Source: Brevibacillus agri (GTDB lineage Bacteria; Bacillota; Bacilli; Brevibacillales; Brevibacillaceae). From it: a DNA stretch of 64,000 nt. Numbering within the stretch: the stretch's first letter is position 1; each line of letters starts with the position of its first letter. The notes beneath the pieces are model-generated. The model was not told the DNA's origin. It saw only the letters and a list, made by a program, of their open reading frames with translations, and made no database searches. Both the position numbers and the translations under genes were made by a program. This document shows, one piece after another, positions 1 to 64,000 of the stretch. The stretch is from NCBI RefSeq assembly GCF_004117055.1, contig NZ_CP026363.1:1217001-1281000 (forward strand). Direction: 5' to 3'.

Positions 1-570
1 TCATTAACAATCGGCCAAGAAAATGTCTGGGTTGGAAGACCGCTTACGAATCATTCATGGAAGCTCTGTCGCACTTGTCTTGACAATTCGTCATGGGAGA
101 ATGACCTGGCAAAAAAGCCGGAGCAGGCTGTTCAGGCAGTCGAGGCATACAGGCATTTCTGGACGGCGATGTACTCGCTGGCGCTCGCTTTTCTTGAGTT
201 AACGGAGCAGCTCATGCTAGAGATGGCGAATCTCCGCCGCCCATCGCCCGATCGGCGTCTGGCCGAACAGCAAGTCATCCAGGTGCTTGAACTGTTGGAC
301 GACCTTTCCCGTTTCGTGCTCCATTCGTCTTTGAACCAGTTGGAAGGCTACTGTTCTCCCTCCGCCGCGTTTTCAACGGCTTTTAAACAAAGGCTGAAAG
401 ATTCGATACTCCCCTTGAAAAAGTACGGTGAACCTGGAGGGCCTGTTCGTTCCGTTGTACAGACTCACGGCAATTATCAGGCTCCTTGGCTGAATCGGGA
501 GGTTTTTCCAGGGAGAACCAAGAGCCACAAGGTCGTGGGGCAAGCGAAAAAGTGGAAGAAGCAGCCGTAA
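1..570 (+). CDS. Unknown protein, 5' end outside window
   Basis: The frame is open from the first base to a TAA at 568-570, giving at least 189 residues, so the real start lies upstream. An ATG at 169 is available but has no clear ribosome binding site and the frame upstream of it is equally open. The visible protein begins with a Trp/Cys-containing stretch, then a helical segment rich in Leu and Glu (about residues 50-110) and ends in a basic tail (KKWKKQP). No signal peptide, membrane segment or family motif was recognised. It ends 80 bases before a collagen-like exosporium gene in the same orientation, which hints at, but does not prove, a spore-coat context. Confidence 0.45.
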   Translation, partial: SLTIGQENVWVGRPLTNHSWKLCRTCLDNSSWENDLAKKPEQAVQAVEAYRHFWTAMYSLALAFLELTEQLMLEMANLRRPSPDRRLAEQQVIQVLELLDDLSRFVLHSSLNQLEGYCSPSAAFSTAFKQRLKDSILPLKKYGEPGGPVRSVVQTHGNYQAPWLNREVFPGRTKSHKVVGQAKKWKKQP

Positions 571-602
571 AGTGTGGGGGCAAACGGCTTTTCGCTAGCT
601 GA

Positions 603-1561
<959 letters not shown>

Positions 1562-1781
1562 AATCGACTACAAACCGCACGGGCAAAGGGGTTGCGTACG
1601 CGCTGTCCCTTTGCCTCTTTCTTTTGGCGAGAGACAGTTTACATTTTAGATGGACTTTCAAATGTAATTCGTGCGCGGACGGTGTACAATGGGGGAGTAG
1701 TAAAAATATTTCGTTAATAAATCTTGGATGATAGTATAATATTATCGGAATAAGTATGCCGATCATTCGGAGTGGGGACAG

Positions 1782-2882
1782 GTGGCAATGGACGACTTGG
1801 CACTTTTTTTGGACGAGCATGAGGAAGCAGCGGTAGAAGAGTTCAGGAAACGGATCATGGTGTCTGAGCACGACCAGTTCAACGGAATTATTCATCTGAA
1901 CGGACAAGCCATGTACCGCATGGTGGCCGACTATCTCCGTTCGAAGATTACGCATGAGGATATCAAACAGCTTGCATATAAAGTAGCGCACGAACGGAAT
2001 CAGGCCGAGATCAACATCGGCGATTTCGTTTTCAATGTTTGCATGGGCCGGGAGCTGATGCTCGACGTTCTGCAAAAAGGGCCCTTTCCACCCGATGTTC
2101 TGCTGCCAGCCTTGCTTAAAATAAACGAATGCTTCGACGTTTTTCTCGTGCACGCCGTGTCCAGGTACACGGAGCTGAAAGACAGCGATCTGGAAGAGAA
2201 AAAGCTGTTTATTGAGCGGTCGCACAAGGACAGGCTGACGATCTTGGGGCAGATGGCATCGAGCTTTGTACATGAATTTCGCAATCCGCTGACCTCGATT
2301 ATGGGATTCTCCCGATTGTTAAAAGAAGACTATCCGAACTTGCCGTACGTGGACATTATCGAAAATGAGCTGCATCAGTTGAATTACCGCGTCTCTCAGT
2401 TTTTGCTGGTTTCCAAAAAGGGAGCCGTACATAAGAAAAAAGAAGTGTTTAGCATCGCTTTACTATTTGAAGAAATACTCTCCTTTCTCTATCCGAACAT
2501 CGTGGACGTGAACGCGCATATTTCGTGTACGATCGATCCGCTGCTCCTTTTGGACGGGTACCGGGATGAGATGAGGCAAGTGTTCATCAACATTATTTCG
2601 AATGCGCTCGATGCCCTGCAGCGCAAAAACAGCGACAAAGAAATTGCGATCCAAGGGTTTCGCACCGACGAGATGACAGCGATCACGATTTCCAACAATG
2701 GCGCGCCGATCCCGCCAGATCTGCTGTCGGTCATTTTCGAGCCGTTTTTTACCACCAAAGAGCTGGGGACGGGCATCGGGCTGTACGTCTGCAAGGAAAT
2801 TATCGAGCGGCACGGCGGGGTGATTAAGTGCGAGTCATCTGACCAGCAGACGGTATTTTCCATGTACTTCCGGGATTCCTAG
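1782..2882 (+). CDS. Sporulation-type sensor histidine kinase
   Basis: A 366-residue cytoplasmic kinase. Residues 1-150 form a helical N-terminal region resembling the HisK_N domain of Bacillus sporulation kinases. The dimerisation and phosphoacceptor segment has His at about 164 in SFVHEFRNPLTSIMGFSRLL. The HATPase domain shows the N box (NIISNALDAL) and G boxes (FFTTKELGTGIGLYVCKEI). No membrane segment is seen, so it would act in the cytosol, probably feeding phosphate into the Spo0 phosphorelay or a similar pathway. The chosen start is GTG 1782; an ATG at 1788 is the alternative, and both lie just after GTGGGGAC. No response regulator is adjacent, which is usual for phosphorelay kinases. 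Confidence 0.8.
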   Translation: MAMDDLALFLDEHEEAAVEEFRKRIMVSEHDQFNGIIHLNGQAMYRMVADYLRSKITHEDIKQLAYKVAHERNQAEINIGDFVFNVCMGRELMLDVLQKGPFPPDVLLPALLKINECFDVFLVHAVSRYTELKDSDLEEKKLFIERSHKDRLTILGQMASSFVHEFRNPLTSIMGFSRLLKEDYPNLPYVDIIENELHQLNYRVSQFLLVSKKGAVHKKKEVFSIALLFEEILSFLYPNIVDVNAHISCTIDPLLLLDGYRDEMRQVFINIISNALDALQRKNSDKEIAIQGFRTDEMTAITISNNGAPIPPDLLSVIFEPFFTTKELGTGIGLYVCKEIIERHGGVIKCESSDQQTVFSMYFRDS

Positions 2883-2924
2883 CCGGGCATCATCCCGTGT
2901 ATCCAGCCCCCAAACGCCAAAAAC

Positions 2925-2971
2925 AAAGAACGACCTGCGCTTTCGTAACGAAAGTCAGCAGGTCGTTCTTT
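2925..2971. terminator. Bidirectional terminator between convergent genes
   Basis: A perfect 14-bp inverted repeat (AAAGAACGACCTGC and its complement) flanks a short loop, with A and T runs on both sides. It lies between the convergent kinase and acyltransferase genes and can serve both. Confidence 0.8.
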
Positions 2972-2991
2972 GTTGGCAGCGCCGAGCAGTT

Positions 2992-4026
2992 TTATTGCAG
3001 CCGCTCCCGCCGTCCTCTCCCAAGCATTTTCCCCAGTTGCTCCAGCCCTCGCACCAGATAGACCAATAGCAGCGACAGCAGGCAACTGCATCCGAAGATC
3101 AGGCCCAGGTACAACAGCGAGTACCACGTGTTTTGAAAAACCCAGGCGACCTCTCCGTATTGCTCAAACAAAAAGTCTTTGAACAGGATCAAAAAGGCGG
3201 AGTGAAACAGGAAAATGAAGTAGGTCAAGCCTTTGCGGAACTTGAGACGAAGGTGATCCACCAGTTCCAGAAAGAAGACCATGAGCACGAGAAAAGACAG
3301 CAGTGTCGCGAAAACGAAGCTCAGGTGCACCGCCACGTACAGCTTGCTTGAGACGACAAAAAACATGGCCGCGGCTGTAGCGATGCCCGTCAAGAGCATC
3401 AGGATGGAGCGGTTGTTGCGCAAAAAAGACAGAATGGCTTCTCGGTACCAGTACAGCAGATGCCCCATGTAGAGCGTGAAAATCCAGCTTGGCAGCATAT
3501 GGCGGGTGGACAGCCCAAGCCAGCCTTTGTGCAAGTAGTTGATGTAGACGTATTGCACCGCAAGCAGAATCCAGATGACGTACAAAATGTTCTGTTTCGT
3601 AATCCACTTGCGGAAAAAGTAGGCAAACACGTAATACTGGCAAATCATGAACACGAAGTACAGGTGATCGCCCGTTTTCCCCATGAAAATGTTGGCGTAG
3701 TCCTCAGCGGTGTGAGGCATGTCCTTTTTCAGCAAATAGTGATACAAAATGCCGGAAACGAGGTAAGGCAGAAAAATGTACACGAGCTTGCCCGTAAAAA
3801 ACTCGCGGAACGCCGGGCTTTTCGCTTCAAAAGAATAGGCGGTCAAATAGCCGGTCGCGATCGTCAGCAGCACGGTGCCGTAGCGGCTGATCTGATTGAG
3901 GGCGACAACCCAGAAAGGATCGTTGAAGTAAAGCACCGATGCCGTGAAATGACCGACCACAACCAAAAAGCTGGAGAATAGTTGGATGTAAAAAAGCGAT
4001 TTCAAAATTTTTGAATCGGTGTACAT
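2992..4026 (-). CDS. Membrane acyltransferase (acyltransferase-3 family)
   Basis: A 344-residue polytopic membrane protein with about ten hydrophobic segments. The N-terminal helix carries VVVGHF, corresponding to the conserved histidine region of acyltransferase-3 proteins that O-acetylate surface polysaccharides or other envelope molecules. A basic tail (GKMLGRGRRERLQ) ends the protein. The ATG at 4026 is chosen because AGAGGA lies 6-7 bases upstream; the frame remains open upstream, but that part overlaps the next gene's region and does not look like family sequence. It stands alone between a terminator and a small unrelated gene, so the substrate cannot be inferred. Confidence 0.75.
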   Translation of the reverse strand: MYTDSKILKSLFYIQLFSSFLVVVGHFTASVLYFNDPFWVVALNQISRYGTVLLTIATGYLTAYSFEAKSPAFREFFTGKLVYIFLPYLVSGILYHYLLKKDMPHTAEDYANIFMGKTGDHLYFVFMICQYYVFAYFFRKWITKQNILYVIWILLAVQYVYINYLHKGWLGLSTRHMLPSWIFTLYMGHLLYWYREAILSFLRNNRSILMLLTGIATAAAMFFVVSSKLYVAVHLSFVFATLLSFLVLMVFFLELVDHLRLKFRKGLTYFIFLFHSAFLILFKDFLFEQYGEVAWVFQNTWYSLLYLGLIFGCSCLLSLLLVYLVRGLEQLGKMLGRGRRERLQ

Positions 4027-4183
4027 AGGCATTCCTCTTTTCCTTGTTTGTCGGCTTGTGAAGTCGTCCAAAATCCGAGAAGCCAAAACAATAAAAAAGC
4101 GAATTGCCCCTATCTTAAAAAATGAATTTTTGAATAAGATTTGATAAGCCGCACGGCGAGCAGCCAATGTTTGGCAGGCAGGA

Positions 4184-4212
4184 AAAAAGCCACACAGCAA
4201 TGTGCGGCTTTT
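4184..4212 (-). terminator. Terminator after the small acidic-protein gene
   Basis: The inverted repeat AAAAGCC-CACA / TGTG-GGCTTTT sits just past the stop of the minus-strand gene ending at 4217. The T run follows the stem on the minus strand. Confidence 0.6.
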
Positions 4213-4216
4213 GGCA

Positions 4217-4525
4217 TTATTTTTTGGATTTGTTCCTCTCCTCGATCGCCTGGCTGACCACGAAGGCCAAATCGTCGTTGCCAAACAGCGACAGGACGCC
4301 AAGGATAGTGGCGTCAGGGATTTCCTCTGCTTCCTCTTTGGGAACCGTATTTTCAAGCATTTGGGCCAGCAGTTGGTTTTCCCCTTGGGCGGGATAGGCT
4401 TGGGCGTACAGCTCGCGCGCATCCAAGCCGTGGTTGACGCACCACTGGGCAAAGACGAGGATCATCATTCCCTCATCGCGCTGATAAGCCTGGATGACTT
4501 GTTCTTCCATCTCTTTTCGGTTCAT
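4217..4525 (-). CDS. Small conserved-looking protein of unknown function
   Basis: 102 residues, starting at ATG 4525 where AGAGGAG lies 6 bases upstream; an in-frame ATG at 4531 is the alternative. The protein is acidic in the middle (PKEEAEEIPDATILG) and lysine-rich at the end, predicted helical, without signal peptide or membrane segment. It has its own terminator and therefore looks monocistronic. No family was recognised. Confidence 0.6.
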   Translation of the reverse strand: MNRKEMEEQVIQAYQRDEGMMILVFAQWCVNHGLDARELYAQAYPAQGENQLLAQMLENTVPKEEAEEIPDATILGVLSLFGNDDLAFVVSQAIEERNKSKK

Positions 4526-4610
4526 GGGCATCTCCTCTAACAATCGTGCGTGTCTTGTGCTTAATTGTAGAGAAGAGGACGAATGCCCGCAAGAAAAAAG
4601 AAGGGCAGTA

Positions 4611-4814
4611 TCATGAGTTTCGCTTGCTGTGATTGGTCAGAACCGGAAGCACCCGGGTATCCTTTACCATTTGCGAATGGCAAAAGGGGCAGCTCGGGCT
4701 CTCGTCAAAGGAAAAGTTATCTCTCATCCAGCACGTACACCCATCATTGCTGCACGTCCACACATCTGTTTCCTCTTCTTCGACCGGAACAACTGCTTTC
4801 TTCGAGAAATACAC
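4611..4814 (-). CDS. ydjO: YdjO-like cold-inducible protein
   Basis: A 67-residue protein resembling Bacillus YdjO. Its features are an acidic EEEETDVWTCSNDGCTCWMRDNF segment read in pieces, with a CxxxxC pair followed by a second pair, CPFC, suggesting a small zinc ribbon. The start is GTG 4814, preceded by AAAGGAGG at 7-base spacing; there is no ATG in frame nearby. YdjO is reported as cold-induced in Bacillus and its molecular role is not established. The gene is transcribed alone. Confidence 0.8.
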   Translation of the reverse strand: MYFSKKAVVPVEEEETDVWTCSNDGCTCWMRDNFSFDESPSCPFCHSQMVKDTRVLPVLTNHSKRNS

Positions 4815-4953
4815 ATGAACTCCTCCTTTGCGGGGCATCGTGCTTTACAGCAACCTCTATTAATGTGTGATGGAAGGCCCGTGAATATACCAAGATTTTC
4901 TGTCTGCGCAAAAAGCTTCCTGGCCAGCCAACAGGCGCGCGAACGTCCCGCAA

Positions 4954-4987
4954 AAAAAGGCAACGGAGCATCGTCCGCTGCCTTTTT
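4954..4987. terminator. Terminator-like hairpin downstream of the decayed kinase
   Basis: AAAAAGGCA pairs with TGCCTTTTT across a loop that itself contains CGG/CCG. It lies just beyond the 3' end of the minus-strand kinase remnant ending at 5001, and its T run suits termination on either strand. Confidence 0.65.
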
Positions 4988-5000
4988 GGCAAAAGAGGGG

Positions 5001-6528
5001 TCACAACTGATCGGGAATTAAAATTTGTCCGGCCGATTCGTGGCTGGTGACGGCGAGCAAGATCGCCTTCAACAAAGTGTCGGGATGGTAAGGCTTTAGC
5101 AAATAGCCCTTTGCTCCCAAATCAAACGCTTTTTTCTTTTCCTCAAACGCGCTGGAAATGACGATCGGGATCGTCTTCAGCTCCGGGTTTTCCTGCATCG
5201 CCTCGATGACCTTCCAGCCGCTCTCGCCATCTTGCAAAATCAGGTCGAGCACGACCGCATCCGGACGCAGGCGGTAAATGGCGTCGAGCGTCTCCTGTGC
5301 CGTGGAAAAAGGATAGACTGCAAAGCCCAGCACGCTCGCCAGCGGGGTGCGCAACTCGTGGCTCACGGTGCTGACAAATTCGGATTTCATCTGGTCAATC
5401 TCGTATTCCTTCGTGATGTCCCGGTAAACCAGCAGCGTGCTCCACTTCCGCTGGTTGCGGTACAAAGGCTCCGCGTAGAGTTGGATGTACCGTTTGACAG
5501 GAGAGGTCAGTTCAAAGACGATGCTGTCCTCTTGCGCATCGCCTTCGCCCAGCGCGACTGCTTTGATGTACGGGATGAGACGGTTAGGCTCTGCCGTGCA
5601 GCTTTGCAGATGGGCGAAAAACGCGTCGATGTCAAAGTCCGATACGGCCTGCTCGCGATTGCAGCCAAGCAGCTCGCAAAACGTGCTGCTCACCTGGATC
5701 GTTCCGCCGTTGAGAGAAAGCAACTGTATGCCCCCTGCACGGAGTCGAGCATTTCCTGCGTAATTTGCCGCTGCCTTTTCGTTTCCTCAAACATGGCGAG
5801 CTTGTCCAGGGCGAGCGAGACTTGCTTGGCCATGCCGATCAAGATGTGCTGCTCGTGCTCGGAGAACCTGCGGTCGATGCGGGCGAGAATGATGCAAGCC
5901 ACGACCTCCCTGTGCGAATCCAGTACCGGGAGATACAACTCGTAAGTGCGGGAACGAGCAGGGTGGAAGCCGCGCTCGCCCACTGTACTTTCACGGTTGA
6001 CGACAAATGGCAGCCCGGTTTCCTTGATGCGGACAAAAGGCCCGTCCTCGATCCCTTGCAGCAACTGGTCAAGCCCTTGCCGGGAAATGCCGAAGCTGGC
6101 GCAGCCGCGATCCGCGTCCAACAGCACGATGACGCCTTTGTCTGCTTCCATGATTTCTACGGTGTTCGAAATAATGCTCGACAAAAGCTCCCTTTGTCCC
6201 ATGTACTGGTGAGCGCGAGAACAAAGCGGTTCTTTTTCTCCAGATAGTGCTCGTTTTCCGCCATTTTGGACAGAGCTTCCTGCAGTTCCTCCTGCTGCAT
6301 CATCAGCTCGTCTTGCTGGGCGTGCAACTCTTCGTTTTGCGCCATCAGCGCTTCTTCCTTGTGCTGAATCTGCCGCATCATGTAGTCGAGCGAGCGGGAG
6401 AGCTTGCCGATCTCATCCGCCCGTTCCAGGCCGTTCAACTGCGGCGTTTCTCCCTGAGCAAAGCGGTCGGGAACAGATTGCTGAAAAAATTGGCGACAAA
6501 CGATTCGATCGGCGCGTGATGCTTTCAC
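5001..6528 (-). pseudogene. Decayed hybrid sensor kinase (HAMP-GAF-PAS-HisKA-REC remnant)
   Basis: Reading leftward, three successive frames carry pieces of one protein. First comes a HAMP-like segment with DEIGKLSRSLDYM and a long Gln/Glu coiled coil (6528-6157), then a GAF domain (about 6202-5690), then a PAS-like segment, a HisKA H-box (SHELRTPLASVLGFA) and a receiver C-terminal half (about 5723-5001). The frame changes near 6190 and near 5735; the second fits loss of one G in a G run. Immediately after the H-box the sequence jumps to the middle of a receiver domain (RPDAVVLDLILQDG), so the rest of HisKA, the whole HATPase domain and the start of REC are gone. The N-terminal sensor is missing too. 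It cannot autophosphorylate. It lies downstream of the receiver and GGEEF genes, its likely former operon partners. Confidence 0.85.
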
Positions 6529-6549
6529 GGACGTATTTCCGAAGCCGAG

Positions 6550-6911
6550 TCATGCGAGCATGTCCCCCACCTTGCGGACGAGCTCCAGCGGGCTGAACGG
6601 CTTGGGCATGAAGTCATCGGCTCCGGCGGCGCGCATTTTTTCCTGTTCCGCATGCTGGCTTTCCGCGGAAAGAATGAGAACCTTCACCGCTTGCTTGTCC
6701 GTCATCTGCTTCATCCGGGTCAACACCTCAAAGCCGGTCAGCTTGGGCATCATGTAATCCAAAATGAGTAATCGTACTGATTGTGGCTGATTTTTTGCAG
6801 CGCTTCCTCACCGTCGCAGGCGATGTCGAGCAGATGCCCTTCATCCTCCAGCGTATCGCCAATGAGCATCCGCAGTACGGCTTCATCTTCAGCCAGTAAT
6901 ATCATTGCCAT
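6550..6911 (-). pseudogene. Single-domain response regulator with a -1 frameshift
   Basis: ATG 6911 has TTCCTCC (GGAGGAA on its own strand) at 6-base spacing and begins MAMILLAEDEAVLRML, a standard receiver start with the acidic pair. After QYDY the frame closes at a TGA near 6752. The expected continuation, DYMMPKLTGFEVLTRMK through KPFSPLELVRKVGDMLA, follows in the neighbouring frame to 6550. Restoring one T near 6765 would join the two parts, including the phosphoacceptor Asp. It is a stand-alone receiver, probably once a partner of the adjacent GGEEF protein and kinase. A single-base sequencing error is possible here. Confidence 0.75.
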
Positions 6912-6936
6912 TTTTTCTTCCTCCATCTGATATTGC

Positions 6937-8559
6937 CTACATCATTCGCTTGACTAGCCGCTTGATGCGCGCTTCCAGCTCTTTCGTGCTGAAAGGCTTC
7001 GTCATGTAGTCGTCAGCGCCGAGCTGCAGGGCTTGGGCAATATCTTGTTCGCCGCTGCGGCCTGTCAGCATGAGCACCGTGTACTGCTTGCTGTTCGGCA
7101 GGTTGCGGATGCGCCGCAGAACGTCCAGCCCGTCCATTTGCGGCATGATCCCGTCCAAAATGATGAGATACGCTTCCGGCCCCTGATGCCAGGAAGATGC
7201 AAAAAAGGCAGCCCCTTCGTGGTACGTCCGGATGTCCGAGTGAATCCAGCCGTCCAGGCTTGCCCGCGCCGAGTCGGCGAGGACGGCGCAGATCAGCGGA
7301 TCATCGTCAATAATGGCGACTTTCAGCTTCACCGTGCGCGTATCCGGATCAGCGCTGCGCACAGCCGCTTCAATCCGGCAGCGCCCCGCATTTTTGGCAG
7401 AGTATAACGCCGTATCCGCAGCGTCGATCCAGTAGGCGAGCGGCTTTTGCGCATCCTCAATTTGCACGACGCCAGCGGAAAAGCTCAGCGAAAACGTCCC
7501 TTCGGAAGCTTCGAAGGAGAGGTCGCGAAAATCGCGCAGCATTCGTTCCAGCCGCAACTGTGCTTCCTGTACCGACGTCCGCGGCATGAGCAGAATAAAT
7601 TCTTCCCCGCCATACCGGAAAAAGACGTCCTGCTTCTCCGCGCTTCCCCGGATGAACGCGGCGAAGCGGCTCAGTACGACGTCGCCTACCAGGTGCCCGT
7701 AAGTGTCATTGACCTTTTTGAAATGATCGATGTCCAGAAAGGCCAGCGAAAAGGGCGCGTGGCTCCGCATGGAATCCGCAAGCAGCTTCTGGTACGTATC
7801 CGCGAGGCAATTGCGGTTGTACACGCCGGTCAATTCATCGAGAAACAAAATTTTATCCATCCACCGTTTTCTTCTGAGCTGTCTTTCCAGCCGGACGGTT
7901 AGTTCTTCCAGGTCAAGCGGCTTGCACATGACATCGTCGGCACCCAGCCGATAAGCGCGCAGGCGCGTTTCCCGATCGCAGTCAATGCTGATAATCGTCG
8001 TCGGGACGTATTGCTTTTTAATTTTTTCACTGAGCGTTTGCATGACTTGAAAGCCGCCTGTTTCGGGAATGTTCAGGTCGAGAATCAGGCAATCCGGGTT
8101 GAGGTCGTGGAAGTAGTCGAGTGCCTTGTGAGGATAAACAGTAGCGATGACGGACCAGTTTTGCTTCTCCAAATATTCTTTTAGGTACATCAGCAACGTC
8201 ACGTCGTCGTCTAAAATGAGCAGGAGAGGCTGATTGTCGTAGGTAGACTCTTGCGGTAGCGTGGGGTCCTCCAAAAGAATTTCCTGCTCGGGACGATGCT
8301 CGTAACACAAGGCGATGAGCTCTTGCAAAAAGTCACGCCACTCGTGCGTTGGCCAAGGTTTCGCATCCTGCTGGTCCAACTGCTCCAACAGCGTCTGCGC
8401 CAGCTCGGACAAATCGGCAAGACCGATCGTTCCGGCTGTGCCTCTCAACGAGTGAACAAAGCGGTACAGCTCTTCGTGGGAGACCGGCCCCTCCTGTGCG
8501 AGCCAGGCTTCAAACTGCTTGTGGACTTGAAAAAGAAGTGTGTCTCTATACTTCATCAT
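6937..8559 (-). CDS. HPt-REC-GGEEF-REC diguanylate cyclase
   Basis: A 540-residue signalling protein. An HPt domain has its phosphoacceptor His at 36 (FVHSLRGTAGTIG). REC1 spans about 110-230 with Asp 161 (LILDLNIPE). A GGDEF-class domain spans about 236-400 with the active-site form GGEEF at 317-321. REC2 spans about 412-535 with Asp 469. The active site should make cyclic di-GMP from two GTP. No RxxD inhibitory motif is evident just before GGEEF, so product feedback may be absent. The protein is soluble. It precedes the frameshifted receiver gene by 25 bases and the kinase remnant, so its original phosphodonor was probably that kinase. The start ATG 8559 has a GGGGGAT stretch about 10 bases upstream. 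Confidence 0.88.
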   Translation of the reverse strand: MMKYRDTLLFQVHKQFEAWLAQEGPVSHEELYRFVHSLRGTAGTIGLADLSELAQTLLEQLDQQDAKPWPTHEWRDFLQELIALCYEHRPEQEILLEDPTLPQESTYDNQPLLLILDDDVTLLMYLKEYLEKQNWSVIATVYPHKALDYFHDLNPDCLILDLNIPETGGFQVMQTLSEKIKKQYVPTTIISIDCDRETRLRAYRLGADDVMCKPLDLEELTVRLERQLRRKRWMDKILFLDELTGVYNRNCLADTYQKLLADSMRSHAPFSLAFLDIDHFKKVNDTYGHLVGDVVLSRFAAFIRGSAEKQDVFFRYGGEEFILLMPRTSVQEAQLRLERMLRDFRDLSFEASEGTFSLSFSAGVVQIEDAQKPLAYWIDAADTALYSAKNAGRCRIEAAVRSADPDTRTVKLKVAIIDDDPLICAVLADSARASLDGWIHSDIRTYHEGAAFFASSWHQGPEAYLIILDGIMPQMDGLDVLRRIRNLPNSKQYTVLMLTGRSGEQDIAQALQLGADDYMTKPFSTKELEARIKRLVKRMM

Positions 8560-8741
8560 GCCGCATTATCCCCCTGTTTTTCGGGAAGGCCCGAGCCAGT
8601 CGCAAAGACTGTCGGGCCAGGCTCATAAAAGGTATTGTACATCTAACTAGGTGGAAGTGTACCATATCAGGAGGGGTTCTCCAATGAAAGGATTGCGTTT
8701 GGAGGAAGGAAAAGGGCAGGCCGTGACAACTCTGTTACAAG

Positions 8742-9218
8742 CTAGTTGCGCAAGGAAAAGCCTTCTTCTTTCAGATACTGTTCGGCTTCTACGTAAGACT
8801 CGAAGGAAGCCTCCAGGTTCATGCCGTGGTAGACGTTCCACAGCGTGTCTTCCTGCTGCAGAAGCAGCGTGCGATTTTGCTTGTCGACCCAGGTTTGCTC
8901 GAGTGGCTCGTTTGCTTCCGCCTTTGGCTGCGGCTCGCGTTTGACAGAGAGCGACTGGATGGAAGCCTCGATGATCGTGCGCAATTCCTCTGCGGAGAAG
9001 TCGCGAATGTTGACGTAGCCTTTGTCGTCTTTGGGATAGCCCTTCAAAAAGCCTGCGAATACGAAGCCGTTGCCATTCGGATGCAGATGGTAAACGACTG
9101 TCTTTTTGTCGTGAAGACTTGCCTCGTAGTGAAAATTGACCCGCTTGAGCGAGACGTTGTTTCGGGTCAGTTGTGGAAATGATTCAATGATCGCCAGTTT
9201 TTCTTCAAAAGTAAGCAT
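8742..9218 (-). CDS. Conserved-looking hypothetical protein
   Basis: 158 residues starting at ATG 9218, with GGAGGAAT upstream on its strand. It has an N-terminal mixed alpha/beta half containing VYHLHPNGNGFVFAGFLKGYPKDDKGYVNIRDF read in parts, a short Pro/Lys/Glu linker (about 100-110) and a C-terminal segment with WVDKQNRTLLL and a final EQYLKEEGF. No signal peptide or membrane segment is present. The family was not recognised. The gene diverges from ywbE across a 95-base promoter region. Confidence 0.65.
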   Translation of the reverse strand: MLTFEEKLAIIESFPQLTRNNVSLKRVNFHYEASLHDKKTVVYHLHPNGNGFVFAGFLKGYPKDDKGYVNIRDFSAEELRTIIEASIQSLSVKREPQPKAEANEPLEQTWVDKQNRTLLLQQEDTLWNVYHGMNLEASFESYVEAEQYLKEEGFSLRN

Positions 9219-9312
9219 GGATTCCTCCGATGAGAAAAGTTTTGTTTGTCGATTATATCATAGGTGGGACAAAGAACGAAAAAGTCATCGAACGAGGAAA
9301 GGAGGGACTGCC

Positions 9313-9516
9313 ATGAACGGGAAAAACCGCAAAGACATTGCCCCTGGCCTGGAGGTCGACATCGTGTTGAAGCAGGATCAGCGCACAGGCAAGCGGACGC
9401 GCGGAATCGTCAAGGACATCCTGACAAATTCGAGTACGCATCCGCACGGCATCAAGGTGCGCCTGACCGATGGACAAGTCGGCAGAGTGCAGGAGATTAT
9501 CCGCAAAGGGGAGTAA
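9313..9516 (+). CDS. ywbE: YwbE-family protein
   Basis: A 67-residue protein closely resembling Bacillus YwbE (DUF2196): NRKDIAPGLEVDIVLKQDQR, then TGKRTRGIVKDILTNSSTHP, then HGIKVRLTDGQVGRVQ. The pattern suggests a small KOW-like beta barrel. The start ATG 9313 follows GGAGGGACTGCC; the frame upstream is open but unlike the family. The molecular function of YwbE is not established. A GC-rich palindrome with a T run follows at about 9544-9562 and may terminate it. Confidence 0.88.
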   Translation: MNGKNRKDIAPGLEVDIVLKQDQRTGKRTRGIVKDILTNSSTHPHGIKVRLTDGQVGRVQEIIRKGE

Positions 9517-9543
9517 GGGCCAAAAGACGGGATGCAGCCACAA

Positions 9544-9562
9544 GGGCGCGCCCGTTTTTTTA
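9544..9562 (+). terminator. Possible terminator after ywbE
   Basis: The palindrome GGGCGCGCCC is followed by GTTTTTTT a few bases after the ywbE stop. The stem is short, so this is a tentative call. Confidence 0.45.
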
Positions 9563-9597
9563 TTTGCAACGAGTTCGCGCCGAAAGGACAGGCCAGT

Positions 9598-9809
9598 CTA
9601 GCTGCGCTCGGCCAGTTCAAATTCGGCGACGGTCAATTTGGCATAGCCGGCCATTCCATGACGCTTCCGAGCGTCAGCGGCGCTTGTCCGAAGTCTTCCG
9701 GTACGTCGTCCCACTGCCTGATAAAATGCGGATGAATCAAGACTTCCCAGACTTTTTCGGGCGCGGCATGAATGACGACTTCATGAGAAACCAGAAGTGA
9801 CGTAGACAA
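9598..9809 (-). pseudogene. SRPBCC/AHSA1-like domain remnant
   Basis: A TTG at 9809, preceded by AAAGGAGG at 8-base spacing, starts a frame reading SHEVVIHAAPEKVWEVLIHP and then FIRQWDDVPEDFG, the N-terminal strand and helix of SRPBCC (START-like) ligand-binding proteins. The frame closes at TGA 9633-9635. Restoring one G in the run near 9649 continues the domain as GYAKLTVAEFE before a stop at 9598-9600. Even so, the protein is less than half the family length, so the rest of the gene has been deleted. Confidence 0.65.
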
Positions 9810-9924
9810 GGGGGAGTCCTCCTTTGGGATAGAGCGTATTTGTTTCTTCTATAATTATCATGATTCACTGCCTCCATCGAAGCGGGGCTGCTGAGCCTGT
9901 TAGTTGCCGCAGCCGGAAAGCAAG

Positions 9925-9953
9925 CAAAAAAAACCGTCCTGTCCGGACGGTTT
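9925..9953 (-). terminator. Terminator of the isochorismatase-like gene
   Basis: A 9-bp stem AAACCGTCC / GGACGGTTT with a 5-base loop is followed on the minus strand by eight T. It lies 22 bases past the stop of the gene ending at 9975. Confidence 0.85.
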
Positions 9954-9974
9954 CTTCGGCGTAGCCAGGAGTGG

Positions 9975-10535
9975 CTAGCGGTACGTATCGTGCGTAGGAG
10001 TAAACAGGTCCTCCGTGGAATCGCGCACCAAAATGAACGGGTCAATGTTCCCGAGGCCATGCAGGCAGGCGTTGTGGTGGGCGATGATTTGCTCGGCGGC
10101 CAATACGGCATTGTCAGTCGTCGAGTGCCCGTCCCGGACGAGCGTGACGTCATAGCCGAGCGTCGTCGCTCTGCGGCAGGCGCTGTCGACACAATACTCC
10201 GTTTTGCAACCCGTAATGACGAGATGGTTGATTTCGAGAAGCTGCAACTGGTCATGCAGATCGGTTCCGTGAAAAGCATCCGTGGATTGCTTCAGGACGA
10301 CTGTTTCGGTCGGGAGCGGCGCCAGCTCCGGGTGGATGGCGAAAGCGTCAGCCCCGGCTTCGGCGACATCGGTATCCTGCACGTACAGGACCGGAATCGC
10401 CCGCTTCCACGCTTCCTTCCTGACCTTTTTGATCGTCGTGACGAGCGCGGCGTTTTGAAAAACGGGGCCAATCGCCGGGCCATCGACAATCCCTGTCTGT
10501 GCATCAACAATCAGAAGCGCTGTTTTGCGAATCAT
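9975..10535 (-). CDS. Isochorismatase-family cysteine hydrolase
   Basis: 186 residues. The catalytic triad of the family is visible: Asp in ALLIVDAQTG, Lys in VVLKQSTDAFHGT and Cys in TGCKTEYCVDSACRRA. Family members hydrolyse amides, carbamoyl compounds or isochorismate; the sequence does not settle the substrate, and the most likely class is a nicotinamidase-like or carbamoyl hydrolase. The start ATG 10535 follows AGGAGGAACAGG; an upstream in-frame ATG at 10550 overlaps the ribosome binding site. The gene is monocistronic with its own terminator. Confidence 0.85.
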   Translation of the reverse strand: MIRKTALLIVDAQTGIVDGPAIGPVFQNAALVTTIKKVRKEAWKRAIPVLYVQDTDVAEAGADAFAIHPELAPLPTETVVLKQSTDAFHGTDLHDQLQLLEINHLVITGCKTEYCVDSACRRATTLGYDVTLVRDGHSTTDNAVLAAEQIIAHHNACLHGLGNIDPFILVRDSTEDLFTPTHDTYR

Positions 10536-10754
10536 CCTGTTCCTCCTCAAAATAACGGGGGGCTAACGAAGCAGACCCCCCATTTCCACGTTTGTTTTTT
10601 TCGTGCATGTATGAAAAAGTCGCTTTGTTTGCTTGTTCATCACGATCCGCTCCTTTCTCGGAGTCAGGCTGGGCCAGTCATTTGCGTCGTGCCCGCTTTC
10701 GTCATTGTAACACAACCGCTGCCAATATTCAGATTTTTCCATCGGTCACATCAA
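10536..10754. other. Intergenic region without a recognised gene
   Basis: About 220 bases upstream of the isochorismatase-like gene and past the terminator of the gbsR-like gene. It should hold the isochorismatase promoter; no clear -35/-10 pair or small gene stood out. Confidence 0.4.
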
Positions 10755-10802
10755 AAAAAGACTCACCCCTTACTGACTGCCAGTCAAGGAATGAGTCTTT
10801 TT
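10755..10802 (-). terminator. Terminator of the gbsR-like gene
   Basis: An 11-bp stem, AAAAAGACTCA with TGAGTCTTTTT, with a further CCTT/AAGG pairing inside. It follows the stop of the minus-strand gene ending at 10820 by 18 bases. Confidence 0.85.
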
Positions 10803-10819
10803 CGCTGCGCCAAGCTGCT

Positions 10820-11368
10820 TTACGAATCGCTTTCTTTTTTTGGTACAAACTGAAAAATATCGTGGGATTCAAAGGCGTCAATCAGTCGCGACAGCCACAA
10901 GTAATACTCCAGGCCGTTTTCAATCCGGCTGATGCTCAGCTCGACGCGCGCCCTCAGCTCATCGGACAAATCCTCGGACTGCTGGAGGGTGCGCAGCTCG
11001 TGTAGCGATTTTTTCAGGCTGTGCACGTTTTGCTCGCTGGCATGGCGCCACTTCACGGAGAACAGATCAATGAAGTTTTGGTACCAGTCCAGATTGACTT
11101 CGTAGTGGTCTTTGCGCGTTCCTTTTTTCCATATCTTTTCTACCATATTTAAGTCCATCAAGGTGCGAACGCCGGTGCTCATGCTGGTCTTGCTCATTCC
11201 CAGCGCTTCTCCCATCTCATCCAGCGTCATTGACTTGTCCTGAAACAGCAGCGTGCCATACAACAGCCCGGTCGACATCGTGATGCCGTACAAATCCATG
11301 TTGCGGGCCAACGTTTCAATCACGCGTTCCTGAGCCTTTTCGAGGATTTTTTCCTGATTCGTTTCCAT
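10820..11368 (-). CDS. gbsR: GbsR/OpcR-type repressor of compatible-solute genes
   Basis: 182 residues with a winged-helix MarR-like fold. IETLARNMDLYGITMSTG and then MTLDEMGEALGMSKTSMSTG match the Bacillus GbsR family closely. GbsR and OpcR repress glycine betaine synthesis and choline/betaine uptake genes; GbsR senses choline. The C-terminal half (about 105-175) is helical and amphipathic, as in the inducer-binding dimer domain. The start is taken at ATG 11368 (METNQEK); an upstream in-frame ATG at 11395 is possible and a GAGGAG lies between them. It is divergent from opuA, so opuA and itself are the likely targets. Confidence 0.85.
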   Translation of the reverse strand: METNQEKILEKAQERVIETLARNMDLYGITMSTGLLYGTLLFQDKSMTLDEMGEALGMSKTSMSTGVRTLMDLNMVEKIWKKGTRKDHYEVNLDWYQNFIDLFSVKWRHASEQNVHSLKKSLHELRTLQQSEDLSDELRARVELSISRIENGLEYYLWLSRLIDAFESHDIFQFVPKKESDS

Positions 11369-11451
11369 TTTGAAAAAAGCAGCTCCTCTAGTCATTTTAC
11401 CTGACTAGAATTGTACGTTTCCGCAAGCAAAAAGTAAATGGAGATATCAAA

Positions 11452-11472
11452 CAGTATATACGAGATATACTG
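11452..11472. promoter_or_regulatory. Candidate GbsR operator
   Basis: A perfect dyad with 8-bp arms, CAGTATAT and ATATACTG, separated by 5 bases. It lies in the divergent gbsR-opuA intergenic region about 85 bases upstream of the gbsR start. Binding by GbsR is inferred from position and symmetry only. Confidence 0.6.
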
Positions 11473-11545
11473 CGAATACAGAAAGAAAAGTACGTAAAGT
11501 TTTTTCTGAACGCTGAAAATGCCCGATTATCGAGTCTCATCCAGT

Positions 11546-11574
11546 TTGAGGTAAAAAACAGGGCTGGTTACAAT
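11546..11574 (+). promoter_or_regulatory. Candidate opuA promoter
   Basis: TTGAGG (11546-11551), a 17-base spacer and TACAAT (11569-11574), consistent with a SigA promoter. The leader to opuAA is about 45 bases. The operator dyad at 11452-11472 lies upstream of it. Confidence 0.6.
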
Positions 11575-11626
11575 TGTAAGGGTAATGAACAGTCCGGATA
11601 CGGGCGTAACAGTTGGAGGTGACCAT

Positions 11627-12850
11627 ATGCCCAAGATCAAAGTAGAGAATTTGACCAAAATCTTTGGACGACAGCCCCAACGCGCACTGCCCCAGGTGAA
11701 ACAGGGGAAGACCAAACAGGAAATATTGAAGGAAACGGGTCTTACCCTTGGGGTGAACCAAGCGAGTTTTGAGGTGCATGCCGGCGAAATTTTCGTCATC
11801 ATGGGGCTTTCGGGTAGCGGGAAGTCGACGCTGGTTCGACTCTTGAACCGGCTGATTGAGCCGACAGAAGGCAGAATCCTGATTGACGGTACGGATATCG
11901 TCAGCATGAACACAGAGCAGTTGCAGCAGGTCAGAAGAAAGAAGCTCGGGATGGTGTTTCAAAAGTTTGCCCTGTTTCCGCACAGGACCGTCCTGGAAAA
12001 CGCAGCGTATGGCCTGGAAATCCAGGGAATGCCCAAAGCTGAGCGCGAAGCCAAGGCAAAAGCGTCACTGGAGTTGGTCGGTCTGGCAGGCTGGGAAGCA
12101 AGCTATCCCGATCAACTCAGTGGGGGAATGCAGCAGCGCGTCGGTCTGGCGCGTGCACTTGCCAATGAGCCGGATGTGCTTCTGATGGACGAAGCATTCA
12201 GCGCACTGGACCCGCTTATTCGCAAGGACATGCAGGATGAGCTGCTGGAATTGCAAAGCACGATGCAAAAAACGATTATTTTCATTACGCACGACCTCGA
12301 TGAAGCGCTGAAGATCGGGGACCGGATCGCCTTGATGAAGGACGGCGCCATCGTGCAGATCGGCACGCCGGAAGAAATCATGACCAATCCGGCCAACGAA
12401 TACGTGGAGCGCTTCGTGGAAGACGTCGACCGCTCCAAGGTGTTGTCTGCGGAGAACGTCATGAAGCGGGCAGAGACGATCACCCTGGACAAAGGGCCGC
12501 GCGTCGCCTTGCAGATGATGCGGGACCGCGGCGTATCCAGCCTGTACGTGGTCGACAGGAAGAAAACGCTCCTGGGCGTGTTGACCGCAGACGCCGTCAG
12601 CGAAGCGAAGGCACAAGGAAAATCGCTGGAAGGCGTACTGCGCACAGAAGTGCCGAAAGTCGGCCCGCAGACGCTGCTCAATGAACTGTTTGACCTGGTT
12701 GCTTTTTCCGATATTCCGGTGGCGGTGACAGGTGAACAGGATCGCCTTTTGGGCGTCATCGTAAAAGGCGCCGTACTGGGCGGTTTGGCAGGAAAAGTGA
12801 ACCAGGAATCGCCGCTGCCGGCAAATGAAGAAGGGCAGGTGGATGAATGA
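11627..12850 (+). CDS. opuAA: Glycine betaine ABC transporter, ATP-binding subunit
   Basis: 407 residues. The nucleotide-binding domain shows Walker A GLSGSGKST, signature LSGGMQQRVGLARA, Walker B VLLMDEAFSALD and the H-loop in FITHDLDEA. Two CBS-type segments follow (about 285-395), which in OpuA systems sense ionic strength at the membrane. The start ATG 11627 has GGAGGT at 6-base spacing; the open frame upstream is leader. It energises osmoprotectant uptake with OpuAB and OpuAC; its stop overlaps the opuAB start by 4 bases (ATGA), indicating translational coupling. Confidence 0.93.
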   Translation: MPKIKVENLTKIFGRQPQRALPQVKQGKTKQEILKETGLTLGVNQASFEVHAGEIFVIMGLSGSGKSTLVRLLNRLIEPTEGRILIDGTDIVSMNTEQLQQVRRKKLGMVFQKFALFPHRTVLENAAYGLEIQGMPKAEREAKAKASLELVGLAGWEASYPDQLSGGMQQRVGLARALANEPDVLLMDEAFSALDPLIRKDMQDELLELQSTMQKTIIFITHDLDEALKIGDRIALMKDGAIVQIGTPEEIMTNPANEYVERFVEDVDRSKVLSAENVMKRAETITLDKGPRVALQMMRDRGVSSLYVVDRKKTLLGVLTADAVSEAKAQGKSLEGVLRTEVPKVGPQTLLNELFDLVAFSDIPVAVTGEQDRLLGVIVKGAVLGGLAGKVNQESPLPANEEGQVDE

Positions 12851-13689
12851 TGGATCAACTTTTTCCGAAGCTGCCCCTCGATAGCTGGGTAGAAACCATC
12901 GTAGACGGACTGGATGAGCATTTGGGCTTTTTGTTCGATTTTATTTCGACATGCATTGGCGGGACGGTCGATTTCTTCAATCTGATTTTGACTGGACTGC
13001 CGTTCTGGGTGATTATCATTTTGCTGACGTTGCTGGCGTACCGCGCCGGGAAGCTGTCTATCGCTCTTTTTACTTTCATTGGACTTCTCTTGATTCAAAA
13101 CCTGGGTTATTGGGAGCATTCAATGGAAACACTTGCGCTGGTGCTGACCGCCGGGCTCATCTCGATCATCATCGGGATTCCCGTGGGAATCTGGTGCGCG
13201 AAGAGTGAATCCGTGCAAAGAGTCGTGACGCCGTTGCTCGATTTTATGCAGACGATGCCTGCATTTGTGTACTTGATTCCCGCGATCTTTTTCTTCGGTC
13301 TGGGAAAGGTGCCGGGTGTTATCGCTTCGGTCATTTTCGCGATGCCGCCGACGATCCGCCTGACCAACCTGGGTATTCGCCAGGTGCCGGCGGACTTGAT
13401 TGAGGCGACAGAGGCGTTCGGTTCGACCTATTGGCAAAAGCTGACGAAGGTGCAGTTGCCGATCGCGAAAACGACGATCATGGCGGGGGTCAACCAAAGC
13501 ATCATGCTGGCGCTGTCCATGGTCGTCATCGCTTCGATGATTGGAGCGAAAGGACTTGGCGCGGACGTCTATCGCGCCGTGACGCAGATCAAGATCGGAG
13601 AAGGCTTCGAGGCGGGACTGGCGATCGTCATTATGGCGATTTTGCTGGACCGCATCACGCAAGGGGTAGGAAAGAGAAAAAAAGCGTAG
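12847..13689 (+). CDS. opuAB: Glycine betaine ABC transporter, permease subunit
   Basis: 280 residues, a polytopic permease with an amphipathic N-terminal domain (1-50), then about six or more membrane helices. The cytoplasmic coupling loop contains ATEAFGSTYWQKLTKVQLPIA, the EAA-like motif that contacts the ATPase, and IMLALSMVVIASMIGAKGLG is characteristic of the OpuAB/ProW family. It overlaps opuAA by 4 bases and precedes opuAC by 11 bases. Confidence 0.93.
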   Translation: MMDQLFPKLPLDSWVETIVDGLDEHLGFLFDFISTCIGGTVDFFNLILTGLPFWVIIILLTLLAYRAGKLSIALFTFIGLLLIQNLGYWEHSMETLALVLTAGLISIIIGIPVGIWCAKSESVQRVVTPLLDFMQTMPAFVYLIPAIFFFGLGKVPGVIASVIFAMPPTIRLTNLGIRQVPADLIEATEAFGSTYWQKLTKVQLPIAKTTIMAGVNQSIMLALSMVVIASMIGAKGLGADVYRAVTQIKIGEGFEAGLAIVIMAILLDRITQGVGKRKKA

Positions 13690-13700
13690 GAGGGGTTTTC

Positions 13701-14627
13701 ATGAAAAAAGCAACCTGGAAAGGATTGGCCGTCGCACTGGGACTCAGTATGGTGATGGCGGGCTGCTCAAGCGCTGGAACTCCACAAGGCAATGAACCAT
13801 CCGGCGGCGACACTGGCTCGGCAGCATCCGGCAGCGTAGGAGCGACTGTCGACCATAAAATTATCGGGATCGACCCGGGTGCCGGACTGATGAAGGCGAC
13901 GGAAAAAGTCCTCAGCGAATACGAGCTGAAAGACTGGGAGCTGGTGGAAGGCTCCAGTGCCGCGATGACGGCTGCCCTGACGCAAGCGTACAAGGACAAG
14001 AAGCCGATTATCGTCACGGGCTGGACACCGCACTGGATGTTCTCCAAGTTCGAGATGAAGTACCTGGAAGACCCGAAAGGCATTTACGGACAAGACGAGC
14101 AAATCCACACGATCGTGCGCAAAGGCTTGAAGGAAGAACAGCCGAGCGCCTACGCTTTCCTCGACAAGTTTGCCTGGACGCCTGCTGACATGGAAAAAGT
14201 CATGCTGGACATCGAAAACGGCAAAAAGCCGGAGGAAGCAGCAGCCGAGTGGGTGAAAAACAACGAGGCGACCGTAAACAAATGGGTCGAGGGCGTTCAG
14301 CCTGTCAACGGCCAAAAGCTGACGCTTGCCTATGTAGCCTGGGATTCCGAGATCGCCAGCACGAACGTGGTGAAAACTGTCCTGGAGCAAAAGCTGAACT
14401 ATAAAGTGGAGCTGAGCCAGGTCGAAGCAGGCCCGATGTGGGTAGGCGTAGCGAACGGCGACGTGGACGGCATGGTTGCCGCATGGCTGCCAACGACACA
14501 TGCGGACTACATGGAGAAGCTCGGCAAAGACGTAGAGGACCTCGGACCAAACCTGGAAGGAACCAAGCTGGGCCTGGCCGTGCCGACTTATATGGATATT
14601 ACGTCGATTGAGGATTTGAAGAAGTAA
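13701..14627 (+). CDS. opuAC: Glycine betaine-binding lipoprotein
   Basis: 308 residues. The signal peptide ends in a lipobox (SMVMAGCSS, Cys about 20), so the mature protein is anchored to the outer face of the membrane. The linker is Gly/Ser-rich (about 25-50). The substrate domain carries IVTGWTPHWMF and LEGTKLGLAVPTYM, with Trp residues of the type that form the aromatic betaine cage. The start ATG 13701 follows GGAGGGG. A terminator follows the stop directly, closing the opuA operon. Confidence 0.93.
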   Translation: MKKATWKGLAVALGLSMVMAGCSSAGTPQGNEPSGGDTGSAASGSVGATVDHKIIGIDPGAGLMKATEKVLSEYELKDWELVEGSSAAMTAALTQAYKDKKPIIVTGWTPHWMFSKFEMKYLEDPKGIYGQDEQIHTIVRKGLKEEQPSAYAFLDKFAWTPADMEKVMLDIENGKKPEEAAAEWVKNNEATVNKWVEGVQPVNGQKLTLAYVAWDSEIASTNVVKTVLEQKLNYKVELSQVEAGPMWVGVANGDVDGMVAAWLPTTHADYMEKLGKDVEDLGPNLEGTKLGLAVPTYMDITSIEDLKK

Positions 14628-14634
14628 CGAAGAA

Positions 14635-14679
14635 AGCCAGCGTCGCAGGGGAGTCATTCCTGCGAGGCTGGCTGTTTTT
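14635..14679 (+). terminator. opuA operon terminator
   Basis: A long stem, AGCCAGC plus CGCAGG pairing with CCTGCG plus GCTGGCT, followed by GTTTTT eight bases after the opuAC stop. Confidence 0.88.
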
Positions 14680-14710
14680 ATGTAAGAAGAAAGGTGAGTT
14701 AAAAATTTGT

Positions 14711-14718
14711 AATTATTA
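14711..14718. repeat. 8-bp target-site duplication, left copy
   Basis: AATTATTA occurs here and again at 16060-16067, exactly outside the two inverted ends of the ISL3-family element. Eight base pairs is the usual duplication for this family. Confidence 0.75.
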
Positions 14719-16059
14719 AGCTCTTCACCATAAAACGTGCTTGATCTCCCTCTATCGCAGTTTTTCGTAGTTATGTAGCCGGTTTACACTCCAGTCTAAT
14801 GCGAATCTTGAATCTCTCTAGATTGCGGTAGCCGTAGGCTCTTCGTTTGATTACCTTCACTTTGTTGTGTGTCCCTTCAATCTTGGCATTCGTTACCCGA
14901 AAGGAAAAATAATGCTGAATGGGCTCTTGCCACTGGACAATCGTTTTGGCAATGGAACGAACCGCAGGAGTCGGAGAATAGAGATGGTCGACAATCCATT
15001 TCTGAAGCGCTTCCTCCCCTGCCTCTTGGGTTTCAACGGCATACACGGTTCTTATGTCTTGAAGCGCAAAGTAGAGTCGTTCCAGATGTGGATCTTCTGC
15101 TAACCAAATCTTCAGTTCCTGAAGCTCTTCGGGCTTCAGCTTGTCAGGGATCGTATGGAGCAGGCGTTGCTCATGTCTGCCCCGACGATGTGTTCCACGA
15201 GCATGAGTGCGTTTTCGGGTAGCTTCCAACGCTTTAGAGAAAAGCTGGATCACGTGAAATTTATCTGCTACCACAAGGGTATGCTTCCAGACCTGGCGTA
15301 CGGTTTCAGCCATTCCTGGAGCCAAATCCGTGACAACTACCTGGGGAACCTTACGAAAAGGCCATTGCTGCAGCGCGTTTCGTACTTGTTCACGTGAACG
15401 TCCTTCTGTGACTTGCCAGATATGACCGGTTTGAGCATCCATGAGGTTCACGCCATACTTATGTCCTTTTTGCAGAGCAAACTCATCCAGACAGACCACT
15501 TCAGGAGCTTCATGTTCTTTTGGTTGAGCAAGGCGTTGGGGGGCCAGTTGGTAGTACCAGCGTTCAAGTGTCGAGTAGGCCACACTCAATTGCTTGGCAA
15601 CCGAGAGCAAATCCCGACTGTGGCACATATCCACCGCCATCTCTTGAAAAGCAGAGGTGACGGATCCTCGAGGCGGGATACCGTTCCATTCCACTGTCCA
15701 TGTAAGCCCACAACTCGCACAGCGCTGGCGATACACGGGAACGGATACCCAGACGGTCCCCCAAGCAGGAACGAAACGATGACGAAGAATACGCCGTCCA
15801 GGACGTGCATGGTTGGTACTGGCTCCGAGGCAGATCGGACAAAGATGACAGGCAGAATGCGGTTCCAGAACAGCGATCCAATCCGTTTCCTTTGTTTTTT
15901 CCCAATGTGTGAGATGGAATGATGGAAGTCTGATAAAGTCTGTGCTAAAATCAAGGCACAACGCAGATTTCCTCCTTTTCAGTGGTTGTCTCGACAACTC
16001 CCACGATAAAGGAACATCTGCGTTTTTTCAATGTCTAGCACGGGTTATGGTGATGAATC
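14719..16059 (-). mobile_element. ISL3-family insertion sequence, 1341 bp
   Basis: Imperfect terminal inverted repeats of about 23 bp are visible. The left end reads AGCTCTTCACCATAAAACG and the right end, on the other strand, reads GATTCATCACCATAACCCG; both continue TGCT. The element holds one transposase gene and is flanked by 8-bp direct repeats AATTATTA, so it looks like a recent intact insertion. It lies between the opuA terminator and the azole-peptide cluster, and its right end stops 25 bases before the -35 of the precursor promoter. Confidence 0.85.
14771..15961 (-). CDS. ISL3-family transposase
   Basis: 396 residues if started at TTG 15961, which has AAAGGAGG 9 bases upstream; an in-frame TTG at 15997 is an alternative. 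The N-terminal half holds paired Cys in CHLCPICLG and CASCG, a zinc-binding region, followed by a helix-turn-helix-like part. The catalytic core shows VCLDEFALQKGHKYG, VVVTDLAPGM with VVADKFHVIQ, and a terminal NAKIEGTHNKVKVIKRRAYG block carrying the conserved Glu. No stop or frameshift interrupts it, so the element may be active. Confidence 0.92.
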   Translation of the reverse strand: MCLDFSTDFIRLPSFHLTHWEKTKETDWIAVLEPHSACHLCPICLGASTNHARPGRRILRHRFVPAWGTVWVSVPVYRQRCASCGLTWTVEWNGIPPRGSVTSAFQEMAVDMCHSRDLLSVAKQLSVAYSTLERWYYQLAPQRLAQPKEHEAPEVVCLDEFALQKGHKYGVNLMDAQTGHIWQVTEGRSREQVRNALQQWPFRKVPQVVVTDLAPGMAETVRQVWKHTLVVADKFHVIQLFSKALEATRKRTHARGTHRRGRHEQRLLHTIPDKLKPEELQELKIWLAEDPHLERLYFALQDIRTVYAVETQEAGEEALQKWIVDHLYSPTPAVRSIAKTIVQWQEPIQHYFSFRVTNAKIEGTHNKVKVIKRRAYGYRNLERFKIRIRLECKPAT

Positions 16060-16067
16060 AATTATTA
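16060..16067. repeat. 8-bp target-site duplication, right copy
   Basis: The second copy of AATTATTA, directly adjoining the right inverted end of the ISL3-family element. Confidence 0.75.
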
Positions 16068-16083
16068 ATTTATTTTTCTTTTA

Positions 16084-16112
16084 TTGACAAAAAGAGAGTA
16101 TTTTTTTACTAT
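16084..16112 (+). promoter_or_regulatory. Promoter of the azole-peptide precursor
   Basis: TTGACA (16084-16089), exactly 17 bases, then TACTAT (16107-16112): a strong SigA-type promoter. It lies outside the insertion sequence, so the cluster's own promoter survived the insertion. The leader before the precursor start is about 47 bases and AT-rich. Confidence 0.75.
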
Positions 16113-16165
16113 TTAGTTGGTGGTATTTTTATCCATCAATAACTTTTATTAGGGGTGTAAGAAGC

Positions 16166-16363
16166 GTGGAGAAAGAAATTGTTCGCGGAGCAAACAAGGA
16201 AATCATTGGGGATGGAGGCATGTTAGGAATTTCGAAGTTTGGGGTTGGTTCAAATTTCAATACTATTCAATCTCTGACAGATAAAAATAAGGGGGGCCGA
16301 TTGTGCGCTTCTTCCTCTTCTTCAAGTAGTGGTGCTGCCACTATCGGTAAAAATAACCGATAA
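16166..16363 (+). CDS. Precursor of a linear azole-containing peptide (LAP/TOMM)
   Basis: 65 residues starting at GTG 16166, with AGGGGTG 8-9 bases upstream. Residues 1-44 form a leader containing ISKFGVGSNFNTIQSL. The core begins after Gly-Gly at 43-44 and includes CASSSSSSSGAATIGKNNR: one Cys (47), seven consecutive Ser (49-55) and one Thr. These are substrates for YcaO cyclodehydratase and a flavin dehydrogenase, giving thiazole and oxazole rings. The seven Ser use TCT, TCC, TCA and AGT codons, so the run is not a simple DNA repeat. It is the first gene of a microcin-B17-like operon. The exact cleavage site and number of rings are inference. Confidence 0.85.
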   Translation: MEKEIVRGANKEIIGDGGMLGISKFGVGSNFNTIQSLTDKNKGGRLCASSSSSSSGAATIGKNNR

Positions 16364-16409
16364 TTCTTATTTTACTGGGGAAGACATCGTTTCCACATGA
16401 AGTTTATTA

Positions 16410-16469
16410 AGCCAAATTCAAAATGGAGCTTATTGACAACAATAGTTACCCGCTATTTTGAATTTGGCT
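16410..16469 (+). promoter_or_regulatory. Hairpin between precursor and modification genes
   Basis: A perfect 15-bp inverted repeat, AGCCAAATTCAAAAT at 16410-16424 and its complement at 16455-16469, with a 30-base loop. It lies in the 160-base gap after the precursor stop and has no T run directly after the stem. It may be a partial terminator or RNA stabiliser giving more precursor than enzyme message. Confidence 0.65.
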
Positions 16470-16523
16470 ATCTACATAACTTTTAAAAGAGTAGAACAAA
16501 AAATAAAATGATGGTGAATTAAT

Positions 16524-17390
16524 ATGACTTCTAATTATCGGATCAACAGATTTCTGTGTCATTCCTTACAGAATGGAGATGTAGTAGTTCAAACTGCAAA
16601 TGGAGTAATGAAGATTCATGATAAAGATCTCATTGATTTAATTCAATCGTGGGATCGAACGGGCAAGAAAGAAATTTCAGAGTCTGTGCTTGAACAAATT
16701 TTCAAAGAAGAAAAAGAGGAGGTTATTGGTTTTCTAGCAAGCAATGGGTTAATACGTACAGTGAAAGAAAAAATGCTCCGAATAGATTCCGTTACTATTA
16801 TGACCAATGATGATTTTTTAAGGTCAATATTAATGAATACATTAGTTGAAGATTTTCAAGAGAATCTGGCAATCACGTCACTTTCAGTTGATGACATGCA
16901 GCCTTGCGAGGAAAATGAATTATCCCTTGTATTTCTAAATCCCTATAACAAAAGTTTAGGAAAAAGAATCAGGGATAGACATATGGAATCAAGCAACTCT
17001 TATTTATTGATGAGTTATATATACAACAATAAATTTTATATGGACTCGCTTTATAACCGTAATTGGGTTAATCCATGTCATTGTTGCCATATAGGTCATA
17101 TTGAATCGCATATGAGAATTGGAAGTGCTGATAATTTAACTTATCAGCAAGTCATTGACATGCTTTATTCTCTGGAGGAAGACATCAAAATCGGCGTTCC
17201 TTTAACCAATAGCCAACGAGTTATTATTGCATCATGTTTGATTAAGCGTATGCAATTACTTTTTCATGATTTTACTTACTCAAAAATTCATCATGAAGAT
17301 ATTAATAGAGCGATGGTCATGAAACTGGATAATTTTAAAATATATGAAGATACTTCGATTCATTGGGAGTTGTGTGATTGTTATGAATAA
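16524..17390 (+). CDS. McbB-like (E1-like) component of the azoline synthetase
   Basis: 288 residues. An N-terminal region (1-85) has a small helical/winged segment like the leader-recognition part of McbB-type proteins. The middle has NPCHCCHIGHIES (Cys 185, 187, 188), and the C-terminus ends ELCDCYE (Cys 284, 286), together suggesting a zinc site as in McbB. In microcin B17 synthesis, McbB binds the leader and presents it to the YcaO enzyme. The start ATG 16524 follows GATGGTGAATTAAT, a modest site. It is AT-rich like its neighbours, and its stop overlaps the next start (ATGAATAA). Confidence 0.75.
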   Translation: MTSNYRINRFLCHSLQNGDVVVQTANGVMKIHDKDLIDLIQSWDRTGKKEISESVLEQIFKEEKEEVIGFLASNGLIRTVKEKMLRIDSVTIMTNDDFLRSILMNTLVEDFQENLAITSLSVDDMQPCEENELSLVFLNPYNKSLGKRIRDRHMESSNSYLLMSYIYNNKFYMDSLYNRNWVNPCHCCHIGHIESHMRIGSADNLTYQQVIDMLYSLEEDIKIGVPLTNSQRVIIASCLIKRMQLLFHDFTYSKIHHEDINRAMVMKLDNFKIYEDTSIHWELCDCYE

Positions 17391-18213
17391 CATAAGTGAA
17401 GATTTATTAGTAGAGCAGAGAAGAAAGAATGATTTTGCGAATCATTTACAAGCAGAAGTTCTCTCTAATAGTTTATTGGATCAAGTTGTTAAGATGCATC
17501 AGGAAGGATGCTGGATATCAGAAATAATGTATGAATATGAGGAAGAGCTACTAGAGTGGATGGAATTAGTGGAATTTACAGATATTATACCGGAGTATTA
17601 CGAAAAATCATTCCAATTTAAAATCGAACAAAAAACTGTTGAACGTACTAGGAGCTGCCGAACATTTAAAGAGAATTGGAACATAAATACGGATGATTTT
17701 GGGATCATCCTTCGAGACTCATTCGGCAGATTTTCCAACACTTTAACCAAGAACTATCCTTCTGCTGGAGGCTTGTATCCGGTTTTACCGCTCGTATATG
17801 TATTTGACGAAGGTGTCTTAAAAGGGATTTCTGTTAAAGGATGCTATTTGTTTCATTCCTCGAAAAATGAACTGATTTTACTTAAAGAATACGATGAGGA
17901 ACTTTTAAATTTAGTAATCAATCAAATTAACCCTTCTGACCGAAGTTTATTTTCTAAAATCGCTATTGGCTATGCCATTGATTTAAAAAGAGCTATCACC
18001 AAATACAGAAAACGAGGGTACAGATACGCATTAATTGAAATTGGCGCAATGTGTCAGAGTTTCAGGGAGACATTAAGTAGGTTTGACAGTAGCTTAGGTG
18101 AATTTTGTTTTGCGGGGTTTAATGACAATGCCTTGACTCATTTATCTGGCTTAAACGCAAGATTAGCGCCAGTAACATTAATTCAGTGGTTTGGTGAAAG
18201 AAATGATATTTGA
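17383..18213 (+). CDS. SagB/McbC-type FMN azoline dehydrogenase
   Basis: 276 residues from ATG 17383, which overlaps the end of the McbB-like gene by 8 bases. The nitroreductase-like fold is marked by RTRSCRTF and by NYPSAGGLYPVLPLVYVF, the hallmark of SagB-type dehydrogenases, with a C-terminal RYALIEIGAMCQSFRETLSR block. It would oxidise thiazolines and oxazolines to the aromatic azoles using FMN. It acts in the cytosol in complex with the McbB-like and YcaO proteins. AT-rich codon use suggests it travelled with the rest of the cluster. Confidence 0.85.
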   Translation: MNNISEDLLVEQRRKNDFANHLQAEVLSNSLLDQVVKMHQEGCWISEIMYEYEEELLEWMELVEFTDIIPEYYEKSFQFKIEQKTVERTRSCRTFKENWNINTDDFGIILRDSFGRFSNTLTKNYPSAGGLYPVLPLVYVFDEGVLKGISVKGCYLFHSSKNELILLKEYDEELLNLVINQINPSDRSLFSKIAIGYAIDLKRAITKYRKRGYRYALIEIGAMCQSFRETLSRFDSSLGEFCFAGFNDNALTHLSGLNARLAPVTLIQWFGERNDI

Positions 18214-19282
18214 TGTGTCGAAAAGAAACTTTGGTTATAAGGACTCACTCTTCAACAATAGACCAGTTTATTTAGCGACTTCAAGAATCGGAACATTCAG
18301 GAGGGAAGACGGTGGAATAGGACCAGTAGATTGTGGCGCTATTTCTCAAAGAAAAAGAAAGTCAGTTTTAAAGGCGTTTTCTGAATCAATAGAGCGCAGA
18401 GCATTAGTAATTGGAGCTAGAGGGGACGCCATTGAGGGTTTGGCAGAATCGTTTGACATAATGAATAGTAAGGTTGCAAAGATTCCTAGACGATTTACGC
18501 AACTATGCAAGGAAGATTCTATCGTTTGTGATACCACGGGTACAGCAGCACACTTTAATAGTAAGTTGGCTCAATCAAATGCAATTAAAGAATTATTAGA
18601 GAAAAATTCAACGTTTCTTTTTTGGTATGGGAGACAAGGGAAAAAAATTGATTTATCTCAACACTATTCTATATACGTTAGTCTTTTTCAAGCAGAAGGA
18701 TATCAAGTACAAGCATACGTAGAAGAGACATTTAAACCATTAAAAGTAGTATTTGTTTTTGCAAAGAATGCAAATCACATTACTCCCTTTACTTTTATGA
18801 CAGGAGTAGGCTCAAGTATTTCTCTTTCGAATGCTATTCACAAGGGCTTGTCAGAAGCATATTTACTAAAAAACGTTTATGATGACTATTTTTATAGATA
18901 CCAACTAGAAGGGCTTGAACCGAGTTCGTACACGGCGATTGTCCTAAAAGCCCAAACTGATAGCGAATGTCTAAAACACCTTGAACTGTTCAACAAGCTG
19001 GATACTTATCAAGAAGTGGACGAAGATATCACGCTGTCTGAAGCCGAGGTAGAAACTGATCTGATTGTGAAAAATTTACCAGTTTGGGTCAAAGAGTTGC
19101 ACACTACAGTTTTATATCAAACCGTAAATAAAAATCTAATTATCATTAAAGCATATTCGCCTAATCTCTATAATCATGTTGCACTGAAAACGTATATTGA
19201 TCTTGATAGAGATGTGAACAGGTATACAGTTAATTTAACTCAGGATACTTTGAATCATATACCAACGTGTCCAATATTATAA
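18203..19282 (+). CDS. YcaO cyclodehydratase-like protein, first copy
   Basis: 359 residues from ATG 18203; TTG 18191 and GTG 18194 are alternative starts, and all overlap the dehydrogenase gene. The first YcaO nucleotide motif is present as SESIERRAL (about 60-68). The second conserved block, around AIKELLEKNSTFLFW, has Lys-Asn where the neighbouring YcaO has Arg-Gln. The C-terminus ends HIPTCPIL and lacks a clean PxPxP tail. It may be a partner or scaffold to the second YcaO rather than the main ATP-dependent cyclase. That reading is inference. Confidence 0.8.
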   Translation: MIFDVSKRNFGYKDSLFNNRPVYLATSRIGTFRREDGGIGPVDCGAISQRKRKSVLKAFSESIERRALVIGARGDAIEGLAESFDIMNSKVAKIPRRFTQLCKEDSIVCDTTGTAAHFNSKLAQSNAIKELLEKNSTFLFWYGRQGKKIDLSQHYSIYVSLFQAEGYQVQAYVEETFKPLKVVFVFAKNANHITPFTFMTGVGSSISLSNAIHKGLSEAYLLKNVYDDYFYRYQLEGLEPSSYTAIVLKAQTDSECLKHLELFNKLDTYQEVDEDITLSEAEVETDLIVKNLPVWVKELHTTVLYQTVNKNLIIIKAYSPNLYNHVALKTYIDLDRDVNRYTVNLTQDTLNHIPTCPIL

Positions 19283-19294
19283 AGGAGCTTTTCC

Positions 19295-20407
19295 ATGTAT
19301 TATGTAACGAATAGTCCCAATCATGGACATGCTTTTGTGGCAAATCGAATATGGATAAACAAAGGAATATTTCAGTGCGGGTATTCCAATTGTTATGTAG
19401 ATTGTGCAATACACAAAGCTGCCTATGGAAATTCAGTGAAGAATAACACCAGGAAAGCAATGGCTGCTGCAATTGGGGAACACCTTGAAAGGCTAGCGCT
19501 TTTTGCCCCAAGGATGAAGGCAATTCAGGAAAATGGTAGCGCCAGCACAGAAGCCTTTAATTTAATAACTGGAGATACAATAAAAATACCTTTGGATTTT
19601 GTCATTTTAGAGTATGGCCATCCGGTTTTTAAAGATAAAGATATGCATAGCTCTTTCAGTGATACTTGTGGAGTAGCTTCACATACTTCCAGTGCTTATG
19701 CAATAGAAGCAGCATTTTTAGAATTTATCGAAAGACAGTCGCTAATACATACATGGTTAACTAAGAAAGCAGGAAGATTACTATCATTAAAATTATTGGA
19801 AAAACAAAGTGTTTACAATATTATACAAATGAGCAAGACATATAAAGGAATTCAGGAGTTTTACTTGGTTGATATTTCAATAACGGATGACGTCCATGTC
19901 GTACTAGCTTTAGGTTTTGGAAAAGAGTCTTTCAGTATTGGGGCAGGGGCACATTGGAATCTGTTAGATGCGGTTAATCGAGCCATGAATGAGTATTTTC
20001 AATTTATGACTGGTTTTTGGGGAAGGGAGAACGAGGGGGAAAGTATAGACGGCGACTTGTATTATGACTTTTGTAACTCATTAAGCCCAGAGAAATTTCG
20101 AGAAGAATACGCATTCTTGACTGATAATAAAAGGCAGCTTGAGGAGAATATTCCCTTAACGAAAACATCTCAAAAAGACACGTTCATTGAAAGAGTTCAA
20201 AGAGTGGTAAATGATCTAGATATTTCTGTTTACGCAACGTGTGTTCCTGAAACAATGGAATTCAACACAAAGGTTGTTAAAGTATTCTCACCTGATTGTT
20301 ATCCGCATATGAATACTGCCTTACTTGATCCACAAGAATATCGCTTCTCCAGAAAATTTGATCGATCTATATATAAAAACCTGAACAAGCTGATACCGTT
20401 CCCATAA
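19295..20407 (+). CDS. YcaO cyclodehydratase, second copy
   Basis: 370 residues, ATG 19295 with AAAGGAG upstream, 12 bases after the first YcaO. Both nucleotide motifs look intact: AAAIGEHLERLAL (about 57-69) and SAYAIEAAFLEFIERQSL (about 133-150) after DTCGVASHTS. The protein ends LIPFP, close to the proline-rich C-terminal tail that TOMM YcaO enzymes use in catalysis. It should phosphorylate the amide backbone with ATP and drive ring closure of Cys, Ser and Thr in the precursor. This is the likely catalytic D protein of the complex. Confidence 0.88.
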   Translation: MYYVTNSPNHGHAFVANRIWINKGIFQCGYSNCYVDCAIHKAAYGNSVKNNTRKAMAAAIGEHLERLALFAPRMKAIQENGSASTEAFNLITGDTIKIPLDFVILEYGHPVFKDKDMHSSFSDTCGVASHTSSAYAIEAAFLEFIERQSLIHTWLTKKAGRLLSLKLLEKQSVYNIIQMSKTYKGIQEFYLVDISITDDVHVVLALGFGKESFSIGAGAHWNLLDAVNRAMNEYFQFMTGFWGRENEGESIDGDLYYDFCNSLSPEKFREEYAFLTDNKRQLEENIPLTKTSQKDTFIERVQRVVNDLDISVYATCVPETMEFNTKVVKVFSPDCYPHMNTALLDPQEYRFSRKFDRSIYKNLNKLIPFP

Positions 20408-20488
20408 GAAACACTTACATGGTTTGCTAAAGGATTCATTACGCCTGAAAATGTAAAAAAATCAAAAAGAGAAAGGAAAAGGAACCGA

Positions 20489-21247
20489 ATGCTTAGAAAA
20501 TCATACGAATTTTTTATCGTATTTATCAAGTCGATGATCGATGAAAAAATTGCGTTAGCCTGGTCGATCCTGTTGCCTCTGTTGTTGTTTTTTTCTATCA
20601 ATTACAGTTGGTTCCACGCCAAGCCGGATGTTTCGAAAGCTGTTTATTACTACGCCAGTTTTTGGGCCTTCTCTGCAGTGCTGGTAGTGTTTAACGGGAT
20701 TGGGCTAAGATTAACCGATTTTCGAGAGTTAGGCATCCTGAAAAGCTTTGTCTTCATCTGCGGCTCAAAAGTTCCTATTATCGTGGGACTTTTACTCAGT
20801 CAAATTGTTTTTGGGCTGGTTAGTCTCGCTTTGTTTACGGTTGTTATTTCCATCGTCTTTGATTACCCTATTTTTCTTCTGTTTTTCACTGCTACGTGTA
20901 CCTATTTGGTCGTTTTACTCCCGCTTTTTATGTTGTCTCTCTCGATTGCAAGCTTGTCGGTAAGGGCTTCATCTGCCTATACGCTTGTCAATATGCTGAT
21001 TTTTCCGGCGACGTATTTGGCTATCTATCGTGGCGAGTCTACCGATTTTTTTACTACTATCCTTTACTATTTAAATCCGGTTGAATATGTGTTTCGCTTT
21101 TCCGTGTTTACCTATGATGCATTGACCAATAACCTTCACCTGAATAGTAACCACCTGTTTCTTTTGGTCATTTCGCTGGTCTACATCGCGATTGGGGTCA
21201 TTGCATGGTCGAAAATAAAAATCGCTTCAACCGTAAGAAGAACCTAA
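20489..21247 (+). CDS. ABC-2-type permease, McbE-like
   Basis: 252 residues with about six membrane helices, a long charged-poor topology and a final basic tail (KIKIASTVRRT). The start ATG 20489 follows AGAAAGGAAAAGGAACCG. It stands exactly where mcbE stands in the microcin B17 operon, between the synthetase genes and the ATPase. It probably exports the mature peptide and may confer self-protection. Base composition is less AT-rich than the upstream synthetase genes. Confidence 0.82.
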   Translation: MLRKSYEFFIVFIKSMIDEKIALAWSILLPLLLFFSINYSWFHAKPDVSKAVYYYASFWAFSAVLVVFNGIGLRLTDFRELGILKSFVFICGSKVPIIVGLLLSQIVFGLVSLALFTVVISIVFDYPIFLLFFTATCTYLVVLLPLFMLSLSIASLSVRASSAYTLVNMLIFPATYLAIYRGESTDFFTTILYYLNPVEYVFRFSVFTYDALTNNLHLNSNHLFLLVISLVYIAIGVIAWSKIKIASTVRRT

Positions 21248-21274
21248 TCTAAAACAGGAAAGAGTGGAGAACAG

Positions 21275-22012
21275 ATGATCGAATTAAAAAATATATCGTT
21301 TTCCTACCCGAAGAGTGAAAAGAAAGCGATCAATCAACTGAATATGAAACTGGAGGCAGATAAGGTCAATGTGGTCATTGGCCTGAATGGGGCAGGGAAA
21401 ACAACGCTTTTTGATTTGCTGACGGGAGTGTTAGCGATTCAGGAAGGCGCGATTGATGGAATCCCTCAAGCGAAAGAAATCGTATATCAAACGCAAAGCT
21501 TGTACTTTTCCCCCATTTTGAAAGGCAGGGACATTGCGCGACTTATTTTACATATAGCGGACAGAGCGTTCGATAAAAATCCGGAGATGTGTTTGTCTCT
21601 GCTGGATGACCGAGAAAGAGAACTGGTCAGGGAGCTTTGGAATCGGAAGTTTGGGCAAATGTCTGTTGGCGAAAGGAAGTGGCTGCTCGTCACCTTGTTT
21701 GCCGAGATCAACAAAAGCTTCTATTTGTTTGATGAGCCTACGAGTGGGGTTGACCCTTCGGCCAGATTAAAAATATTGAACAAGATTGCGGGCATAGCCA
21801 AAAAAGCCGGGCACACCGTTATGATGTCGACTCATCAATTGCAGGAGCTGGAATTTATCGATTGCAAAATTTTCATTCTTCATGCGGGGAATGTGAAGTA
21901 TGCAGGCTCCTACCAGGATTTGCTGACTACGTACAATACCCCTAATCCGGACAGGGCGTTTCAGTACTGTATCGAAAGCGATGACCGCTCCTTGGGAATT
22001 GCCCATTACTAA
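21275..22012 (+). CDS. ABC transporter ATP-binding protein, McbF-like
   Basis: 245 residues. Walker A is GLNGAGKTT, Walker B is FYLFDEPTSG and the switch His is in MMSTHQLQE. The signature is unusual, QMSVGERKW in place of LSGGQ. The ATG 21275 follows GAGTGGAGAACAG, 27 bases after the permease. It energises export by the adjacent permease. It is the last gene of the cluster; no pentapeptide immunity protein like McbG follows. Confidence 0.85.
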   Translation: MIELKNISFSYPKSEKKAINQLNMKLEADKVNVVIGLNGAGKTTLFDLLTGVLAIQEGAIDGIPQAKEIVYQTQSLYFSPILKGRDIARLILHIADRAFDKNPEMCLSLLDDRERELVRELWNRKFGQMSVGERKWLLVTLFAEINKSFYLFDEPTSGVDPSARLKILNKIAGIAKKAGHTVMMSTHQLQELEFIDCKIFILHAGNVKYAGSYQDLLTTYNTPNPDRAFQYCIESDDRSLGIAHY

Positions 22013-22031
22013 ATCCATTCATTATATAAGC

Positions 22032-22068
22032 AAAAGGCATTGTCGGCGGAAGAGAGACAATGCCTTTT
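22032..22068 (+). terminator. Terminator of the azole-peptide cluster
   Basis: A perfect 13-bp stem, AAAAGGCATTGTC with GACAATGCCTTTT, 20 bases after the ATPase stop. It closes the operon. Confidence 0.88.
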
Positions 22069-22198
22069 CGCTGTTCAGGCTGAACGCAAACCTGATTTGC
22101 TGCTCAACGCTCCAAAGTCTTCGTTTGTTCAATAGCTGGCCAGACTTGCTGCTTGCGGAAGCTGGCGGGATCGTAATCACGGGCGTATGCGGCGGAGG

Positions 22199-22348
22199 AT
22201 TTCCTATCCAGTTCGGACCCACGAGCAAGTAGCGTGCTGCCTCTTGCCGGGTTGAGCGGTTGGAGACGTTGCGAAACGTATTCGTGTACACATCCAGCAT
22301 TTGCACGGTAAAATAGCGGTTTTGCGGATTGGCAGGCTCGGCCAACAT
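22199..22348 (-). pseudogene. DUF1254 protein remnant
   Basis: A 50-codon stretch on the minus strand reads ANPQNRYFTVQMLDVYTNTF, then RNVSNRSTRQEAARYLLVGP, matching the core of DUF1254 proteins, where a Gly-rich GPGWKG turn follows. Neither a plausible start nor the remaining several hundred residues are present, and the downstream frame does not continue the family. It is a gene fragment between the azole-peptide cluster and the DUF2167 gene. Confidence 0.6.
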
Positions 22349-22704
22349 AACAGAAACGAAACGAGCAGGGAACGATTTTTCTCGCGGAACGAAGCATGCT
22401 TATCCTCCTGTCGGCGAGCGGGCAATCTGGTGAATAGTGCTATTTTTCTTCGCGGGACGGCTGTTTTATACGAGGACAAAAAGCCGTCTTGCGCCTTTGC
22501 CCGGGGACAGACAGGAGCGGTCTGCCTGCACGCAATCCGCCCTACAAAAGTTGAGGCGAAAGTAATAAAAAAACAAATCATTAACCATTTATATCCAGGA
22601 AATACGATTCATTTTTCCCTGTAATTTCTAAATCATCTTTGTAATAGGAAAATAATCCCGGTAAAATGAGGGGGTTCGTGAAAAAAAAGATTGAGGGGTT
22701 TAGC
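22349..22704. other. Gene-free region with a possible promoter
   Basis: About 355 bases. No coding region was recognised. The last 140 bases before the DUF2167 gene are AT-rich and likely hold its promoter. Confidence 0.35.
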
Positions 22705-23595
22705 ATGAGAAGACAAGCCTGGCTATCATCTTTATTTGCATGCATGTTCGCTTTTGCGGCCGTGCTCCCTGCGAGTGCAGCAGGGAACTACAATATTGTG
22801 GAAAGCGGAACGAAGGTCGAGATGGAAGGGAAGTTTTCCTTCACGGTTCCGGAAAACATGATTTTTCTCAACAAAGACGACACGATCAAAATGGAGCAGG
22901 AGCATGGGGACATCCCGACCATGAACGAGATCGGGAGCGTCCACCCGATTGAAGATAATCAGAATTGGGCCTTGTTCATCGAATACGAGGACACGGGACA
23001 CATCAGCGACGACGAGCAAAATGAGATTGATGCCGAAGCGCTGCTGCAAAGCTACAAGGACGGCACAGAAGAGGGAAACAAGCAGCGCAAGCCGGAGGAG
23101 CAGTTCCACGTCATCGGCTGGAACGTAAAGCCGTCCTACAATGCCGCCACACACGAGCTGGAATACTCGATGCTGGCCGAGACCGCGCAAAAAGATCAGT
23201 TTTTGAACTACAAGCTGCAAGTGTTGACGAGAACGGGCCATGTCTCCTTCATTCTGGTCACCGATGTTCCGTCTCTCGTGCAGGACAAGCAGACGTTGCG
23301 GGACAAAATCTTGAAAAACTTCGTGGTCAAGGAAGGGCATCGCTACACCGACTTTAACGCGGAGACGGACAAGGTCGCCGAGTTTGGGCTGACAGGCTTG
23401 ATTCTCGGCGGACTGGGCGTAGCCGCCGCGAAGAAGCTGGGGCTTTTGGCGTTGATTCTGGCGTTTGCGAAAAAAGGCTGGATTTTGATTGTGGTCGCAT
23501 TGGGAGCGCTGGGCGGCCTGGTGAAAAAGCTGTTGAACAAAAAGAAAAACGGCCAGCCGCCTGCCGATTCGGACGAGGAAAAGCCGTCCGCCTGA
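22705..23595 (+). CDS. DUF2167 membrane-anchored extracytoplasmic protein
   Basis: 296 residues from ATG 22705, where GAGGGG lies 6 bases upstream; the frame is open to 22666 but with a weaker site. A signal peptide (1-30, ending near ASAAG) is followed by an extracytoplasmic domain with WALFIEYEDTGHISDDEQNEIDAEALLQSY in parts, HVIGWNVKPSYNAATHELEY and the family signature GHRYTDFNAETDKVAEFG. Two C-terminal hydrophobic segments follow, then a Lys-rich tail. The function of DUF2167 proteins is not established. A terminator follows. Confidence 0.82.
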   Translation: MRRQAWLSSLFACMFAFAAVLPASAAGNYNIVESGTKVEMEGKFSFTVPENMIFLNKDDTIKMEQEHGDIPTMNEIGSVHPIEDNQNWALFIEYEDTGHISDDEQNEIDAEALLQSYKDGTEEGNKQRKPEEQFHVIGWNVKPSYNAATHELEYSMLAETAQKDQFLNYKLQVLTRTGHVSFILVTDVPSLVQDKQTLRDKILKNFVVKEGHRYTDFNAETDKVAEFGLTGLILGGLGVAAAKKLGLLALILAFAKKGWILIVVALGALGGLVKKLLNKKKNGQPPADSDEEKPSA

Positions 23596-23630
23596 TGAGT
23601 TGGGCATAGAATAGGAAATATAGAAAGAAG

Positions 23631-23680
23631 AGACAGCCGAATCCTGCGCAAACGAGCGAGCGGAAACAGGCTGTCTTTTT
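23631..23680 (+). terminator. Terminator of the DUF2167 gene
   Basis: AGACAGCC pairs with GGCTGTCT, followed by TTTTT. The loop is long (about 30 bases). Confidence 0.65.
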
Positions 23681-23801
23681 CTACGGGGAAAAAGCCGAGC
23701 CGTGTCGTGCCGCGCCAAGTCGAGCCGAGGAAAAAAAGCCAGAATGACAAGCAGTAGGGGGAGAATACAATGGAAGAGGAAAACGTTTTGTGGAGGTAGC
23801 C

Positions 23802-24401
23802 GTGGAACATCATCTGGACCTTTTTGTGATGAAGTACGGATATGTGGGCGTCTTTTTCTCGCTTGCGCTTGGCGTAATCGGGCTGCCGATTCCCGATGAA
23901 GTGCTGATGACGTACACAGGGTACGCGGTATCGCGGGGAATGCTGCTGATGCCGTTTGCTGTGCTGAGCGCTTTTTTTGGCGCGGCGGCAGGCATCACGA
24001 TCAGCTACGCGATCGCCTGCAAATGGGGACTGCCGCTTCTGCTCAAAGTGGGGCCGAATCTTTACATCACCCCGAAAAAAATCGAGTCGACGCAAAAGCT
24101 GTTCGCCAAGTACGGTCCCTTTTTGCTGATCGTCGGCTACTTTTTGCCGGGCGTGCGCCACATCACGGCTTACCTGGCGGGGATGTCTGCGATGAAGTAC
24201 GGCAAGTTTGCCGCTTTTGCCTACACGGGAGCGCTGCTGTGGAGCCTGACTTATTTGCTGCTGGGAAAAATGTTGGAGCGGGAGTGGTACAAGGTAGTCG
24301 TCTACATCCGGCATTACGGCTTGACGTTTTTGCTGATCGGCTGCGCGGTCGGCATCGCCGCTTATTTGCTGGTGAAGTACAGACAGAGCCTGAAAACATG
24401 A
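23802..24401 (+). CDS. DedA-family membrane protein
   Basis: 199 residues if started at GTG 23802, which has GGAGGT 4 bases upstream; GTG 23790 is the alternative. The DedA/VTT core is visible: GVIGLPIPDEVLMTYTGY with the conserved acidic residue, GAAAGITISYAIACKWG, FLPGVRHITAYLAGMSAM with the Gly-x-Arg motif, and about five hydrophobic segments. DedA proteins are membrane transporters or scramblases supporting lipid carrier recycling and proton-motive-force balance. It lies just upstream of the efflux locus and its regulatory palindrome. Confidence 0.85.
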   Translation: MEHHLDLFVMKYGYVGVFFSLALGVIGLPIPDEVLMTYTGYAVSRGMLLMPFAVLSAFFGAAAGITISYAIACKWGLPLLLKVGPNLYITPKKIESTQKLFAKYGPFLLIVGYFLPGVRHITAYLAGMSAMKYGKFAAFAYTGALLWSLTYLLLGKMLEREWYKVVVYIRHYGLTFLLIGCAVGIAAYLLVKYRQSLKT

Positions 24402-24428
24402 GCGGGAGAAAAAGTTGGAAAAAAGTTC

Positions 24429-24457
24429 TTTACAAACCGACGGTCGGTTTTTATTAT
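24429..24457 (+). promoter_or_regulatory. Promoter with an embedded TetR-type operator
   Basis: TTTACA (24429-24434), a 17-base spacer and TATTAT (24452-24457) form a promoter for the membrane-protein gene at 24518. The spacer is almost entirely a 17-bp palindrome, AAACCGACGGTCGGTTT (24434-24450). A repressor bound there would block RNA polymerase directly. The same palindrome recurs at 25129. Confidence 0.8.
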
Positions 24458-24517
24458 TAGATCATCAGCAAGCCATCATGATGCTTTTCATCCTACATTC
24501 ATAAGGAGAGTTGTCCC

Positions 24518-25078
24518 GTGTTCATGACCTTGTTCTGGATTTTTGTTGACCTGATTCCTTTCTTCGTCGCATTTCAGGTGCAGCCGCCTGCGCTCGGCTT
24601 CGCCATCGGGTTTGTGCTCGCGCTGTTGATCTACCTGTTTCAGAAAAAGAAGTTTGGCGAAGTAACGACGATCATTGCGATCAAGGTGTTTTACTTCTTT
24701 TGCGGTTTCTGGATTGCCCTCTTGTTCCCTGCGTTTCACCTGTTTGATTTTACCCAACTGTTCATGTACGCCATCCTCGCTGTGGCAGCCACCTGGTCGT
24801 TGTGCATCAAAAAGCCGTTTACGCTGCAATATGCAAAAAAAGTGGTGCCCGCCGAGTTTACTTCGCATCCGCTGTTTCTGGCCTCCAACTTTTGGCTGAC
24901 GTTGATTTGGGCAGTCGCGTTCGGGCTGTCGCTCATTTGCTCCGTGCTGTTTGCGCTCGCTGTCATTTCCGGAGATACGGGCGTCATGCTGGTCAACATC
25001 TGGAACATCATCGGGCTTGCCGCGACTATTTTTGTCCGTCCCGTTGTGAAGCATTACTTTTTGAAAAAGCAAGGTTAA
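24518..25078 (+). CDS. Unknown integral membrane protein of the efflux locus
   Basis: 186 residues from GTG 24518, with AAGGAGAG 8 bases upstream. It has five to six hydrophobic segments (about 3-20, 25-42, 50-68, 75-92, 125-150 and 152-175), with a charged stretch QKKKFGE between the second and third. No family was recognised with confidence. Its promoter carries the same palindrome as the downstream HlyD/MFS genes, so it is probably co-regulated with the drug pump and may be an accessory or stress protein. Confidence 0.65.
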   Translation: MFMTLFWIFVDLIPFFVAFQVQPPALGFAIGFVLALLIYLFQKKKFGEVTTIIAIKVFYFFCGFWIALLFPAFHLFDFTQLFMYAILAVAATWSLCIKKPFTLQYAKKVVPAEFTSHPLFLASNFWLTLIWAVAFGLSLICSVLFALAVISGDTGVMLVNIWNIIGLAATIFVRPVVKHYFLKKQG

Positions 25079-25128
25079 CAAAAGAGGGCAGCACAATGGT
25101 GTGTATGCCTGCTATTTTGCTCTACTGC

Positions 25129-25145
25129 AAACCGACAGTCGGTTT
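25129..25145 (+). promoter_or_regulatory. TetR-type operator, second copy
   Basis: AAACCGACAGTCGGTTT, identical to the palindrome at 24434-24450 except for the central base. It lies 30 bases upstream of the HlyD-like gene at 25176. The -35 and -10 elements here are weak by eye. Confidence 0.78.
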
Positions 25146-25175
25146 GTTGTGAAATCTGAAAGGAAGAAAGCAGAC

Positions 25176-25832
25176 ATGGAGAAGAAAAAGCTGAATCCAA
25201 AAGCAATCGTGGCCGTCGTTTGTTTGATCGTGGCGGCGGTCGTGGGTTACTACGGCTACCAGAGCTATTTTTACGTCAAGACGGAGGATGCGGTAGTCAC
25301 TGGAGAGATATACAAGATCGCGTCCAAGCAGGCCGGAAAGCTGACAAACGTGCGCGTGGATGTGGGCAGCCAGGTCGAGAAGGAGCAGATCGTGGCAGAA
25401 CAGGAGCAGCTCAACGCCGCCAGCCCTACCCAGGTGGAAAGCTTGATGATCCGCTCGCCGATCAGCGGGGTGATCTTGCAAAAAGTCGCCAAGGAAGGCG
25501 AAGTGGTGGGCGCAGGCAACACCGTGGCGCTGGTCGTAGACAAACGGCAACTGTACGTGGAGGCGCACGTGGAGGAAGCAGAGGCAGGTTATGTCCAGGT
25601 CGGGCAACAAGTGGACATCGAGCTGGATAAGTACCCGGGCCAGCGGTTTCGCGGGACCGTCAACCGGATTGGCGAAGCGACGCAGTCGACGTTTTCTCTG
25701 CTGCCCCCGGTGAATGCGAGCGGCAATTTTACGAAGGTGAGCCAGCGCATTGCCGTGAAAATCACGTTTGACGAAGGACCGTACGATTTTCAGCCAGGCT
25801 TGAATGCCCATGTGTCCATCCATGTGCGATAA
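25176..25832 (+). CDS. HlyD/EmrA-type membrane fusion protein
   Basis: 218 residues from ATG 25176 (AAAGGAAG 8 bases upstream). An N-terminal membrane anchor (about 10-30) is followed by a beta-barrel/lipoyl region: VKTEDAVVTGEIYKIASKQAG, IRSPISGVILQKVAKEGEVV and the HlyD block LYVEAHVEEAEAGYVQVGQQ. The coiled-coil hairpin is very short, as in Gram-positive EmrA homologues. It precedes the MFS pump by 13 bases and should form a unit with it. Confidence 0.88.
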   Translation: MEKKKLNPKAIVAVVCLIVAAVVGYYGYQSYFYVKTEDAVVTGEIYKIASKQAGKLTNVRVDVGSQVEKEQIVAEQEQLNAASPTQVESLMIRSPISGVILQKVAKEGEVVGAGNTVALVVDKRQLYVEAHVEEAEAGYVQVGQQVDIELDKYPGQRFRGTVNRIGEATQSTFSLLPPVNASGNFTKVSQRIAVKITFDEGPYDFQPGLNAHVSIHVR

Positions 25833-25845
25833 GGATGTGTAGCTG

Positions 25846-27405
25846 ATGAGTCCACAGGAAAATTTTTGGCCGGGCGTTTTTGCGATTGTGCTGGGCACGT
25901 TCATGGCGGTGCTGGATACGAGCATCGTCAACATAGCGATTCCGGAAATGATGAACGTGTTCGGGGCGTCGACGGAAGAAATCCAATGGGTCGTGACCAG
26001 CTACACATTGACGATGGCCGCCGTCATTCCGCTGGCAGGCTTTCTCGGCATCCGGTTCGGGATCAAAAAAAGCTACCTCGCCAGCCTGTTTTTGTTCACG
26101 CTCGGCTCGCTGTTGTGCGGCCTGGCGGTCAGCAACGCCACGATGATCGCCGCACGGATCATCCAGGCGGCGGGCGGCGGACTGATGATGACGATCGGTC
26201 AGTCGATGATCGAGCTTGTCGTGCCGCGGGAAAAAATGGGGCCAGCGATGGGAGTGTTCGGCATCTCGGTTTTCGTCGCTCCCGCTGTCGGGCCGACGCT
26301 CAGCGGGTATTTCGTGGAGCAGCTCGACTGGCGTTTCATTTTTACGGTGAACATTCCGTTCGGGATGTTGGCGATGCTTCTGGTCTGGCGTTTTTTGCAG
26401 GAAAGCGAAGCGAACCGCAAGCAGCCGTTTGATCTGGCGGGCTTCGTCTGGTCGGCGATTGCGTTGGTCAGCCTGCTGCTCGCCGTCACCAAAGGAGAGG
26501 AAAAGGGCTGGGACTCGTTTTACATCGTCTCCTTGTTGATGAGTGCTTTGCTAGGCGGCTGCCTGTTCGTCATGCGCGAGCTGTCGACTGCTCATCCGCT
26601 GGTCGATGTCCGCCTGTTTGCCAACCGTCCGTTTACGCTCGGGCTGTTGGTGAACAGTCTGATTATGGTCGGCAATTTCGGTGTGATCTACCTGCTGCCG
26701 ATCTATTCGGAGAACATGCTCGGCAAAACGGCGATGGATACCGGGCTGATGATGCTGCCGCAGGCGCTCGCTTCCGGGGTGGTGACGCCGCTATGCGGCA
26801 TGCTGGCGACGCGCATCGGTCTGAAGCCGCTGATTGTCGGCGGGCTTGTGCTGTGCATCGTGCCCGGCTATTTTCTCAGCCAGGTCGATCTGGACACGAA
26901 TGTGACGACGATTCATTGGCTGCTCGCCTTGCGCGGGGCCGGACTGGGCATGTGTCTGATGACGTCCATGCAAATTCCGCTGGTGGCCGTGTCCGAGCCA
27001 GCGCGAGTGCCTGCGGCTTCGGTCATCACGAATATTTCCCGGCAGGTCGCGACCTCGATCGGGATTGCCGGACTTATTTCCCTGTTTTCCCGCAGAGGCG
27101 CGGTGCATGCGGCACAGATGAGCGAGCAAGTGACGGCCACACGGCAGCCTGTGCTGGAGGCGTTGTCCCAGTGGCAGCAAATGTACGCGGCCAAAGGGCT
27201 GTCGTGGACGGAGGCGTATGCTGCGGCCAGCGGGCTATTCGGCCAGCTCGTAAAAAAATACGCGGCAGTCGCCGCGCTGCAGGACAGCTTGCTTATGGCC
27301 GTGCTCGTGCTGGTGGCGGCGTTTTTGACCATGCTGACCGTAAAAGAAAACAAGGCAGCCATGCAAGCAGGCAAGGAGGCGGCAAAGTCCGCAGTACCGG
27401 ATTAA
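25846..27405 (+). CDS. EmrB/QacA-type DHA2 drug efflux transporter
   Basis: 519 residues with about 14 membrane helices. Motif D1 reads LDTSIVNIAIPEM near the start, motif C is recognisable in GVFGISVFVAPAVGPTLSG, and DWRFIFTVNIPFG is typical of the DHA2 family, which exports hydrophobic drugs by proton antiport. The start ATG 25846 follows GGATGTGTAGCTG. The C-terminal cytoplasmic tail is Lys/Ala-rich. It is flanked by two different membrane fusion proteins. Confidence 0.92.
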   Translation: MSPQENFWPGVFAIVLGTFMAVLDTSIVNIAIPEMMNVFGASTEEIQWVVTSYTLTMAAVIPLAGFLGIRFGIKKSYLASLFLFTLGSLLCGLAVSNATMIAARIIQAAGGGLMMTIGQSMIELVVPREKMGPAMGVFGISVFVAPAVGPTLSGYFVEQLDWRFIFTVNIPFGMLAMLLVWRFLQESEANRKQPFDLAGFVWSAIALVSLLLAVTKGEEKGWDSFYIVSLLMSALLGGCLFVMRELSTAHPLVDVRLFANRPFTLGLLVNSLIMVGNFGVIYLLPIYSENMLGKTAMDTGLMMLPQALASGVVTPLCGMLATRIGLKPLIVGGLVLCIVPGYFLSQVDLDTNVTTIHWLLALRGAGLGMCLMTSMQIPLVAVSEPARVPAASVITNISRQVATSIGIAGLISLFSRRGAVHAAQMSEQVTATRQPVLEALSQWQQMYAAKGLSWTEAYAAASGLFGQLVKKYAAVAALQDSLLMAVLVLVAAFLTMLTVKENKAAMQAGKEAAKSAVPD

Positions 27406-27445
27406 AGCGATTTTTCCCCATATCATAAATCAGGAGGGTTTCAGC

Positions 27446-28591
27446 ATGAATTGGCGCAAATGGATGGCGGCGTTGGCAGGAAGTACGGCGATTGCTTGCC
27501 TGGCAGGCTGCGGCTCGGTGCAGCCCACAGCCTTAACACCTGCAACGCCAGCCTCTGCTCAAGAGGCAGCAGGGGAGGAAGCGGGTACGCACTCGTTCAG
27601 CGGGAAAATGGTCGGCATCGAGGAAGTCACGATTTATCCCAAGACGGCAGGGCGAGTGGCCGCCGTCTTCCGCGATACGGGCGATCGGGTAGAAGCGGGC
27701 ACGCCGCTTTTGGCGCTGGAGACGGTCGAGCTGGAAGCGAGCCTGCAAATGGCAAAAGCCGAACTCGCCTCGGCGCAGGCAAAATGGGAGGAAGCGAAGG
27801 CAGGAGCGCGGGTGGAAGACTTGCAGTACGCCAAAGCGGGCTGGCAGCAGGCGCAAAGCAAGTACGAGGACGTCAAAAACGGCAAGCGGCCGGAGGAGCT
27901 TGCGCAACTGGCAGCGGCGGCGCAATCGGCGAAATCGGTCTACGATGCCGCCAAAGCGAAGCAGGCCCGGGCAAAGACGCTCTACGATCAAGGGGGGCTT
28001 TCCAGCCAAAGCCTGGAGGACGCACAGACAGCGTTGGCGCAGGCAGAAGCCCAGTACGTCCGTGCCCAGGAGGAGCTGAGGCTGGCCCGGCAAGGAGTGA
28101 CGCAGCCGACGCTGCAATCGCTCGCAGCCAATGTCGAGCAGATGAAGGCGCTGTACGACAAGACGAAAAACGGCCCGACGAAGGAACAGCTCGCCCAGTA
28201 TGAGGCGGGTGTCCAAAAGGCGCGGGCCGCTGTCCAAAATGCCCAGTATCAACTGGACAATGCAACGCTGAAAAGCCCAATCAAAGGCTACATCAGCATG
28301 AAAAGCATCCAGCCGGGCGAGCTGGCAAACGCGAGCATGCCTGTCATGAGCGTGGTGAACACAGACCAACTGTATGTCGTGATCGGCGTATCGGAGGCAG
28401 AGCTCGCCCGTTTTTCCCTGAACAAGAAAGCCGATGTATTCGTCGAAGTGCTTCAGCGCCACGTTCCGGGCAAGGTAGCGCGGATCAGCCCAAAGGCAGA
28501 TGCTGGCACGAATACGTACACGGTGAAAATTCTCGTGGACAATCCAAAAGGCGACCTCCGTTCCGGGATGACGGGCGTCGTTTCGCTTTAA
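27446..28591 (+). CDS. HlyD-family membrane fusion lipoprotein
   Basis: 381 residues. The signal peptide ends in the lipobox CLAGCGS (Cys about 24). A lipoyl half-motif (TAGRVAAVFRDTGDRVEAGTPLL in parts) is followed by a long Ala/Gln-rich coiled-coil hairpin (about 85-265), then the second lipoyl half (LKSPIKGYISMKSIQPGE) and a barrel (LYVVIGVSEAELARF). The start ATG 27446 follows AGGAGGG. It lies 40 bases after the MFS gene on the same strand, so the pump may use it as a second adaptor. Its coiled coil is much longer than that of the first adaptor. Confidence 0.85.
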   Translation: MNWRKWMAALAGSTAIACLAGCGSVQPTALTPATPASAQEAAGEEAGTHSFSGKMVGIEEVTIYPKTAGRVAAVFRDTGDRVEAGTPLLALETVELEASLQMAKAELASAQAKWEEAKAGARVEDLQYAKAGWQQAQSKYEDVKNGKRPEELAQLAAAAQSAKSVYDAAKAKQARAKTLYDQGGLSSQSLEDAQTALAQAEAQYVRAQEELRLARQGVTQPTLQSLAANVEQMKALYDKTKNGPTKEQLAQYEAGVQKARAAVQNAQYQLDNATLKSPIKGYISMKSIQPGELANASMPVMSVVNTDQLYVVIGVSEAELARFSLNKKADVFVEVLQRHVPGKVARISPKADAGTNTYTVKILVDNPKGDLRSGMTGVVSL

Positions 28592-30122
28592 TGTTTGGGG
28601 AGAGCCAGGCTGCTTTCAACGAGCCGGACAAATTCGCGCTGCTCCTCGCCGGAGGCGTTTGCCTTTGCCAGCTCCAGCACATCGTGCAGAGAGCTTCGTT
28701 CTGACCAGGGGCTTTCGCGAAGAATCTCGGCAAACTCGGCGACAGAAGCGAGAAATTTCAACTCGGGCGACAATGTCGTCTGCACCTGCACGGGCTGACT
28801 GGTTTCTTCTACGCGATTGGTCGCTACGTCGTGGTGGCGGATGCGCACGGTGCCCAGCGGGGCCGTATCCGCCGCCTTTTTTGGCTTGATCTCGTAAAGC
28901 GCGGTGACGGTATGGCCAGCTCCTACTTCGCCCGCGTCTGTTTTGTCGTTGCGAAAATCTTCATCGCGGACGTCGCGGTTTTCATAGCCGAGCAGGCGAT
29001 ACGAGTCGACCTTGGCCGGATCGAACTCCACCTGGATTTTGACATCGCGGGCGATCGTCTGCAGCTTGCCTGTCAGCGCTTCCGTAAACACCCGTTTGGC
29101 CTCGGAAAAGGAATCGATGTAAGCGTAGTTGCCTTCGCCTTTGTCGGCGAGCTGCTCCATCAGCACATCGTTGTAATTGCCCATCCCGAAGCCAAAGGTG
29201 CTCAAATAAATCTCTTTGCGGGAAAAGTCCTCGATAGAACGCAAGATTCCTTCCGCGCCCGTCTCGCCCACGTTGGCTACCCCGTCGGAGCAGAGGATGA
29301 CGCGATTGATCGCTCCGCGTTCAAAGGAGCGGGAGGCCAGCTCATAGCCGAGCAGCAGTCCTTCTTCGGCATTGGTGGAGCCTTCGGGTTTCAGCTCGGC
29401 AATCGCGGACAAAATCGCTGGCCGCTGCTTGGCGGAAGTCGGGGGAAGCACGACCCGCCCGTTTGAGCCGTAGACGACGATGCCGACCGTATCGTCTGGC
29501 TGGAGCTGGTCGACCAGGACGTTCAAGCTTTTTTTCACCAGTTCCAGGCGGTTTTCCGCGCCATCGAGCCGGAGACGTCGATGACGAAGACGAGCCGGGC
29601 GGGTTTGCGGTCGTCGCTTGCGATTTCCTTGCCTTTGATCCCGATGCGGACGAGCTGGTGACCGGGATGGAAAGGCGATGGCCCGCCGTCTGTGACGATG
29701 GAAAACGTGCGGTCTGTGGGAGCCGGATAAGCGACGGGGAAGTAGTTGATAAATTCCTCCACGCGAACAGCGTCCGGCGGCGGCAAGGTGCCTTCGTGGA
29801 TGTAGCGGCGCATGACGGTGTAGGAGCCGGTGTCTACGTCTGCGGCAAACGTAGAGAGACGGTCTTCTGCGGCGGAGACGAACGGGTTTGCGCCGTAGTT
29901 TTGAAAATACATATCATCTGTGCGCGACGGGATTGGAGTTGGGAGCGAAGCATCTTGCATGGTACGGCTGAGCGCGGATGATTCGCTCGCCGCTTGTTGC
30001 GGGCTTGCCGCCGTCTGCGGATGGGACCCGTTGTTTTCCGCGGCGCGCTGCCCAGTCGAGCTGCAGCCGATCAAGGCTGCAACCAAAACGGTCATGCCAC
30101 TTGCCTTTACGATGTTTTTCAT
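28588..30122 (-). pseudogene. VWA-domain lipoprotein (YfbK-like), frameshifted
   Basis: The 5' part (30122-29535) has a lipobox (VAALIGCSS), a Ser/Ala linker, the vWF-N-type segment NPFVSAAEDRLSTFAADVDTG and the start of the VWA domain, LVFVIDVSGSM. It then shifts frame and stops. The 3' part (about 29565-28588) continues in a neighbouring frame with KKSLNVLVDQLQPDDTVGIV, the rest of VWA and the C-terminal DUF3520-like segment. Restoring one base near 29560 would join them (SM...RENRLELVKKSLN). The MIDAS residues DxSxS are intact. It could be a true lesion or a one-base assembly error. The 3' end overlaps the convergent HlyD gene by 4 bases. Confidence 0.8.
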
Positions 30123-30264
30123 CTGTCTATTCCCCCTTTTGCCTATGAGACGTGGAAAAAAAAGGAACGTTACAGTCGCTGCGGCCTTATTGCGCGAATC
30201 TTTTTGCGATTTTCTGGCTCGCGGCTCTTTCAGCTAGTATGATGGGGAAAAGGGAGGCGATACG

Positions 30265-31425
30265 ATGAACGCATACAGCTATTATTGCTCTACACGCATC
30301 GAAATGGGGACAGGCAAAGCTGGGGAGCTGCCGAAGCTTTTGCACGATCTGCAAAAAGGCACGTCTGTCCTGCTGGTCAGCGATCCGGGGGTCATCAAGG
30401 CAGGGCTGGTCGCGCCGATCCAGGAGGCGCTGACGGCAGCCGGTTTTCAAGTGACGCTGTTTGATCGGCTCAGCCAAAATCCGCGCGATACGGAATGTCT
30501 GGAAGGGGCAGTCCTGTTTCGCGACACAGCCGCCGACATGGTCGTAGCGATTGGGGGCGGCAGCGCGATGGATACGGGCAAAACGATTGCGCTGTGCGGG
30601 CCAAACGGCGGAACGCCCGCCGACTACGCAGACGGGCGACTGGCCTATGAAAACATCGCGCCGATCATCTGCGTCCCGACGACAGCGGGAACTGGCTCGG
30701 AAGTGACGCGCTCTGCCGTAATTACGGAGGCTGCCACGCACCGGAAAATGACGCTCAAGCACGCAGCGCTGCGGCCAGTCCTGGCCGTGCTCGACCCGGC
30801 TTTGACGTACAGCGTGCCTGCTGCCGTCACCGCTGCTACCGGAGTCGACGCGCTCGTTCACGCCATCGAAGGCTACACGTGCAAGGTGACGAATCCGATC
30901 TCGCAAGCGCTCGGGGCCAAAGCGATGCAGACGATTGTGTCCGCTCTGCCCGCAGCCTACGCAGACGGGCAAAACGAAGCGGCCCGGCACGCGATGCTCG
31001 AAGGCAGCCTGCTTGCGGGACTGTGCTTTGGCTCTGCGGATGTGGCGGCTGTTCACTGCCTGGCCGAAGCGTTAGGCGGGTTGTACGATACGCCGCATGG
31101 AGTGGCAAACTCCGTCTTTTTGCCGCACGTCCTGCGCTTCAATGCTGCGGAAAACAAGCCGATGCACGCGGATCTCGCCCGCTACATGGGCTTTGCCGCA
31201 GATGCCGACAGCGAAGAGGTTGCAGTAGACAAGCTGATCGCGGGCATTGCCGAGTGGACAAGCAGCTTGCACATCCCCAAGCTGAAAGACTTGCCCGGCG
31301 TGCGCGAAGAAGACTTCCCCCGCATCGTGGAGCTGTCGATGCAAAACGGCTCGACGCCAAGCAACGTCCGCACGATTACGGCGGACGATTACATGAGCAT
31401 TTTGGTCGAGGCTTATCAGGCGTAG
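30265..31425 (+). CDS. Iron-containing alcohol dehydrogenase
   Basis: 386 residues. The NAD-binding part has VVAIGGGSAMDTGKTIAL and PTTAGTGSEVTRSAV. The metal site is visible as ATGVDALVHAIEGYTC (Asp and His) and VHCLAEALGGLYDTPHGVAN (two His). These are group III dehydrogenases oxidising primary alcohols or reducing aldehydes; the substrate is not clear. The start ATG 30265 follows GGGAGGCGATACG. It is divergent from the VWA lipoprotein and appears monocistronic. Confidence 0.9.
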   Translation: MNAYSYYCSTRIEMGTGKAGELPKLLHDLQKGTSVLLVSDPGVIKAGLVAPIQEALTAAGFQVTLFDRLSQNPRDTECLEGAVLFRDTAADMVVAIGGGSAMDTGKTIALCGPNGGTPADYADGRLAYENIAPIICVPTTAGTGSEVTRSAVITEAATHRKMTLKHAALRPVLAVLDPALTYSVPAAVTAATGVDALVHAIEGYTCKVTNPISQALGAKAMQTIVSALPAAYADGQNEAARHAMLEGSLLAGLCFGSADVAAVHCLAEALGGLYDTPHGVANSVFLPHVLRFNAAENKPMHADLARYMGFAADADSEEVAVDKLIAGIAEWTSSLHIPKLKDLPGVREEDFPRIVELSMQNGSTPSNVRTITADDYMSILVEAYQA

Positions 31426-31563
31426 TTTTTTCTTGCCCGCTGTTCAAATATCTTGTAAAATTAGGAAATCTTTGTGGTGTGACGGTCGCTTATAGTCAAT
31501 GGAAAAAAACGAGGAAAAGAGGTCGATTGCCGCTACGATTACACAAACAAGAGAGGTACTTAC

Positions 31564-32628
31564 ATGAATTTAGCTATTAACGTAACGCAACATCAGCTAA
31601 TGGACGTGCTGCTCAACGTAGCCGTGGCGCGTCCCGTCTTTATTTGGGGAGCGCCGGGGATCGGAAAATCTGCCCTTGTCGAAGCGTTCGCCCAGCAGGT
31701 AGGCTTGCCCTGCGTCTCCCTTTTGGGGAGTCAGTTGGCGCCGGAGGACATTATCGGCGTTCCGCAGATCGTGGAGGGAAAAAGCAGGTTTTGCCCGCCG
31801 ACGCAAATCGCGCGGGAAGAGCCGTACTGCCTGTTTCTCGACGAGCTGAATGCGTGTTCGCAAGAGGTGCAAAAAGCGTTTTACAGTCTGATTCACGAGC
31901 GCAGAATCGGGGATTACCACTTGCCGGAAGGCTCGATTGTGATCGGGGCGGGGAACCGCGCCCAGGACAGCGCGATTGTCAAGCCGATGTCGTCCGCGCT
32001 CATCAACCGGATGTTCCATGTGCAGCTTCTCGTCTCCCATGAGCAGTGGCTGAGTTGGGCGTACGCCAACGGGATTCATCCGTACGTGCTGCAATTTTTG
32101 CAGGTGCGTCCCGACTATTTGTGGTCGCAGCCGCCCAAGACGGAGGAGCCGTTTTCCACGCCGCGCTCCTGGCATATGCTCTCGGATGCGCTGCACGAAT
32201 TTGGCGAAGGGCTGACCAGCGAGATCGTCGGGGTGCTCGCCTACGGCTGCCTGACGCCGCAGCATGCCGCACAGTTCAAGGCTTTTCACAAAAACCTTCA
32301 GGGCAAGTACCAGCTCAACCGCATTCTGGAGGGCGAGGCGTCGTTCCCGAGTGCGCCGGAGGACCGGGACGTGCTGTATTTCCTCGCCGATTCGTTCCGC
32401 GCCCAGATCAAAAAAGAGCTGCCGCCAGACAAAGCTTCCGTGAGCGATGGGCACAAGCGGTTTGCGCATCGGGCCAAGGCTCTGCTCAAAGACTTGTCTG
32501 CGATCTCGCTGGAAATGGCGCAGATGGTCGTCGCCCGGCACGAGGACGGGGACGGCTTGCCGGACTGGTTTGTCGTCGAGGTCATTCGCGACTTGCCGCG
32601 GCTGGCGATGGACAGAAAGGGCAAGTAG
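31564..32628 (+). CDS. MoxR-type AAA+ ATPase
   Basis: 354 residues. Walker A is WGAPGIGKSALV, Walker B is CLFLDELNAC, sensor 1 is VIGAGNRAQDSAIV and an Arg finger region follows in SSALINRMF. MoxR ATPases act as chaperones, usually with a VWA-domain partner. That partner is encoded directly downstream, 3 bases after the stop, so the two form an operon. The start ATG 31564 follows GAGAGGTACTTAC. Confidence 0.88.
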   Translation: MNLAINVTQHQLMDVLLNVAVARPVFIWGAPGIGKSALVEAFAQQVGLPCVSLLGSQLAPEDIIGVPQIVEGKSRFCPPTQIAREEPYCLFLDELNACSQEVQKAFYSLIHERRIGDYHLPEGSIVIGAGNRAQDSAIVKPMSSALINRMFHVQLLVSHEQWLSWAYANGIHPYVLQFLQVRPDYLWSQPPKTEEPFSTPRSWHMLSDALHEFGEGLTSEIVGVLAYGCLTPQHAAQFKAFHKNLQGKYQLNRILEGEASFPSAPEDRDVLYFLADSFRAQIKKELPPDKASVSDGHKRFAHRAKALLKDLSAISLEMAQMVVARHEDGDGLPDWFVVEVIRDLPRLAMDRKGK

Positions 32629-32631
32629 CCG

Positions 32632-34437
32632 ATGGCCAAAGTACAGAGAGGGCAGAGCGACTCGGCGACGCAAAACTACCAGCAGGCAGTGCAGTTTTTG
32701 GCGCATCACCCGATGTTTGGGCCGCTTTGCTCCCGTGCCCATTTTTTTCGCGCGGAAAACAACTTGTGCCCGGAGAACGGCTGGGCCGTCGTGACCGCGA
32801 GCGGAAGCATTCACGTACACCCCAAGCGCAGGGGAGCGGTGGAGGAATGGATTTACGTTCTCGCACATGCCTTGCTGCACCTAGGGTTTGGGCACTTTGT
32901 GGAAAAAGAGCAGCCCGCGCTGTGGAATATCGCCTGCGACTACTACGTCACCCGCTTTTTGAAGGACATGAAGCTGGGCAAGCCTCCCGCTGAGATGGCG
33001 TACGCGCTGGAACTGGCGGGAAAAAGCGAAGAGGAGCTGTACAAGTGGTTTGTCGAGCACGGCGTGCCCGAGCAGATGAAGCTGTTTGGAACAGGCGGAG
33101 AAAGACAGCCGGATATGCTGTTTTCCGACAAATACGTCCGCTACAGCTACAAGCGGGACGTGAACTGGGAACGGCTCCTGGGCATCGGGCTGTCGCAGGC
33201 CGTGCAGAGCGCGGTCAGCGTGGCGGGCGGGTATGCGGATGCGCTGGGGAATGAGGAAAGCAAGCTGTCGGACGCGCAAAAGGCGAAGCGCTGGTTCATC
33301 AATCACTACCCGCTGCTCGCTTCCCTCGCCAGCCACTTCACGATCATTGAGGATTCGCTCATTTGCCAGCGGCTGCAAATATCGGTGGCCGCCATTGATG
33401 TGACCTCGCAGGAGATTTTTATCAACCCGGCGGCAGGGCTGGACGAAGAGGAATGCAAGTTCGTGATGGCCCACGAGCTGCTGCATGCGGGCTTGCGGCA
33501 CCATGAGCGCTGCCAGGGACGGGACCCGTACTACTGGAACGTGAGCTGCGACTACGTCATCAATCAATGGCTGATGGAGCTTGGCGTCGGGCGCTTTCCG
33601 CAGATTGGCGGTCTGTACGATCCCGATTTGAAGGGTTTGTCGGCAGAGGCCATCTACGACCGGATCGTGACCGATATGCGGACGTACCGCAAGCTGTACA
33701 CGCTCAGAGGAATCGGCATGGGCGATATGTTGGACGGGGACGACCCGCGCTTTTGGGAAAAGGGACCGGGGACGACGCTGGACGACTTTTACCGCAGCGC
33801 GATGTCGCAAGGCTTGATCTATCACCAGGAGCGGGGCCGCGGGCTTTTGCCGGCCGGCTTGGTGGAAGAAATTCGCGCTCTCGGCCAGCCGCCGATCCCG
33901 TGGGATGTGCAGCTCGCGCGCTGGTTCGACGAGCATTTTCCGCCGCTGGAAAAAAGACGCACGTATGCCCGCGCCAGCCGCAGGCAATCGTCGACGCCGG
34001 ACATCGCCCGTCCTGCCTGGGCGCATCTGGAGACGGACCAGCTCGCGCGCACGTTCGGCGTCGTCATTGACACGTCCGGCTCGATGGACAGCAAGCTGCT
34101 CGGCAAGGCGCTGGGAGCGATTGCGAGCTACAGCGAGGCTCGCGACGTTCCGTATGCGCGTGTTGTGTTCTGCGACGCACAGGCTTACGATGCCGGCTAC
34201 CTCTCCCCGGACGATATCGCGGAGCGCGTCAGCGTCAAAGGGCGCGGCGGAACCGTTTTGCAGCCAGGCATCGACCTGTTGGAGAAGGCCGCCGATTTCC
34301 CGAAGGACGGCCCGATCCTCGTCATCACGGACGGGGAGTGCGATCGGCTCCGCATCACGCGCAGCCATGCTTTCATGCTGCCAAAAGGAAAACATTTGCC
34401 GTTTGTGCCGAGAGGCCCGGTTTTTCGGATGGAATAA
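32632..34437 (+). CDS. DUF2201 metallopeptidase-like VWA protein
   Basis: 601 residues. Two copies of a metallopeptidase-like segment are visible. The first has HALLH at 79-83, where the catalytic Glu is absent, followed by ALWNIACDYYVTRFL. The second has HELLH at 281-285, followed by YYWNVSCDYVINQWLMELG. A C-terminal VWA-like domain (about 470-600) carries GVVIDTSGSMDS and VITDGECD. With the upstream MoxR-type ATPase this matches ATPase/VWA chaperone pairs. The N-terminal catalytic activity of the family is predicted, not shown. Confidence 0.85.
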   Translation: MAKVQRGQSDSATQNYQQAVQFLAHHPMFGPLCSRAHFFRAENNLCPENGWAVVTASGSIHVHPKRRGAVEEWIYVLAHALLHLGFGHFVEKEQPALWNIACDYYVTRFLKDMKLGKPPAEMAYALELAGKSEEELYKWFVEHGVPEQMKLFGTGGERQPDMLFSDKYVRYSYKRDVNWERLLGIGLSQAVQSAVSVAGGYADALGNEESKLSDAQKAKRWFINHYPLLASLASHFTIIEDSLICQRLQISVAAIDVTSQEIFINPAAGLDEEECKFVMAHELLHAGLRHHERCQGRDPYYWNVSCDYVINQWLMELGVGRFPQIGGLYDPDLKGLSAEAIYDRIVTDMRTYRKLYTLRGIGMGDMLDGDDPRFWEKGPGTTLDDFYRSAMSQGLIYHQERGRGLLPAGLVEEIRALGQPPIPWDVQLARWFDEHFPPLEKRRTYARASRRQSSTPDIARPAWAHLETDQLARTFGVVIDTSGSMDSKLLGKALGAIASYSEARDVPYARVVFCDAQAYDAGYLSPDDIAERVSVKGRGGTVLQPGIDLLEKAADFPKDGPILVITDGECDRLRITRSHAFMLPKGKHLPFVPRGPVFRME

Positions 34438-34439
34438 TG

Positions 34440-34470
34440 GGAAAGCACCGCCTAGTGGCGGTGCTTTTCC
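34440..34470 (+). terminator. Terminator of the MoxR/VWA operon
   Basis: A 13-bp stem, GGAAAGCACCGCC with GGCGGTGCTTTTCC and loop TAGT, starts just after the stop. A T run lies within the 3' arm. Confidence 0.8.
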
Positions 34471-34639
34471 AGTTCCGAAAAAAATGAAATAAGCGGAAAA
34501 TGGAAATGAAAAATACAAGCAGCGCGGCGATGACGACCTGCACCATGCTTGTTGTCTCACACTTCCACTGGTACGAGCGAACGGTATAAGCTATTCTGTA
34601 TAATAAATCTGAAAATTAGCAAGAACGGGGAACATAGCC

Positions 34640-36049
34640 ATGACAGAACAGGAGAGCAAAGAGAGAAAACTGCTTTTGCAAGAGGTAGAAGGGCTGCTGT
34701 CGCTCATCACTGTGCCGATTCTCGTCGTCGATGCGACGGGGCATGTCATCCACGCCAATCAGGCGGCTGAGCACGTCTGGCAGCGTTCTTTGGCTGTTCT
34801 CCTGACGAAAAGCTTGCAGGCGTTCGTCGCTACGTCCAAGCTGCTCGGGTTCGTCAAAAAAGGCAAGCCGCTGCGCGATTTTCCGGTCGAGATCGTGGAC
34901 GGGAGCGGCAAACGCCTTCCGTGTCTTTGTCGGCTGCACCCGCTGTACATCGACCAAAAGCCGGAGGGCGCGATCTTGCAGTTCACGCGGCAGCAGATGG
35001 AGACGGAGCAGGAAAAAAACCGCAAATACGTCACGCGCTATACGTTTGCGGACATTCGCGGGAACAGCGAGGCGATTATCGCCTTGAAAGACTCGGCCAG
35101 AAAAATCGCGAAAAGCGACTCGACCGTGCTCATTCGCGGGGAGAGCGGCACCGGAAAGGAAGTGCTCGCCCAGTCGATCCACCAGGCCAGCTCGCGTAGC
35201 GACGGGCCGTTTGTCGCGATCAACTGCGCAGCGATACCGGAGGCGTTGCTGGAAAGCGAGCTGTTTGGCTACGAGGAAGGGGCGTTTACGGGGGCGAAAA
35301 AAGGCGGCAAGGCAGGGCGGTTCGAGCTGGCCTTGAACGGCACGCTGTTTCTCGATGAGATTGGCGACATGCCGCCGTTTTTGCAAGCCAAATTGCTCCG
35401 CGTCCTGCAGGAGCGGCGCATCGAGCGGGTGGGCGGCTCGGAAAGCATCCCGGTCGATGTCCGGCTGATTGCCGCGACGCACAAGGACCTCGACGCGATG
35501 ATCGTCAGCGGCCAGTTTCGCGAAGATTTGTACTATCGGCTGCACGTCATTCCGCTGTACGTCCCGCCATTGCGCGAGCGCAAAGAAGACTTGTACGACC
35601 TGATCCACTACTATTTGAAGCTGTTCGCGGACAAGCTCGGCAAAGAGCCGAAGCTCTTTTCGGCGCAGGCGCTGAAATGCCTGATCGACTACCATTGGCC
35701 CGGCAATATACGCGAGCTGGAAAACACGCTGGAGTACATCGTGAATCTGGAGATTGGCGACCTCGTGACGATCAGCAGCCTGCCTGCGATCATTCGCGGA
35801 AGCCGGACGAGCGAGGAAGGGCTGGCTACACAGTCGCAGAGCCAGGCAACGCCATCTGCACCGCTTGCTTCTGCCACTCCGGCGCCACAGGCGGCAGAGC
35901 TTTCCCTGGAAAAAACCGAGGAACAGCTCATTTTGCAGGCGGTGCAGCGTTTCGGAAAAAGCACCGAGGGCAAGCGCAAGGCCGCCGAGTTTTTGGGCAT
36001 CAGCGTCGCTACGCTGTACAGACGCTTGCAAAAGCTAAGCCGCAAGTGA
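34640..36049 (+). CDS. Sigma-54-dependent transcriptional activator
   Basis: 469 residues. An N-terminal PAS domain (about 15-120) contains ILVVDATGHVIHANQAAEHVW. The AAA+ domain has Walker A RGESGTGKEVLAQ, the sigma-54 contact loop EGAFTGAKKG, Walker B LFLDEIGDMP and the WPGNIRELENTLEY block. A linker rich in Gln/Ser/Ala/Pro precedes a Fis-type helix-turn-helix (KAAEFLGISVATLYRRL). It opens sigma-54 (SigL) promoters on a metabolic cue sensed by PAS. The start ATG 34640 follows ACGGGGAACATAGCC. The adjacent catabolic gene is only a fragment, so its target is unclear. Confidence 0.9.
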   Translation: MTEQESKERKLLLQEVEGLLSLITVPILVVDATGHVIHANQAAEHVWQRSLAVLLTKSLQAFVATSKLLGFVKKGKPLRDFPVEIVDGSGKRLPCLCRLHPLYIDQKPEGAILQFTRQQMETEQEKNRKYVTRYTFADIRGNSEAIIALKDSARKIAKSDSTVLIRGESGTGKEVLAQSIHQASSRSDGPFVAINCAAIPEALLESELFGYEEGAFTGAKKGGKAGRFELALNGTLFLDEIGDMPPFLQAKLLRVLQERRIERVGGSESIPVDVRLIAATHKDLDAMIVSGQFREDLYYRLHVIPLYVPPLRERKEDLYDLIHYYLKLFADKLGKEPKLFSAQALKCLIDYHWPGNIRELENTLEYIVNLEIGDLVTISSLPAIIRGSRTSEEGLATQSQSQATPSAPLASATPAPQAAELSLEKTEEQLILQAVQRFGKSTEGKRKAAEFLGISVATLYRRLQKLSRK

Positions 36050-36095
36050 CGGCCTCACGCAGACGAAAACAGAGGAAAAACGCAATGAGAAGGAG

Positions 36096-36575
36096 GCCAA
36101 AGCCCCAACTTATATCCCGGACAAGCTGGAAACGGGGACGCAAAACCATGAAGGCATTGCAGGAATCGCGCCCGCCATCGACTTTATCGCCTCGCTCGGG
36201 ACAGGGAGCAATCGCCGCGAGCGGCTCGTTTCCGCTTTTGCCAACCTGGAGCAGTACGAAAACCGTCTGGCTGAGCTGATGCGCAACGAGCTGCGACAAA
36301 TCGCAGGCGTAACGCTCTATCAGGCAGCCGCTGGCGTGGCGAAAACGCCGACTGTCGCCTTTCGTCTGGACAAGCTCGCGCCGGAAGAAGCATGCCTGCA
36401 AATGGCCGAGCAGCACAGCGTCTTTATCGCGAGCGGCGATTTTTACGCCTCCCGCCTGGCGGAGTTGGCCGGAATTGCGCACAGCGGCGGCTGGATTCGC
36501 GCCGGAATCGCTCCGTACAACACAGAAGAGGAAATTTGGCGCCTGATAAAAGGCGTGCAGCAGCTCATGCGGTAA
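36096..36575 (+). pseudogene. Cysteine desulfurase-like protein, N-terminal two-thirds missing
   Basis: The frame carries PTYIPDKLETGTQNHEGIAG and then AIDFIASLGTG, the C-terminal part of class V aminotransferase-fold cysteine desulfurase-like proteins, to TAA... a stop at 36573-36575 after LIKGVQQLMR. Upstream of about 36096 homology stops and the region is the tail of the sigma-54 activator gene and a short spacer. The PLP lysine and most of the large domain are absent. No ribosome binding site precedes the fragment, so it is non-functional. It may have been the activator's target gene. Confidence 0.8.
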
Positions 36576-36666
36576 GACTGAGACGGCATTTCCCGCCCGC
36601 ATGCATAAAAAACCCGGACTCTCGCAAACTATAAACAATCATCAGAAGAGGAAGCGGGGAAGGGAA

Positions 36667-36894
36667 ATGCTCCACTATCCAGGCATTTACTATGCGATTT
36701 TTGGCCTGATTTTTTTGGTAGGGCTGTTTTTGACCATCCGCTACGCCAAACGCCAGGAGACGAAGGAAGTGGACAACAACATCAGTCAGACGACCGTCAA
36801 GCACAAAGTTCTCGGGAATGTGGGGATGCTGTTTTACTTGGGGGCGTTTGCGGTGCTGCTCGCGATATTGCTGATCTCCGTACTCGTATATTAG
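36667..36894 (+). CDS. Small two-helix membrane protein
   Basis: 75 residues from ATG 36667, with GGGAAGGG just upstream. Two hydrophobic segments (about 6-24 and 50-74) flank a charged cytoplasmic loop (RYAKRQETKEVDNN). The family was not recognised. It precedes the gene at 36919 by 24 bases and probably shares its transcript. Confidence 0.65.
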   Translation: MLHYPGIYYAIFGLIFLVGLFLTIRYAKRQETKEVDNNISQTTVKHKVLGNVGMLFYLGAFAVLLAILLISVLVY

Positions 36895-36918
36895 CGTTGG
36901 GGAGGCGAGAGTAACACA

Positions 36919-37230
36919 ATGGACAAAAAAAGGTATTACGTATCTGTTCAGGCAGGGACGATCATGGAAAATCAGGGCGACTCCGGGTACGAGTTCGAGA
37001 TTGAAGCGACGGATCGCCAGGTTCACGCGCTGAAAAGCTTGTTTGAGGAAAGGACCGAGTATGAGTTTGGCACCTTTTTGCGCGGGCATGTCGTCGCGAT
37101 TCCTTATCATTTTGACGAGGAAAACGATCAATACGACAACTGCCTGAAGCAAATATACAGCGCCATTTACGAATGCGGAACAGAGGAGACGAAGCAGCAT
37201 ATCCAATCCATGGGCGTACTGAATATGTGA
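36919..37230 (+). CDS. Conserved hypothetical protein
   Basis: 103 residues from ATG 36919 with GGGGAGGCGAG upstream. The sequence KKRYYVSVQAGTIMENQGDS, then YEFEIEATDRQVHALKSLFE, resembles a small conserved Bacillales protein of unknown role; the C-terminus reads GTEETKQHIQSMGVL. It is soluble and acidic and has no signal peptide. It follows the small membrane protein as a two-gene unit. Confidence 0.7.
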   Translation: MDKKRYYVSVQAGTIMENQGDSGYEFEIEATDRQVHALKSLFEERTEYEFGTFLRGHVVAIPYHFDEENDQYDNCLKQIYSAIYECGTEETKQHIQSMGVLNM

Positions 37231-37273
37231 GCGGGCCGGACATCCGGCCGAATCCGGCCGTCTAAAGCGAGGC

Positions 37274-37900
37274 TCACCCCCTGTCCGGATCGTAGCCGTA
37301 CCCCGGGTATTTGACGACGGGCCATTTTTGCTTGCGCAAGGCGTCCAGCAACTCCGGGCCTACGTTCAGATTGGAAGCGACCAACTCGTGCGGCGTGAGC
37401 GCCATCCACTGGTTGAGCGAGACGTCGACGAAGCGGTCGCTTTTGAACATTTCCAAAAACCAGACTGTCTCGTTTCCCGTATTTTGAATGTAATGCCCTG
37501 TCGCAAAGGGCACATAGCCGACATCGCCCGCCCGGTAGTCAAACGTGCGGGCTGTTCCATTTCCGGCAAAAACGGTCATGCGAGCCTGGCCGGAAATGTA
37601 GTATTGCCACTCGCGCACACCGCCTGGCGTCAGAGCCATGTTCACGCCAGCGAGCGTAGTGGCAACCGGCAGCTCGCGCACGGTGACTTCGCGCGACCAG
37701 CCGCCGTGATTCAGCGTCATCGTGGCGTCGGAGAAGGAAAACTTCAAATTCGGCAGCAAGCCTGCATCGGTGACGGGCGGCACGAGCATGTTCGGATTTT
37801 GCCGATCCCGCTCGATGTTGCGCGGCCCGAGATCGACCCACCCCGTACCGTCTCCCCGCATCGGCTCCGGGATGCGCTCTCCCTTTTTGTGTGAGGTCAT
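37274..37900 (-). pseudogene. oxdC: Oxalate decarboxylase with cupin core deleted
   Basis: The 208-residue frame is open from ATG 37900 (GGAGGTTGGTCGGAA upstream). The N-terminal part is that of oxalate decarboxylase: RNIERDRQNPNMLVPPVTDA, NLKFSFSDATMTL and TVRELPVATTLAGVNMAL. At residues 94-98 (GGVRE then WQYYISG) it jumps from the first cupin to the second and continues normally (YRAGDVGYVPFATGHYIQNT). About 170-180 residues are missing relative to the Bacillus enzyme of about 385. The HxH metal motifs of both cupins (HWHKEAE and HWHPN type) lie in the deleted part, so it should bind no manganese at either main site and be inactive. The frame is preserved. Confidence 0.82.
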
Positions 37901-38104
37901 TTCCGACCAACCTCCCTCATCTTTACGACAAGTTTCGTCTGCTTTTGGCGCAGCCACTCACCATGTGTATGGCCGCTGGCTTGGCTTTTATGCAAAAAAG
38001 GAACAGCGTCCCTGTGCCGCGCGCACACTGGTTTCGCTGTTCCTGCATCATCGTATTTGTGCCAGCCTGGCTTTGGCTTTGTCTGGACGTCGACGGTTAT
38101 ACCG

Positions 38105-38656
38105 TCAAGAGCTGGCGCTTTTGCTCCGTTTGGGCCAGACAAAAAAGCTGACGGTAATCAAAAGGTCAATGCCGAGCACAACCGCCCATTGCAGCATCGC
38201 CCGCTCCAAAGCCCCGGTCCGCGAGGCATCCCCGACAAAAAAGATCATCGCGAGCAGCAGTCCCGCCCCGATGAGGTAGGCGAAAACGTGCTTGAACCAG
38301 CCTTTGGCATACGACCTGGCGTAAGCCATCCCGTACAGCTTCGGCTTTTTCGCCAGTGGCTGTTTTTTCACATAGTACAAAAACTTGTCGTCCGCCCAGC
38401 GAATCATGCCTTTGCCAAAAGCGATCGACACGCCGATATAGACAGCAGCCAGCGCATGAGCCATGGTCGCGGTTGCGCCCCGGTACAAGTCCACGCTGGT
38501 CACGGCCAGCAAAACAAGGTCGACCAGGGGAGTCAGCGCCAGGATAAAAAGCCCCAGCCGCTCTTTTCCCAAGCCATACCGCACGGCCAACCCCAGAGCA
38601 ATCACGACCCAAAAACCAATTTCACAGGCAACGATCATCCACGCGATCCAGTTCAC
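38105..38656 (-). CDS. Polytopic membrane protein next to a TetR regulator
   Basis: 183 residues from GTG 38656, with AAAGGAGAG 8 bases upstream. Six or so hydrophobic segments are present, with a central cytoplasmic loop KKQPLAKKPKLYGMAYARSY. No family was recognised with confidence. The gene diverges from a TetR-family gene, and two matching palindromes lie between them, so it is the likely regulated target and may be a transport or resistance protein. Confidence 0.7.
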   Translation of the reverse strand: MNWIAWMIVACEIGFWVVIALGLAVRYGLGKERLGLFILALTPLVDLVLLAVTSVDLYRGATATMAHALAAVYIGVSIAFGKGMIRWADDKFLYYVKKQPLAKKPKLYGMAYARSYAKGWFKHVFAYLIGAGLLLAMIFFVGDASRTGALERAMLQWAVVLGIDLLITVSFFVWPKRSKSASS

Positions 38657-38675
38657 GTTTACGCTCTCCTTTTTT

Positions 38676-38689
38676 AATACAGATGTATT
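38676..38689. promoter_or_regulatory. TetR operator half 1
   Basis: AATACA-GA-TGTATT, a 14-bp perfect dyad in the divergent region, 20 bases upstream of the membrane-protein start. Confidence 0.7.
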
Positions 38690-38719
38690 GTAAAAAGATT
38701 TTATCATCTGTTTTTATTT

Positions 38720-38733
38720 AATACAAGTGTATT
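38720..38733. promoter_or_regulatory. TetR operator half 2
   Basis: AATACA-AG-TGTATT, the same dyad as at 38676-38689 with a different centre. The centres are 44 bases apart, about four helical turns, which would place two repressor dimers on the same face. It lies 42 bases upstream of the TetR start. Confidence 0.7.
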
Positions 38734-38774
38734 ATTTAATTGCTCGTCCCGTTCGGGCTTGGTAAAATACAGCT

Positions 38775-39368
38775 ATGCCAAAACAAATCGATCATGAAAA
38801 ACGAAGAGAACAAATAGCCGAAGCGACCTGGCGGGTCATCAGCGAGCGGGGAATGGAGGGAGCGACGGTTCGCAATATCGCGGCAGAGGCAGGGCTGTCG
38901 CTAGGGGCGCTGCGGCATTATTTCAGCACACAGGACGAGCTGCTGGCGTATTCGATGAAGCTCGTGAAGGAGAGGGCGACGGCTCGCATCCGCGAGATTA
39001 TTTCGCTTGATTTGCCGCCGCGAGAGAAGTTTATCAAGACGATTCTGGAACTTGTGCCTACCAATCGGGAAAAGATGGCGGAAATGGAGGTCTGGTTCGC
39101 CTTTACCGCCTACTTCCGCCATAAGCCGGGCGGTCTGGATGCGCAGTACGACGGCATTTACCCTGGCCTGCAAAAGCTCATGGACTATGCCGAACAGTCC
39201 GGACTGCTGCCTGCAAACACGGACAAGGAGCTGGAGACAGAGCGGCTTTACGCCTTGGTCGACGGGCTTGCGCTGCACGCCTATCTCGAGCCGAAGCGCC
39301 TGGACGGGCCGAAGGTAGAGCGCGTGCTGATCCATCACTTGTCGGCGCTGATCGCAGAGAAAGACTGA
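38775..39368 (+). CDS. TetR-family transcriptional regulator
   Basis: 197 residues. The N-terminal helix-turn-helix reads GATVRNIAAEAGLSLGALRHYF, and the C-terminal ligand domain is helical with FAFTAYFRHKPGG, resembling the PksA/BetI-like subgroup. ATG 38775 has a poor ribosome binding site and a TAAAAT -10-like element lies just before it, so translation may be weak. It probably represses itself and the divergent membrane gene through the two AATACA-NN-TGTATT dyads. Confidence 0.85.
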   Translation: MPKQIDHEKRREQIAEATWRVISERGMEGATVRNIAAEAGLSLGALRHYFSTQDELLAYSMKLVKERATARIREIISLDLPPREKFIKTILELVPTNREKMAEMEVWFAFTAYFRHKPGGLDAQYDGIYPGLQKLMDYAEQSGLLPANTDKELETERLYALVDGLALHAYLEPKRLDGPKVERVLIHHLSALIAEKD

Positions 39369-39404
39369 GCCATGTCAGGTAAACATGACACGGGGAGAAC
39401 AGAC

Positions 39405-39764
39405 ATGAACAAAAACATCCTGATAGTCGAGGACGAACCGATTTTGCGGGAAATCATGAAGGATTACTTCGAAAACGAAGGTTATGCGGTGCTGGAAGCG
39501 ATCGTCGTCTCCATCCGCGACGAAGGCAAGATGGCACGAGTCAGCATCGAGAACAAAGGCGCCCGTATTCCCGAGGAGCATCCGGAAAAATACAGAAAAA
39601 TATAGGGCCACTTTTTCCGCGGAGAGCCGTCTCGCCAGCGTTCCACGGGAGGAACCGGCCTCGAGCTGGCTATCTGCAAAAAAATATTGCATGACGTGCC
39701 GTTCGGCGTGTGCAATATGGAAGAAGGCGTCGAGCTTTTTTTCCAGCTTCCGAAAAACGAATAG
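39405..39764 (+). pseudogene. Response regulator fused by deletion to a histidine kinase end
   Basis: From ATG 39405 (GGGGAGAACAGAC upstream) the frame starts as a receiver, NKNILIVEDEPILREIMKDY then FENEGYAVLEA. At about residue 32 it switches to the C-terminal catalytic part of a kinase, VVSIRDEGKMARVSIENKGA. It meets TAG at 39603-39605 and then continues in the same frame as GHFFRGEPSRQRSTGGTG to TAG 39762-39764. The TAG sits where a Trp is expected, so it looks like a TGG to TAG change. The rest of the regulator and most of the kinase (a VanR/VanS-like pair) have been lost in one deletion. Confidence 0.8.
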
Positions 39765-39769
39765 CATTC

Positions 39770-39802
39770 AAGCGCAGAACACGTTTCTGCGCTTTTTTTT
39801 GT
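39770..39802 (+). terminator. Terminator of the decayed two-component operon
   Basis: A 10-bp stem AAGCGCAGAA / TTCTGCGCTT is followed by eight T, just after the final stop of the remnant. Confidence 0.85.
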
Positions 39803-39929
39803 CTGGTCGTTTTTATGCATTTTTTACGCCGTGTCGATTCGTTCTGCATCTGATCTTGATCTCGGCCCTGTACGCTCTTTAGGTAGGCAAGGATTGCATT
39901 GCGAGTCGTTTCCAAAAAGCGAGGGAGAG

Positions 39930-40726
39930 AATCGGCGATATCGCGAGGCAGCTCGTCGCCCGCATGGCGACAATCGGGCCATTCGGCGAAGGGGCGGCGC
40001 TGTTGGTCAGAGGACTGGCGAAAAAAGTGCTGCTCGCCAATAACATCGGGCTGCTGTGGTCCGACGTGAAAGCGACGCCGACCGACGAGCTGACGACTTT
40101 TCTCGCCTGGCTCGGCATTGTGGCATTTGCCTTCCAGCTTTACTTTGACTTCAGCGGCTACTCGGACATGGCGCGCGGACTGGGGAAAATGTTCGGCTTT
40201 GACTTTATGGAAAACTTCCGCTATCCGTACATGTCCAAAAGCATTTCGGAGTTTTGGCGCAGATGGCAGTTCATCATCTTGGAAAAATGGCTGCCTGGGC
40301 TTGCTGCAAAAGGCGCATGCCGCTGTCGGCCACATCTACACGCTTGTGGTCGTACTGATCGGCGGGGTATTTTTCGAATGCGAGAGCCTGCCTGTGGCCT
40401 GGCAGTTCTAGCGGGCGATGTCCGGTTTTGCGGGACAAGGCTTCATGGACGACCAGGCGCTCTACTACTGGTCGACGAAGGGCGCTTTTTATGCCTACCA
40501 GGCGCTGGCAAGGCAAATGGGCCTGGAACCGCAGAACGAGGCAGACTTCCGGCTGGAGGCAGTGTCGGACGCGTTTTCCGGCTCGCTCTATTCCAAAAGC
40601 GGCTACAGACTTGTGCAGCCGGACAGCATCGAGCTGTATGTTCCGCGCGCGGCGCAAACGTACAGCGTCGAGTTCGTGGACGAACAGCGGCGTTTTCGCC
40701 AAGACCAGGCGCAGCCCGTTTGTTAA
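39930..40726 (+). pseudogene. MBOAT O-acetyltransferase (AlgI-like) and DHHW-protein remnant
   Basis: The first part (about 39930-40275) reads GLAKKVLLANNIGLL, AFAFQLYFDFSGYSDMARGL and SISEFWRRW, the conserved AlgI/MBOAT core. The catalytic His region expected next is missing; the sequence jumps, with a frame change, to the protein's end (VGHIYTLVVVLIG then ESLPVAWQF). A TAG at 40409-40411 stands where Leu is expected before RAMSGFAGQGF. After GAFYA it runs into KSGYRLVQPDSIELYVP, resembling a DHHW (AlgX/J-like) acetylation partner. The locus once acetylated a surface polysaccharide and is now dead. Confidence 0.75.
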
Positions 40727-40760
40727 CGCCGCCTTTACCAATCGCTTACATTTCTTTACA
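40723..40760 (+). promoter_or_regulatory. Candidate Pho box
   Basis: Four TT(A/T)ACA-like hexamers, TTAACG, TTTACC, CTTACA and TTTACA, recur at 11, 11 and 10-base steps. This is the arrangement bound by PhoP in Bacillus, and it lies 80 bases upstream of the alkaline phosphatase start. A TATGAT at 40792-40797 could be the -10. Confidence 0.6.
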
Positions 40761-40840
40761 CAAAGCCCGTCCGAGCTCAACAGAAGAAGAGTATGATTGG
40801 TGACATGCTTATGAACATTCCTATTTGCAGGAGGTACAAA

Positions 40841-42211
40841 ATGTTTCGCACATTCCCGAAAAAGCTTGTCCCAGTAGCTGTCATCTCTTCCCTGGCCCTG
40901 ACGACGGCGCTGTTTGGCGGAAATTCCGGTCTGGTCAAGGCGGCAGAAAATAAAGCGGGCAACGCCCAGGTCAAAAACATCATCTTCCTGATCGGCGACG
41001 GCATGGGCACGTCCTATACAACGGCTTACCGTTACATGAAAGACGACCCGGCGACTCCTGTCATGGAGCCGACCGAGTTTGACAAATATTTGGTCGGGGC
41101 GCAAATGACCTATGCCGAAGACGAAAAGCAAAACATCACCGACTCCGCCTCTGCGGCGACCGCCATGTCTTCCGGCGTGAAGACGTACAACAACGCGATT
41201 GCGGTCGACAACGACAAATCAGAGGTAGAGACAGTACTGGAGCGGGCCAAAAAAGTCGGCAAATCGACTGGCCTGGTGGCTACTTCGGAAATTACGCACG
41301 CGACCCCGGCTTCGTTCGGCGCGCACGATGAGAGCCGCAAAAACATGGACGCGATTGCCGACGACTACTACGACTTGCGCATTGACGGCAAGCATTCCGT
41401 CGACGTCTTGCTGGGCGGCGGCCTGAACAACTTCGTGCGCAAGGACCGCAATCTGACGGAAGAATTCAAAAAAGACGGCTACAGCTACGTCACGAGCAAG
41501 CAGGAACTGCTGAGCGACAAAAATGACAAAATTCTCGGTCTGTTCGCAGCAGGCGGAATGGACAAAATGATCGACCGCACGGACAAAACCCCGTCCCTGG
41601 AAGACATGACAAAGGCCGCGATTGAGCGGTTGAGCAAGAACAAGGAAGGCTTCTTTTTGATGGTGGAAGGCAGCCAGATCGACTGGGCTGGTCACGACAA
41701 CGACATCGTGGCGGCGATGAGCGAGATGGAAGACTTCGAGAAGGCGTTCAAGGCTGCCATTGACTTCGCGAAAAAGGATGGAAACACGCTCGTTGTCGCG
41801 ACAGCGGACCACTCCACGGGCGGGCTGTCTGTCGGGGCGAAGGAAGAGTACAACTTCCTCGTCGCGCCAATCAAGGCGGCGAAGCGCACGCCTGACTTCA
41901 TCGCCGCGGGAATCGCCAAAGGCGCGAGCGTGGAAGAAACGTTGAAAAAGTACATCGACCTGCAACTGACGCCAGAGGAGATCGCTTCCGTGAAAAAGGC
42001 GGCGGAAACGAAGAAGCAAGTCGAGATCGACAACGCAATCGAAGCGATTTTTGACAAACGCTCCTTCACCGGCTGGACAACGGGCGGCCACACAGGCGAG
42101 GACGTCAACGTGTACGCGTACGGTCCATGGAAAGAAAGATTTTCCGGCCTGATCGACAATACGCACAATGCGGAAGTGATCTTTGAAATTCTCGGCGAAG
42201 CGAAGAAATAA
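40841..42211 (+). CDS. phoA: Secreted alkaline phosphatase
   Basis: 456 residues from ATG 40841, with AGGAGG 6 bases upstream. A signal peptide (1-30) ends near VKAAEN. The active site is visible as IFLIGDGMGTSY (metal Asp) and NITDSASAATAMSSG (phosphorylated Ser), with metal ligands in EGSQIDWAGHDND, VVATADHSTGG and TTGGHTGEDV. It releases phosphate from monoesters outside the cell. The upstream Pho-box-like repeats suggest induction on phosphate starvation by PhoP. Confidence 0.93.
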   Translation: MFRTFPKKLVPVAVISSLALTTALFGGNSGLVKAAENKAGNAQVKNIIFLIGDGMGTSYTTAYRYMKDDPATPVMEPTEFDKYLVGAQMTYAEDEKQNITDSASAATAMSSGVKTYNNAIAVDNDKSEVETVLERAKKVGKSTGLVATSEITHATPASFGAHDESRKNMDAIADDYYDLRIDGKHSVDVLLGGGLNNFVRKDRNLTEEFKKDGYSYVTSKQELLSDKNDKILGLFAAGGMDKMIDRTDKTPSLEDMTKAAIERLSKNKEGFFLMVEGSQIDWAGHDNDIVAAMSEMEDFEKAFKAAIDFAKKDGNTLVVATADHSTGGLSVGAKEEYNFLVAPIKAAKRTPDFIAAGIAKGASVEETLKKYIDLQLTPEEIASVKKAAETKKQVEIDNAIEAIFDKRSFTGWTTGGHTGEDVNVYAYGPWKERFSGLIDNTHNAEVIFEILGEAKK

Positions 42212-42221
42212 AGGGGCAAGA

Positions 42222-42259
42222 AAAGAAGCTGCCAGGCTTATCTGGCGGCTTTTTCTTTT
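42222..42259 (+). terminator. Terminator of the alkaline phosphatase gene
   Basis: AAAGAAGCTGCCAG pairs with CTGGCGGCTTTTTCT, with the T run in and after the 3' arm, 10 bases after the stop. Confidence 0.8.
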
Positions 42260-42388
42260 GGACGGGCCAAGCCATCGTCTCACCTGGCCTGTCTCCCGGG
42301 AAAAGTCGCTTTGGCCAAAACGTCCGAAGGGGTTTACAACCCGAACGTCCATTCGTAGAATAAGGGCAAGAAGGTGAGCCTGGTGAAG

Positions 42389-44665
42389 ATGAAAAAAGAC
42401 ATGGCAAGTATTTTGGAGCATTTGAAAACAGACGAGCGTTTTCGCGACAATATCGCCCACTGGCGGGTCATTCCGGCCCGCGAGGCCAAAACGGTTCCGT
42501 TTCCGCAGGAGATGGATGCGCGCATCCGGGAAGCGCTGACGCGAAGAGGAATTGCCTCTTTGTACACGCACCAGGAAACGTCTTTTCGCCATGTGCGAGC
42601 GGGCAAGCATATCGTCGCGGTCACGCCGACTGCCTCCGGGAAAAGCATGTGCTACCATCTGCCGATTCTCCAGACGCTGGCAGAGGATACGCAGGCGCGC
42701 GCGCTCTACCTGTTTCCGACCAAGGCGTTGGCGCAGGACCAGAAAGCAGAGCTGCACGAGCTGATTACCGAAATGGGGCTGTCGATCAAATCGGAAACGT
42801 ACGATGGCGACACTCCGGCCAACATCCGGCAAATGGTGCGCAAGGCGGGCAATATCGTCATCACCAACCCGGACATGCTGCACTCCGCCATTTTGCCGCA
42901 CCACACCAAATGGGTTTCGTTTTTCGAGCATTTGAAATACATCGTCATCGACGAGCTGCATACATACCGCGGCGTCTTTGGCAGCCACGTCGCCAATGTG
43001 ATACGCCGCCTCAAGCGGATTTGCGCCTTTTACGGCAGCGCGCCGCAGTTCATCTGCACCTCGGCGACGATCGCCAACCCGCGCGAACTGGCGGAAGCGC
43101 TGACGGAGGAACAGGTAGAGCTGGTCGACAACAACGGAGCGCCGTCCGGCGTCAAGCATTTCGTCTTCTACAACCCGCCTGTGGTCAACCGCCAGCTCAA
43201 CATCCGGCGCAGCGCCACGCTGGAGGCGCGGGACATTACCGAGCAGTTTTTGACCAACGGCATTCAGACGATCCTGTTTGCGCGAAGCCGCGTCCGCGTG
43301 GAAATTTTGCTGACGTACTTGCAGGAGCTGATTAAGCGCAAGCTCGGCCCGAAGACGATTCAAGGATATCGCGGCGGCTATTTGCCGAGCCAGCGCAGGG
43401 AGATCGAGCGCGGCTTGCGGAGCGGCGACATCATGGGCGTAGTCAGCACGAACGCGTTGGAGTTGGGCGTAGACATCGGACAATTGCAGGCGTGCGTCAT
43501 TACCGGGTATCCCGGCTCTGTCGCCAGCACGTGGCAGCAGGCGGGCCGGGCAGGCCGCCGTCAGGGCGAGTCGGTCGTCGTCATGGTCGGCAGCTCGACG
43601 CCGCTGGATCAGTACGTGATCGCCCACCCGGAGTACTTTTTTGACCGCAGTCCGGAGACGGCGCGGATCAACCCCGACAACCTCATCATTTTGGTCGACC
43701 ATCTGAAATGCGCGGCGTACGAGCTGCCGTTTCGCGAAGGCGACACGTTTGGCCGTGCGGAAATTACGGAAGTCTTGGAGTTTTTGACCGAGGAGCAAGT
43801 GCTGCACTATTCGCGCGGCAAATGGTTCTGGATGAACGATTCATTCCCGGCGCACAACATCAGCCTGCGGTCGGCCTCGCAGGAAAACGTGGTTATCATC
43901 GACATCAGCGAGCGGGGCAACGAGCGGGTCATCGGGGAAATGGACCGCTTCAGCTCGATGACGCTGTTGCACGAGGAAGCTATTTACTTGCACCAAGGGA
44001 CGCAGTACCAGGTCGAGAAGCTCGACTACGAGGAAAAGAAGGCGTACGTCCGGGAAGTGCAGGTCGACTATTACACCGATGCGAACCTCGCCGTCCAGCT
44101 CAAGGTGCTGGAGCAGGACCAGACCCGCCGCCACGGGCAGAGCGCTTTCGCCTACGGGGAAGTTTCCGTGCACGCGATGGCGACGATTTTCAAAAAGATC
44201 AAGTTCGAGACGCATGAAAACATCGGCTCCGGTCCGATTCATCTGCCGGAGGAGGAGCTGCACACGAACGCGGCATGGATCGGCTTTTCCGATTCGCTTC
44301 TGGAGGAGATCGGCACAGAGGACGTGGAGCGGGGGCTGGTCGGCCTCGCGCATGTGCTCCAGCACGTGGCCCCGCTGTTTGTCATGTGCGACCCGCTGGA
44401 CCTGCACGTCATTCCCCAGCGCAAGGCCGTCCACTCGCAGGAGCCGACGATTTTCCTGTACGACCGCTATCCGGGCGGCATCGGCCTGTCGGAGCAAGTG
44501 TACAAGGAAATGGAGACGATTCTCACCCAGGCAGAGCGGCTCATCAGCTCTTGCCCGTGTGCGTCAGGCTGTCCGTCGTGCGTCGGCGCGACCGACGACG
44601 GCAGCAAGGAACTGGCCATGACCTTGCTGCGCGTCGCCCAAGGGGGAAGCGTTCATGTCTCTTAA
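42389..44665 (+). CDS. mrfA: MrfA/YprA DEAD-box DNA helicase
   Basis: 758 residues from ATG 42389, where AAGGTGAG lies about 8 bases upstream; GTG 42374 is an alternative. Motif I is TPTASGKSMCY, motif II is VIDELHTYRG, motif VI lies in QQAGRAGRRQGES, and a C-terminal four-Cys cluster (CPCASGCPSCVG) forms the DUF1998-type zinc site. Bacillus MrfA is a 3'-5' translocase that, with MrfB, removes mitomycin C adducts and crosslinks independently of UvrABC. The gene overlaps mrfB by 11 bases. Confidence 0.9.
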   Translation: MKKDMASILEHLKTDERFRDNIAHWRVIPAREAKTVPFPQEMDARIREALTRRGIASLYTHQETSFRHVRAGKHIVAVTPTASGKSMCYHLPILQTLAEDTQARALYLFPTKALAQDQKAELHELITEMGLSIKSETYDGDTPANIRQMVRKAGNIVITNPDMLHSAILPHHTKWVSFFEHLKYIVIDELHTYRGVFGSHVANVIRRLKRICAFYGSAPQFICTSATIANPRELAEALTEEQVELVDNNGAPSGVKHFVFYNPPVVNRQLNIRRSATLEARDITEQFLTNGIQTILFARSRVRVEILLTYLQELIKRKLGPKTIQGYRGGYLPSQRREIERGLRSGDIMGVVSTNALELGVDIGQLQACVITGYPGSVASTWQQAGRAGRRQGESVVVMVGSSTPLDQYVIAHPEYFFDRSPETARINPDNLIILVDHLKCAAYELPFREGDTFGRAEITEVLEFLTEEQVLHYSRGKWFWMNDSFPAHNISLRSASQENVVIIDISERGNERVIGEMDRFSSMTLLHEEAIYLHQGTQYQVEKLDYEEKKAYVREVQVDYYTDANLAVQLKVLEQDQTRRHGQSAFAYGEVSVHAMATIFKKIKFETHENIGSGPIHLPEEELHTNAAWIGFSDSLLEEIGTEDVERGLVGLAHVLQHVAPLFVMCDPLDLHVIPQRKAVHSQEPTIFLYDRYPGGIGLSEQVYKEMETILTQAERLISSCPCASGCPSCVGATDDGSKELAMTLLRVAQGGSVHVS

Positions 44666-46040
44666 ATCCAGGCTGCAACGGATGAAGGGGCACATGTCGC
44701 TGGACGCAGGCAAGGTGGCGAACGAGCCTGCCGCGGCAGGAGAGCAGGCCGAGCAGCCGGCCGGACATTCGGCAGGACAGCCGTCGGAACAGCCCGCGCC
44801 TATGCCGTCCGAACCCGAAAAACCGCCCATTCCCTTTGCGGACAGATGGCAGTCCTTGCAGGCGGCCCCCTACTTTTGGGACGAAGAGCACGTCATGATT
44901 CGCGAGGTGCGCTACCCGATCAGCCAGCGGCACGGCGCCTACAGCTTTGCCCAGTTGCACGAGGCAATCGCTATCTGGGAGGCGTCCGGCAGGGAGCATC
45001 CGCTGTCGGCGGCGGGCAGGAAGGCAGAAGAGTTGCTGTTTTTTGACACGGAGACGACCGGGCTGTCCGGTGGAGCGGGCAACGCTGTTTTCCTGCTGGG
45101 CTACAGCCGCCTGGAGGGAGAAGAGGTTGTCGTGCGCCAGCATTTTTTGCCTGCCCCCCATGCGGAAGCGACCTTGTACCAGTCGTTTCTCGCGCAGGCG
45201 GAAAAATCGTCGCATCTCGTAACGTTCAACGGAAAGTCGTTCGACTGGCCGCAGGTGCGGACAAGGCATACGCTGGTGCGCGACCAGGTTCCGGCCTTGC
45301 CTGTCTTTGGTCACCTGGACCTGTTGCACGGTGCGCGCCGACTGTGGAAGGCCGAACTGGAATCGTGCCGCCTTGGAATCATCGAACAGGAAAAGCTGGA
45401 CGTTTTCCGCGAGGACGATTTGCCCGGCTACCTCGCGCCTGTGCGCTACTTCGATTTTTTGCACTCGCAGGACCCTGACGTGATCGCAGGGGTGCTGCGG
45501 CATAACGAGACAGACGTCCTCTCACTCATTACGCTCTACATCCATATGACCCGGCTGCTGACGGATCAGCCCGACGTGGCCGCCTCCCCGGAGGAACGCT
45601 TTGAAATTGCCAGATGGTACGACGCGCTGGGCGACCAGGAAGCAGCGCTGGCAGGCTACCGCTTCGTAGCGGACAGCGGCCATGCCTGGAGCAATCGGGC
45701 AAGGCTTGCCATCGGCCACCTGTACAAAAAGCAGAAGGACTGGCGGCAGGCTTTGCATGTCTGGGAGTCGTGCATGGCATCGTCCGGCTATGTCCCCGAA
45801 GAGGTTTACATCGAGGCCGCCAAGCTGTGCGAGCACCAGCTCGGCGACGCGGAAAAGGCGCTCCGCTATACGCGGCAAGCCTACGAGCAGTGGAAAAAGC
45901 GGGGCACGCTCTTGCGCAACCGTTCCAAGGCCGAGGCGCAGGCGTATCAAAAGCGGATAGTTCGGCTGGAAGCGAAGGTTATGGGTAGTGCCGGGCAGGA
46001 GAGTTTGTTGTCCGGGTTTTTCGATTGGGCGGATGAGTAG
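44655..46040 (+). CDS. mrfB: MrfB/YprB exonuclease
   Basis: 461 residues, ATG 44655 with AGGGGG upstream. A Pro/Ala/Glu-rich linker (about 15-55) precedes an RNase-H-like DEDDh exonuclease fold: FFDTETTGLSGG (Exo I), HLVTFNGKSFDWPQVRTRH (Exo II) and LRHNETDVLSLITLY (Exo III). A TPR-like C-terminal region follows (about 315-440). It is the nuclease partner of MrfA in mitomycin-damage repair. Confidence 0.9.
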   Translation: MSLKSRLQRMKGHMSLDAGKVANEPAAAGEQAEQPAGHSAGQPSEQPAPMPSEPEKPPIPFADRWQSLQAAPYFWDEEHVMIREVRYPISQRHGAYSFAQLHEAIAIWEASGREHPLSAAGRKAEELLFFDTETTGLSGGAGNAVFLLGYSRLEGEEVVVRQHFLPAPHAEATLYQSFLAQAEKSSHLVTFNGKSFDWPQVRTRHTLVRDQVPALPVFGHLDLLHGARRLWKAELESCRLGIIEQEKLDVFREDDLPGYLAPVRYFDFLHSQDPDVIAGVLRHNETDVLSLITLYIHMTRLLTDQPDVAASPEERFEIARWYDALGDQEAALAGYRFVADSGHAWSNRARLAIGHLYKKQKDWRQALHVWESCMASSGYVPEEVYIEAAKLCEHQLGDAEKALRYTRQAYEQWKKRGTLLRNRSKAEAQAYQKRIVRLEAKVMGSAGQESLLSGFFDWADE

Positions 46041-46134
46041 GGCACGGGAAAAAAGATGGGGCTGTCCAAAAAGTCCCAATATGCCAGAGGCACCAAAATG
46101 GCAACATTGGTTTGTCAAGGTTTTTGAAATTCAA

Positions 46135-46180
46135 AAGGGGCATCTCTAAGTCGATACATCGACTTTTGAGACAGCCCCTT
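46135..46180. repeat. 46-bp hairpin element, copy 1 (inverted)
   Basis: The stretch AAGGGGCATCTCTAAGTCG and its near-complement CGACTTTTGAGACAGCCCCTT form a strong hairpin. Its reverse complement matches the hairpin at 47661-47706 at roughly 40 of 46 positions. The outer part GGGGCTGTC also recurs inverted at 46058, so this could be the end of a small IS-derived element. It may double as a terminator for mrfB. Confidence 0.6.
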
Positions 46181-46501
46181 GACCGTTTCGTGCGAAAATC
46201 AGGAGTAATGGTACGAGACTTCCAACGTCTGGCTGTCGAGCCGCTTCAAGTCAACGATGGGCAACTCGCAATTTCTTAAAGCAGATTGTTAACCTCTCGG
46301 CAAGCTCTTCATAGCAAGTTTTCATATTTGAACACGATATATCGGTGTACCCATAGTCGCATATAGTCGTGAAATAATGTAGCCCCCGGCAATCAGGGCT
46401 AGCAAGAAGGGGGGATTTCGGCAACTCAACTTCCACGAAAGTTTTTAAGTAGAATGTGTAGCCTAATTAATGCGTCGCGATACAGCGCGATAGTCGATAA
46501 T
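46181..46501. other. Gene-free AT-rich stretch
   Basis: About 320 bases downstream of the hairpin. Short frames exist but none has a ribosome binding site or recognisable product. Confidence 0.4.
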
Positions 46502-46969
46502 TTAATCGACTAATTTATATACCCATACGGTCCCTTCAACAGATCCTTCAATACTTATACGATATTTAGTAGCCTGCTCAAGATCAGCAAAATAGGCGGT
46601 GTCTCTTCCGTCGCTTAAGTCTACGGTGTCAACAACGAACCAATCTCCTGTATCTTCATCGAATTCTTCGACATGAACTTCGTAAGAATCCCACAAGCCT
46701 GTTGTAGTTGCGTTGGCTTCAACTTTCAATCCACGTTCTCTATAATCTAACACCAGCGTTTTTTTAATTTGAAAGTAACTACGTACCTCAAAATCAGCTG
46801 ACCACTGATATATTTCTGACATCATAGGTTTTACGATGCTTTTCGAGGTGGTTGTTTCTTCTTTGTGGTCTTTTCCACCTTTTGCAAGAGCACCGTCAAC
46901 AGGCATGACAAGGGCAAGTATGGATAGGGTTGTTAAAGTAGCCATCTTTGCTTTTTTGACAAATTTCAT
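46502..46969 (-). CDS. Secreted protein of unknown function
   Basis: 155 residues, ATG 46969 with AAAGGAG upstream on its strand. A signal peptide (1-29, VDGALAKGG near the cut) precedes a Lys/Thr-rich stretch and a compact beta-rich domain (about 50-155; YEVHVEEFDEDTGDWFVVDT). Domain edges suggest a small immunoglobulin- or lectin-like sandwich, but no family was recognised. AT-rich codon use differs from flanking genes. Confidence 0.65.
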   Translation of the reverse strand: MKFVKKAKMATLTTLSILALVMPVDGALAKGGKDHKEETTTSKSIVKPMMSEIYQWSADFEVRSYFQIKKTLVLDYRERGLKVEANATTTGLWDSYEVHVEEFDEDTGDWFVVDTVDLSDGRDTAYFADLEQATKYRISIEGSVEGTVWVYKLVD

Positions 46970-47051
46970 TTAATCCTATCTCCTTTTCAAATAAAATAGT
47001 ATACTAGAATTATATTACAATATTATAAATAAATGGAAGAGGTGGATTTCC

Positions 47052-47507
47052 TTGAGTTCGCAAAAAAATACATCAAATTCCAATATGATGAAAAAAATCA
47101 ATTTAATATTTTTTTCAATTACCGGCATTGCTTTACTGCTTGCATCTCTTGCATACTATTTTTTTTGGTACAATACACCGGAAAATACAATTGAACGTTA
47201 TTTAACTCTAATCAAAAATAAACAAGGCGAGCCAGCATATGAGTATGTTTATAAGAACGCTGATAGCTATTACCCAGAGCGCGAGGATTTTTTACGTTCG
47301 GTTGCGGATTCGAGAATAGTCGATTTTAAAATTGATGAAGCAACTGCAATAAATGATACGGAAACCGAGGTGAAAGTATTAATAAGCTATACTAGTCTGA
47401 AAAACAGCGTCCAGAAAATCATAAGAGAAAAAGAACAAACTTTCATGGTGAAAAAAGTATCAGGCGAGTGGCTAGTAAGCTTAAGAGGACCTGATGGGGA
47501 AAGTTGA
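47052..47507 (+). CDS. Membrane-anchored protein of unknown function
   Basis: 151 residues from TTG 47052, with GAGGTGG 6 bases upstream; ATG 47085 is a possible later start. One membrane helix (about 17-38) is followed by an extracytoplasmic domain with NTIERYLTLIKNKQGEPAYE and EQTFMVKKVSGEWLVSL, resembling small cystatin- or NTF2-like (DUF4878-type) lipoprotein domains. It diverges from the secreted protein gene in an AT-rich islet. Confidence 0.6.
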   Translation: MSSQKNTSNSNMMKKINLIFFSITGIALLLASLAYYFFWYNTPENTIERYLTLIKNKQGEPAYEYVYKNADSYYPEREDFLRSVADSRIVDFKIDEATAINDTETEVKVLISYTSLKNSVQKIIREKEQTFMVKKVSGEWLVSLRGPDGES

Positions 47508-47660
47508 CAAATAGTCCTAAATATAGATAGCTGTAACTCTTGCAAGAAAGTGGTGTATTAAGACGGGGAGAGCATTTCTCGAACAAATCCAGGAATGGGG
47601 GACGAAATGGGGACAAACTTCACTTGTAAATCCAACAATCCACTAAGATACAAACGAGAA

Positions 47661-47706
47661 AAGGGGTTGTCTCAAAAGTCGCTATTTCGACTTCGAGACG
47701 CCCCTT
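47661..47706. repeat. 46-bp hairpin element, copy 2
   Basis: AAGGGGTTGTCTCAAAAGTC pairs with GACTTCGAGACGCCCCTT. It is a close relative of the element at 46135-46180, in the opposite orientation. The two bracket the AT-rich pair of genes. Confidence 0.6.
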
Positions 47707-47792
47707 TTGTCTGTCAGAAACGTTGATATAGCCAAGCTTCCGATTATAAAACACTAGTGGAACCCGTACTTCTTGGACGTCTCCCCTGCCTT

Positions 47793-48365
47793 CTACTTCC
47801 CATACTTCTCCCGATACTCACCAGCCAGCATCGACATCAGAATCGAATCATGATAACGATGATCGTAATAAAGCGCCTGCCGCTGCACTCCCTCCCGCTG
47901 GAAGCCGAGCTTTTCATAAGCGCGTATCGCACGTTCATTGTAAGCGAACACGTTCAGCTCGATGCGGTGCAGGTTGAGAATGCCGAAGCCGTAGTCGAGC
48001 ATCAACAGCAGCGCTTCACTGCCGTACCCTTTGCTCTGATACGCAGGCTGATGGATGGCAATGCGGATGAAAGCGTTGCGGTTGTACGTGTCGATGCCGC
48101 CGATCTGCACGTCGCCGATCAGCTGATCGTTTTCGCACAAGGCGATTGCCAACAGCACGCTGGACGAATCCTGTGCTTTGCTTGCCAGATATTGCGCGAT
48201 TTGCTCGCGGGTGTAGTGCTTTTGCGTTCCTGTCAGTTTGCGCGTTTCCGGGTGGTAGAGCGATTGGTAGTAAAAGTCGACATCGTCCTGTCCGAGCGGG
48301 CGCAGATAGACGCGTTCTCCCTGCAAAAAACGGACGGAAGCATGGTGCTCTCGATGAGTAGACAT
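47793..48365 (-). CDS. GNAT N-acetyltransferase (RimJ/RimL type)
   Basis: 190 residues. The acetyl-CoA site is visible as QPAYQSKGYGSEALLLMLDY and the C-terminal motif as RIELNVFAYNERAIRAYEKL then GFQREG. RimJ/RimL-like enzymes acetylate N-termini, polyamines or antibiotics; the substrate cannot be told here. The start ATG 48365 has GGGAGGACAC upstream on its strand. It diverges from a MocR-type regulator, which is a plausible controller. Confidence 0.85.
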   Translation of the reverse strand: MSTHREHHASVRFLQGERVYLRPLGQDDVDFYYQSLYHPETRKLTGTQKHYTREQIAQYLASKAQDSSSVLLAIALCENDQLIGDVQIGGIDTYNRNAFIRIAIHQPAYQSKGYGSEALLLMLDYGFGILNLHRIELNVFAYNERAIRAYEKLGFQREGVQRQALYYDHRYHDSILMSMLAGEYREKYGK

Positions 48366-48412
48366 CGTTTGTGTCCTCCCTGTCAGATTTCATTTTTCAC
48401 CAGCATAGCGAA

Positions 48413-48426
48413 CAAGTGTATACTTG
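48413..48426. promoter_or_regulatory. Candidate operator in the acetyltransferase-MocR region
   Basis: CAAGTGTATACTTG has 5-bp inverted arms around GTAT and sits in the 100-base divergent region. Binding by the MocR-type protein is a guess from position. Confidence 0.4.
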
Positions 48427-48467
48427 AAAATGCACAGTTTTGCTAAAATCAAAAGGACAGATGACCG

Positions 48468-49895
48468 ATGCTCTTGACGCCCAAATGGGACGAAAACGGA
48501 AACGAACCGCAATACGTGCAACTGTACACGTTCCTCAAAAACGAAATCATTGCAGGCAGGCTGGCAGAAAAAACGCGGCTGCCGTCCGTGCGCAAGCTGG
48601 CAGATGCTCTTGGCTTGAGCACGACGCCTGTGGAAATGGCGTACCAGCAGCTTTTGGCCGAAGGGTTCATCCGAAGCAGGCCGCGCAGCGGCTACTTCGT
48701 GGAGAAGCTGCCTGACCCCGAGCTTACGCCAAAAGGGCAAGGGGTGTCCGAACAGCCCGAATGGAGCAGACCGCTCCTGCGTGACAACCGCAAGTACCGA
48801 TACGATTTTCACATGTCGCAAAACGATTTTTCGCTGTTTCCGCACACGCTCTGGCGGCGGCTGTACAATCAGGTGCTTGGCGGCGAGCGGCAGGAGGAGC
48901 TTTTTTACGGCGATCCGCAGGGCGAGCCGGGATTGCGCCAGCAAATTGCCGATTATGTGCGCAGGTACCGCGGCGTCGTCTGCACGCCGGATCAGATCGT
49001 CATTGGCGCGGACCAGTTTGGGCTGCTGTCGCTGATCTGTCTGATGCTGCGGCCGCAGCTTCAGCGGATCGCGGTGGAAAATCCGGGCTATTTGCTGTAT
49101 GCCAATACGTTTCGCCAGCACGGGTATGAAGTGGTGCCGATCTCGCTTGCAGCAGACGGAATCTGCGTAGACGAGCTGTACGAATCAGGGGTGCGCCTTG
49201 CCGTCATGTCGCCCTCGCACCAATTTCCGCGCGGGATGATTATGCCTGTATCCAAGCGGTTGCAGCTTTTGGACTGGGCGCAAAGCGTCGGCGGCTACAT
49301 CGTCGAGGACGACTACGATGGCGAGTTTCGCTACCACGGCAGGCCGATTCCCGCCCTGCAAGGGCTGTTGCCGCAGACCAATGTCATTTACATGGGCGGC
49401 TTCGCGCAGGTGATGGCTCCGGCGCTCGGCATCTGGTACATGGTGCTGCCGCCTTCCTTGCTGGACGCGTATTTCACCCTGCTGCACGACACGTTGCTGG
49501 AACAATCCGCGTCGCGGCTGCATCAGCGGACGATGGAGATTTTTATGCAAAAAGGCCACCTGGAAAAGCACGTCCGCAAAATGCGCAGCCTGTATCGCAA
49601 AAAGCACGACGCCTTGCTGGCGGCGGTCCATAAGCATTTCGGCGAGCGGGCGTCCGTGATCGGGGCGGATGCGGGCTTTCACGTCTTGCTGCGCGTGTAC
49701 AGCGAGCGCCCGGAGGAAGAGTTGAAGCGGCTGGCGATTCAGGCGGGGATTCGCGCATCGTCTGCGGCTTTTACGTGGCTTACGCCGCCAGCGGAGATGC
49801 CCAAGGAGTTTTTTCTCGGCTTTTCCGGCATTGCGCTCGACCAGATCGAGCCGGGAATTGCGGCTTTGCACCAAGCCTGGTTTGAGGGCAGTTGA
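48468..49895 (+). CDS. MocR/PdxR-family regulator lacking the PLP lysine
   Basis: 475 residues. The N-terminal GntR-type winged helix has TRLPSVRKLADALGLSTTPV and AEGFIRSRPRSGYF. The C-terminal domain is an aminotransferase fold with the usual PHQFPRG-like segment (SPSHQFPRGMIMPVSKR), YIVEDDYDGEFRY and VIYMGGFAQVMAPALG. The last block normally reads GTFSK and carries the Lys that binds pyridoxal phosphate; here residue 314 is Gln, and the downstream Arg-x-Gly has become Gly-x-Trp. It should not form the internal aldimine and may sense another ligand. Start ATG 48468. Confidence 0.85.
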   Translation: MLLTPKWDENGNEPQYVQLYTFLKNEIIAGRLAEKTRLPSVRKLADALGLSTTPVEMAYQQLLAEGFIRSRPRSGYFVEKLPDPELTPKGQGVSEQPEWSRPLLRDNRKYRYDFHMSQNDFSLFPHTLWRRLYNQVLGGERQEELFYGDPQGEPGLRQQIADYVRRYRGVVCTPDQIVIGADQFGLLSLICLMLRPQLQRIAVENPGYLLYANTFRQHGYEVVPISLAADGICVDELYESGVRLAVMSPSHQFPRGMIMPVSKRLQLLDWAQSVGGYIVEDDYDGEFRYHGRPIPALQGLLPQTNVIYMGGFAQVMAPALGIWYMVLPPSLLDAYFTLLHDTLLEQSASRLHQRTMEIFMQKGHLEKHVRKMRSLYRKKHDALLAAVHKHFGERASVIGADAGFHVLLRVYSERPEEELKRLAIQAGIRASSAAFTWLTPPAEMPKEFFLGFSGIALDQIEPGIAALHQAWFEGS

Positions 49896-49994
49896 CATCA
49901 GGGGAGCAGGTGAGTATGCTATTTGTAGCCATAGGAAAATATAGAAAACAAAATATTTTCCTTGTTTTACGAGTGCGAGGGGGTTCACGCGGAA

Positions 49995-50576
49995 ATGCAG
50001 GAGCGAATTTTGCAATGCGCCCAACAGGAGATCGAGACGCGAGGCATTCGCTTTACGATGGCGGATTTGGCTCGGCGGGCGGGGATCAGCACGAAAACGT
50101 TGTACGCGAGCTTTCCTTCCAAAGAGGTGCTCATCGCCAGGCTCATTGCCGACAGCATCGAGGAATTGAAGGCGAGCGAAGACCGGATTTTGCATGATCC
50201 GAACCTGGATTTGACGGAAAAGATGCGCGAGCTGCTGGCATTGGTGCCGAGCGGCTTTGCCCGGACGGATTTGCGCGTCTGGTACGAGTTGAAGCGCTAT
50301 TATCCCGCGCAGTGGAAAATGGTGGAGGAAGTCTACCAGGAAGAGTGGGAGCATGTCCGCGTGCTGCTTGAGCAGGGCGTCGAAGCTGGCGTGTTTCGCC
50401 CGGTTCAGCTTCCGATTTTGATTTTGATGTACACGGGAGCGCTCGATCAACTGATTGACCAGCAATTGTCCGGTCGGCATCAGATGACGATCGGGGAGGC
50501 GCTGGACGCGATGATTGATATTTTGCTCGGCGGCGTATTGGCTGCGCCAGCGACGAGAGGGGAAACGGGAAAATGA
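49995..50576 (+). CDS. TetR-family regulator (YvaF-like)
   Basis: 193 residues from ATG 49995; GAGGGGG lies about 11 bases upstream. The helix-turn-helix reads FTMADLARRAGISTKTLYAS, and the C-terminal domain is helical with LKRYYPAQWKMVEEVYQEEW. Its stop overlaps the start of a small multidrug resistance gene by 4 bases. TetR, SMR and YvaD-like proteins correspond to Bacillus yvaF-yvaE-yvaD, here in the order F-E-D. It probably represses this operon. Confidence 0.85.
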   Translation: MQERILQCAQQEIETRGIRFTMADLARRAGISTKTLYASFPSKEVLIARLIADSIEELKASEDRILHDPNLDLTEKMRELLALVPSGFARTDLRVWYELKRYYPAQWKMVEEVYQEEWEHVRVLLEQGVEAGVFRPVQLPILILMYTGALDQLIDQQLSGRHQMTIGEALDAMIDILLGGVLAAPATRGETGK

Positions 50577-50944
50577 GTTGGGTGTATTTGCTGCTGGCGA
50601 TTTTGCTGGAGGTGGCGGGAACAACTTCGATGAAGCTGTCGGAAGGGCTGAGCAGGCCGATTCCGACTGTGTTGATGTTTGTGTTTTACGTGCTGTGCTT
50701 TTCCTCGCTGAGCCTGGCGCTGAAAGAAATGGAAGTGGGCACCGCGTATGCGATCTGGTCCGGGCTGGGAACGGCGATGATCGCTTTGATCGGCGTCATC
50801 GTCTTCAAGGATGCGTTTACCGTGAAAAAGGTGGTGGCGGTCGCGCTGATTATCGTGGGCTGCGTCCTGCTGAATCTCGGTGACGGCGCCCATGCCCAGC
50901 AGCCTGCAAAAGCGCAGCAAGACGCGGGAATGACGGCCGAATGA
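50573..50944 (+). CDS. Small multidrug resistance transporter (YvaE-like)
   Basis: 123 residues with four membrane helices. The catalytic Glu 13 sits in LLAILLEVAGTTSMKLSEGL, and the SMR signature GTAYAIWSGLGTAMIALIG is intact. The C-terminal tail of about 20 residues is Ala/Gln-rich and unusual in length. SMR proteins export quaternary ammonium compounds by proton exchange as dimers. Its start overlaps the TetR stop and its stop overlaps the next start, 4 bases each. Confidence 0.9.
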   Translation: MSWVYLLLAILLEVAGTTSMKLSEGLSRPIPTVLMFVFYVLCFSSLSLALKEMEVGTAYAIWSGLGTAMIALIGVIVFKDAFTVKKVVAVALIIVGCVLLNLGDGAHAQQPAKAQQDAGMTAE

Positions 50945-51387
50945 GCAGAACTGCGCCCAGGCTGTTCGTGTTTTTCTGGCTGACCGATGTGGCGTTCATC
51001 GTCTATTGGGCGATTGTGTTTCTCCGGCTGTTGCCTGCGGAGTACATGTACCAGGACTACCGCGATCCGAATCTGGTGGCGTGGAATCTGTCCTTTTTTC
51101 CGCTCGACATGCTTGTATCGCTCACGGGCTTCGCGAGCCTCTACTGCTATCGGCGGGGGAGTGAGCGCTGGAAGCCGATAGCACTCGTCTCACTTGTGCT
51201 CACATTTTGCTCCGGCCTGCAGGCGATTGCTTTTTGGGCGTTCAAAGCCGACTTCGACTGGTCGTGGTGGCTGCCGAACCTGTTTTTGCTGATCTACCCG
51301 CTGTTTTTTCTGCCGGAGTTGGTCAGGGCGGCAAGCAGCGGGAAAAAAGGCTTTAAGCCGCAGAATGAAGCGGAAAGGCAGCCATGA
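50941..51387 (+). CDS. yvaD: YvaD-like membrane protein
   Basis: 148 residues with four membrane helices and a basic C-terminal tail. FWLTDVAFIVYWAIVFLRLL, then YRDPNLVAWNLSFFPLDML, match the YvaD (DUF5360) family. In Bacillus it is likewise next to the SMR gene yvaE. Its function is unknown. It overlaps the SMR gene by 4 bases. Confidence 0.82.
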   Translation: MSRTAPRLFVFFWLTDVAFIVYWAIVFLRLLPAEYMYQDYRDPNLVAWNLSFFPLDMLVSLTGFASLYCYRRGSERWKPIALVSLVLTFCSGLQAIAFWAFKADFDWSWWLPNLFLLIYPLFFLPELVRAASSGKKGFKPQNEAERQP

Positions 51388-51422
51388 GCAAAGCCGTTTG
51401 CGACAGGAAAGAAAACGGATTC

Positions 51423-51451
51423 TTGACAGATTTTACGTGTCCACTATATAG
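51423..51451 (+). promoter_or_regulatory. glpF promoter
   Basis: TTGACA at 51423-51428 and TATATA at 51445-51450 with a 16-base spacer (or ATATAG with 17). It lies immediately upstream of the GlpP-type leader. Confidence 0.7.
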
Positions 51452-51455
51452 TAGG

Positions 51456-51551
51456 ACATAAGTTAATAGTGCTGTGGAGATTGGGAGATCAGCTAATATT
51501 TGCAAAAAGAGGGCAGCGCCCTGCGTTTTTGCGAGTATTGGCTTTTTTGTT
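51456..51551 (+). promoter_or_regulatory. GlpP-controlled antiterminator leader of glpF
   Basis: ATAAGTTAATA, GCTGTGGAGA and a second GGAGA are followed by a long terminator stem (GCTAATATTTGCAAAAA with TTTTTGCGAGTATTGGC, then TTTTTT). The same elements precede glpD. In Bacillus, GlpP with glycerol-3-phosphate binds such leaders and prevents termination. The gene for GlpP is in this window. Confidence 0.82.
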
Positions 51552-51586
51552 TTCTCCACAAAAAAACAAAAAGGAGTTGGGTGAAA

Positions 51587-51612
51587 TGTAAGCGCTTTAG
51601 AAAACGGTTTCA
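51587..51612 (+). promoter_or_regulatory. Two overlapping cre-like (CcpA) sites
   Basis: TGTAAGCGCTTTAG (51587-51600) and AGAAAACGGTTTCA (51599-51612) both resemble the CcpA cre consensus; the second differs at one position. They lie between the leader terminator and glpF, where bound CcpA-HPr(Ser-P) would block elongation. Confidence 0.6.
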
Positions 51613-51666
51613 TTGCGATTTTTCGGCTGGTTTACATGGTCGTTTTTCAAAAAAGGGGGTAAGGAC

Positions 51667-52521
51667 ATGTCTGCTTACGTAGGAGAATTGGTCGGGACAA
51701 TGATCCTGATTATTTTGGGGGCAGGGGTATGCGCAGGCCAAAACCTGAAAAAAGCATACTCGCAAAATGGCGGTTGGATCGTCATTACGCTCGGCTGGGG
51801 GCTTGCGGTGGCGTGCGGCGCATACGCGGTAGGCAGCATCAGCGGCGCGCATCTGAATCCCGCGCTCACCATCGCGCTGGCAAGCATCGGGCAGTTTCCG
51901 TGGGAGCAGGTGCCGGGCTACGTGCTCGCGCAATTTGTAGGCGCATTCATGGGCGCGACTTTTGTCTGGATTTTTTACTATCCGCACTGGCGCGAGACGG
52001 ACGACGCAGCAGCAAAATTAGGAATTTTCGCAACCGGACCAGCGATTCCACATACAGTCGCCAACTTGTTCAGTGAAATTTTAGGTACGTTTTTCCTGGT
52101 GCTTGGTCTTCTGGCCATCGGAGCGAATAAATTTGCAGAAGGATTGAATCCGTTTGTCGTCGGCTTCCTGATTGTCGCCATCGGCTTGTCTCTCGGCGGA
52201 ACGACGGGCTATGCGATCAACCCGGCGCGTGACCTCGGGCCGCGAATCGCCCACGCCCTCCTGCCGATTCACGGAAAAGGCCGTTCCAACTGGGGCTATG
52301 CCTGGATTCCGGTCGTCGGGCCGATCATCGGAGCGGTGTGCGGGGCATTTTTCTACAAGTGGACGTTTACCGACCACAGCCTGACCGGAGTAGTGGCTCT
52401 CGCGGTATTCATGGTCATCGCGATGGGAGTCGGGATGGCGAGCAAAAAGACAAATGCTGCCCAAGCGAGCGGCAAAGAACGTCTGGTAACCGATCACGCG
52501 CGTTCGCAATCGCATGGATAG
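51667..52521 (+). CDS. glpF: Glycerol facilitator
   Basis: 284 residues from ATG 51667, with GGGGGTAAGG upstream. Both NPA motifs of aquaglyceroporins are present, ISGAHLNPALTIAL and GYAINPARDLGPRIAH; the Asp after NPAR marks the glycerol-conducting type. Six membrane helices are predicted. A C-terminal tail of about 25 residues (TNAAQASGKERLVTDHARSQ) is longer than usual. It imports glycerol for GlpK. It is separated from glpK by two unrelated AT-rich genes. Confidence 0.92.
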   Translation: MSAYVGELVGTMILIILGAGVCAGQNLKKAYSQNGGWIVITLGWGLAVACGAYAVGSISGAHLNPALTIALASIGQFPWEQVPGYVLAQFVGAFMGATFVWIFYYPHWRETDDAAAKLGIFATGPAIPHTVANLFSEILGTFFLVLGLLAIGANKFAEGLNPFVVGFLIVAIGLSLGGTTGYAINPARDLGPRIAHALLPIHGKGRSNWGYAWIPVVGPIIGAVCGAFFYKWTFTDHSLTGVVALAVFMVIAMGVGMASKKTNAAQASGKERLVTDHARSQSHG

Positions 52522-52773
52522 GCGGCCGCTTTGCCTGATTCCATCCCAATAAATTCCAATAAAGATCAAGTGAAAGATTTACTTTCACCAGAGCGAAAAC
52601 GTCAAGGTGGGCAAATCGAGAAAGACAACCAATCATCATCCGTATTCCAGGAACATAGTAATGGGGCATACCAGACCTAAATGAGGACATCTTTTTAGAC
52701 CGGATAGTTTAGCTGAAGCGCGATTTCTTCAAGGTCATCTTGAATCAGAATAATACGATGCCAAGGACGAAAT
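52522..52773. other. Gene-free spacer after glpF
   Basis: About 250 bases containing one short hairpin (GTGAAAGATTTACTTTCAC near 52570) without a T tail. No gene was recognised. Composition shifts toward AT here, marking the edge of the islet. Confidence 0.4.
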
Positions 52774-52810
52774 AAGAAAACGCTTCTTTATGTATGAGAA
52801 GCGCTTTCTT
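52774..52810. terminator. Bidirectional terminator
   Basis: AAGAAAACGCTTCT pairs with AGAAGCGCTTTCTT, 15 bases past the stop of the minus-strand gene ending at 52826. Confidence 0.7.
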
Positions 52811-52825
52811 AAAGAAAATGAAACC

Positions 52826-53659
52826 CTATTTTTCTTGTTTGTTAATTATTAATCCCTTATCTACCCTTTTTGTTGTTTCATCAACAACTGCGTAGGCGAG
52901 GATTTCATACTTTTGCCCATCTTTTTTACCCTTTATTGGTTTGAAATTAAAGACCTTAAAAGTAGATTCTTCGTTATTTTCGAATACTACTCCCGTTTCT
53001 ACGTCCTCAAACTTTTTAACGTTTTTCTTTACTGTAGGCTTTTTGGACAATTTCAAATCTTTAAGAGTTAACCCGTACTCTTCCAATACAGGCGATTGAT
53101 CTGCTAACAAAAATTCAGCGACTGTATGTTTATTTGTTTTTCCAACCAATTCATCTGTAGCTAAAGATTCAGCTTGTTCTGAAATTCCATCGATAGTGAA
53201 ACTACTTGGATGTTGCTCTGCAGATCTTAAGCTATATTCAGCACAGTTAAAGGTTTCTGAAGTTGGTTTCCAATAGCTCCCGTTTTTGTTGAAAGTGTAT
53301 GCAGCATACGCCCGATAAAAATCATAAACAACTTTAGATACTAATGATGCACGAGCGGAATTTTTAAGCAATGTGGATTGGCTATCTACAACACGATCTG
53401 GATAAAACAGACCATATACTTTATAGTCCATACCGATCTCCGTAAGACTTGAAGGTGATGTTGCTGTAAAAACAGCTTTTGCGGAAGAACCGCATTGAGT
53501 GTCGCTGTAAACAGTATCTTGAATGTACGATACTGTGGTACCACTCAGATTATATGAACGCTTGTCATAATCACTGATGGCATGTGTAGAGGGGATAAAA
53601 GTCCCTACGGCAAGGGAAAGCCCAACCATAAAAACAGAAATCCTTTTGAACAGTTTCAT
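52826..53659 (-). CDS. Secreted protein of unknown function
   Basis: 277 residues, ATG 53659 preceded by AAAGGAGGT on its strand. A signal peptide (1-27, ending STHAIS) is followed by a domain with two Cys (CGSSAKAVF and FNCAEYSL) and an acidic/Lys C-terminal domain (VVFENNEESTFKVFNFKPIK). No family was recognised. The AT-rich composition differs strongly from glpF and glpK on either side, pointing to acquisition. Confidence 0.7.
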   Translation of the reverse strand: MKLFKRISVFMVGLSLAVGTFIPSTHAISDYDKRSYNLSGTTVSYIQDTVYSDTQCGSSAKAVFTATSPSSLTEIGMDYKVYGLFYPDRVVDSQSTLLKNSARASLVSKVVYDFYRAYAAYTFNKNGSYWKPTSETFNCAEYSLRSAEQHPSSFTIDGISEQAESLATDELVGKTNKHTVAEFLLADQSPVLEEYGLTLKDLKLSKKPTVKKNVKKFEDVETGVVFENNEESTFKVFNFKPIKGKKDGQKYEILAYAVVDETTKRVDKGLIINKQEK

Positions 53660-53784
53660 CCAAATTACCTCCTTTTAAATTCAGTTCCATGATAAATTAT
53701 TATTTTAGCTCATGTCAATAATAGGTAAAGTTGGGGCTATAAACCTCCTGTGGTATTATCAATGGAGAAAGGAGGAGTTTCACA

Positions 53785-53943
53785 ATGGAACAACAGAATC
53801 TCGTTGGATGGGGATCATTAGCTTTAATAAATGCAGCGATTGCTCAAGGAAAAAATAGAACTGCTATCAACTGGTTTCTTCTTTCTCTTTTAATCGGGCC
53901 AATTGCAACACTACTCCTCTTGTTTATGCCAAAAAGAGAATAA
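53785..53943 (+). CDS. Small membrane protein, 52 residues
   Basis: ATG 53785 has AAAGGAGGAG at good spacing, and the frame closes at TAA 53941-53943. The protein starts MEQQNLVGWGSLALINAAIA, has a short basic turn (QGKNRTAIN), then a hydrophobic segment LLSLLIGPIATLLLLFM and a basic end (PKRE). The strong ribosome binding site and clean topology support a real gene. Function unknown. Confidence 0.65.
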   Translation: MEQQNLVGWGSLALINAAIAQGKNRTAINWFLLSLLIGPIATLLLLFMPKRE

Positions 53944-55737
<1,794 letters not shown>

Positions 55738-55766
55738 TTTTTGCGCCAAAGAGGAATAGAGTAAAG

Positions 55767-55866
55767 ATAAGTTAATAAATTGCTGTGGAGACCGTGGAGA
55801 CAGCCAGTATCAAAAGGGCAATGGACGATTTCGTTGCTTCTTTTGGATATTGGCTGTTTTTTGTTT
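55767..55866 (+). promoter_or_regulatory. GlpP-controlled antiterminator leader of glpD
   Basis: ATAAGTTAATA and GCTGTGGAGA recur as in the glpF leader, followed by a stem (ACAGCCAGTATCAAAAG with CTTTTGGATATTGGCTGT, then a T run). It lies between glpK and glpD, so glpD can be controlled separately from glpK. Confidence 0.82.
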
Positions 55867-55894
55867 TTTCGTTATAGAAAGGATGAAAACAACC

Positions 55895-57562
55895 ATGAAC
55901 GATCAACGAACATTGTCAGCAAGAACGCGTCAGACATGTTTGGAAGAAATGGCGGGCAAGCGCTTTGATCTTTTGATTATCGGCGGCGGTGTGACAGGAG
56001 CGGGCATCGCGCTGGACGCTGCTTCGCGCGGTTTGAGTGTAGGGCTGGTGGAAAAGCAGGACTTCGCCGCAGGCACGAGCAGCCGCTCGACGAAGCTCGT
56101 CCACGGAGGCTTGCGCTATTTGAAGCAGGGCGACGTGCAGCTCGTGCGTGAAGTCGGCAGGGAGCGGGCGATTTTGTACCGCAATGCCCCGCACATCGTC
56201 ATTCCGGAAAAAATGATTTTGCCGATTGTGGAAAAAGGAACGTACGGCAAGCTCGCTACCTCCATCGGGTTGTACATTTACGACGTGTTGGCCGGAGTCG
56301 AGCGCAAAGAGCGCCGCATCATGCTGAACAAAAAGCAGACGATGGAGGCAGAGCCGCTGTTGCGCACAGATATTTTGAAGGGGGGCGGGCTCTACTTCGA
56401 ATACCGGACGGACGATGCCCGTCTGACGATCGAGGTCATGAAGACAGCCCGCTCGCATGGCGCTTTGTGCGTGAACTATACGGAAGCGACAGAGTTTTTG
56501 TATGAAAACGGCAAAGTGACAGGGATTCGCGCGAAAGACTTGCTCACGGGCACCGAGTACGCCATGCACGCCAAAAAAATCGTCAACGCCGCAGGTCCTT
56601 GGGTGGATCAGCTCAGGGAAAAAGACAAGTCGCTGTACGGCAAAAGACTCCATCTGACAAAAGGTGTCCACCTGGTCGTTCCGTACAACCGGCTGCCGCT
56701 CAAGCAGTCTGTGTACTTCGACGTATCCGACGGGCGCATGCTGTTCGCGATTCCGCGGAATAACAGTACGTATATCGGCACGACCGACACGAACTACCAG
56801 GGCGTGCTGGAGCGGCCGACCGTGACTCGCGAAGATATGGAATACGTGCTGCGGGCCGCCAACGAAATGTTCCCGACCGTAAAGCTGACCGAGCAGGATG
56901 TCAGCTCGAGCTGGGCAGGGCTGCGGCCGCTCATTCACGAGGACGGCAAATCCCCGTCCGAGCTGTCGCGCAAGGATGAGATTTTTTACTCCAAAAGCGG
57001 GCTGATTACGATTGCGGGCGGCAAGCTGACGGGCTTCCGCAAGATGGCGGAGCGCATCGTCGACGTCGTGGCCAAACAGCTTGCAGAAGAAGAAGGCAGA
57101 TCGTTCAAGCCTTGTCAGACGGACAAGATCGTGCTTGCTGGCGGCAACTTCGCCTCTGCCAGCATGATCCCTGCCTATGTGAAAAAGCAGGCGGAGCGGC
57201 TTGGCGCAGCGGGCATCGGCGAAGAACAAATTCGCGTGCTTGTAGGAAAGTTTGGCAGCAACAGCGAAAAAATAGTAACGAAGTGTCTGGAATATATGGA
57301 GCAAGACCAGACGCAGACGGCGGCAGAGGCACTGCTTTTGGCCGAGCTGCATTACGCACTGGATGAAGAAATGGTCATGACCGCGAGCGACTTTTTGATT
57401 CGCCGCACCGGCCGACTGTTTTTTGAACGAGACTCGCTGGAAGCCGTATATCCTCGGGTAATGGATGAGCTTGCCAAAGAGCTGCATTGGGATGCAGAGC
57501 GCAAAGACCGTGAATGGAAAGCTTTTGCCGAGGAATACCATCTTGCCAAAACATTTCTATAG
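55895..57562 (+). CDS. glpD: Glycerol-3-phosphate dehydrogenase (FAD)
   Basis: 555 residues from ATG 55895 (AAAGGATG upstream; an in-frame ATG at 55883 overlaps that site). The FAD-binding motif is LLIIGGGVTGAGIALDAASR, followed by AAGTSSRSTKLVHGGLRYLK and the GlpD blocks TDDARLTIEVMKTA and GLRPLIHEDGKSPSELSRKD. It oxidises glycerol-3-phosphate to dihydroxyacetone phosphate at the membrane, passing electrons to quinone. glpP follows 13 bases later. Confidence 0.94.
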   Translation: MNDQRTLSARTRQTCLEEMAGKRFDLLIIGGGVTGAGIALDAASRGLSVGLVEKQDFAAGTSSRSTKLVHGGLRYLKQGDVQLVREVGRERAILYRNAPHIVIPEKMILPIVEKGTYGKLATSIGLYIYDVLAGVERKERRIMLNKKQTMEAEPLLRTDILKGGGLYFEYRTDDARLTIEVMKTARSHGALCVNYTEATEFLYENGKVTGIRAKDLLTGTEYAMHAKKIVNAAGPWVDQLREKDKSLYGKRLHLTKGVHLVVPYNRLPLKQSVYFDVSDGRMLFAIPRNNSTYIGTTDTNYQGVLERPTVTREDMEYVLRAANEMFPTVKLTEQDVSSSWAGLRPLIHEDGKSPSELSRKDEIFYSKSGLITIAGGKLTGFRKMAERIVDVVAKQLAEEEGRSFKPCQTDKIVLAGGNFASASMIPAYVKKQAERLGAAGIGEEQIRVLVGKFGSNSEKIVTKCLEYMEQDQTQTAAEALLLAELHYALDEEMVMTASDFLIRRTGRLFFERDSLEAVYPRVMDELAKELHWDAERKDREWKAFAEEYHLAKTFL

Positions 57563-57575
57563 GGGTGACTCCTGA

Positions 57576-58130
57576 TTGGCCAACCAGATTAATCAGCCTA
57601 TTCTTCCGGCTGCGCGAACACTGAAGGAATTTGATGAACTGATGGAGACGTGCTACGAGCGCATTATTTTGCTGAATGCCCATATCGCCCAAGTCAAGCC
57701 GCTGGGCAAACGCGCGCGGGCGTTTGGGAAAAAGCTGCTGATTCACGCCGATCTCATCGACGGTTTGAAGTCGGATGAGTACGCGATGGATTTTCTTGCA
57801 CAGGAAGTAAAGCCTGACGGAATCATCACGACGAGAAACAGTGTGATCTTGGCCGCGAAGAAAAAAGGGCTGATTTCCATCCAACGTCTTTTTCTCATCG
57901 ACACGATGGCGCTGGACAGCAGCCTGACGCAACTGGAGCGGACAAAACCCGACTACGTCGAGGTGCTGCCGGGGATTATTCCGCATCTGATCGAGGAGAT
58001 TACCGAACGGACGAAGATTCCGATCATTGCAGGCGGCTTCATCCGTACGAAGGAAGACGTGGATCGGGCTCTGCAGGCGGGTGCTACCTCTGTCACCACC
58101 TCGCGCAGAGAGCTGTGGGCGAAATCGTAG
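57576..58130 (+). CDS. glpP: Glycerol uptake operon antiterminator
   Basis: 184 residues from TTG 57576, with AGGGGTGA upstream. It resembles Bacillus GlpP throughout: NQPILPAARTLKEFDELM, KPDGIITTRNSVILAAKKKG, DYVEVLPGIIPHLIEEI and IIAGGFIRTKEDVDRAL, a TIM-barrel-like fold that binds glycerol-3-phosphate. It prevents termination in the glpF and glpD leaders. In Bacillus glpP lies upstream of glpF; here it is the last gene of the set. Confidence 0.92.
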   Translation: MANQINQPILPAARTLKEFDELMETCYERIILLNAHIAQVKPLGKRARAFGKKLLIHADLIDGLKSDEYAMDFLAQEVKPDGIITTRNSVILAAKKKGLISIQRLFLIDTMALDSSLTQLERTKPDYVEVLPGIIPHLIEEITERTKIPIIAGGFIRTKEDVDRALQAGATSVTTSRRELWAKS

Positions 58131-58262
58131 GAAAACCGCGACGAACACCGCCAAAAGCCGGACATTCCGTAAAGGGATTGGTATTATCCCCTCATGGTAG
58201 ACAGTGAAAAAAGACCTCATGGTATGATGAGATCAACACTGTTGACCGGAGGGGATTTTCTT

Positions 58263-58601
58263 ATGCCGCCACGTAAAGGGCAAAAACAGCAGCAATATGA
58301 CGAAGCAACGAAGAGCGAAGCAGTACGTTTGCGGGTTGAGGAGCATTGGAGCTACCCAATGATAATGGAGAAATTAGGCATTAAAAGTAAGACGCAGATT
58401 CGGGAGTGGGTACAGAAACGGCAAAACGGTGAAACGTTTGAAGACTATAGAGGGCGATGGATCAAGAAGTATTTCAGCAGTCTAGAGGAAGAGAACAACT
58501 ACTTGAAAGCGCAGGTCGAATACCTAAAAAAGCTCAATCCAAATCTACACGGGGAGGGAAGTTGGATAAGCAAACCCGGTTTAGGACGATCGAAGAAATG
58601 A
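58263..58601 (+). CDS. IS3-family OrfA
   Basis: 112 residues from ATG 58263 with GGAGGGGAT upstream. A helix-turn-helix (SYPMIMEKLGIKSKTQIREW) precedes a leucine-zipper-like helix (SLEEENNYLKAQVEYLKKL). The slippery heptamer A-AAA-AAG at 58526-58532 allows a -1 shift into OrfB, producing the full transposase. Confidence 0.85.
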   Translation: MPPRKGQKQQQYDEATKSEAVRLRVEEHWSYPMIMEKLGIKSKTQIREWVQKRQNGETFEDYRGRWIKKYFSSLEEENNYLKAQVEYLKKLNPNLHGEGSWISKPGLGRSKK

Positions 58602-59413
58602 GTCGCAAGTACGCTGTGGTCATGCTATGCGAAATAGCGGAGGTCTCCCGGGCGGGCTACTACAAGTGGAAGGCGACGGAGAAGGTTCGTAAGGTACGTG
58701 TGGAGCAGGATGCCGACCTAAAGGAACATATACTGGCAATTCACCGCATTCGCCCATACTTTGGGTATAAACGAATGCGCACGGCTCTACGCAAAGAGGG
58801 ACTACAAGTAAATACGAAGAAAGTTCGCCGACTGATGCGAGAATTGGGCATCCGCTCAGTGATCCGCAAAAAGCGTCCATTTGCCGGCCGCAAGCCCTCC
58901 ATCGTGTTCAACAATGTCCTTAATCGCCAGTTCGCTGCGGACGAGGCTAGAAAGAAATATGTAACCGATATTACCTATATTCGAGTCGTCGATGACTTCA
59001 TTTATCTGTCCGTGGTCCTGGATCTGTATAATAACGAAACGGTTGCTTGGGAAGTGTCGGAGAGAAACGATCTTGATCTTGTGCTGTCTACGGTGAAGCA
59101 ACTGGGTAATGGAGATGCGATCCTGCACTCCGACCAAGGATTCCAGTACACTACCAAGACATACGCAAATCTGTTGCAAGAACAAGGGCTAACCGGAAGC
59201 CATTCCAGACGGGGGAACTGCTTCGACAACGCTTGTGTTGAATCGTTTTTTTCACACCTGAAGACGGAAAAGTTGTATCTGGAGAAACCAAGAGATATAG
59301 CTCACGCTCGCAAACTGATCGCTGAATACATCGAATTCTACAATACAGAACGGTTCCAGAAAAAACTCGGCGACCTCTCCCCAGTCCAATACCGGGAATC
59401 GATCGCCGCTTAA
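58562..59413 (+). CDS. IS3-family transposase OrfB (DDE)
   Basis: About 283 residues if started at TTG 58562 (GGGAGGG upstream); the frame is open from 58457 and normally is read as an OrfAB fusion after the shift at 58526-58532. It has HTH_21 (IRPYFGYKRMRTALRKEGLQ) and the rve core with the triad in YVTDITYIRV, ILHSDQGFQYT and NACVESFFSHLKTE. It is uninterrupted. Confidence 0.9.
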   Translation: MDKQTRFRTIEEMSRKYAVVMLCEIAEVSRAGYYKWKATEKVRKVRVEQDADLKEHILAIHRIRPYFGYKRMRTALRKEGLQVNTKKVRRLMRELGIRSVIRKKRPFAGRKPSIVFNNVLNRQFAADEARKKYVTDITYIRVVDDFIYLSVVLDLYNNETVAWEVSERNDLDLVLSTVKQLGNGDAILHSDQGFQYTTKTYANLLQEQGLTGSHSRRGNCFDNACVESFFSHLKTEKLYLEKPRDIAHARKLIAEYIEFYNTERFQKKLGDLSPVQYRESIAA

Positions 59414-59537
59414 GATAGCGTCTTTTTTTAGTGTCTACTTGACGGGGCTATGACCATCCAGGAGCTGCGCAGAAAAGTGGACACATTCCGCTTGTAAGCC
59501 CAGCCACCGAACGCTGGCATGCTGCGATACGAAAACA

Positions 59538-59581
59538 GCCCTTCGCCCAGGCTCCAAGTCCTGGCGAAAGGCTTTTTTTTT
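59538..59581 (+). terminator. Terminator, plus strand
   Basis: GCCCTTCGCCCAGG pairs with CCTGGCGAAAGGC and is followed by nine T. There is no intact plus-strand gene between the IS and this hairpin, only a short frame from 59450, so it was probably the glpP-operon terminator before the insertion. Confidence 0.6.
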
Positions 59582-59609
59582 TGCAGGCGATCATCTCGCT
59601 TCGCGCGGG

Positions 59610-60752
59610 CTACCACATGCCCGCTGCGACGTGCACAGCTACTTGAAGCAGCAGCAAAATCGAGCGCATCCAGACAAACGCGCGCCGTTGCACAGGCGAG
59701 GGGACAGGGAAGAGCAAAAGCTCGCTGTTTCGCTTGCTCTGCTGCCGCCAGAGGCCGTTGAGCTGGCTTGCTGTCATCAGCAGCAACAGGGCAGCCGCAA
59801 CCGTCTTCGCCAGCAGGCTGGGCAGAAGCAGCATGAGCGCGGCGCCGATCAGGACCAGCCGCCCGTACATCCCGGCCAGCTCGCCGGAGCGGAGGAACGT
59901 TTTGACGTACAAATGCCGCGCTGTATTCGCCTGGCTGTAGGGCACAAGCTGCGTCAGGGCCGTCAGCCAAAAACGCGGTTTTACCTGGCGCTGCAAGGCG
60001 GGAACATCCCGAAAGTTGTTCATGATTTGATAAAAGCGGTGGCGCAAGCGATTTTCCACCGCCAGCAGGCGGTACCATTGCAGCGGCAGCCCGGCCTGGA
60101 CCTTGCGCATTTGCACATGCAGCCAGACGAGCAGAGCCGCGCCGATCACGCCGGCAAAAGGAACGTGACTGAAGCTGAGAAACTGCCCCGCGCTGAGCAC
60201 CCATGCGAGCAGGAGATACGACAAGCCGAATCGGGCGAGCGTGTACAGCCGCTCCGTTTTTTTCGCGGACAGCCGCAAAAATATCCAGCTACTGTGAACG
60301 TTCCAGCCCTTCAACAGAAACGGAACCAGCCAGTACAGCCACAGTTGCGCCCCAGTTGCCCCGACAACGCCCGCGTACACGGGCGAAAGCAGGAGCAAAA
60401 GCACGAACAGTCCGACGCTCTGGACAGCGAAATTGTAGACTTGCGCTTTGCGAAAATAACCGCCCAGCCGCGTCTCGTGCGGAGTGAGAAAGAGCAGGTC
60501 CGCTTCCAGCAAAAAGGTGCGGTGAGGGCTGCGCGTGACGAAAAGGGCAATGACCAGCGCCAGGCCGTGCGCCAACGGGAACCAGGGCGGAATCATCGCG
60601 ATGATTCCGCGGTAATAAAGGGACAGCAATCCGGTAAGAAAGACGGCGATAAACAGGACGCCGCCATTAGCCATGTACTGCGCATACCTGATAAATTCCG
60701 TGGAAAAGGCATGCAGTCTCTTCCGAAACAATTGATCCGCATCTATCTTCAC
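59610..60752 (-). CDS. ecsB: ABC transporter permease EcsB
   Basis: 380 residues from GTG 60752, which overlaps the ecsA stop by 4 bases (GTGA). Paired hydrophobic segments occur at both ends, with a cytoplasmic middle (RLLAVENRLRHRFYQIMNNF, then PRFWLTALTQLVPYS). The RSPHRTFLLEADLLFLTPHE block is typical of EcsB. The Ecs transporter affects exoprotein processing, competence and intramembrane proteolysis in Bacillus; its substrate is uncertain, with peptide export proposed. Confidence 0.88.
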   Translation of the reverse strand: MKIDADQLFRKRLHAFSTEFIRYAQYMANGGVLFIAVFLTGLLSLYYRGIIAMIPPWFPLAHGLALVIALFVTRSPHRTFLLEADLLFLTPHETRLGGYFRKAQVYNFAVQSVGLFVLLLLLSPVYAGVVGATGAQLWLYWLVPFLLKGWNVHSSWIFLRLSAKKTERLYTLARFGLSYLLLAWVLSAGQFLSFSHVPFAGVIGAALLVWLHVQMRKVQAGLPLQWYRLLAVENRLRHRFYQIMNNFRDVPALQRQVKPRFWLTALTQLVPYSQANTARHLYVKTFLRSGELAGMYGRLVLIGAALMLLLPSLLAKTVAAALLLLMTASQLNGLWRQQSKRNSELLLFPVPSPVQRRAFVWMRSILLLLQVAVHVAAGMW

Positions 60753-61492
60753 TGTTTTTCATCCTCTACGATCTGCAAATAGATGTCATCCAGGGAGTGA
60801 TTGGACAACCCTGTGAACTGGCGAAGCTCGTCCAGCGTGCCCTGGGCTTTGATTTCCCCTTTGTGCAAAATGATGAAGCGGTCGCAATACTTTTCCGCAG
60901 TAGCCAAAATGTGCGTGGACATCAGAATGCCTGCGCCCTGTTCCTTGCAGCGCTGCAGCCACGTCAGCAAGGCGCGGATGCCGAGCGGGTCGAGGCCGAG
61001 AATCGGCTCGTCCACGATGTAGAGCGGCGGCTGTACGAGCAGCGCCATCATAATCATGAGCTTTTGCCGCATCCCTTTGGAAAACTGCTGGGGGAAGCGG
61101 TTCTTCATCTCTTCCATGCGAAATTCCTTGAGCAGCAGTTCGGCCCGTTTGGCAAACTCTTCTTTGTCCAAGCCGTGGCTCATCGCCATCAGCTCGATGT
61201 GCTCCCACAACGTCAGCTCCTCGTAGTAGATGGGAGATTCGGGAATGTAGCCGTAAGAGAGCCGATAGCTGTCCGGCGCGGATTGAAACGATTGGCCCGC
61301 AATCTGAATCGAGCCGTCCAGCGGCTGCAAAAGTCCGAGAATGTGCTTGATGGTCGTGCTTTTCCCCGCGCCGTTCAGCCCGATCAGCGCGACGATCTCG
61401 TGGGAGTGAATCGCAAACGAAATATTTTTGATGACAGCGTGGCTCGGGGAGTAACCCCCTGTCACGTTGTTTACTTCCAGCAAGGCTGTCAT
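60749..61492 (-). CDS. ecsA: ABC transporter ATP-binding protein EcsA
   Basis: 247 residues. Walker A is GLNGAGKSTTIKH, the signature is QQFSKGMRQKLMIM, Walker B is LYIVDEPILGLDPLG and the H-loop lies in STHILATAEK. The start ATG 61492 follows GGAGGAAACC. It pairs with EcsB; no ecsC gene follows in this window. Confidence 0.9.
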   Translation of the reverse strand: MTALLEVNNVTGGYSPSHAVIKNISFAIHSHEIVALIGLNGAGKSTTIKHILGLLQPLDGSIQIAGQSFQSAPDSYRLSYGYIPESPIYYEELTLWEHIELMAMSHGLDKEEFAKRAELLLKEFRMEEMKNRFPQQFSKGMRQKLMIMMALLVQPPLYIVDEPILGLDPLGIRALLTWLQRCKEQGAGILMSTHILATAEKYCDRFIILHKGEIKAQGTLDELRQFTGLSNHSLDDIYLQIVEDEKQ

Positions 61493-61727
61493 GGTTTCCT
61501 CCTTCTCACCATAACGAATGGCAATCGGTCATCCTTCTATTGTAGCGCATCAGCAAAGATTTGGAAAAACTCAAGCGCGCAGCCTTTTTTGCGCGCCGGA
61601 GCAAAGGGAAGGGATAACCGTACAAGCAATGGCTTTGCGCCTGACATAAACAAGGTATTACAAGGGACGGAGGAGGTGTGACCTATGACGCCGGGAAAAC
61701 AGGACAACCAAAGAGACATGGACGCGC

Positions 61728-62102
61728 ATGCAACGTATCTACCAGAAACTGGACAAATTCGAAGAAAGAACCGATCAGCTTGAGGGACAAATGACGATCG
61801 TTACGAAGTGGTTGGAAAGAATCGAGCACAGACTGGAACGCTTGGAAGACGTACGCATTGATTTGCTGCAAGCGATTGCGAAGCTACAGACTGAACTGAA
61901 GTTGAGAGAAGAAAAAGCGAATAAAGAGAAAGATATCATCATGCAGCTATTGAACGACGACAATCGGGACAAGGAAAATCTGGCACAGATCATCGAAGGA
62001 GAAAAAAGCAGGAGGCAGGAGCGTTTTTTGCAAATATGGGCGGTTTTGGGTCCCGTCATTGCCTCCGTCCTCACTTCTTTTTTTGCCCGATTTTTCATGT
62101 AG
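61728..62102 (+). CDS. Coiled-coil protein with C-terminal membrane helix, start uncertain
   Basis: 124 residues from ATG 61728. A long coiled coil (about 1-85, KLDKFEERTDQLEGQMTIVT onward) is followed by a membrane helix near the end (WAVLGPVIASVLTSFFARFF). The ATG at 61728 has no ribosome binding site. A strong GGAGGAGGTG precedes ATG 61685 in another frame (MTPGKQDNQRDMDAH), which would join this frame if one base near 61725 were removed. A start-region frameshift or an assembly error is therefore likely. It resembles small holin-like or phage-tail-adjacent coiled-coil proteins only in outline. Confidence 0.6.
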   Translation: MQRIYQKLDKFEERTDQLEGQMTIVTKWLERIEHRLERLEDVRIDLLQAIAKLQTELKLREEKANKEKDIIMQLLNDDNRDKENLAQIIEGEKSRRQERFLQIWAVLGPVIASVLTSFFARFFM

Positions 62103-62224
62103 CCGCAAAAGCTGGCACATAATTATATAAGAATGTGGAAAAGTTGTGTAATCCTCATTCCATTTTTCTACCGTATCTCCTGACTATACTTGGTGGGCAG
62201 ATAACAGAAAGTGAGGATATCCAA

Positions 62225-62854
62225 GTGAAGAAGTTCGACGTTTCTATACTTTCGGTTGCCGTTTTGCTGACCGGACTGGCTGTGCTCGGTGTCTACCAGG
62301 CAGGAGAGGCAGAGAAAGACCCGGTTCTGGTCAAGGCTGGTGATACCTCGATTACGCAATATCAACTGTACGACGAAATGAAGACGATGTACGGCAAGCA
62401 GATGATACACGAGCTGGTCGCCCAGTCGCTGATTTCACAGGAAGCCAAGGCGCAAAACGTTACGGTGACCAAGGAAGAAATGGACAAGGAAATTGCCTCG
62501 ATGAAAGAACAGGTCGGCTCCGAGGAAGCGTTCAAAAACTACCTCCAGAGCATGGGGATGACCGAGCAAAAGCTGCGTGAGAAGCTGACGGTGCTGATGA
62601 CCCGCGACAAGCTGCTCGACAAGGCGTTTCCGGTTACGGATGAACAGATCAAGAAATACTACGACGAGAACAAACAGCAGATGGGCTCGCCTGCGCCGGA
62701 ATTTGAAAAGGTGCGCGATCAGATCAAATCTGTTTTGACCGATAAAAACCGCAGCGAAAACTACAACAATTGGCTGAACGAGATTCAGCAAACGCACAAG
62801 GTAGAATGGTACGACCCTTCCTTTGACGATCCAGCCCAGCCTGTAACGGGCTAA
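62225..62854 (+). CDS. SurA_N-type membrane-anchored chaperone-like protein
   Basis: 209 residues from GTG 62225, with GTGAGG 8 bases upstream. A membrane anchor (about 4-24, no lipobox Cys) is followed by a SurA/PrsA N-terminal-like helical domain: DTSITQYQLYDEMKTMYGKQ, AQNVTVTKEEMDKEIASMKE and the FPVTDEQIKKYYDENKQQMG block. The parvulin PPIase domain of PrsA is absent. It likely assists folding outside the membrane. A terminator follows. Confidence 0.8.
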   Translation: MKKFDVSILSVAVLLTGLAVLGVYQAGEAEKDPVLVKAGDTSITQYQLYDEMKTMYGKQMIHELVAQSLISQEAKAQNVTVTKEEMDKEIASMKEQVGSEEAFKNYLQSMGMTEQKLREKLTVLMTRDKLLDKAFPVTDEQIKKYYDENKQQMGSPAPEFEKVRDQIKSVLTDKNRSENYNNWLNEIQQTHKVEWYDPSFDDPAQPVTG

Positions 62855-62868
62855 GCTTCTCGATCAAC

Positions 62869-62912
62869 AAGACTTTCCCTCTCGCAAGCGACGAGCAGGG
62901 GAAGTCTTTTTC
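62869..62912 (+). terminator. Terminator of the SurA_N-like gene
   Basis: AGACTTTCCCT pairs with AGGGGAAGTCT, followed by TTTTC, 15 bases past the stop. Confidence 0.8.
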
Positions 62913-63008
62913 TTTGCGGCCAGGGGCAAGTTTTCCATTCCGTTCGTTTAGTAACGGGCACGGGTGGAAAAACTGGATAAATAATTGCCAATGTAAGGGA
63001 GCAATGAG

Positions 63009-64000
63009 ATGGCTCAAATTGGCCCCAGCCTGGATGAGAATGTTCGGTATGTAAAAGAGGCGCTAGGATACAGCAATGACATAGTGATCCGCGAACTGGT
63101 TCTGGACAGCCGCGAGCCTGTACGCGCTGCTGTTGTGTACACGGATGGCATGGTAGATACCCACATGGTGCAGGGGGTTTTAATCAACAGCCTGCTTTAC
63201 AAGACGCGCTTTAAAGAACTGGAGCTGGAACGCGAGGAAGAACTCGTCCCCTTTTTAAAAGATGCGGTTTTGACCGTTGGCGATATCGGTGACGTGGACA
63301 ATTTTCCCGAGATGTTTACGGCCATGCTCTCCGGGTGCGCCATCCTATTCTTGGACGGATATGAACAGGCGATGGCGATCGGCTTGCAGGAATGGAAGGA
63401 CAGAGGGGTGACCGAGCCGACGGCGCAAACGGTCATTCGCGGTCCGCGTGAAGGTTTCACGGAGAACCTGCGGACGAACGTTACGCTGTTGCGCAGGCGA
63501 ATCGTCAGTGAAAAGATGTGGGTCGAGACGCGCAGAATCGGGGAAGTGACAAAGACGGAAATCGCGGTCGTGTACATCAAAGGTCTGGTCGAGGAAGGCG
63601 TTGTGGAGGAAGTCCGCAGCAGGCTGGACCGGATTGATATGGACGGCATCATGGAGAGCGGGATGATCGAGGAGCTGATCCAGGATGCAGCGTACACGCC
63701 GTTTCCGACGATCTCCAACTCCGAGCGCCCCGATGTGGTTGCCTCCAATTTGCTGGAGGGCAGGGTCGCGATCCTGGTGGACGGAACTCCGTTTGTGCTG
63801 ACCGCGCCTTCTCTCTATATCGCGATTACCACTTTTCATCAGGAGATGCTGCCGACCCAACTGCTCATCAGTCTGGCGGCGCAACGGGAGGGCGTGCCTT
63901 TTCCGGCTTTCGTGGAGGCGGTATTGATGGAGATCGCCTTCGAGATTTTGCGGGAGGCGGGGATTCGCATGCCGCGCGCTGTCGGGCAGGCAATCTCCAT
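63009..64000 (+). CDS. GerA-family spore germination protein, 3' end outside window
   Basis: At least 330 residues from ATG 63009 (AAGGGAG upstream). The N-terminal soluble domain shows DIVIRELVLDSREPVRAAVV, VIRGPREGFTENLRTNVTLL and IAVVYIKGLVEEGVVEEVRS, the GerA signatures. After VDGTPFVLTAP the sequence goes straight to SLYIAITTFHQEMLPTQLLI, whereas family members have about 45 more residues there, including SPEDYYER and the first membrane helix. The frame is kept. The A subunit of a germinant receptor needs that membrane part, so this copy may be defective. Confidence 0.85.
   Translation, partial: MAQIGPSLDENVRYVKEALGYSNDIVIRELVLDSREPVRAAVVYTDGMVDTHMVQGVLINSLLYKTRFKELELEREEELVPFLKDAVLTVGDIGDVDNFPEMFTAMLSGCAILFLDGYEQAMAIGLQEWKDRGVTEPTAQTVIRGPREGFTENLRTNVTLLRRRIVSEKMWVETRRIGEVTKTEIAVVYIKGLVEEGVVEEVRSRLDRIDMDGIMESGMIEELIQDAAYTPFPTISNSERPDVVASNLLEGRVAILVDGTPFVLTAPSLYIAITTFHQEMLPTQLLISLAAQREGVPFPAFVEAVLMEIAFEILREAGIRMPRAVGQAIS

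Follow-up and report, generated by a model that had tools for sequence, protein, structure and literature searches.

A predicted linear azole-containing peptide operon with two YcaO genes, related to the microcin B17 system, in Brevibacillus agri

The window is a stretch of 64,000 nucleotides of Brevibacillus agri (assembly GCF_004117055.1, contig NZ_CP026363.1, positions 1,217,001 to 1,281,000). As listed in Table 1, seven genes lie on one strand of it. The first-pass annotation had described a precursor, an McbB-like protein, a SagB/McbC-type enzyme, two YcaO proteins, a permease and an ATPase in one direction, and all of them were found. The GC content is 33-42% across A to D2 and 52.5% for the whole window. 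Judging from the encoded proteins, its product is very probably a short, exported peptide with thiazole and oxazole rings.

Table 1. Features of the operon and its surroundings (positions in the window)
Feature	Positions	Strand	Remarks
Operon A-B-C-D1-D2-E-F, seven genes	16166-22012	+	One strand, all seven frames open
A, precursor, 65 aa, GTG start	16166-16363	+	Leader SKFGVGS motif, core (R)LCASSSSSSSGAATIGKNNR
B, predicted McbB-family E1-like scaffold / leader-binding protein	16524-17390	+	TIGR04424
C, predicted SagB/McbC-type azoline dehydrogenase	17383-18213	+	TIGR03605, PDB
D1, second YcaO	18203-19282	+	Pfam YcaO; C-terminus PTCPIL, not PFP
D2, predicted YcaO cyclodehydratase, McbD counterpart	19295-20407	+	Pfam YcaO; C-terminus IPFP
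E, predicted ABC permease, McbE relative	20489-21247	+	hhalign to McbE 95.9%, E 6e-9
F, predicted ABC ATPase, McbF relative	21275-22012	+	Pfam; hhalign to McbF 99.9%
Promoter-like TTGACA-17-TACTAT	16084-16112	+	Consensus match only, 10/12
A-B stem-loop	16410-16469	+	-24.4 kcal/mol, z -6.55; probable partial terminator/attenuator
Operon-end hairpin	22029-22072	+	-22.5 kcal/mol, z -5.0; probable terminator with poor U-tract
ISL3-family insertion element	14720-16059	-	Pfam/NCBIfam ISL3; transposase 14771-15997, open frame

The B protein scores 232 bits with the McbB family model TIGR04424 of NCBIfam, whose cut-off is 65 (E 9e-69), and it matches McbB in the PDB with an E of 1.5e-8. Up to an E of 1, B had no match among the models of other cyclodehydratase partners. 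Its zinc-type cysteines 185, 188, 284 and 286 are invariant in the 14 aligned B proteins, among which the second copy (B') of the genome G478 is counted. The match of C to the SagB model TIGR03605 (E 1e-17, 63.9 bits) is under the NCBIfam cut-off of 78.4. In the PDB, the BmdC oxidases come top for C (E 5e-11) and McbC next (E 4e-9), and hhalign gave 99.6% with the McbC of Rahnella, which served as the reference because the mcbC gene of E. coli MRE600 is interrupted in the record read. A Lys-Tyr motif is important in McbC-type dehydrogenases. It is found as K220-Y221 in C (numbering from 17344) and in all 11 aligned C proteins; the interrupted C of the genome G026 was excluded from the alignments, and the C' of G478, which lacks the motif, from the count. 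Both YcaO proteins are above the Pfam cut-off of 25.7 (D1 40 bits, D2 83 bits), and D2 matches McbD in the PDB (E 7e-10). Neither the precursor nor the permease matched any family in Pfam and NCBIfam. By profile-profile comparison, B, C, D2, E and F were each matched to mcb proteins. Thus, with predicted counterparts of McbB, McbC, McbD, McbE and McbF in place, the earlier assignment to an azole-peptide operon is upheld.

The core of the precursor, whose border with the leader is a guess, is RLCASSSSSSSGAATIGKNNR: it has one Cys, seven consecutive Ser and no Gly linker. It was found that the 15-residue core LCASSSSSSSGAATI is the same in Brevibacillus borstelensis although 11 of the 15 codons differ. 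Over the entire precursor, the two species differ by 32 synonymous and 8 non-synonymous codons, the latter including the GTG/ATG start. By this codon comparison, the core is subject to strong selection. Because of the same 11 codon differences under an identical protein, repeat slippage was rejected as an explanation of the Ser run. The number of rings and the cleavage site are guesses, and the Ser run might be partly or wholly unmodified. The calculated mass of unmodified RLCASSSSSSSGAATIGKNNR is 2053.00; at -20.03 Da per ring, eight azoles would bring its [M+H]+ to 1893.80, or to 1737.69 if the Arg is absent.

The leader carries a [FY]Gx[GS] motif in 15 of the 15 Gram-positive precursors collected (mean 2.5 and maximum 8 in shuffles), a count that is partly selected, since only eight of these precursors (the window, B. 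borstelensis, two of the genome G143 and four annotated plasmid genes) are those in which the motif was first noticed, while three (those of G026, G612 and Gste) were picked out of three-frame translations by a reader who already knew the motif, and four of G478 were taken from an ORF list. The precursor of B. parabrevis NRS 605, being identical to that of the window, was left out of the 15. The KFGVG of the window resembles EFGVV and FGVV in McbA. Compared with the published FxxxB motif, F and G are common, but Ser lies at +4 and the nearest V/I/L/M/F at +6. A strict FxxxB motif was dropped, because +4 is V, I or L in only two of the 15 precursors and 13 differ.

A consensus promoter had been noted at the front of the operon. 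The site is present, but it is weak by itself, since 7 hits of this kind occur on the two strands of the 751-base stretch scanned, compared with 2.8 in shuffles. The first-pass annotation did not mention the ISL3 element, whose ends were set by eye and are approximate. It ends about 25 bp upstream of the -35 box and is absent from NRS 605. Comparison with the locus L004 revealed AATTATTAA on both sides of the element and imperfect terminal inverted repeats (19/25). The strong hairpin between A and B had also been missed. Its arms are kept in B. borstelensis, where the whole 621-nt gap reaches only z -1.0 with single-base shuffles. The A-B gaps of other clusters also hold hairpins, although the G612 gap has only z -2.1 with single-base shuffles. 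At the other end of the operon, the hairpin exists, but the "strong terminator" claimed for it is only partly borne out, because the T-run is taken up in the stem and 22029-22072 was not called in the terminator scan.

Related B-C-D1-D2 clusters were found in four Bacilli genomes and in Geobacillus, Cytobacillus, Lactiplantibacillus and Enterococcus plasmids. Each Gram-positive locus read (the Pediococcus record H5 was left out) has B, C, D1 and D2. The C gene of G026 is interrupted, the B. borstelensis gene set is split between two contigs, and the permease was not located in G143. McbB-family proteins occur in 7 of 398 Bacilli genomes; they are rare but not unique. B is present in 3 of 26 Brevibacillus genomes. 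The 6.1-kb operon stretch has 98.4% DNA identity to that of NRS 605. At the same site, another Brevibacillus genome (G013) has E-F alone, while G015 and G016 have an empty site. Among the matches listed from the open-access literature, there was no publication dealing with this core or with McbB clusters of Bacillales that have two YcaO genes; Ser-rich TOMM leader peptides have been noted in B. parabrevis in a passage of PMC9867215.

Is D1 a mere copy of D2? The residues aligned to E75, E78, R79, E199, E202 and E290 of E. coli YcaO, which together with R203 I take to be the ATP/Mg residues, are identical in all 11 D1 and all 13 D2/McbD proteins, and the position of R203 is Lys in all 11 D1. 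D1 as a dead duplicate is rejected as stated, since the acidic ATP-site residues are kept in 11 of 11; a non-catalytic, inactive structural role of D1 fits as well as an active one. None of the 11 D1 proteins has a PFP end, and a conserved Cys of the terminal region, C360 in the window, takes the place of the PFP-type end of D2. In the tree, the D1 proteins, including that of Enterococcus, form their own clade with a support of 100/98. D2 clusters with McbD (87/91) and the D2 clade has 87/71, neither of them starred. The tree has long branches for E. coli YcaO, the fused YcaO of the own genome (described below) and the Enterococcus rows. Its input comprised the B. borstelensis D2 without its N-terminus (the contig begins there), the G478 D2 from an inner start, and the part of the own fused YcaO after residue 250. 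E. coli YcaO and the own fused YcaO are joined in this tree, which may be false.

The origin of D1 was also searched for. No match was found in 50,697 phage records, and in viral contigs 90 stretches fit a pattern but 0 relatives were confirmed. Single-sequence tblastn found D1 in 5 of 72,556 plasmid records, all of Bacilli, and an origin of D1 from a phage or a plasmid was dropped; this search misses distant relatives, since it did not report the Enterococcus D1 of the tree. In G478, B and C are duplicated as well (B-C-D2 and B'-C'-D1). What may be the two halves of an asymmetric synthetase are visible there as separate gene sets.

The first-pass annotation had equated the gene order with that of the microcin B17 operon. 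This holds for B, C, D2, E and F, which have homologues, arranged alike, in the mcb operons of E. coli and Rahnella. In contrast, those operons have a single YcaO, to which the window adds D1; McbG is part of the mcb operon, while none lies beside the window cluster; the microcin B17 leader is removed by TldD/TldE, which were not found in the B. agri genome; the McbA core has a Gly linker and a GSC/GC pattern, and the window core has neither; and the 26-nt A-B gap of E. coli mcb holds no hairpin, unlike that of the window. The operon is related to the microcin B17 system, but the view of it as simply a microcin B17 operon is not supported.

A layout with two YcaO genes was described in 2020 for the lactazolicins of Lactobacillus, Enterococcus and Streptococcus (PMC7136475). 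As in the window, the passages cited describe an E1-like partner, a dehydrogenase, a PxP YcaO and a second YcaO without PxP. However, their precursors are 83-106 aa long with 8-12 CxxX repeats, against 65 aa and one Cys in the window (PMC7136475), and the permease and ATPase are separate in the window. An Enterococcus plasmid locus (L015) fits the lactazolicin description; its D1 falls in the clade of the window D1 and its partner also matches TIGR04424. With the L015 proteins presumed to be X1 and X2, the products of the auxiliary genes of lactazolicin clusters, tblastn matched only L015 among the window and 13 loci including L015, a search that may miss distant homologues. The faecalisins of E. 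faecalis also have a discrete cyclodehydratase, and their D protein is a relative of the MccB17 one, but they have a Gly linker, a Cys-repeat core and two hypothetical proteins, and the passages cited mention no second YcaO (PMC4603692). The telomestatin precursor TlsC likewise has one Cys and a Ser run (CTTSSSSS) and yields oxazoles, but the product is described as cyclic, from Streptomyces and with other auxiliary genes (PMC5469769). A second LAP (linear azol(in)e-containing peptide) locus lies at 3.2 Mb in the own genome and encodes a fused leader-binding-YcaO of 671 aa that ends in HPHPFP (TIGR03882 and TIGR03604). This locus, named a heterocycloanthracin/sonorensin-type LAP by its layout only, also has YcaO and SagB-type enzymes. 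Heterocycloanthracins have a fused partner-YcaO and a Cxx-repeat core, while B, D1 and D2 of the window are discrete and its core has one Cys.

As noted before, no McbG-like gene follows: none lies between F and the next gene. In the genome, PF00805 pentapeptide-repeat matches are confined to one protein at 1.71 Mb, and it is possible that this protein gives gyrase protection in trans. The E-F-only locus of G013 suggests transporter-based immunity, and for phazolicin a transporter has been shown to confer immunity (PMC6783444). On these grounds, the earlier proposal that E-F protects the producer is probable, although the G013 locus could be a product of decay and not kept immunity. The DUF2167 gene (22666-23595) is not supported as an immunity gene; of 26 Brevibacillus genomes, 13 have it (12 above the cut-off) against 3 of 26 for B, and all three genomes with B also have it. 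PF01523 (TldD/E) was not found in the genome, with the control positive in 10 of 14.

Taken as a whole, I hold with good confidence that this is a horizontally acquired Bacilli-type LAP operon that works as follows. B would bind the precursor leader via its SKFGVGS segment, as the motif and the homology to McbB suggest. From the biochemistry of the families, D2, aided by D1, would spend ATP to turn the Cys and the greater part of the Ser run into azolines, which C would oxidise to azoles. D1 would most likely belong to the same B-C-D complex, either forming the other half of an asymmetric synthetase or carrying out an additional ATP-dependent modification. The A-B hairpin may yield more precursor than enzyme. 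Since no TldD/E was found in the genome, it is proposed that another host protease cuts off the leader. E-F would export the peptide and protect the producer, with which the E-F-only relative fits. The least certain step is the last: the product would probably be a narrow-spectrum antibacterial that acts on something other than gyrase, the extra enzyme and the lack of a gyrase-protection gene pointing away from the target of microcin B17.

As for the target, a true microcin B17 equivalent, that is, a gyrase poison with immunity by E-F alone, is quite unlikely. The enzyme set and order are the same as in mcb, and PMC10912980 lists McbE and McbF as proteins for export and self-immunity, but no McbG adjoins the cluster, TldD/E was not found in the genome, and the core has neither the Gly linker nor the GSC/GC pattern. 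The lack of McbG makes the gyrase analogy weak, an argument put forward in PMC7136475. A ribosome-targeting LAP of the phazolicin, klebsazolicin or lactazolicin kind, whose basic C-terminal tail would contact rRNA, has an appreciable chance, though one well short of even. The 15 Gram-positive precursors show an enrichment of Lys and Arg in their final 10 residues (40, compared with 18.5 and a maximum of 31 in shuffles), and D1 and D2 are common to the lactazolicins, which are proposed to be translation inhibitors (PMC7136475). However, only 2 of the last 10 residues of the window core are basic, the basic tail may be cleaved off, and this short core has a single Cys and contiguous Ser, whereas every third residue is ringed in phazolicin as described in PMC6783444.

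A membrane-active LAP resembling streptolysin S is very improbable. The dehydrogenase C is of SagB type, and in the count of Cox 2015 about half of the TOMM clusters belong to Firmicutes (PMC4603692), but the scaffold B is in the McbB family, D2 clusters with McbD, and no CAAX-protease family was seen among the genes scanned. It is also improbable that the locus is decayed or silenced, the ISL3 insertion having severed the operon from its regulation. An open transposase frame lies directly upstream of the -35 box, and A-D have been lost in one relative. Against this, the seven frames are open and the 6.1 kb are nearly those of NRS 605. Furthermore, the ISL3 element has the promoter-like site on its downstream side, and the -35 box of this site, TTGACA, is closer to consensus than the TTTACA of NRS 605.

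A bolder extension of the LAP reading, which I regard as rather doubtful, is that the asymmetric D1-D2 pair in one McbB-type synthetase converts the whole C-A-S7 core to a thiazole and seven contiguous oxazoles, D1 being a new functional YcaO class that is needed for modification in a processive or tail-directed manner. For comparison, plantazolicin contains two runs of five azoles each. I know of no linear natural peptide with an uninterrupted azole run as long as the one that C-A-S7 would give if the extension is true.

These results offer an exact precursor, under demonstrable selection as one core in two species, for an unstudied Bacilli branch of McbB-type peptides. The role of a PxP-less second YcaO and the maximum contiguous oxazole run become testable questions, and with the E-F-only relative, nature provides a simple test of immunity by the transporter. 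Should the peptide prove active, Brevibacillus would have yielded a new antibacterial scaffold, whose target is probably not gyrase.

As listed in the table, seven frames on one strand are flanked by a transporter operon of the glycine-betaine type (OpuAC, permease) and a DUF2167 gene. The first-pass annotation had assigned them the gene order A-F of the microcin B17 (mcb) operon. This order holds for B, C, D2, E and F, whose products match their mcb counterparts in profile alignments (B-McbB 99.1%, C-McbC 99.6%, D2-McbD 99.3%, E-McbE 95.9% with an E-value of 6e-9, F-McbF 99.9%), but not for the extra YcaO protein, D1. The E. coli and Rahnella mcb operons examined each have a single YcaO and an McbG-type gene, whereas the window has two YcaO genes and, as had been claimed, no McbG-like immunity gene was found after F. 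A PDB search with C returned BmdC oxidases first and McbC next. Excerpts of Cox 2015 (PMC4603692) give microcin B17 clusters for E. coli and Pseudomonas species, besides the uncharacterised faecalisins. The mcbC gene of the E. coli MRE600 plasmid pMRE600-1 (L016, about 6735-7541) is seemingly interrupted and lacks a gene entry in the record.

Features of the two-YcaO cluster and its surroundings (window coordinates)
Feature	Coordinates	Strand	Description
ISL3-family element	14720-16059		transposase 14771-15997; directly upstream of the operon's promoter-like site
A	16166-16363	+	precursor; open frame
B	16524-17390	+	McbB family TIGR04424, 232 bits (cut-off 65)
C	17383-18213	+	SagB-like dehydrogenase, 63.9 bits (below cut-off 78.4)
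D1	18203-19282	+	YcaO protein
D2	19295-20407	+	YcaO protein
E	20489-21247	+	ABC permease; no library match, profile alignment to McbE
F	21275-22012	+	ABC ATPase
DUF2167 gene	22666-23595		adjoins the cluster on its downstream side

Since the GC content is low (A-D2 33-42%, E 40%, F 45%) against 52.5% for the window, the cluster looks acquired. D2 is 98% identical to its counterpart in B. parabrevis NRS 605, and DNA identity with that strain is 98.4% over 6.1 kb, starting in the promoter region and running through to where the operon ends. The ISL3 element, bordered on both sides by AATTATTAA, is absent there. The DUF2167 gene, found in 13 of 26 Brevibacillus genomes, lies on the upstream side of the cluster in B. 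borstelensis (L019) and seems to be a marker of the insertion site, not a cluster member.

How widespread are such loci? TIGR04424 was found in 3/26 Brevibacillus genomes, 4/39 of the order, 7/398 of the class and 2/398 of the phylum, in overlapping sets that include the window's own genome. By tblastn, B matched 128 of 72,556 plasmid records (94 Escherichia, 23 Klebsiella) and D1 matched five, all from Bacilli. A D1 profile search of the 398 phylum genomes exceeded 400 bits only in two, both TIGR04424-positive, with three more at 25-37 bits. B, C, D1 and D2 are all present at each Gram-positive locus examined, namely those of NRS 605, B. borstelensis (two contigs), four other Bacilli (G026, G143, G612, G478), Cytobacillus, two Geobacillus plasmids, L. 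plantarum and one Enterococcus plasmid; C is interrupted in G026. In G478 (L026, G478:C10, 2094-12339), B and C are doubled: a B-C-D2 set is followed by B'-C'-D1. This locus also has four precursor-like genes, and its C' lacks the Lys-Tyr motif.

An alignment of the window's A gene with that of B. borstelensis covers 63 codons, of which 40 differ, 32 synonymously and 8 non-synonymously (GTG/ATG start included). The core LCASSSSSSSGAATI has the same protein sequence in both despite 11/15 codons changed. The precursor is real, and its Ser7 core is under strong purifying selection. A motif [FY]Gx[GS] is present in 15/15 Gram-positive precursors (shuffled sequences: mean 2.5, maximum 8), although their collection was partly motif-guided, and FG also occurs in both McbA leaders examined. 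The published leader motif FxxxB (part of PMC10634744) is found at +4 in only two of the 15. Their last ten residues hold 40 Lys+Arg versus 18.5 in shuffles (maximum 31), the Enterococcus precursor contributing one; both McbA have none. A strong hairpin separates A and B in the window, and its arms are repeated in B. borstelensis. In G026, G143, G. thermodenitrificans, Cytobacillus and L. plantarum the A-B gap holds other hairpins, with z from -3.7 to -10.9; that of G612 is weak (z -2.1), and E. coli mcb, where the gap measures 26 nt, has none. The window's hairpin is probably an attenuator that sets the precursor level above the enzyme level.

In the tree, D1 forms a single clade including the Enterococcus protein (support 100/98), while D2 groups with McbD (87/91, not starred). 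The equivalents of E. coli YcaO E75, E78, R79, E199, E202 and E290 are identical in 11/11 D1 and 13/13 D2/McbD; that of R203 is Lys in all 11 D1. The D2/McbD proteins end with a penultimate Phe (13/13) and a final Pro (8/13), and 10/11 D1 have a Cys in the terminal region. Among solved structures, McbD is nearest to the D1 profile (E 3e-11), followed by MJ1094 (E 7e-8), a thioamide-type YcaO. The retained residues and the proximity to McbD suggest that D1 probably still uses ATP.

A search of the genome found a single pentapeptide-repeat protein (292 aa; L049, G000:C1:1708500-1713500, 1612-2490), which lies at 1.71 Mb, far from the cluster. E occurs in 4/26 Brevibacillus genomes, the three B-positive ones and G013, which has only E-F between the same flanks (L046, G013:C65, about 8722-10246; 89% DNA identity, A-D genes absent); in G015 and G016 the site is empty. 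The G013 locus is possibly an immunity-only locus. Transporter-given immunity has been demonstrated for phazolicin (excerpt of PMC6783444). Microcin B17 requires TldD/E, according to part of PMC5810440; a search of the window's genome did not find TldD/E, with a control search positive in 10/14. Proteases lie in or near related clusters: M16 in the two Geobacillus ones (L012, 12175-13413; L013, 5599-6879) and DUF2268 in Cytobacillus (L011, 13595-14482) and G478 (L026, 811-1788 and 4628-5629). These are candidate leader peptidases replacing TldD/E. The window's genome has two M16 matches away from the cluster, which could possibly serve as leader peptidases.

The same genome has a second linear azol(in)e-containing peptide (LAP) locus, heterocycloanthracin-like by layout (L048, G000:C1:3194000-3206000, 3369-7018), with a fused leader-binding-YcaO protein (671 aa, ending in HPHPFP, TIGR03882 and TIGR03604) and a SagB-family dehydrogenase (533 aa). 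As for the two-YcaO cluster, an excerpt of PMC9867215 notes Ser-rich TOMM leader peptides in B. parabrevis and two others, and the window cluster may be among these. The two-YcaO layout published in Travin 2020 (PMC7136475, in part) is that of lactazolicins. The Enterococcus locus (L015) matches their description: its partner protein belongs to TIGR04424, two of its genes matched no family, and its precursor, 92 aa long, carries CxxX repeats. In the window cluster, tblastn with the two L015 proteins presumed to be the auxiliary X1 and X2 found no relative, and the precursor lacks the CxxX repeats; the cluster is thus called a sister variant of the lactazolicins, not a lactazolicin. Judged from its sequence, the window locus is a genuine two-YcaO, McbB-type LAP operon, for which the product, the number of rings, the target and the part played by D1 are predicted.
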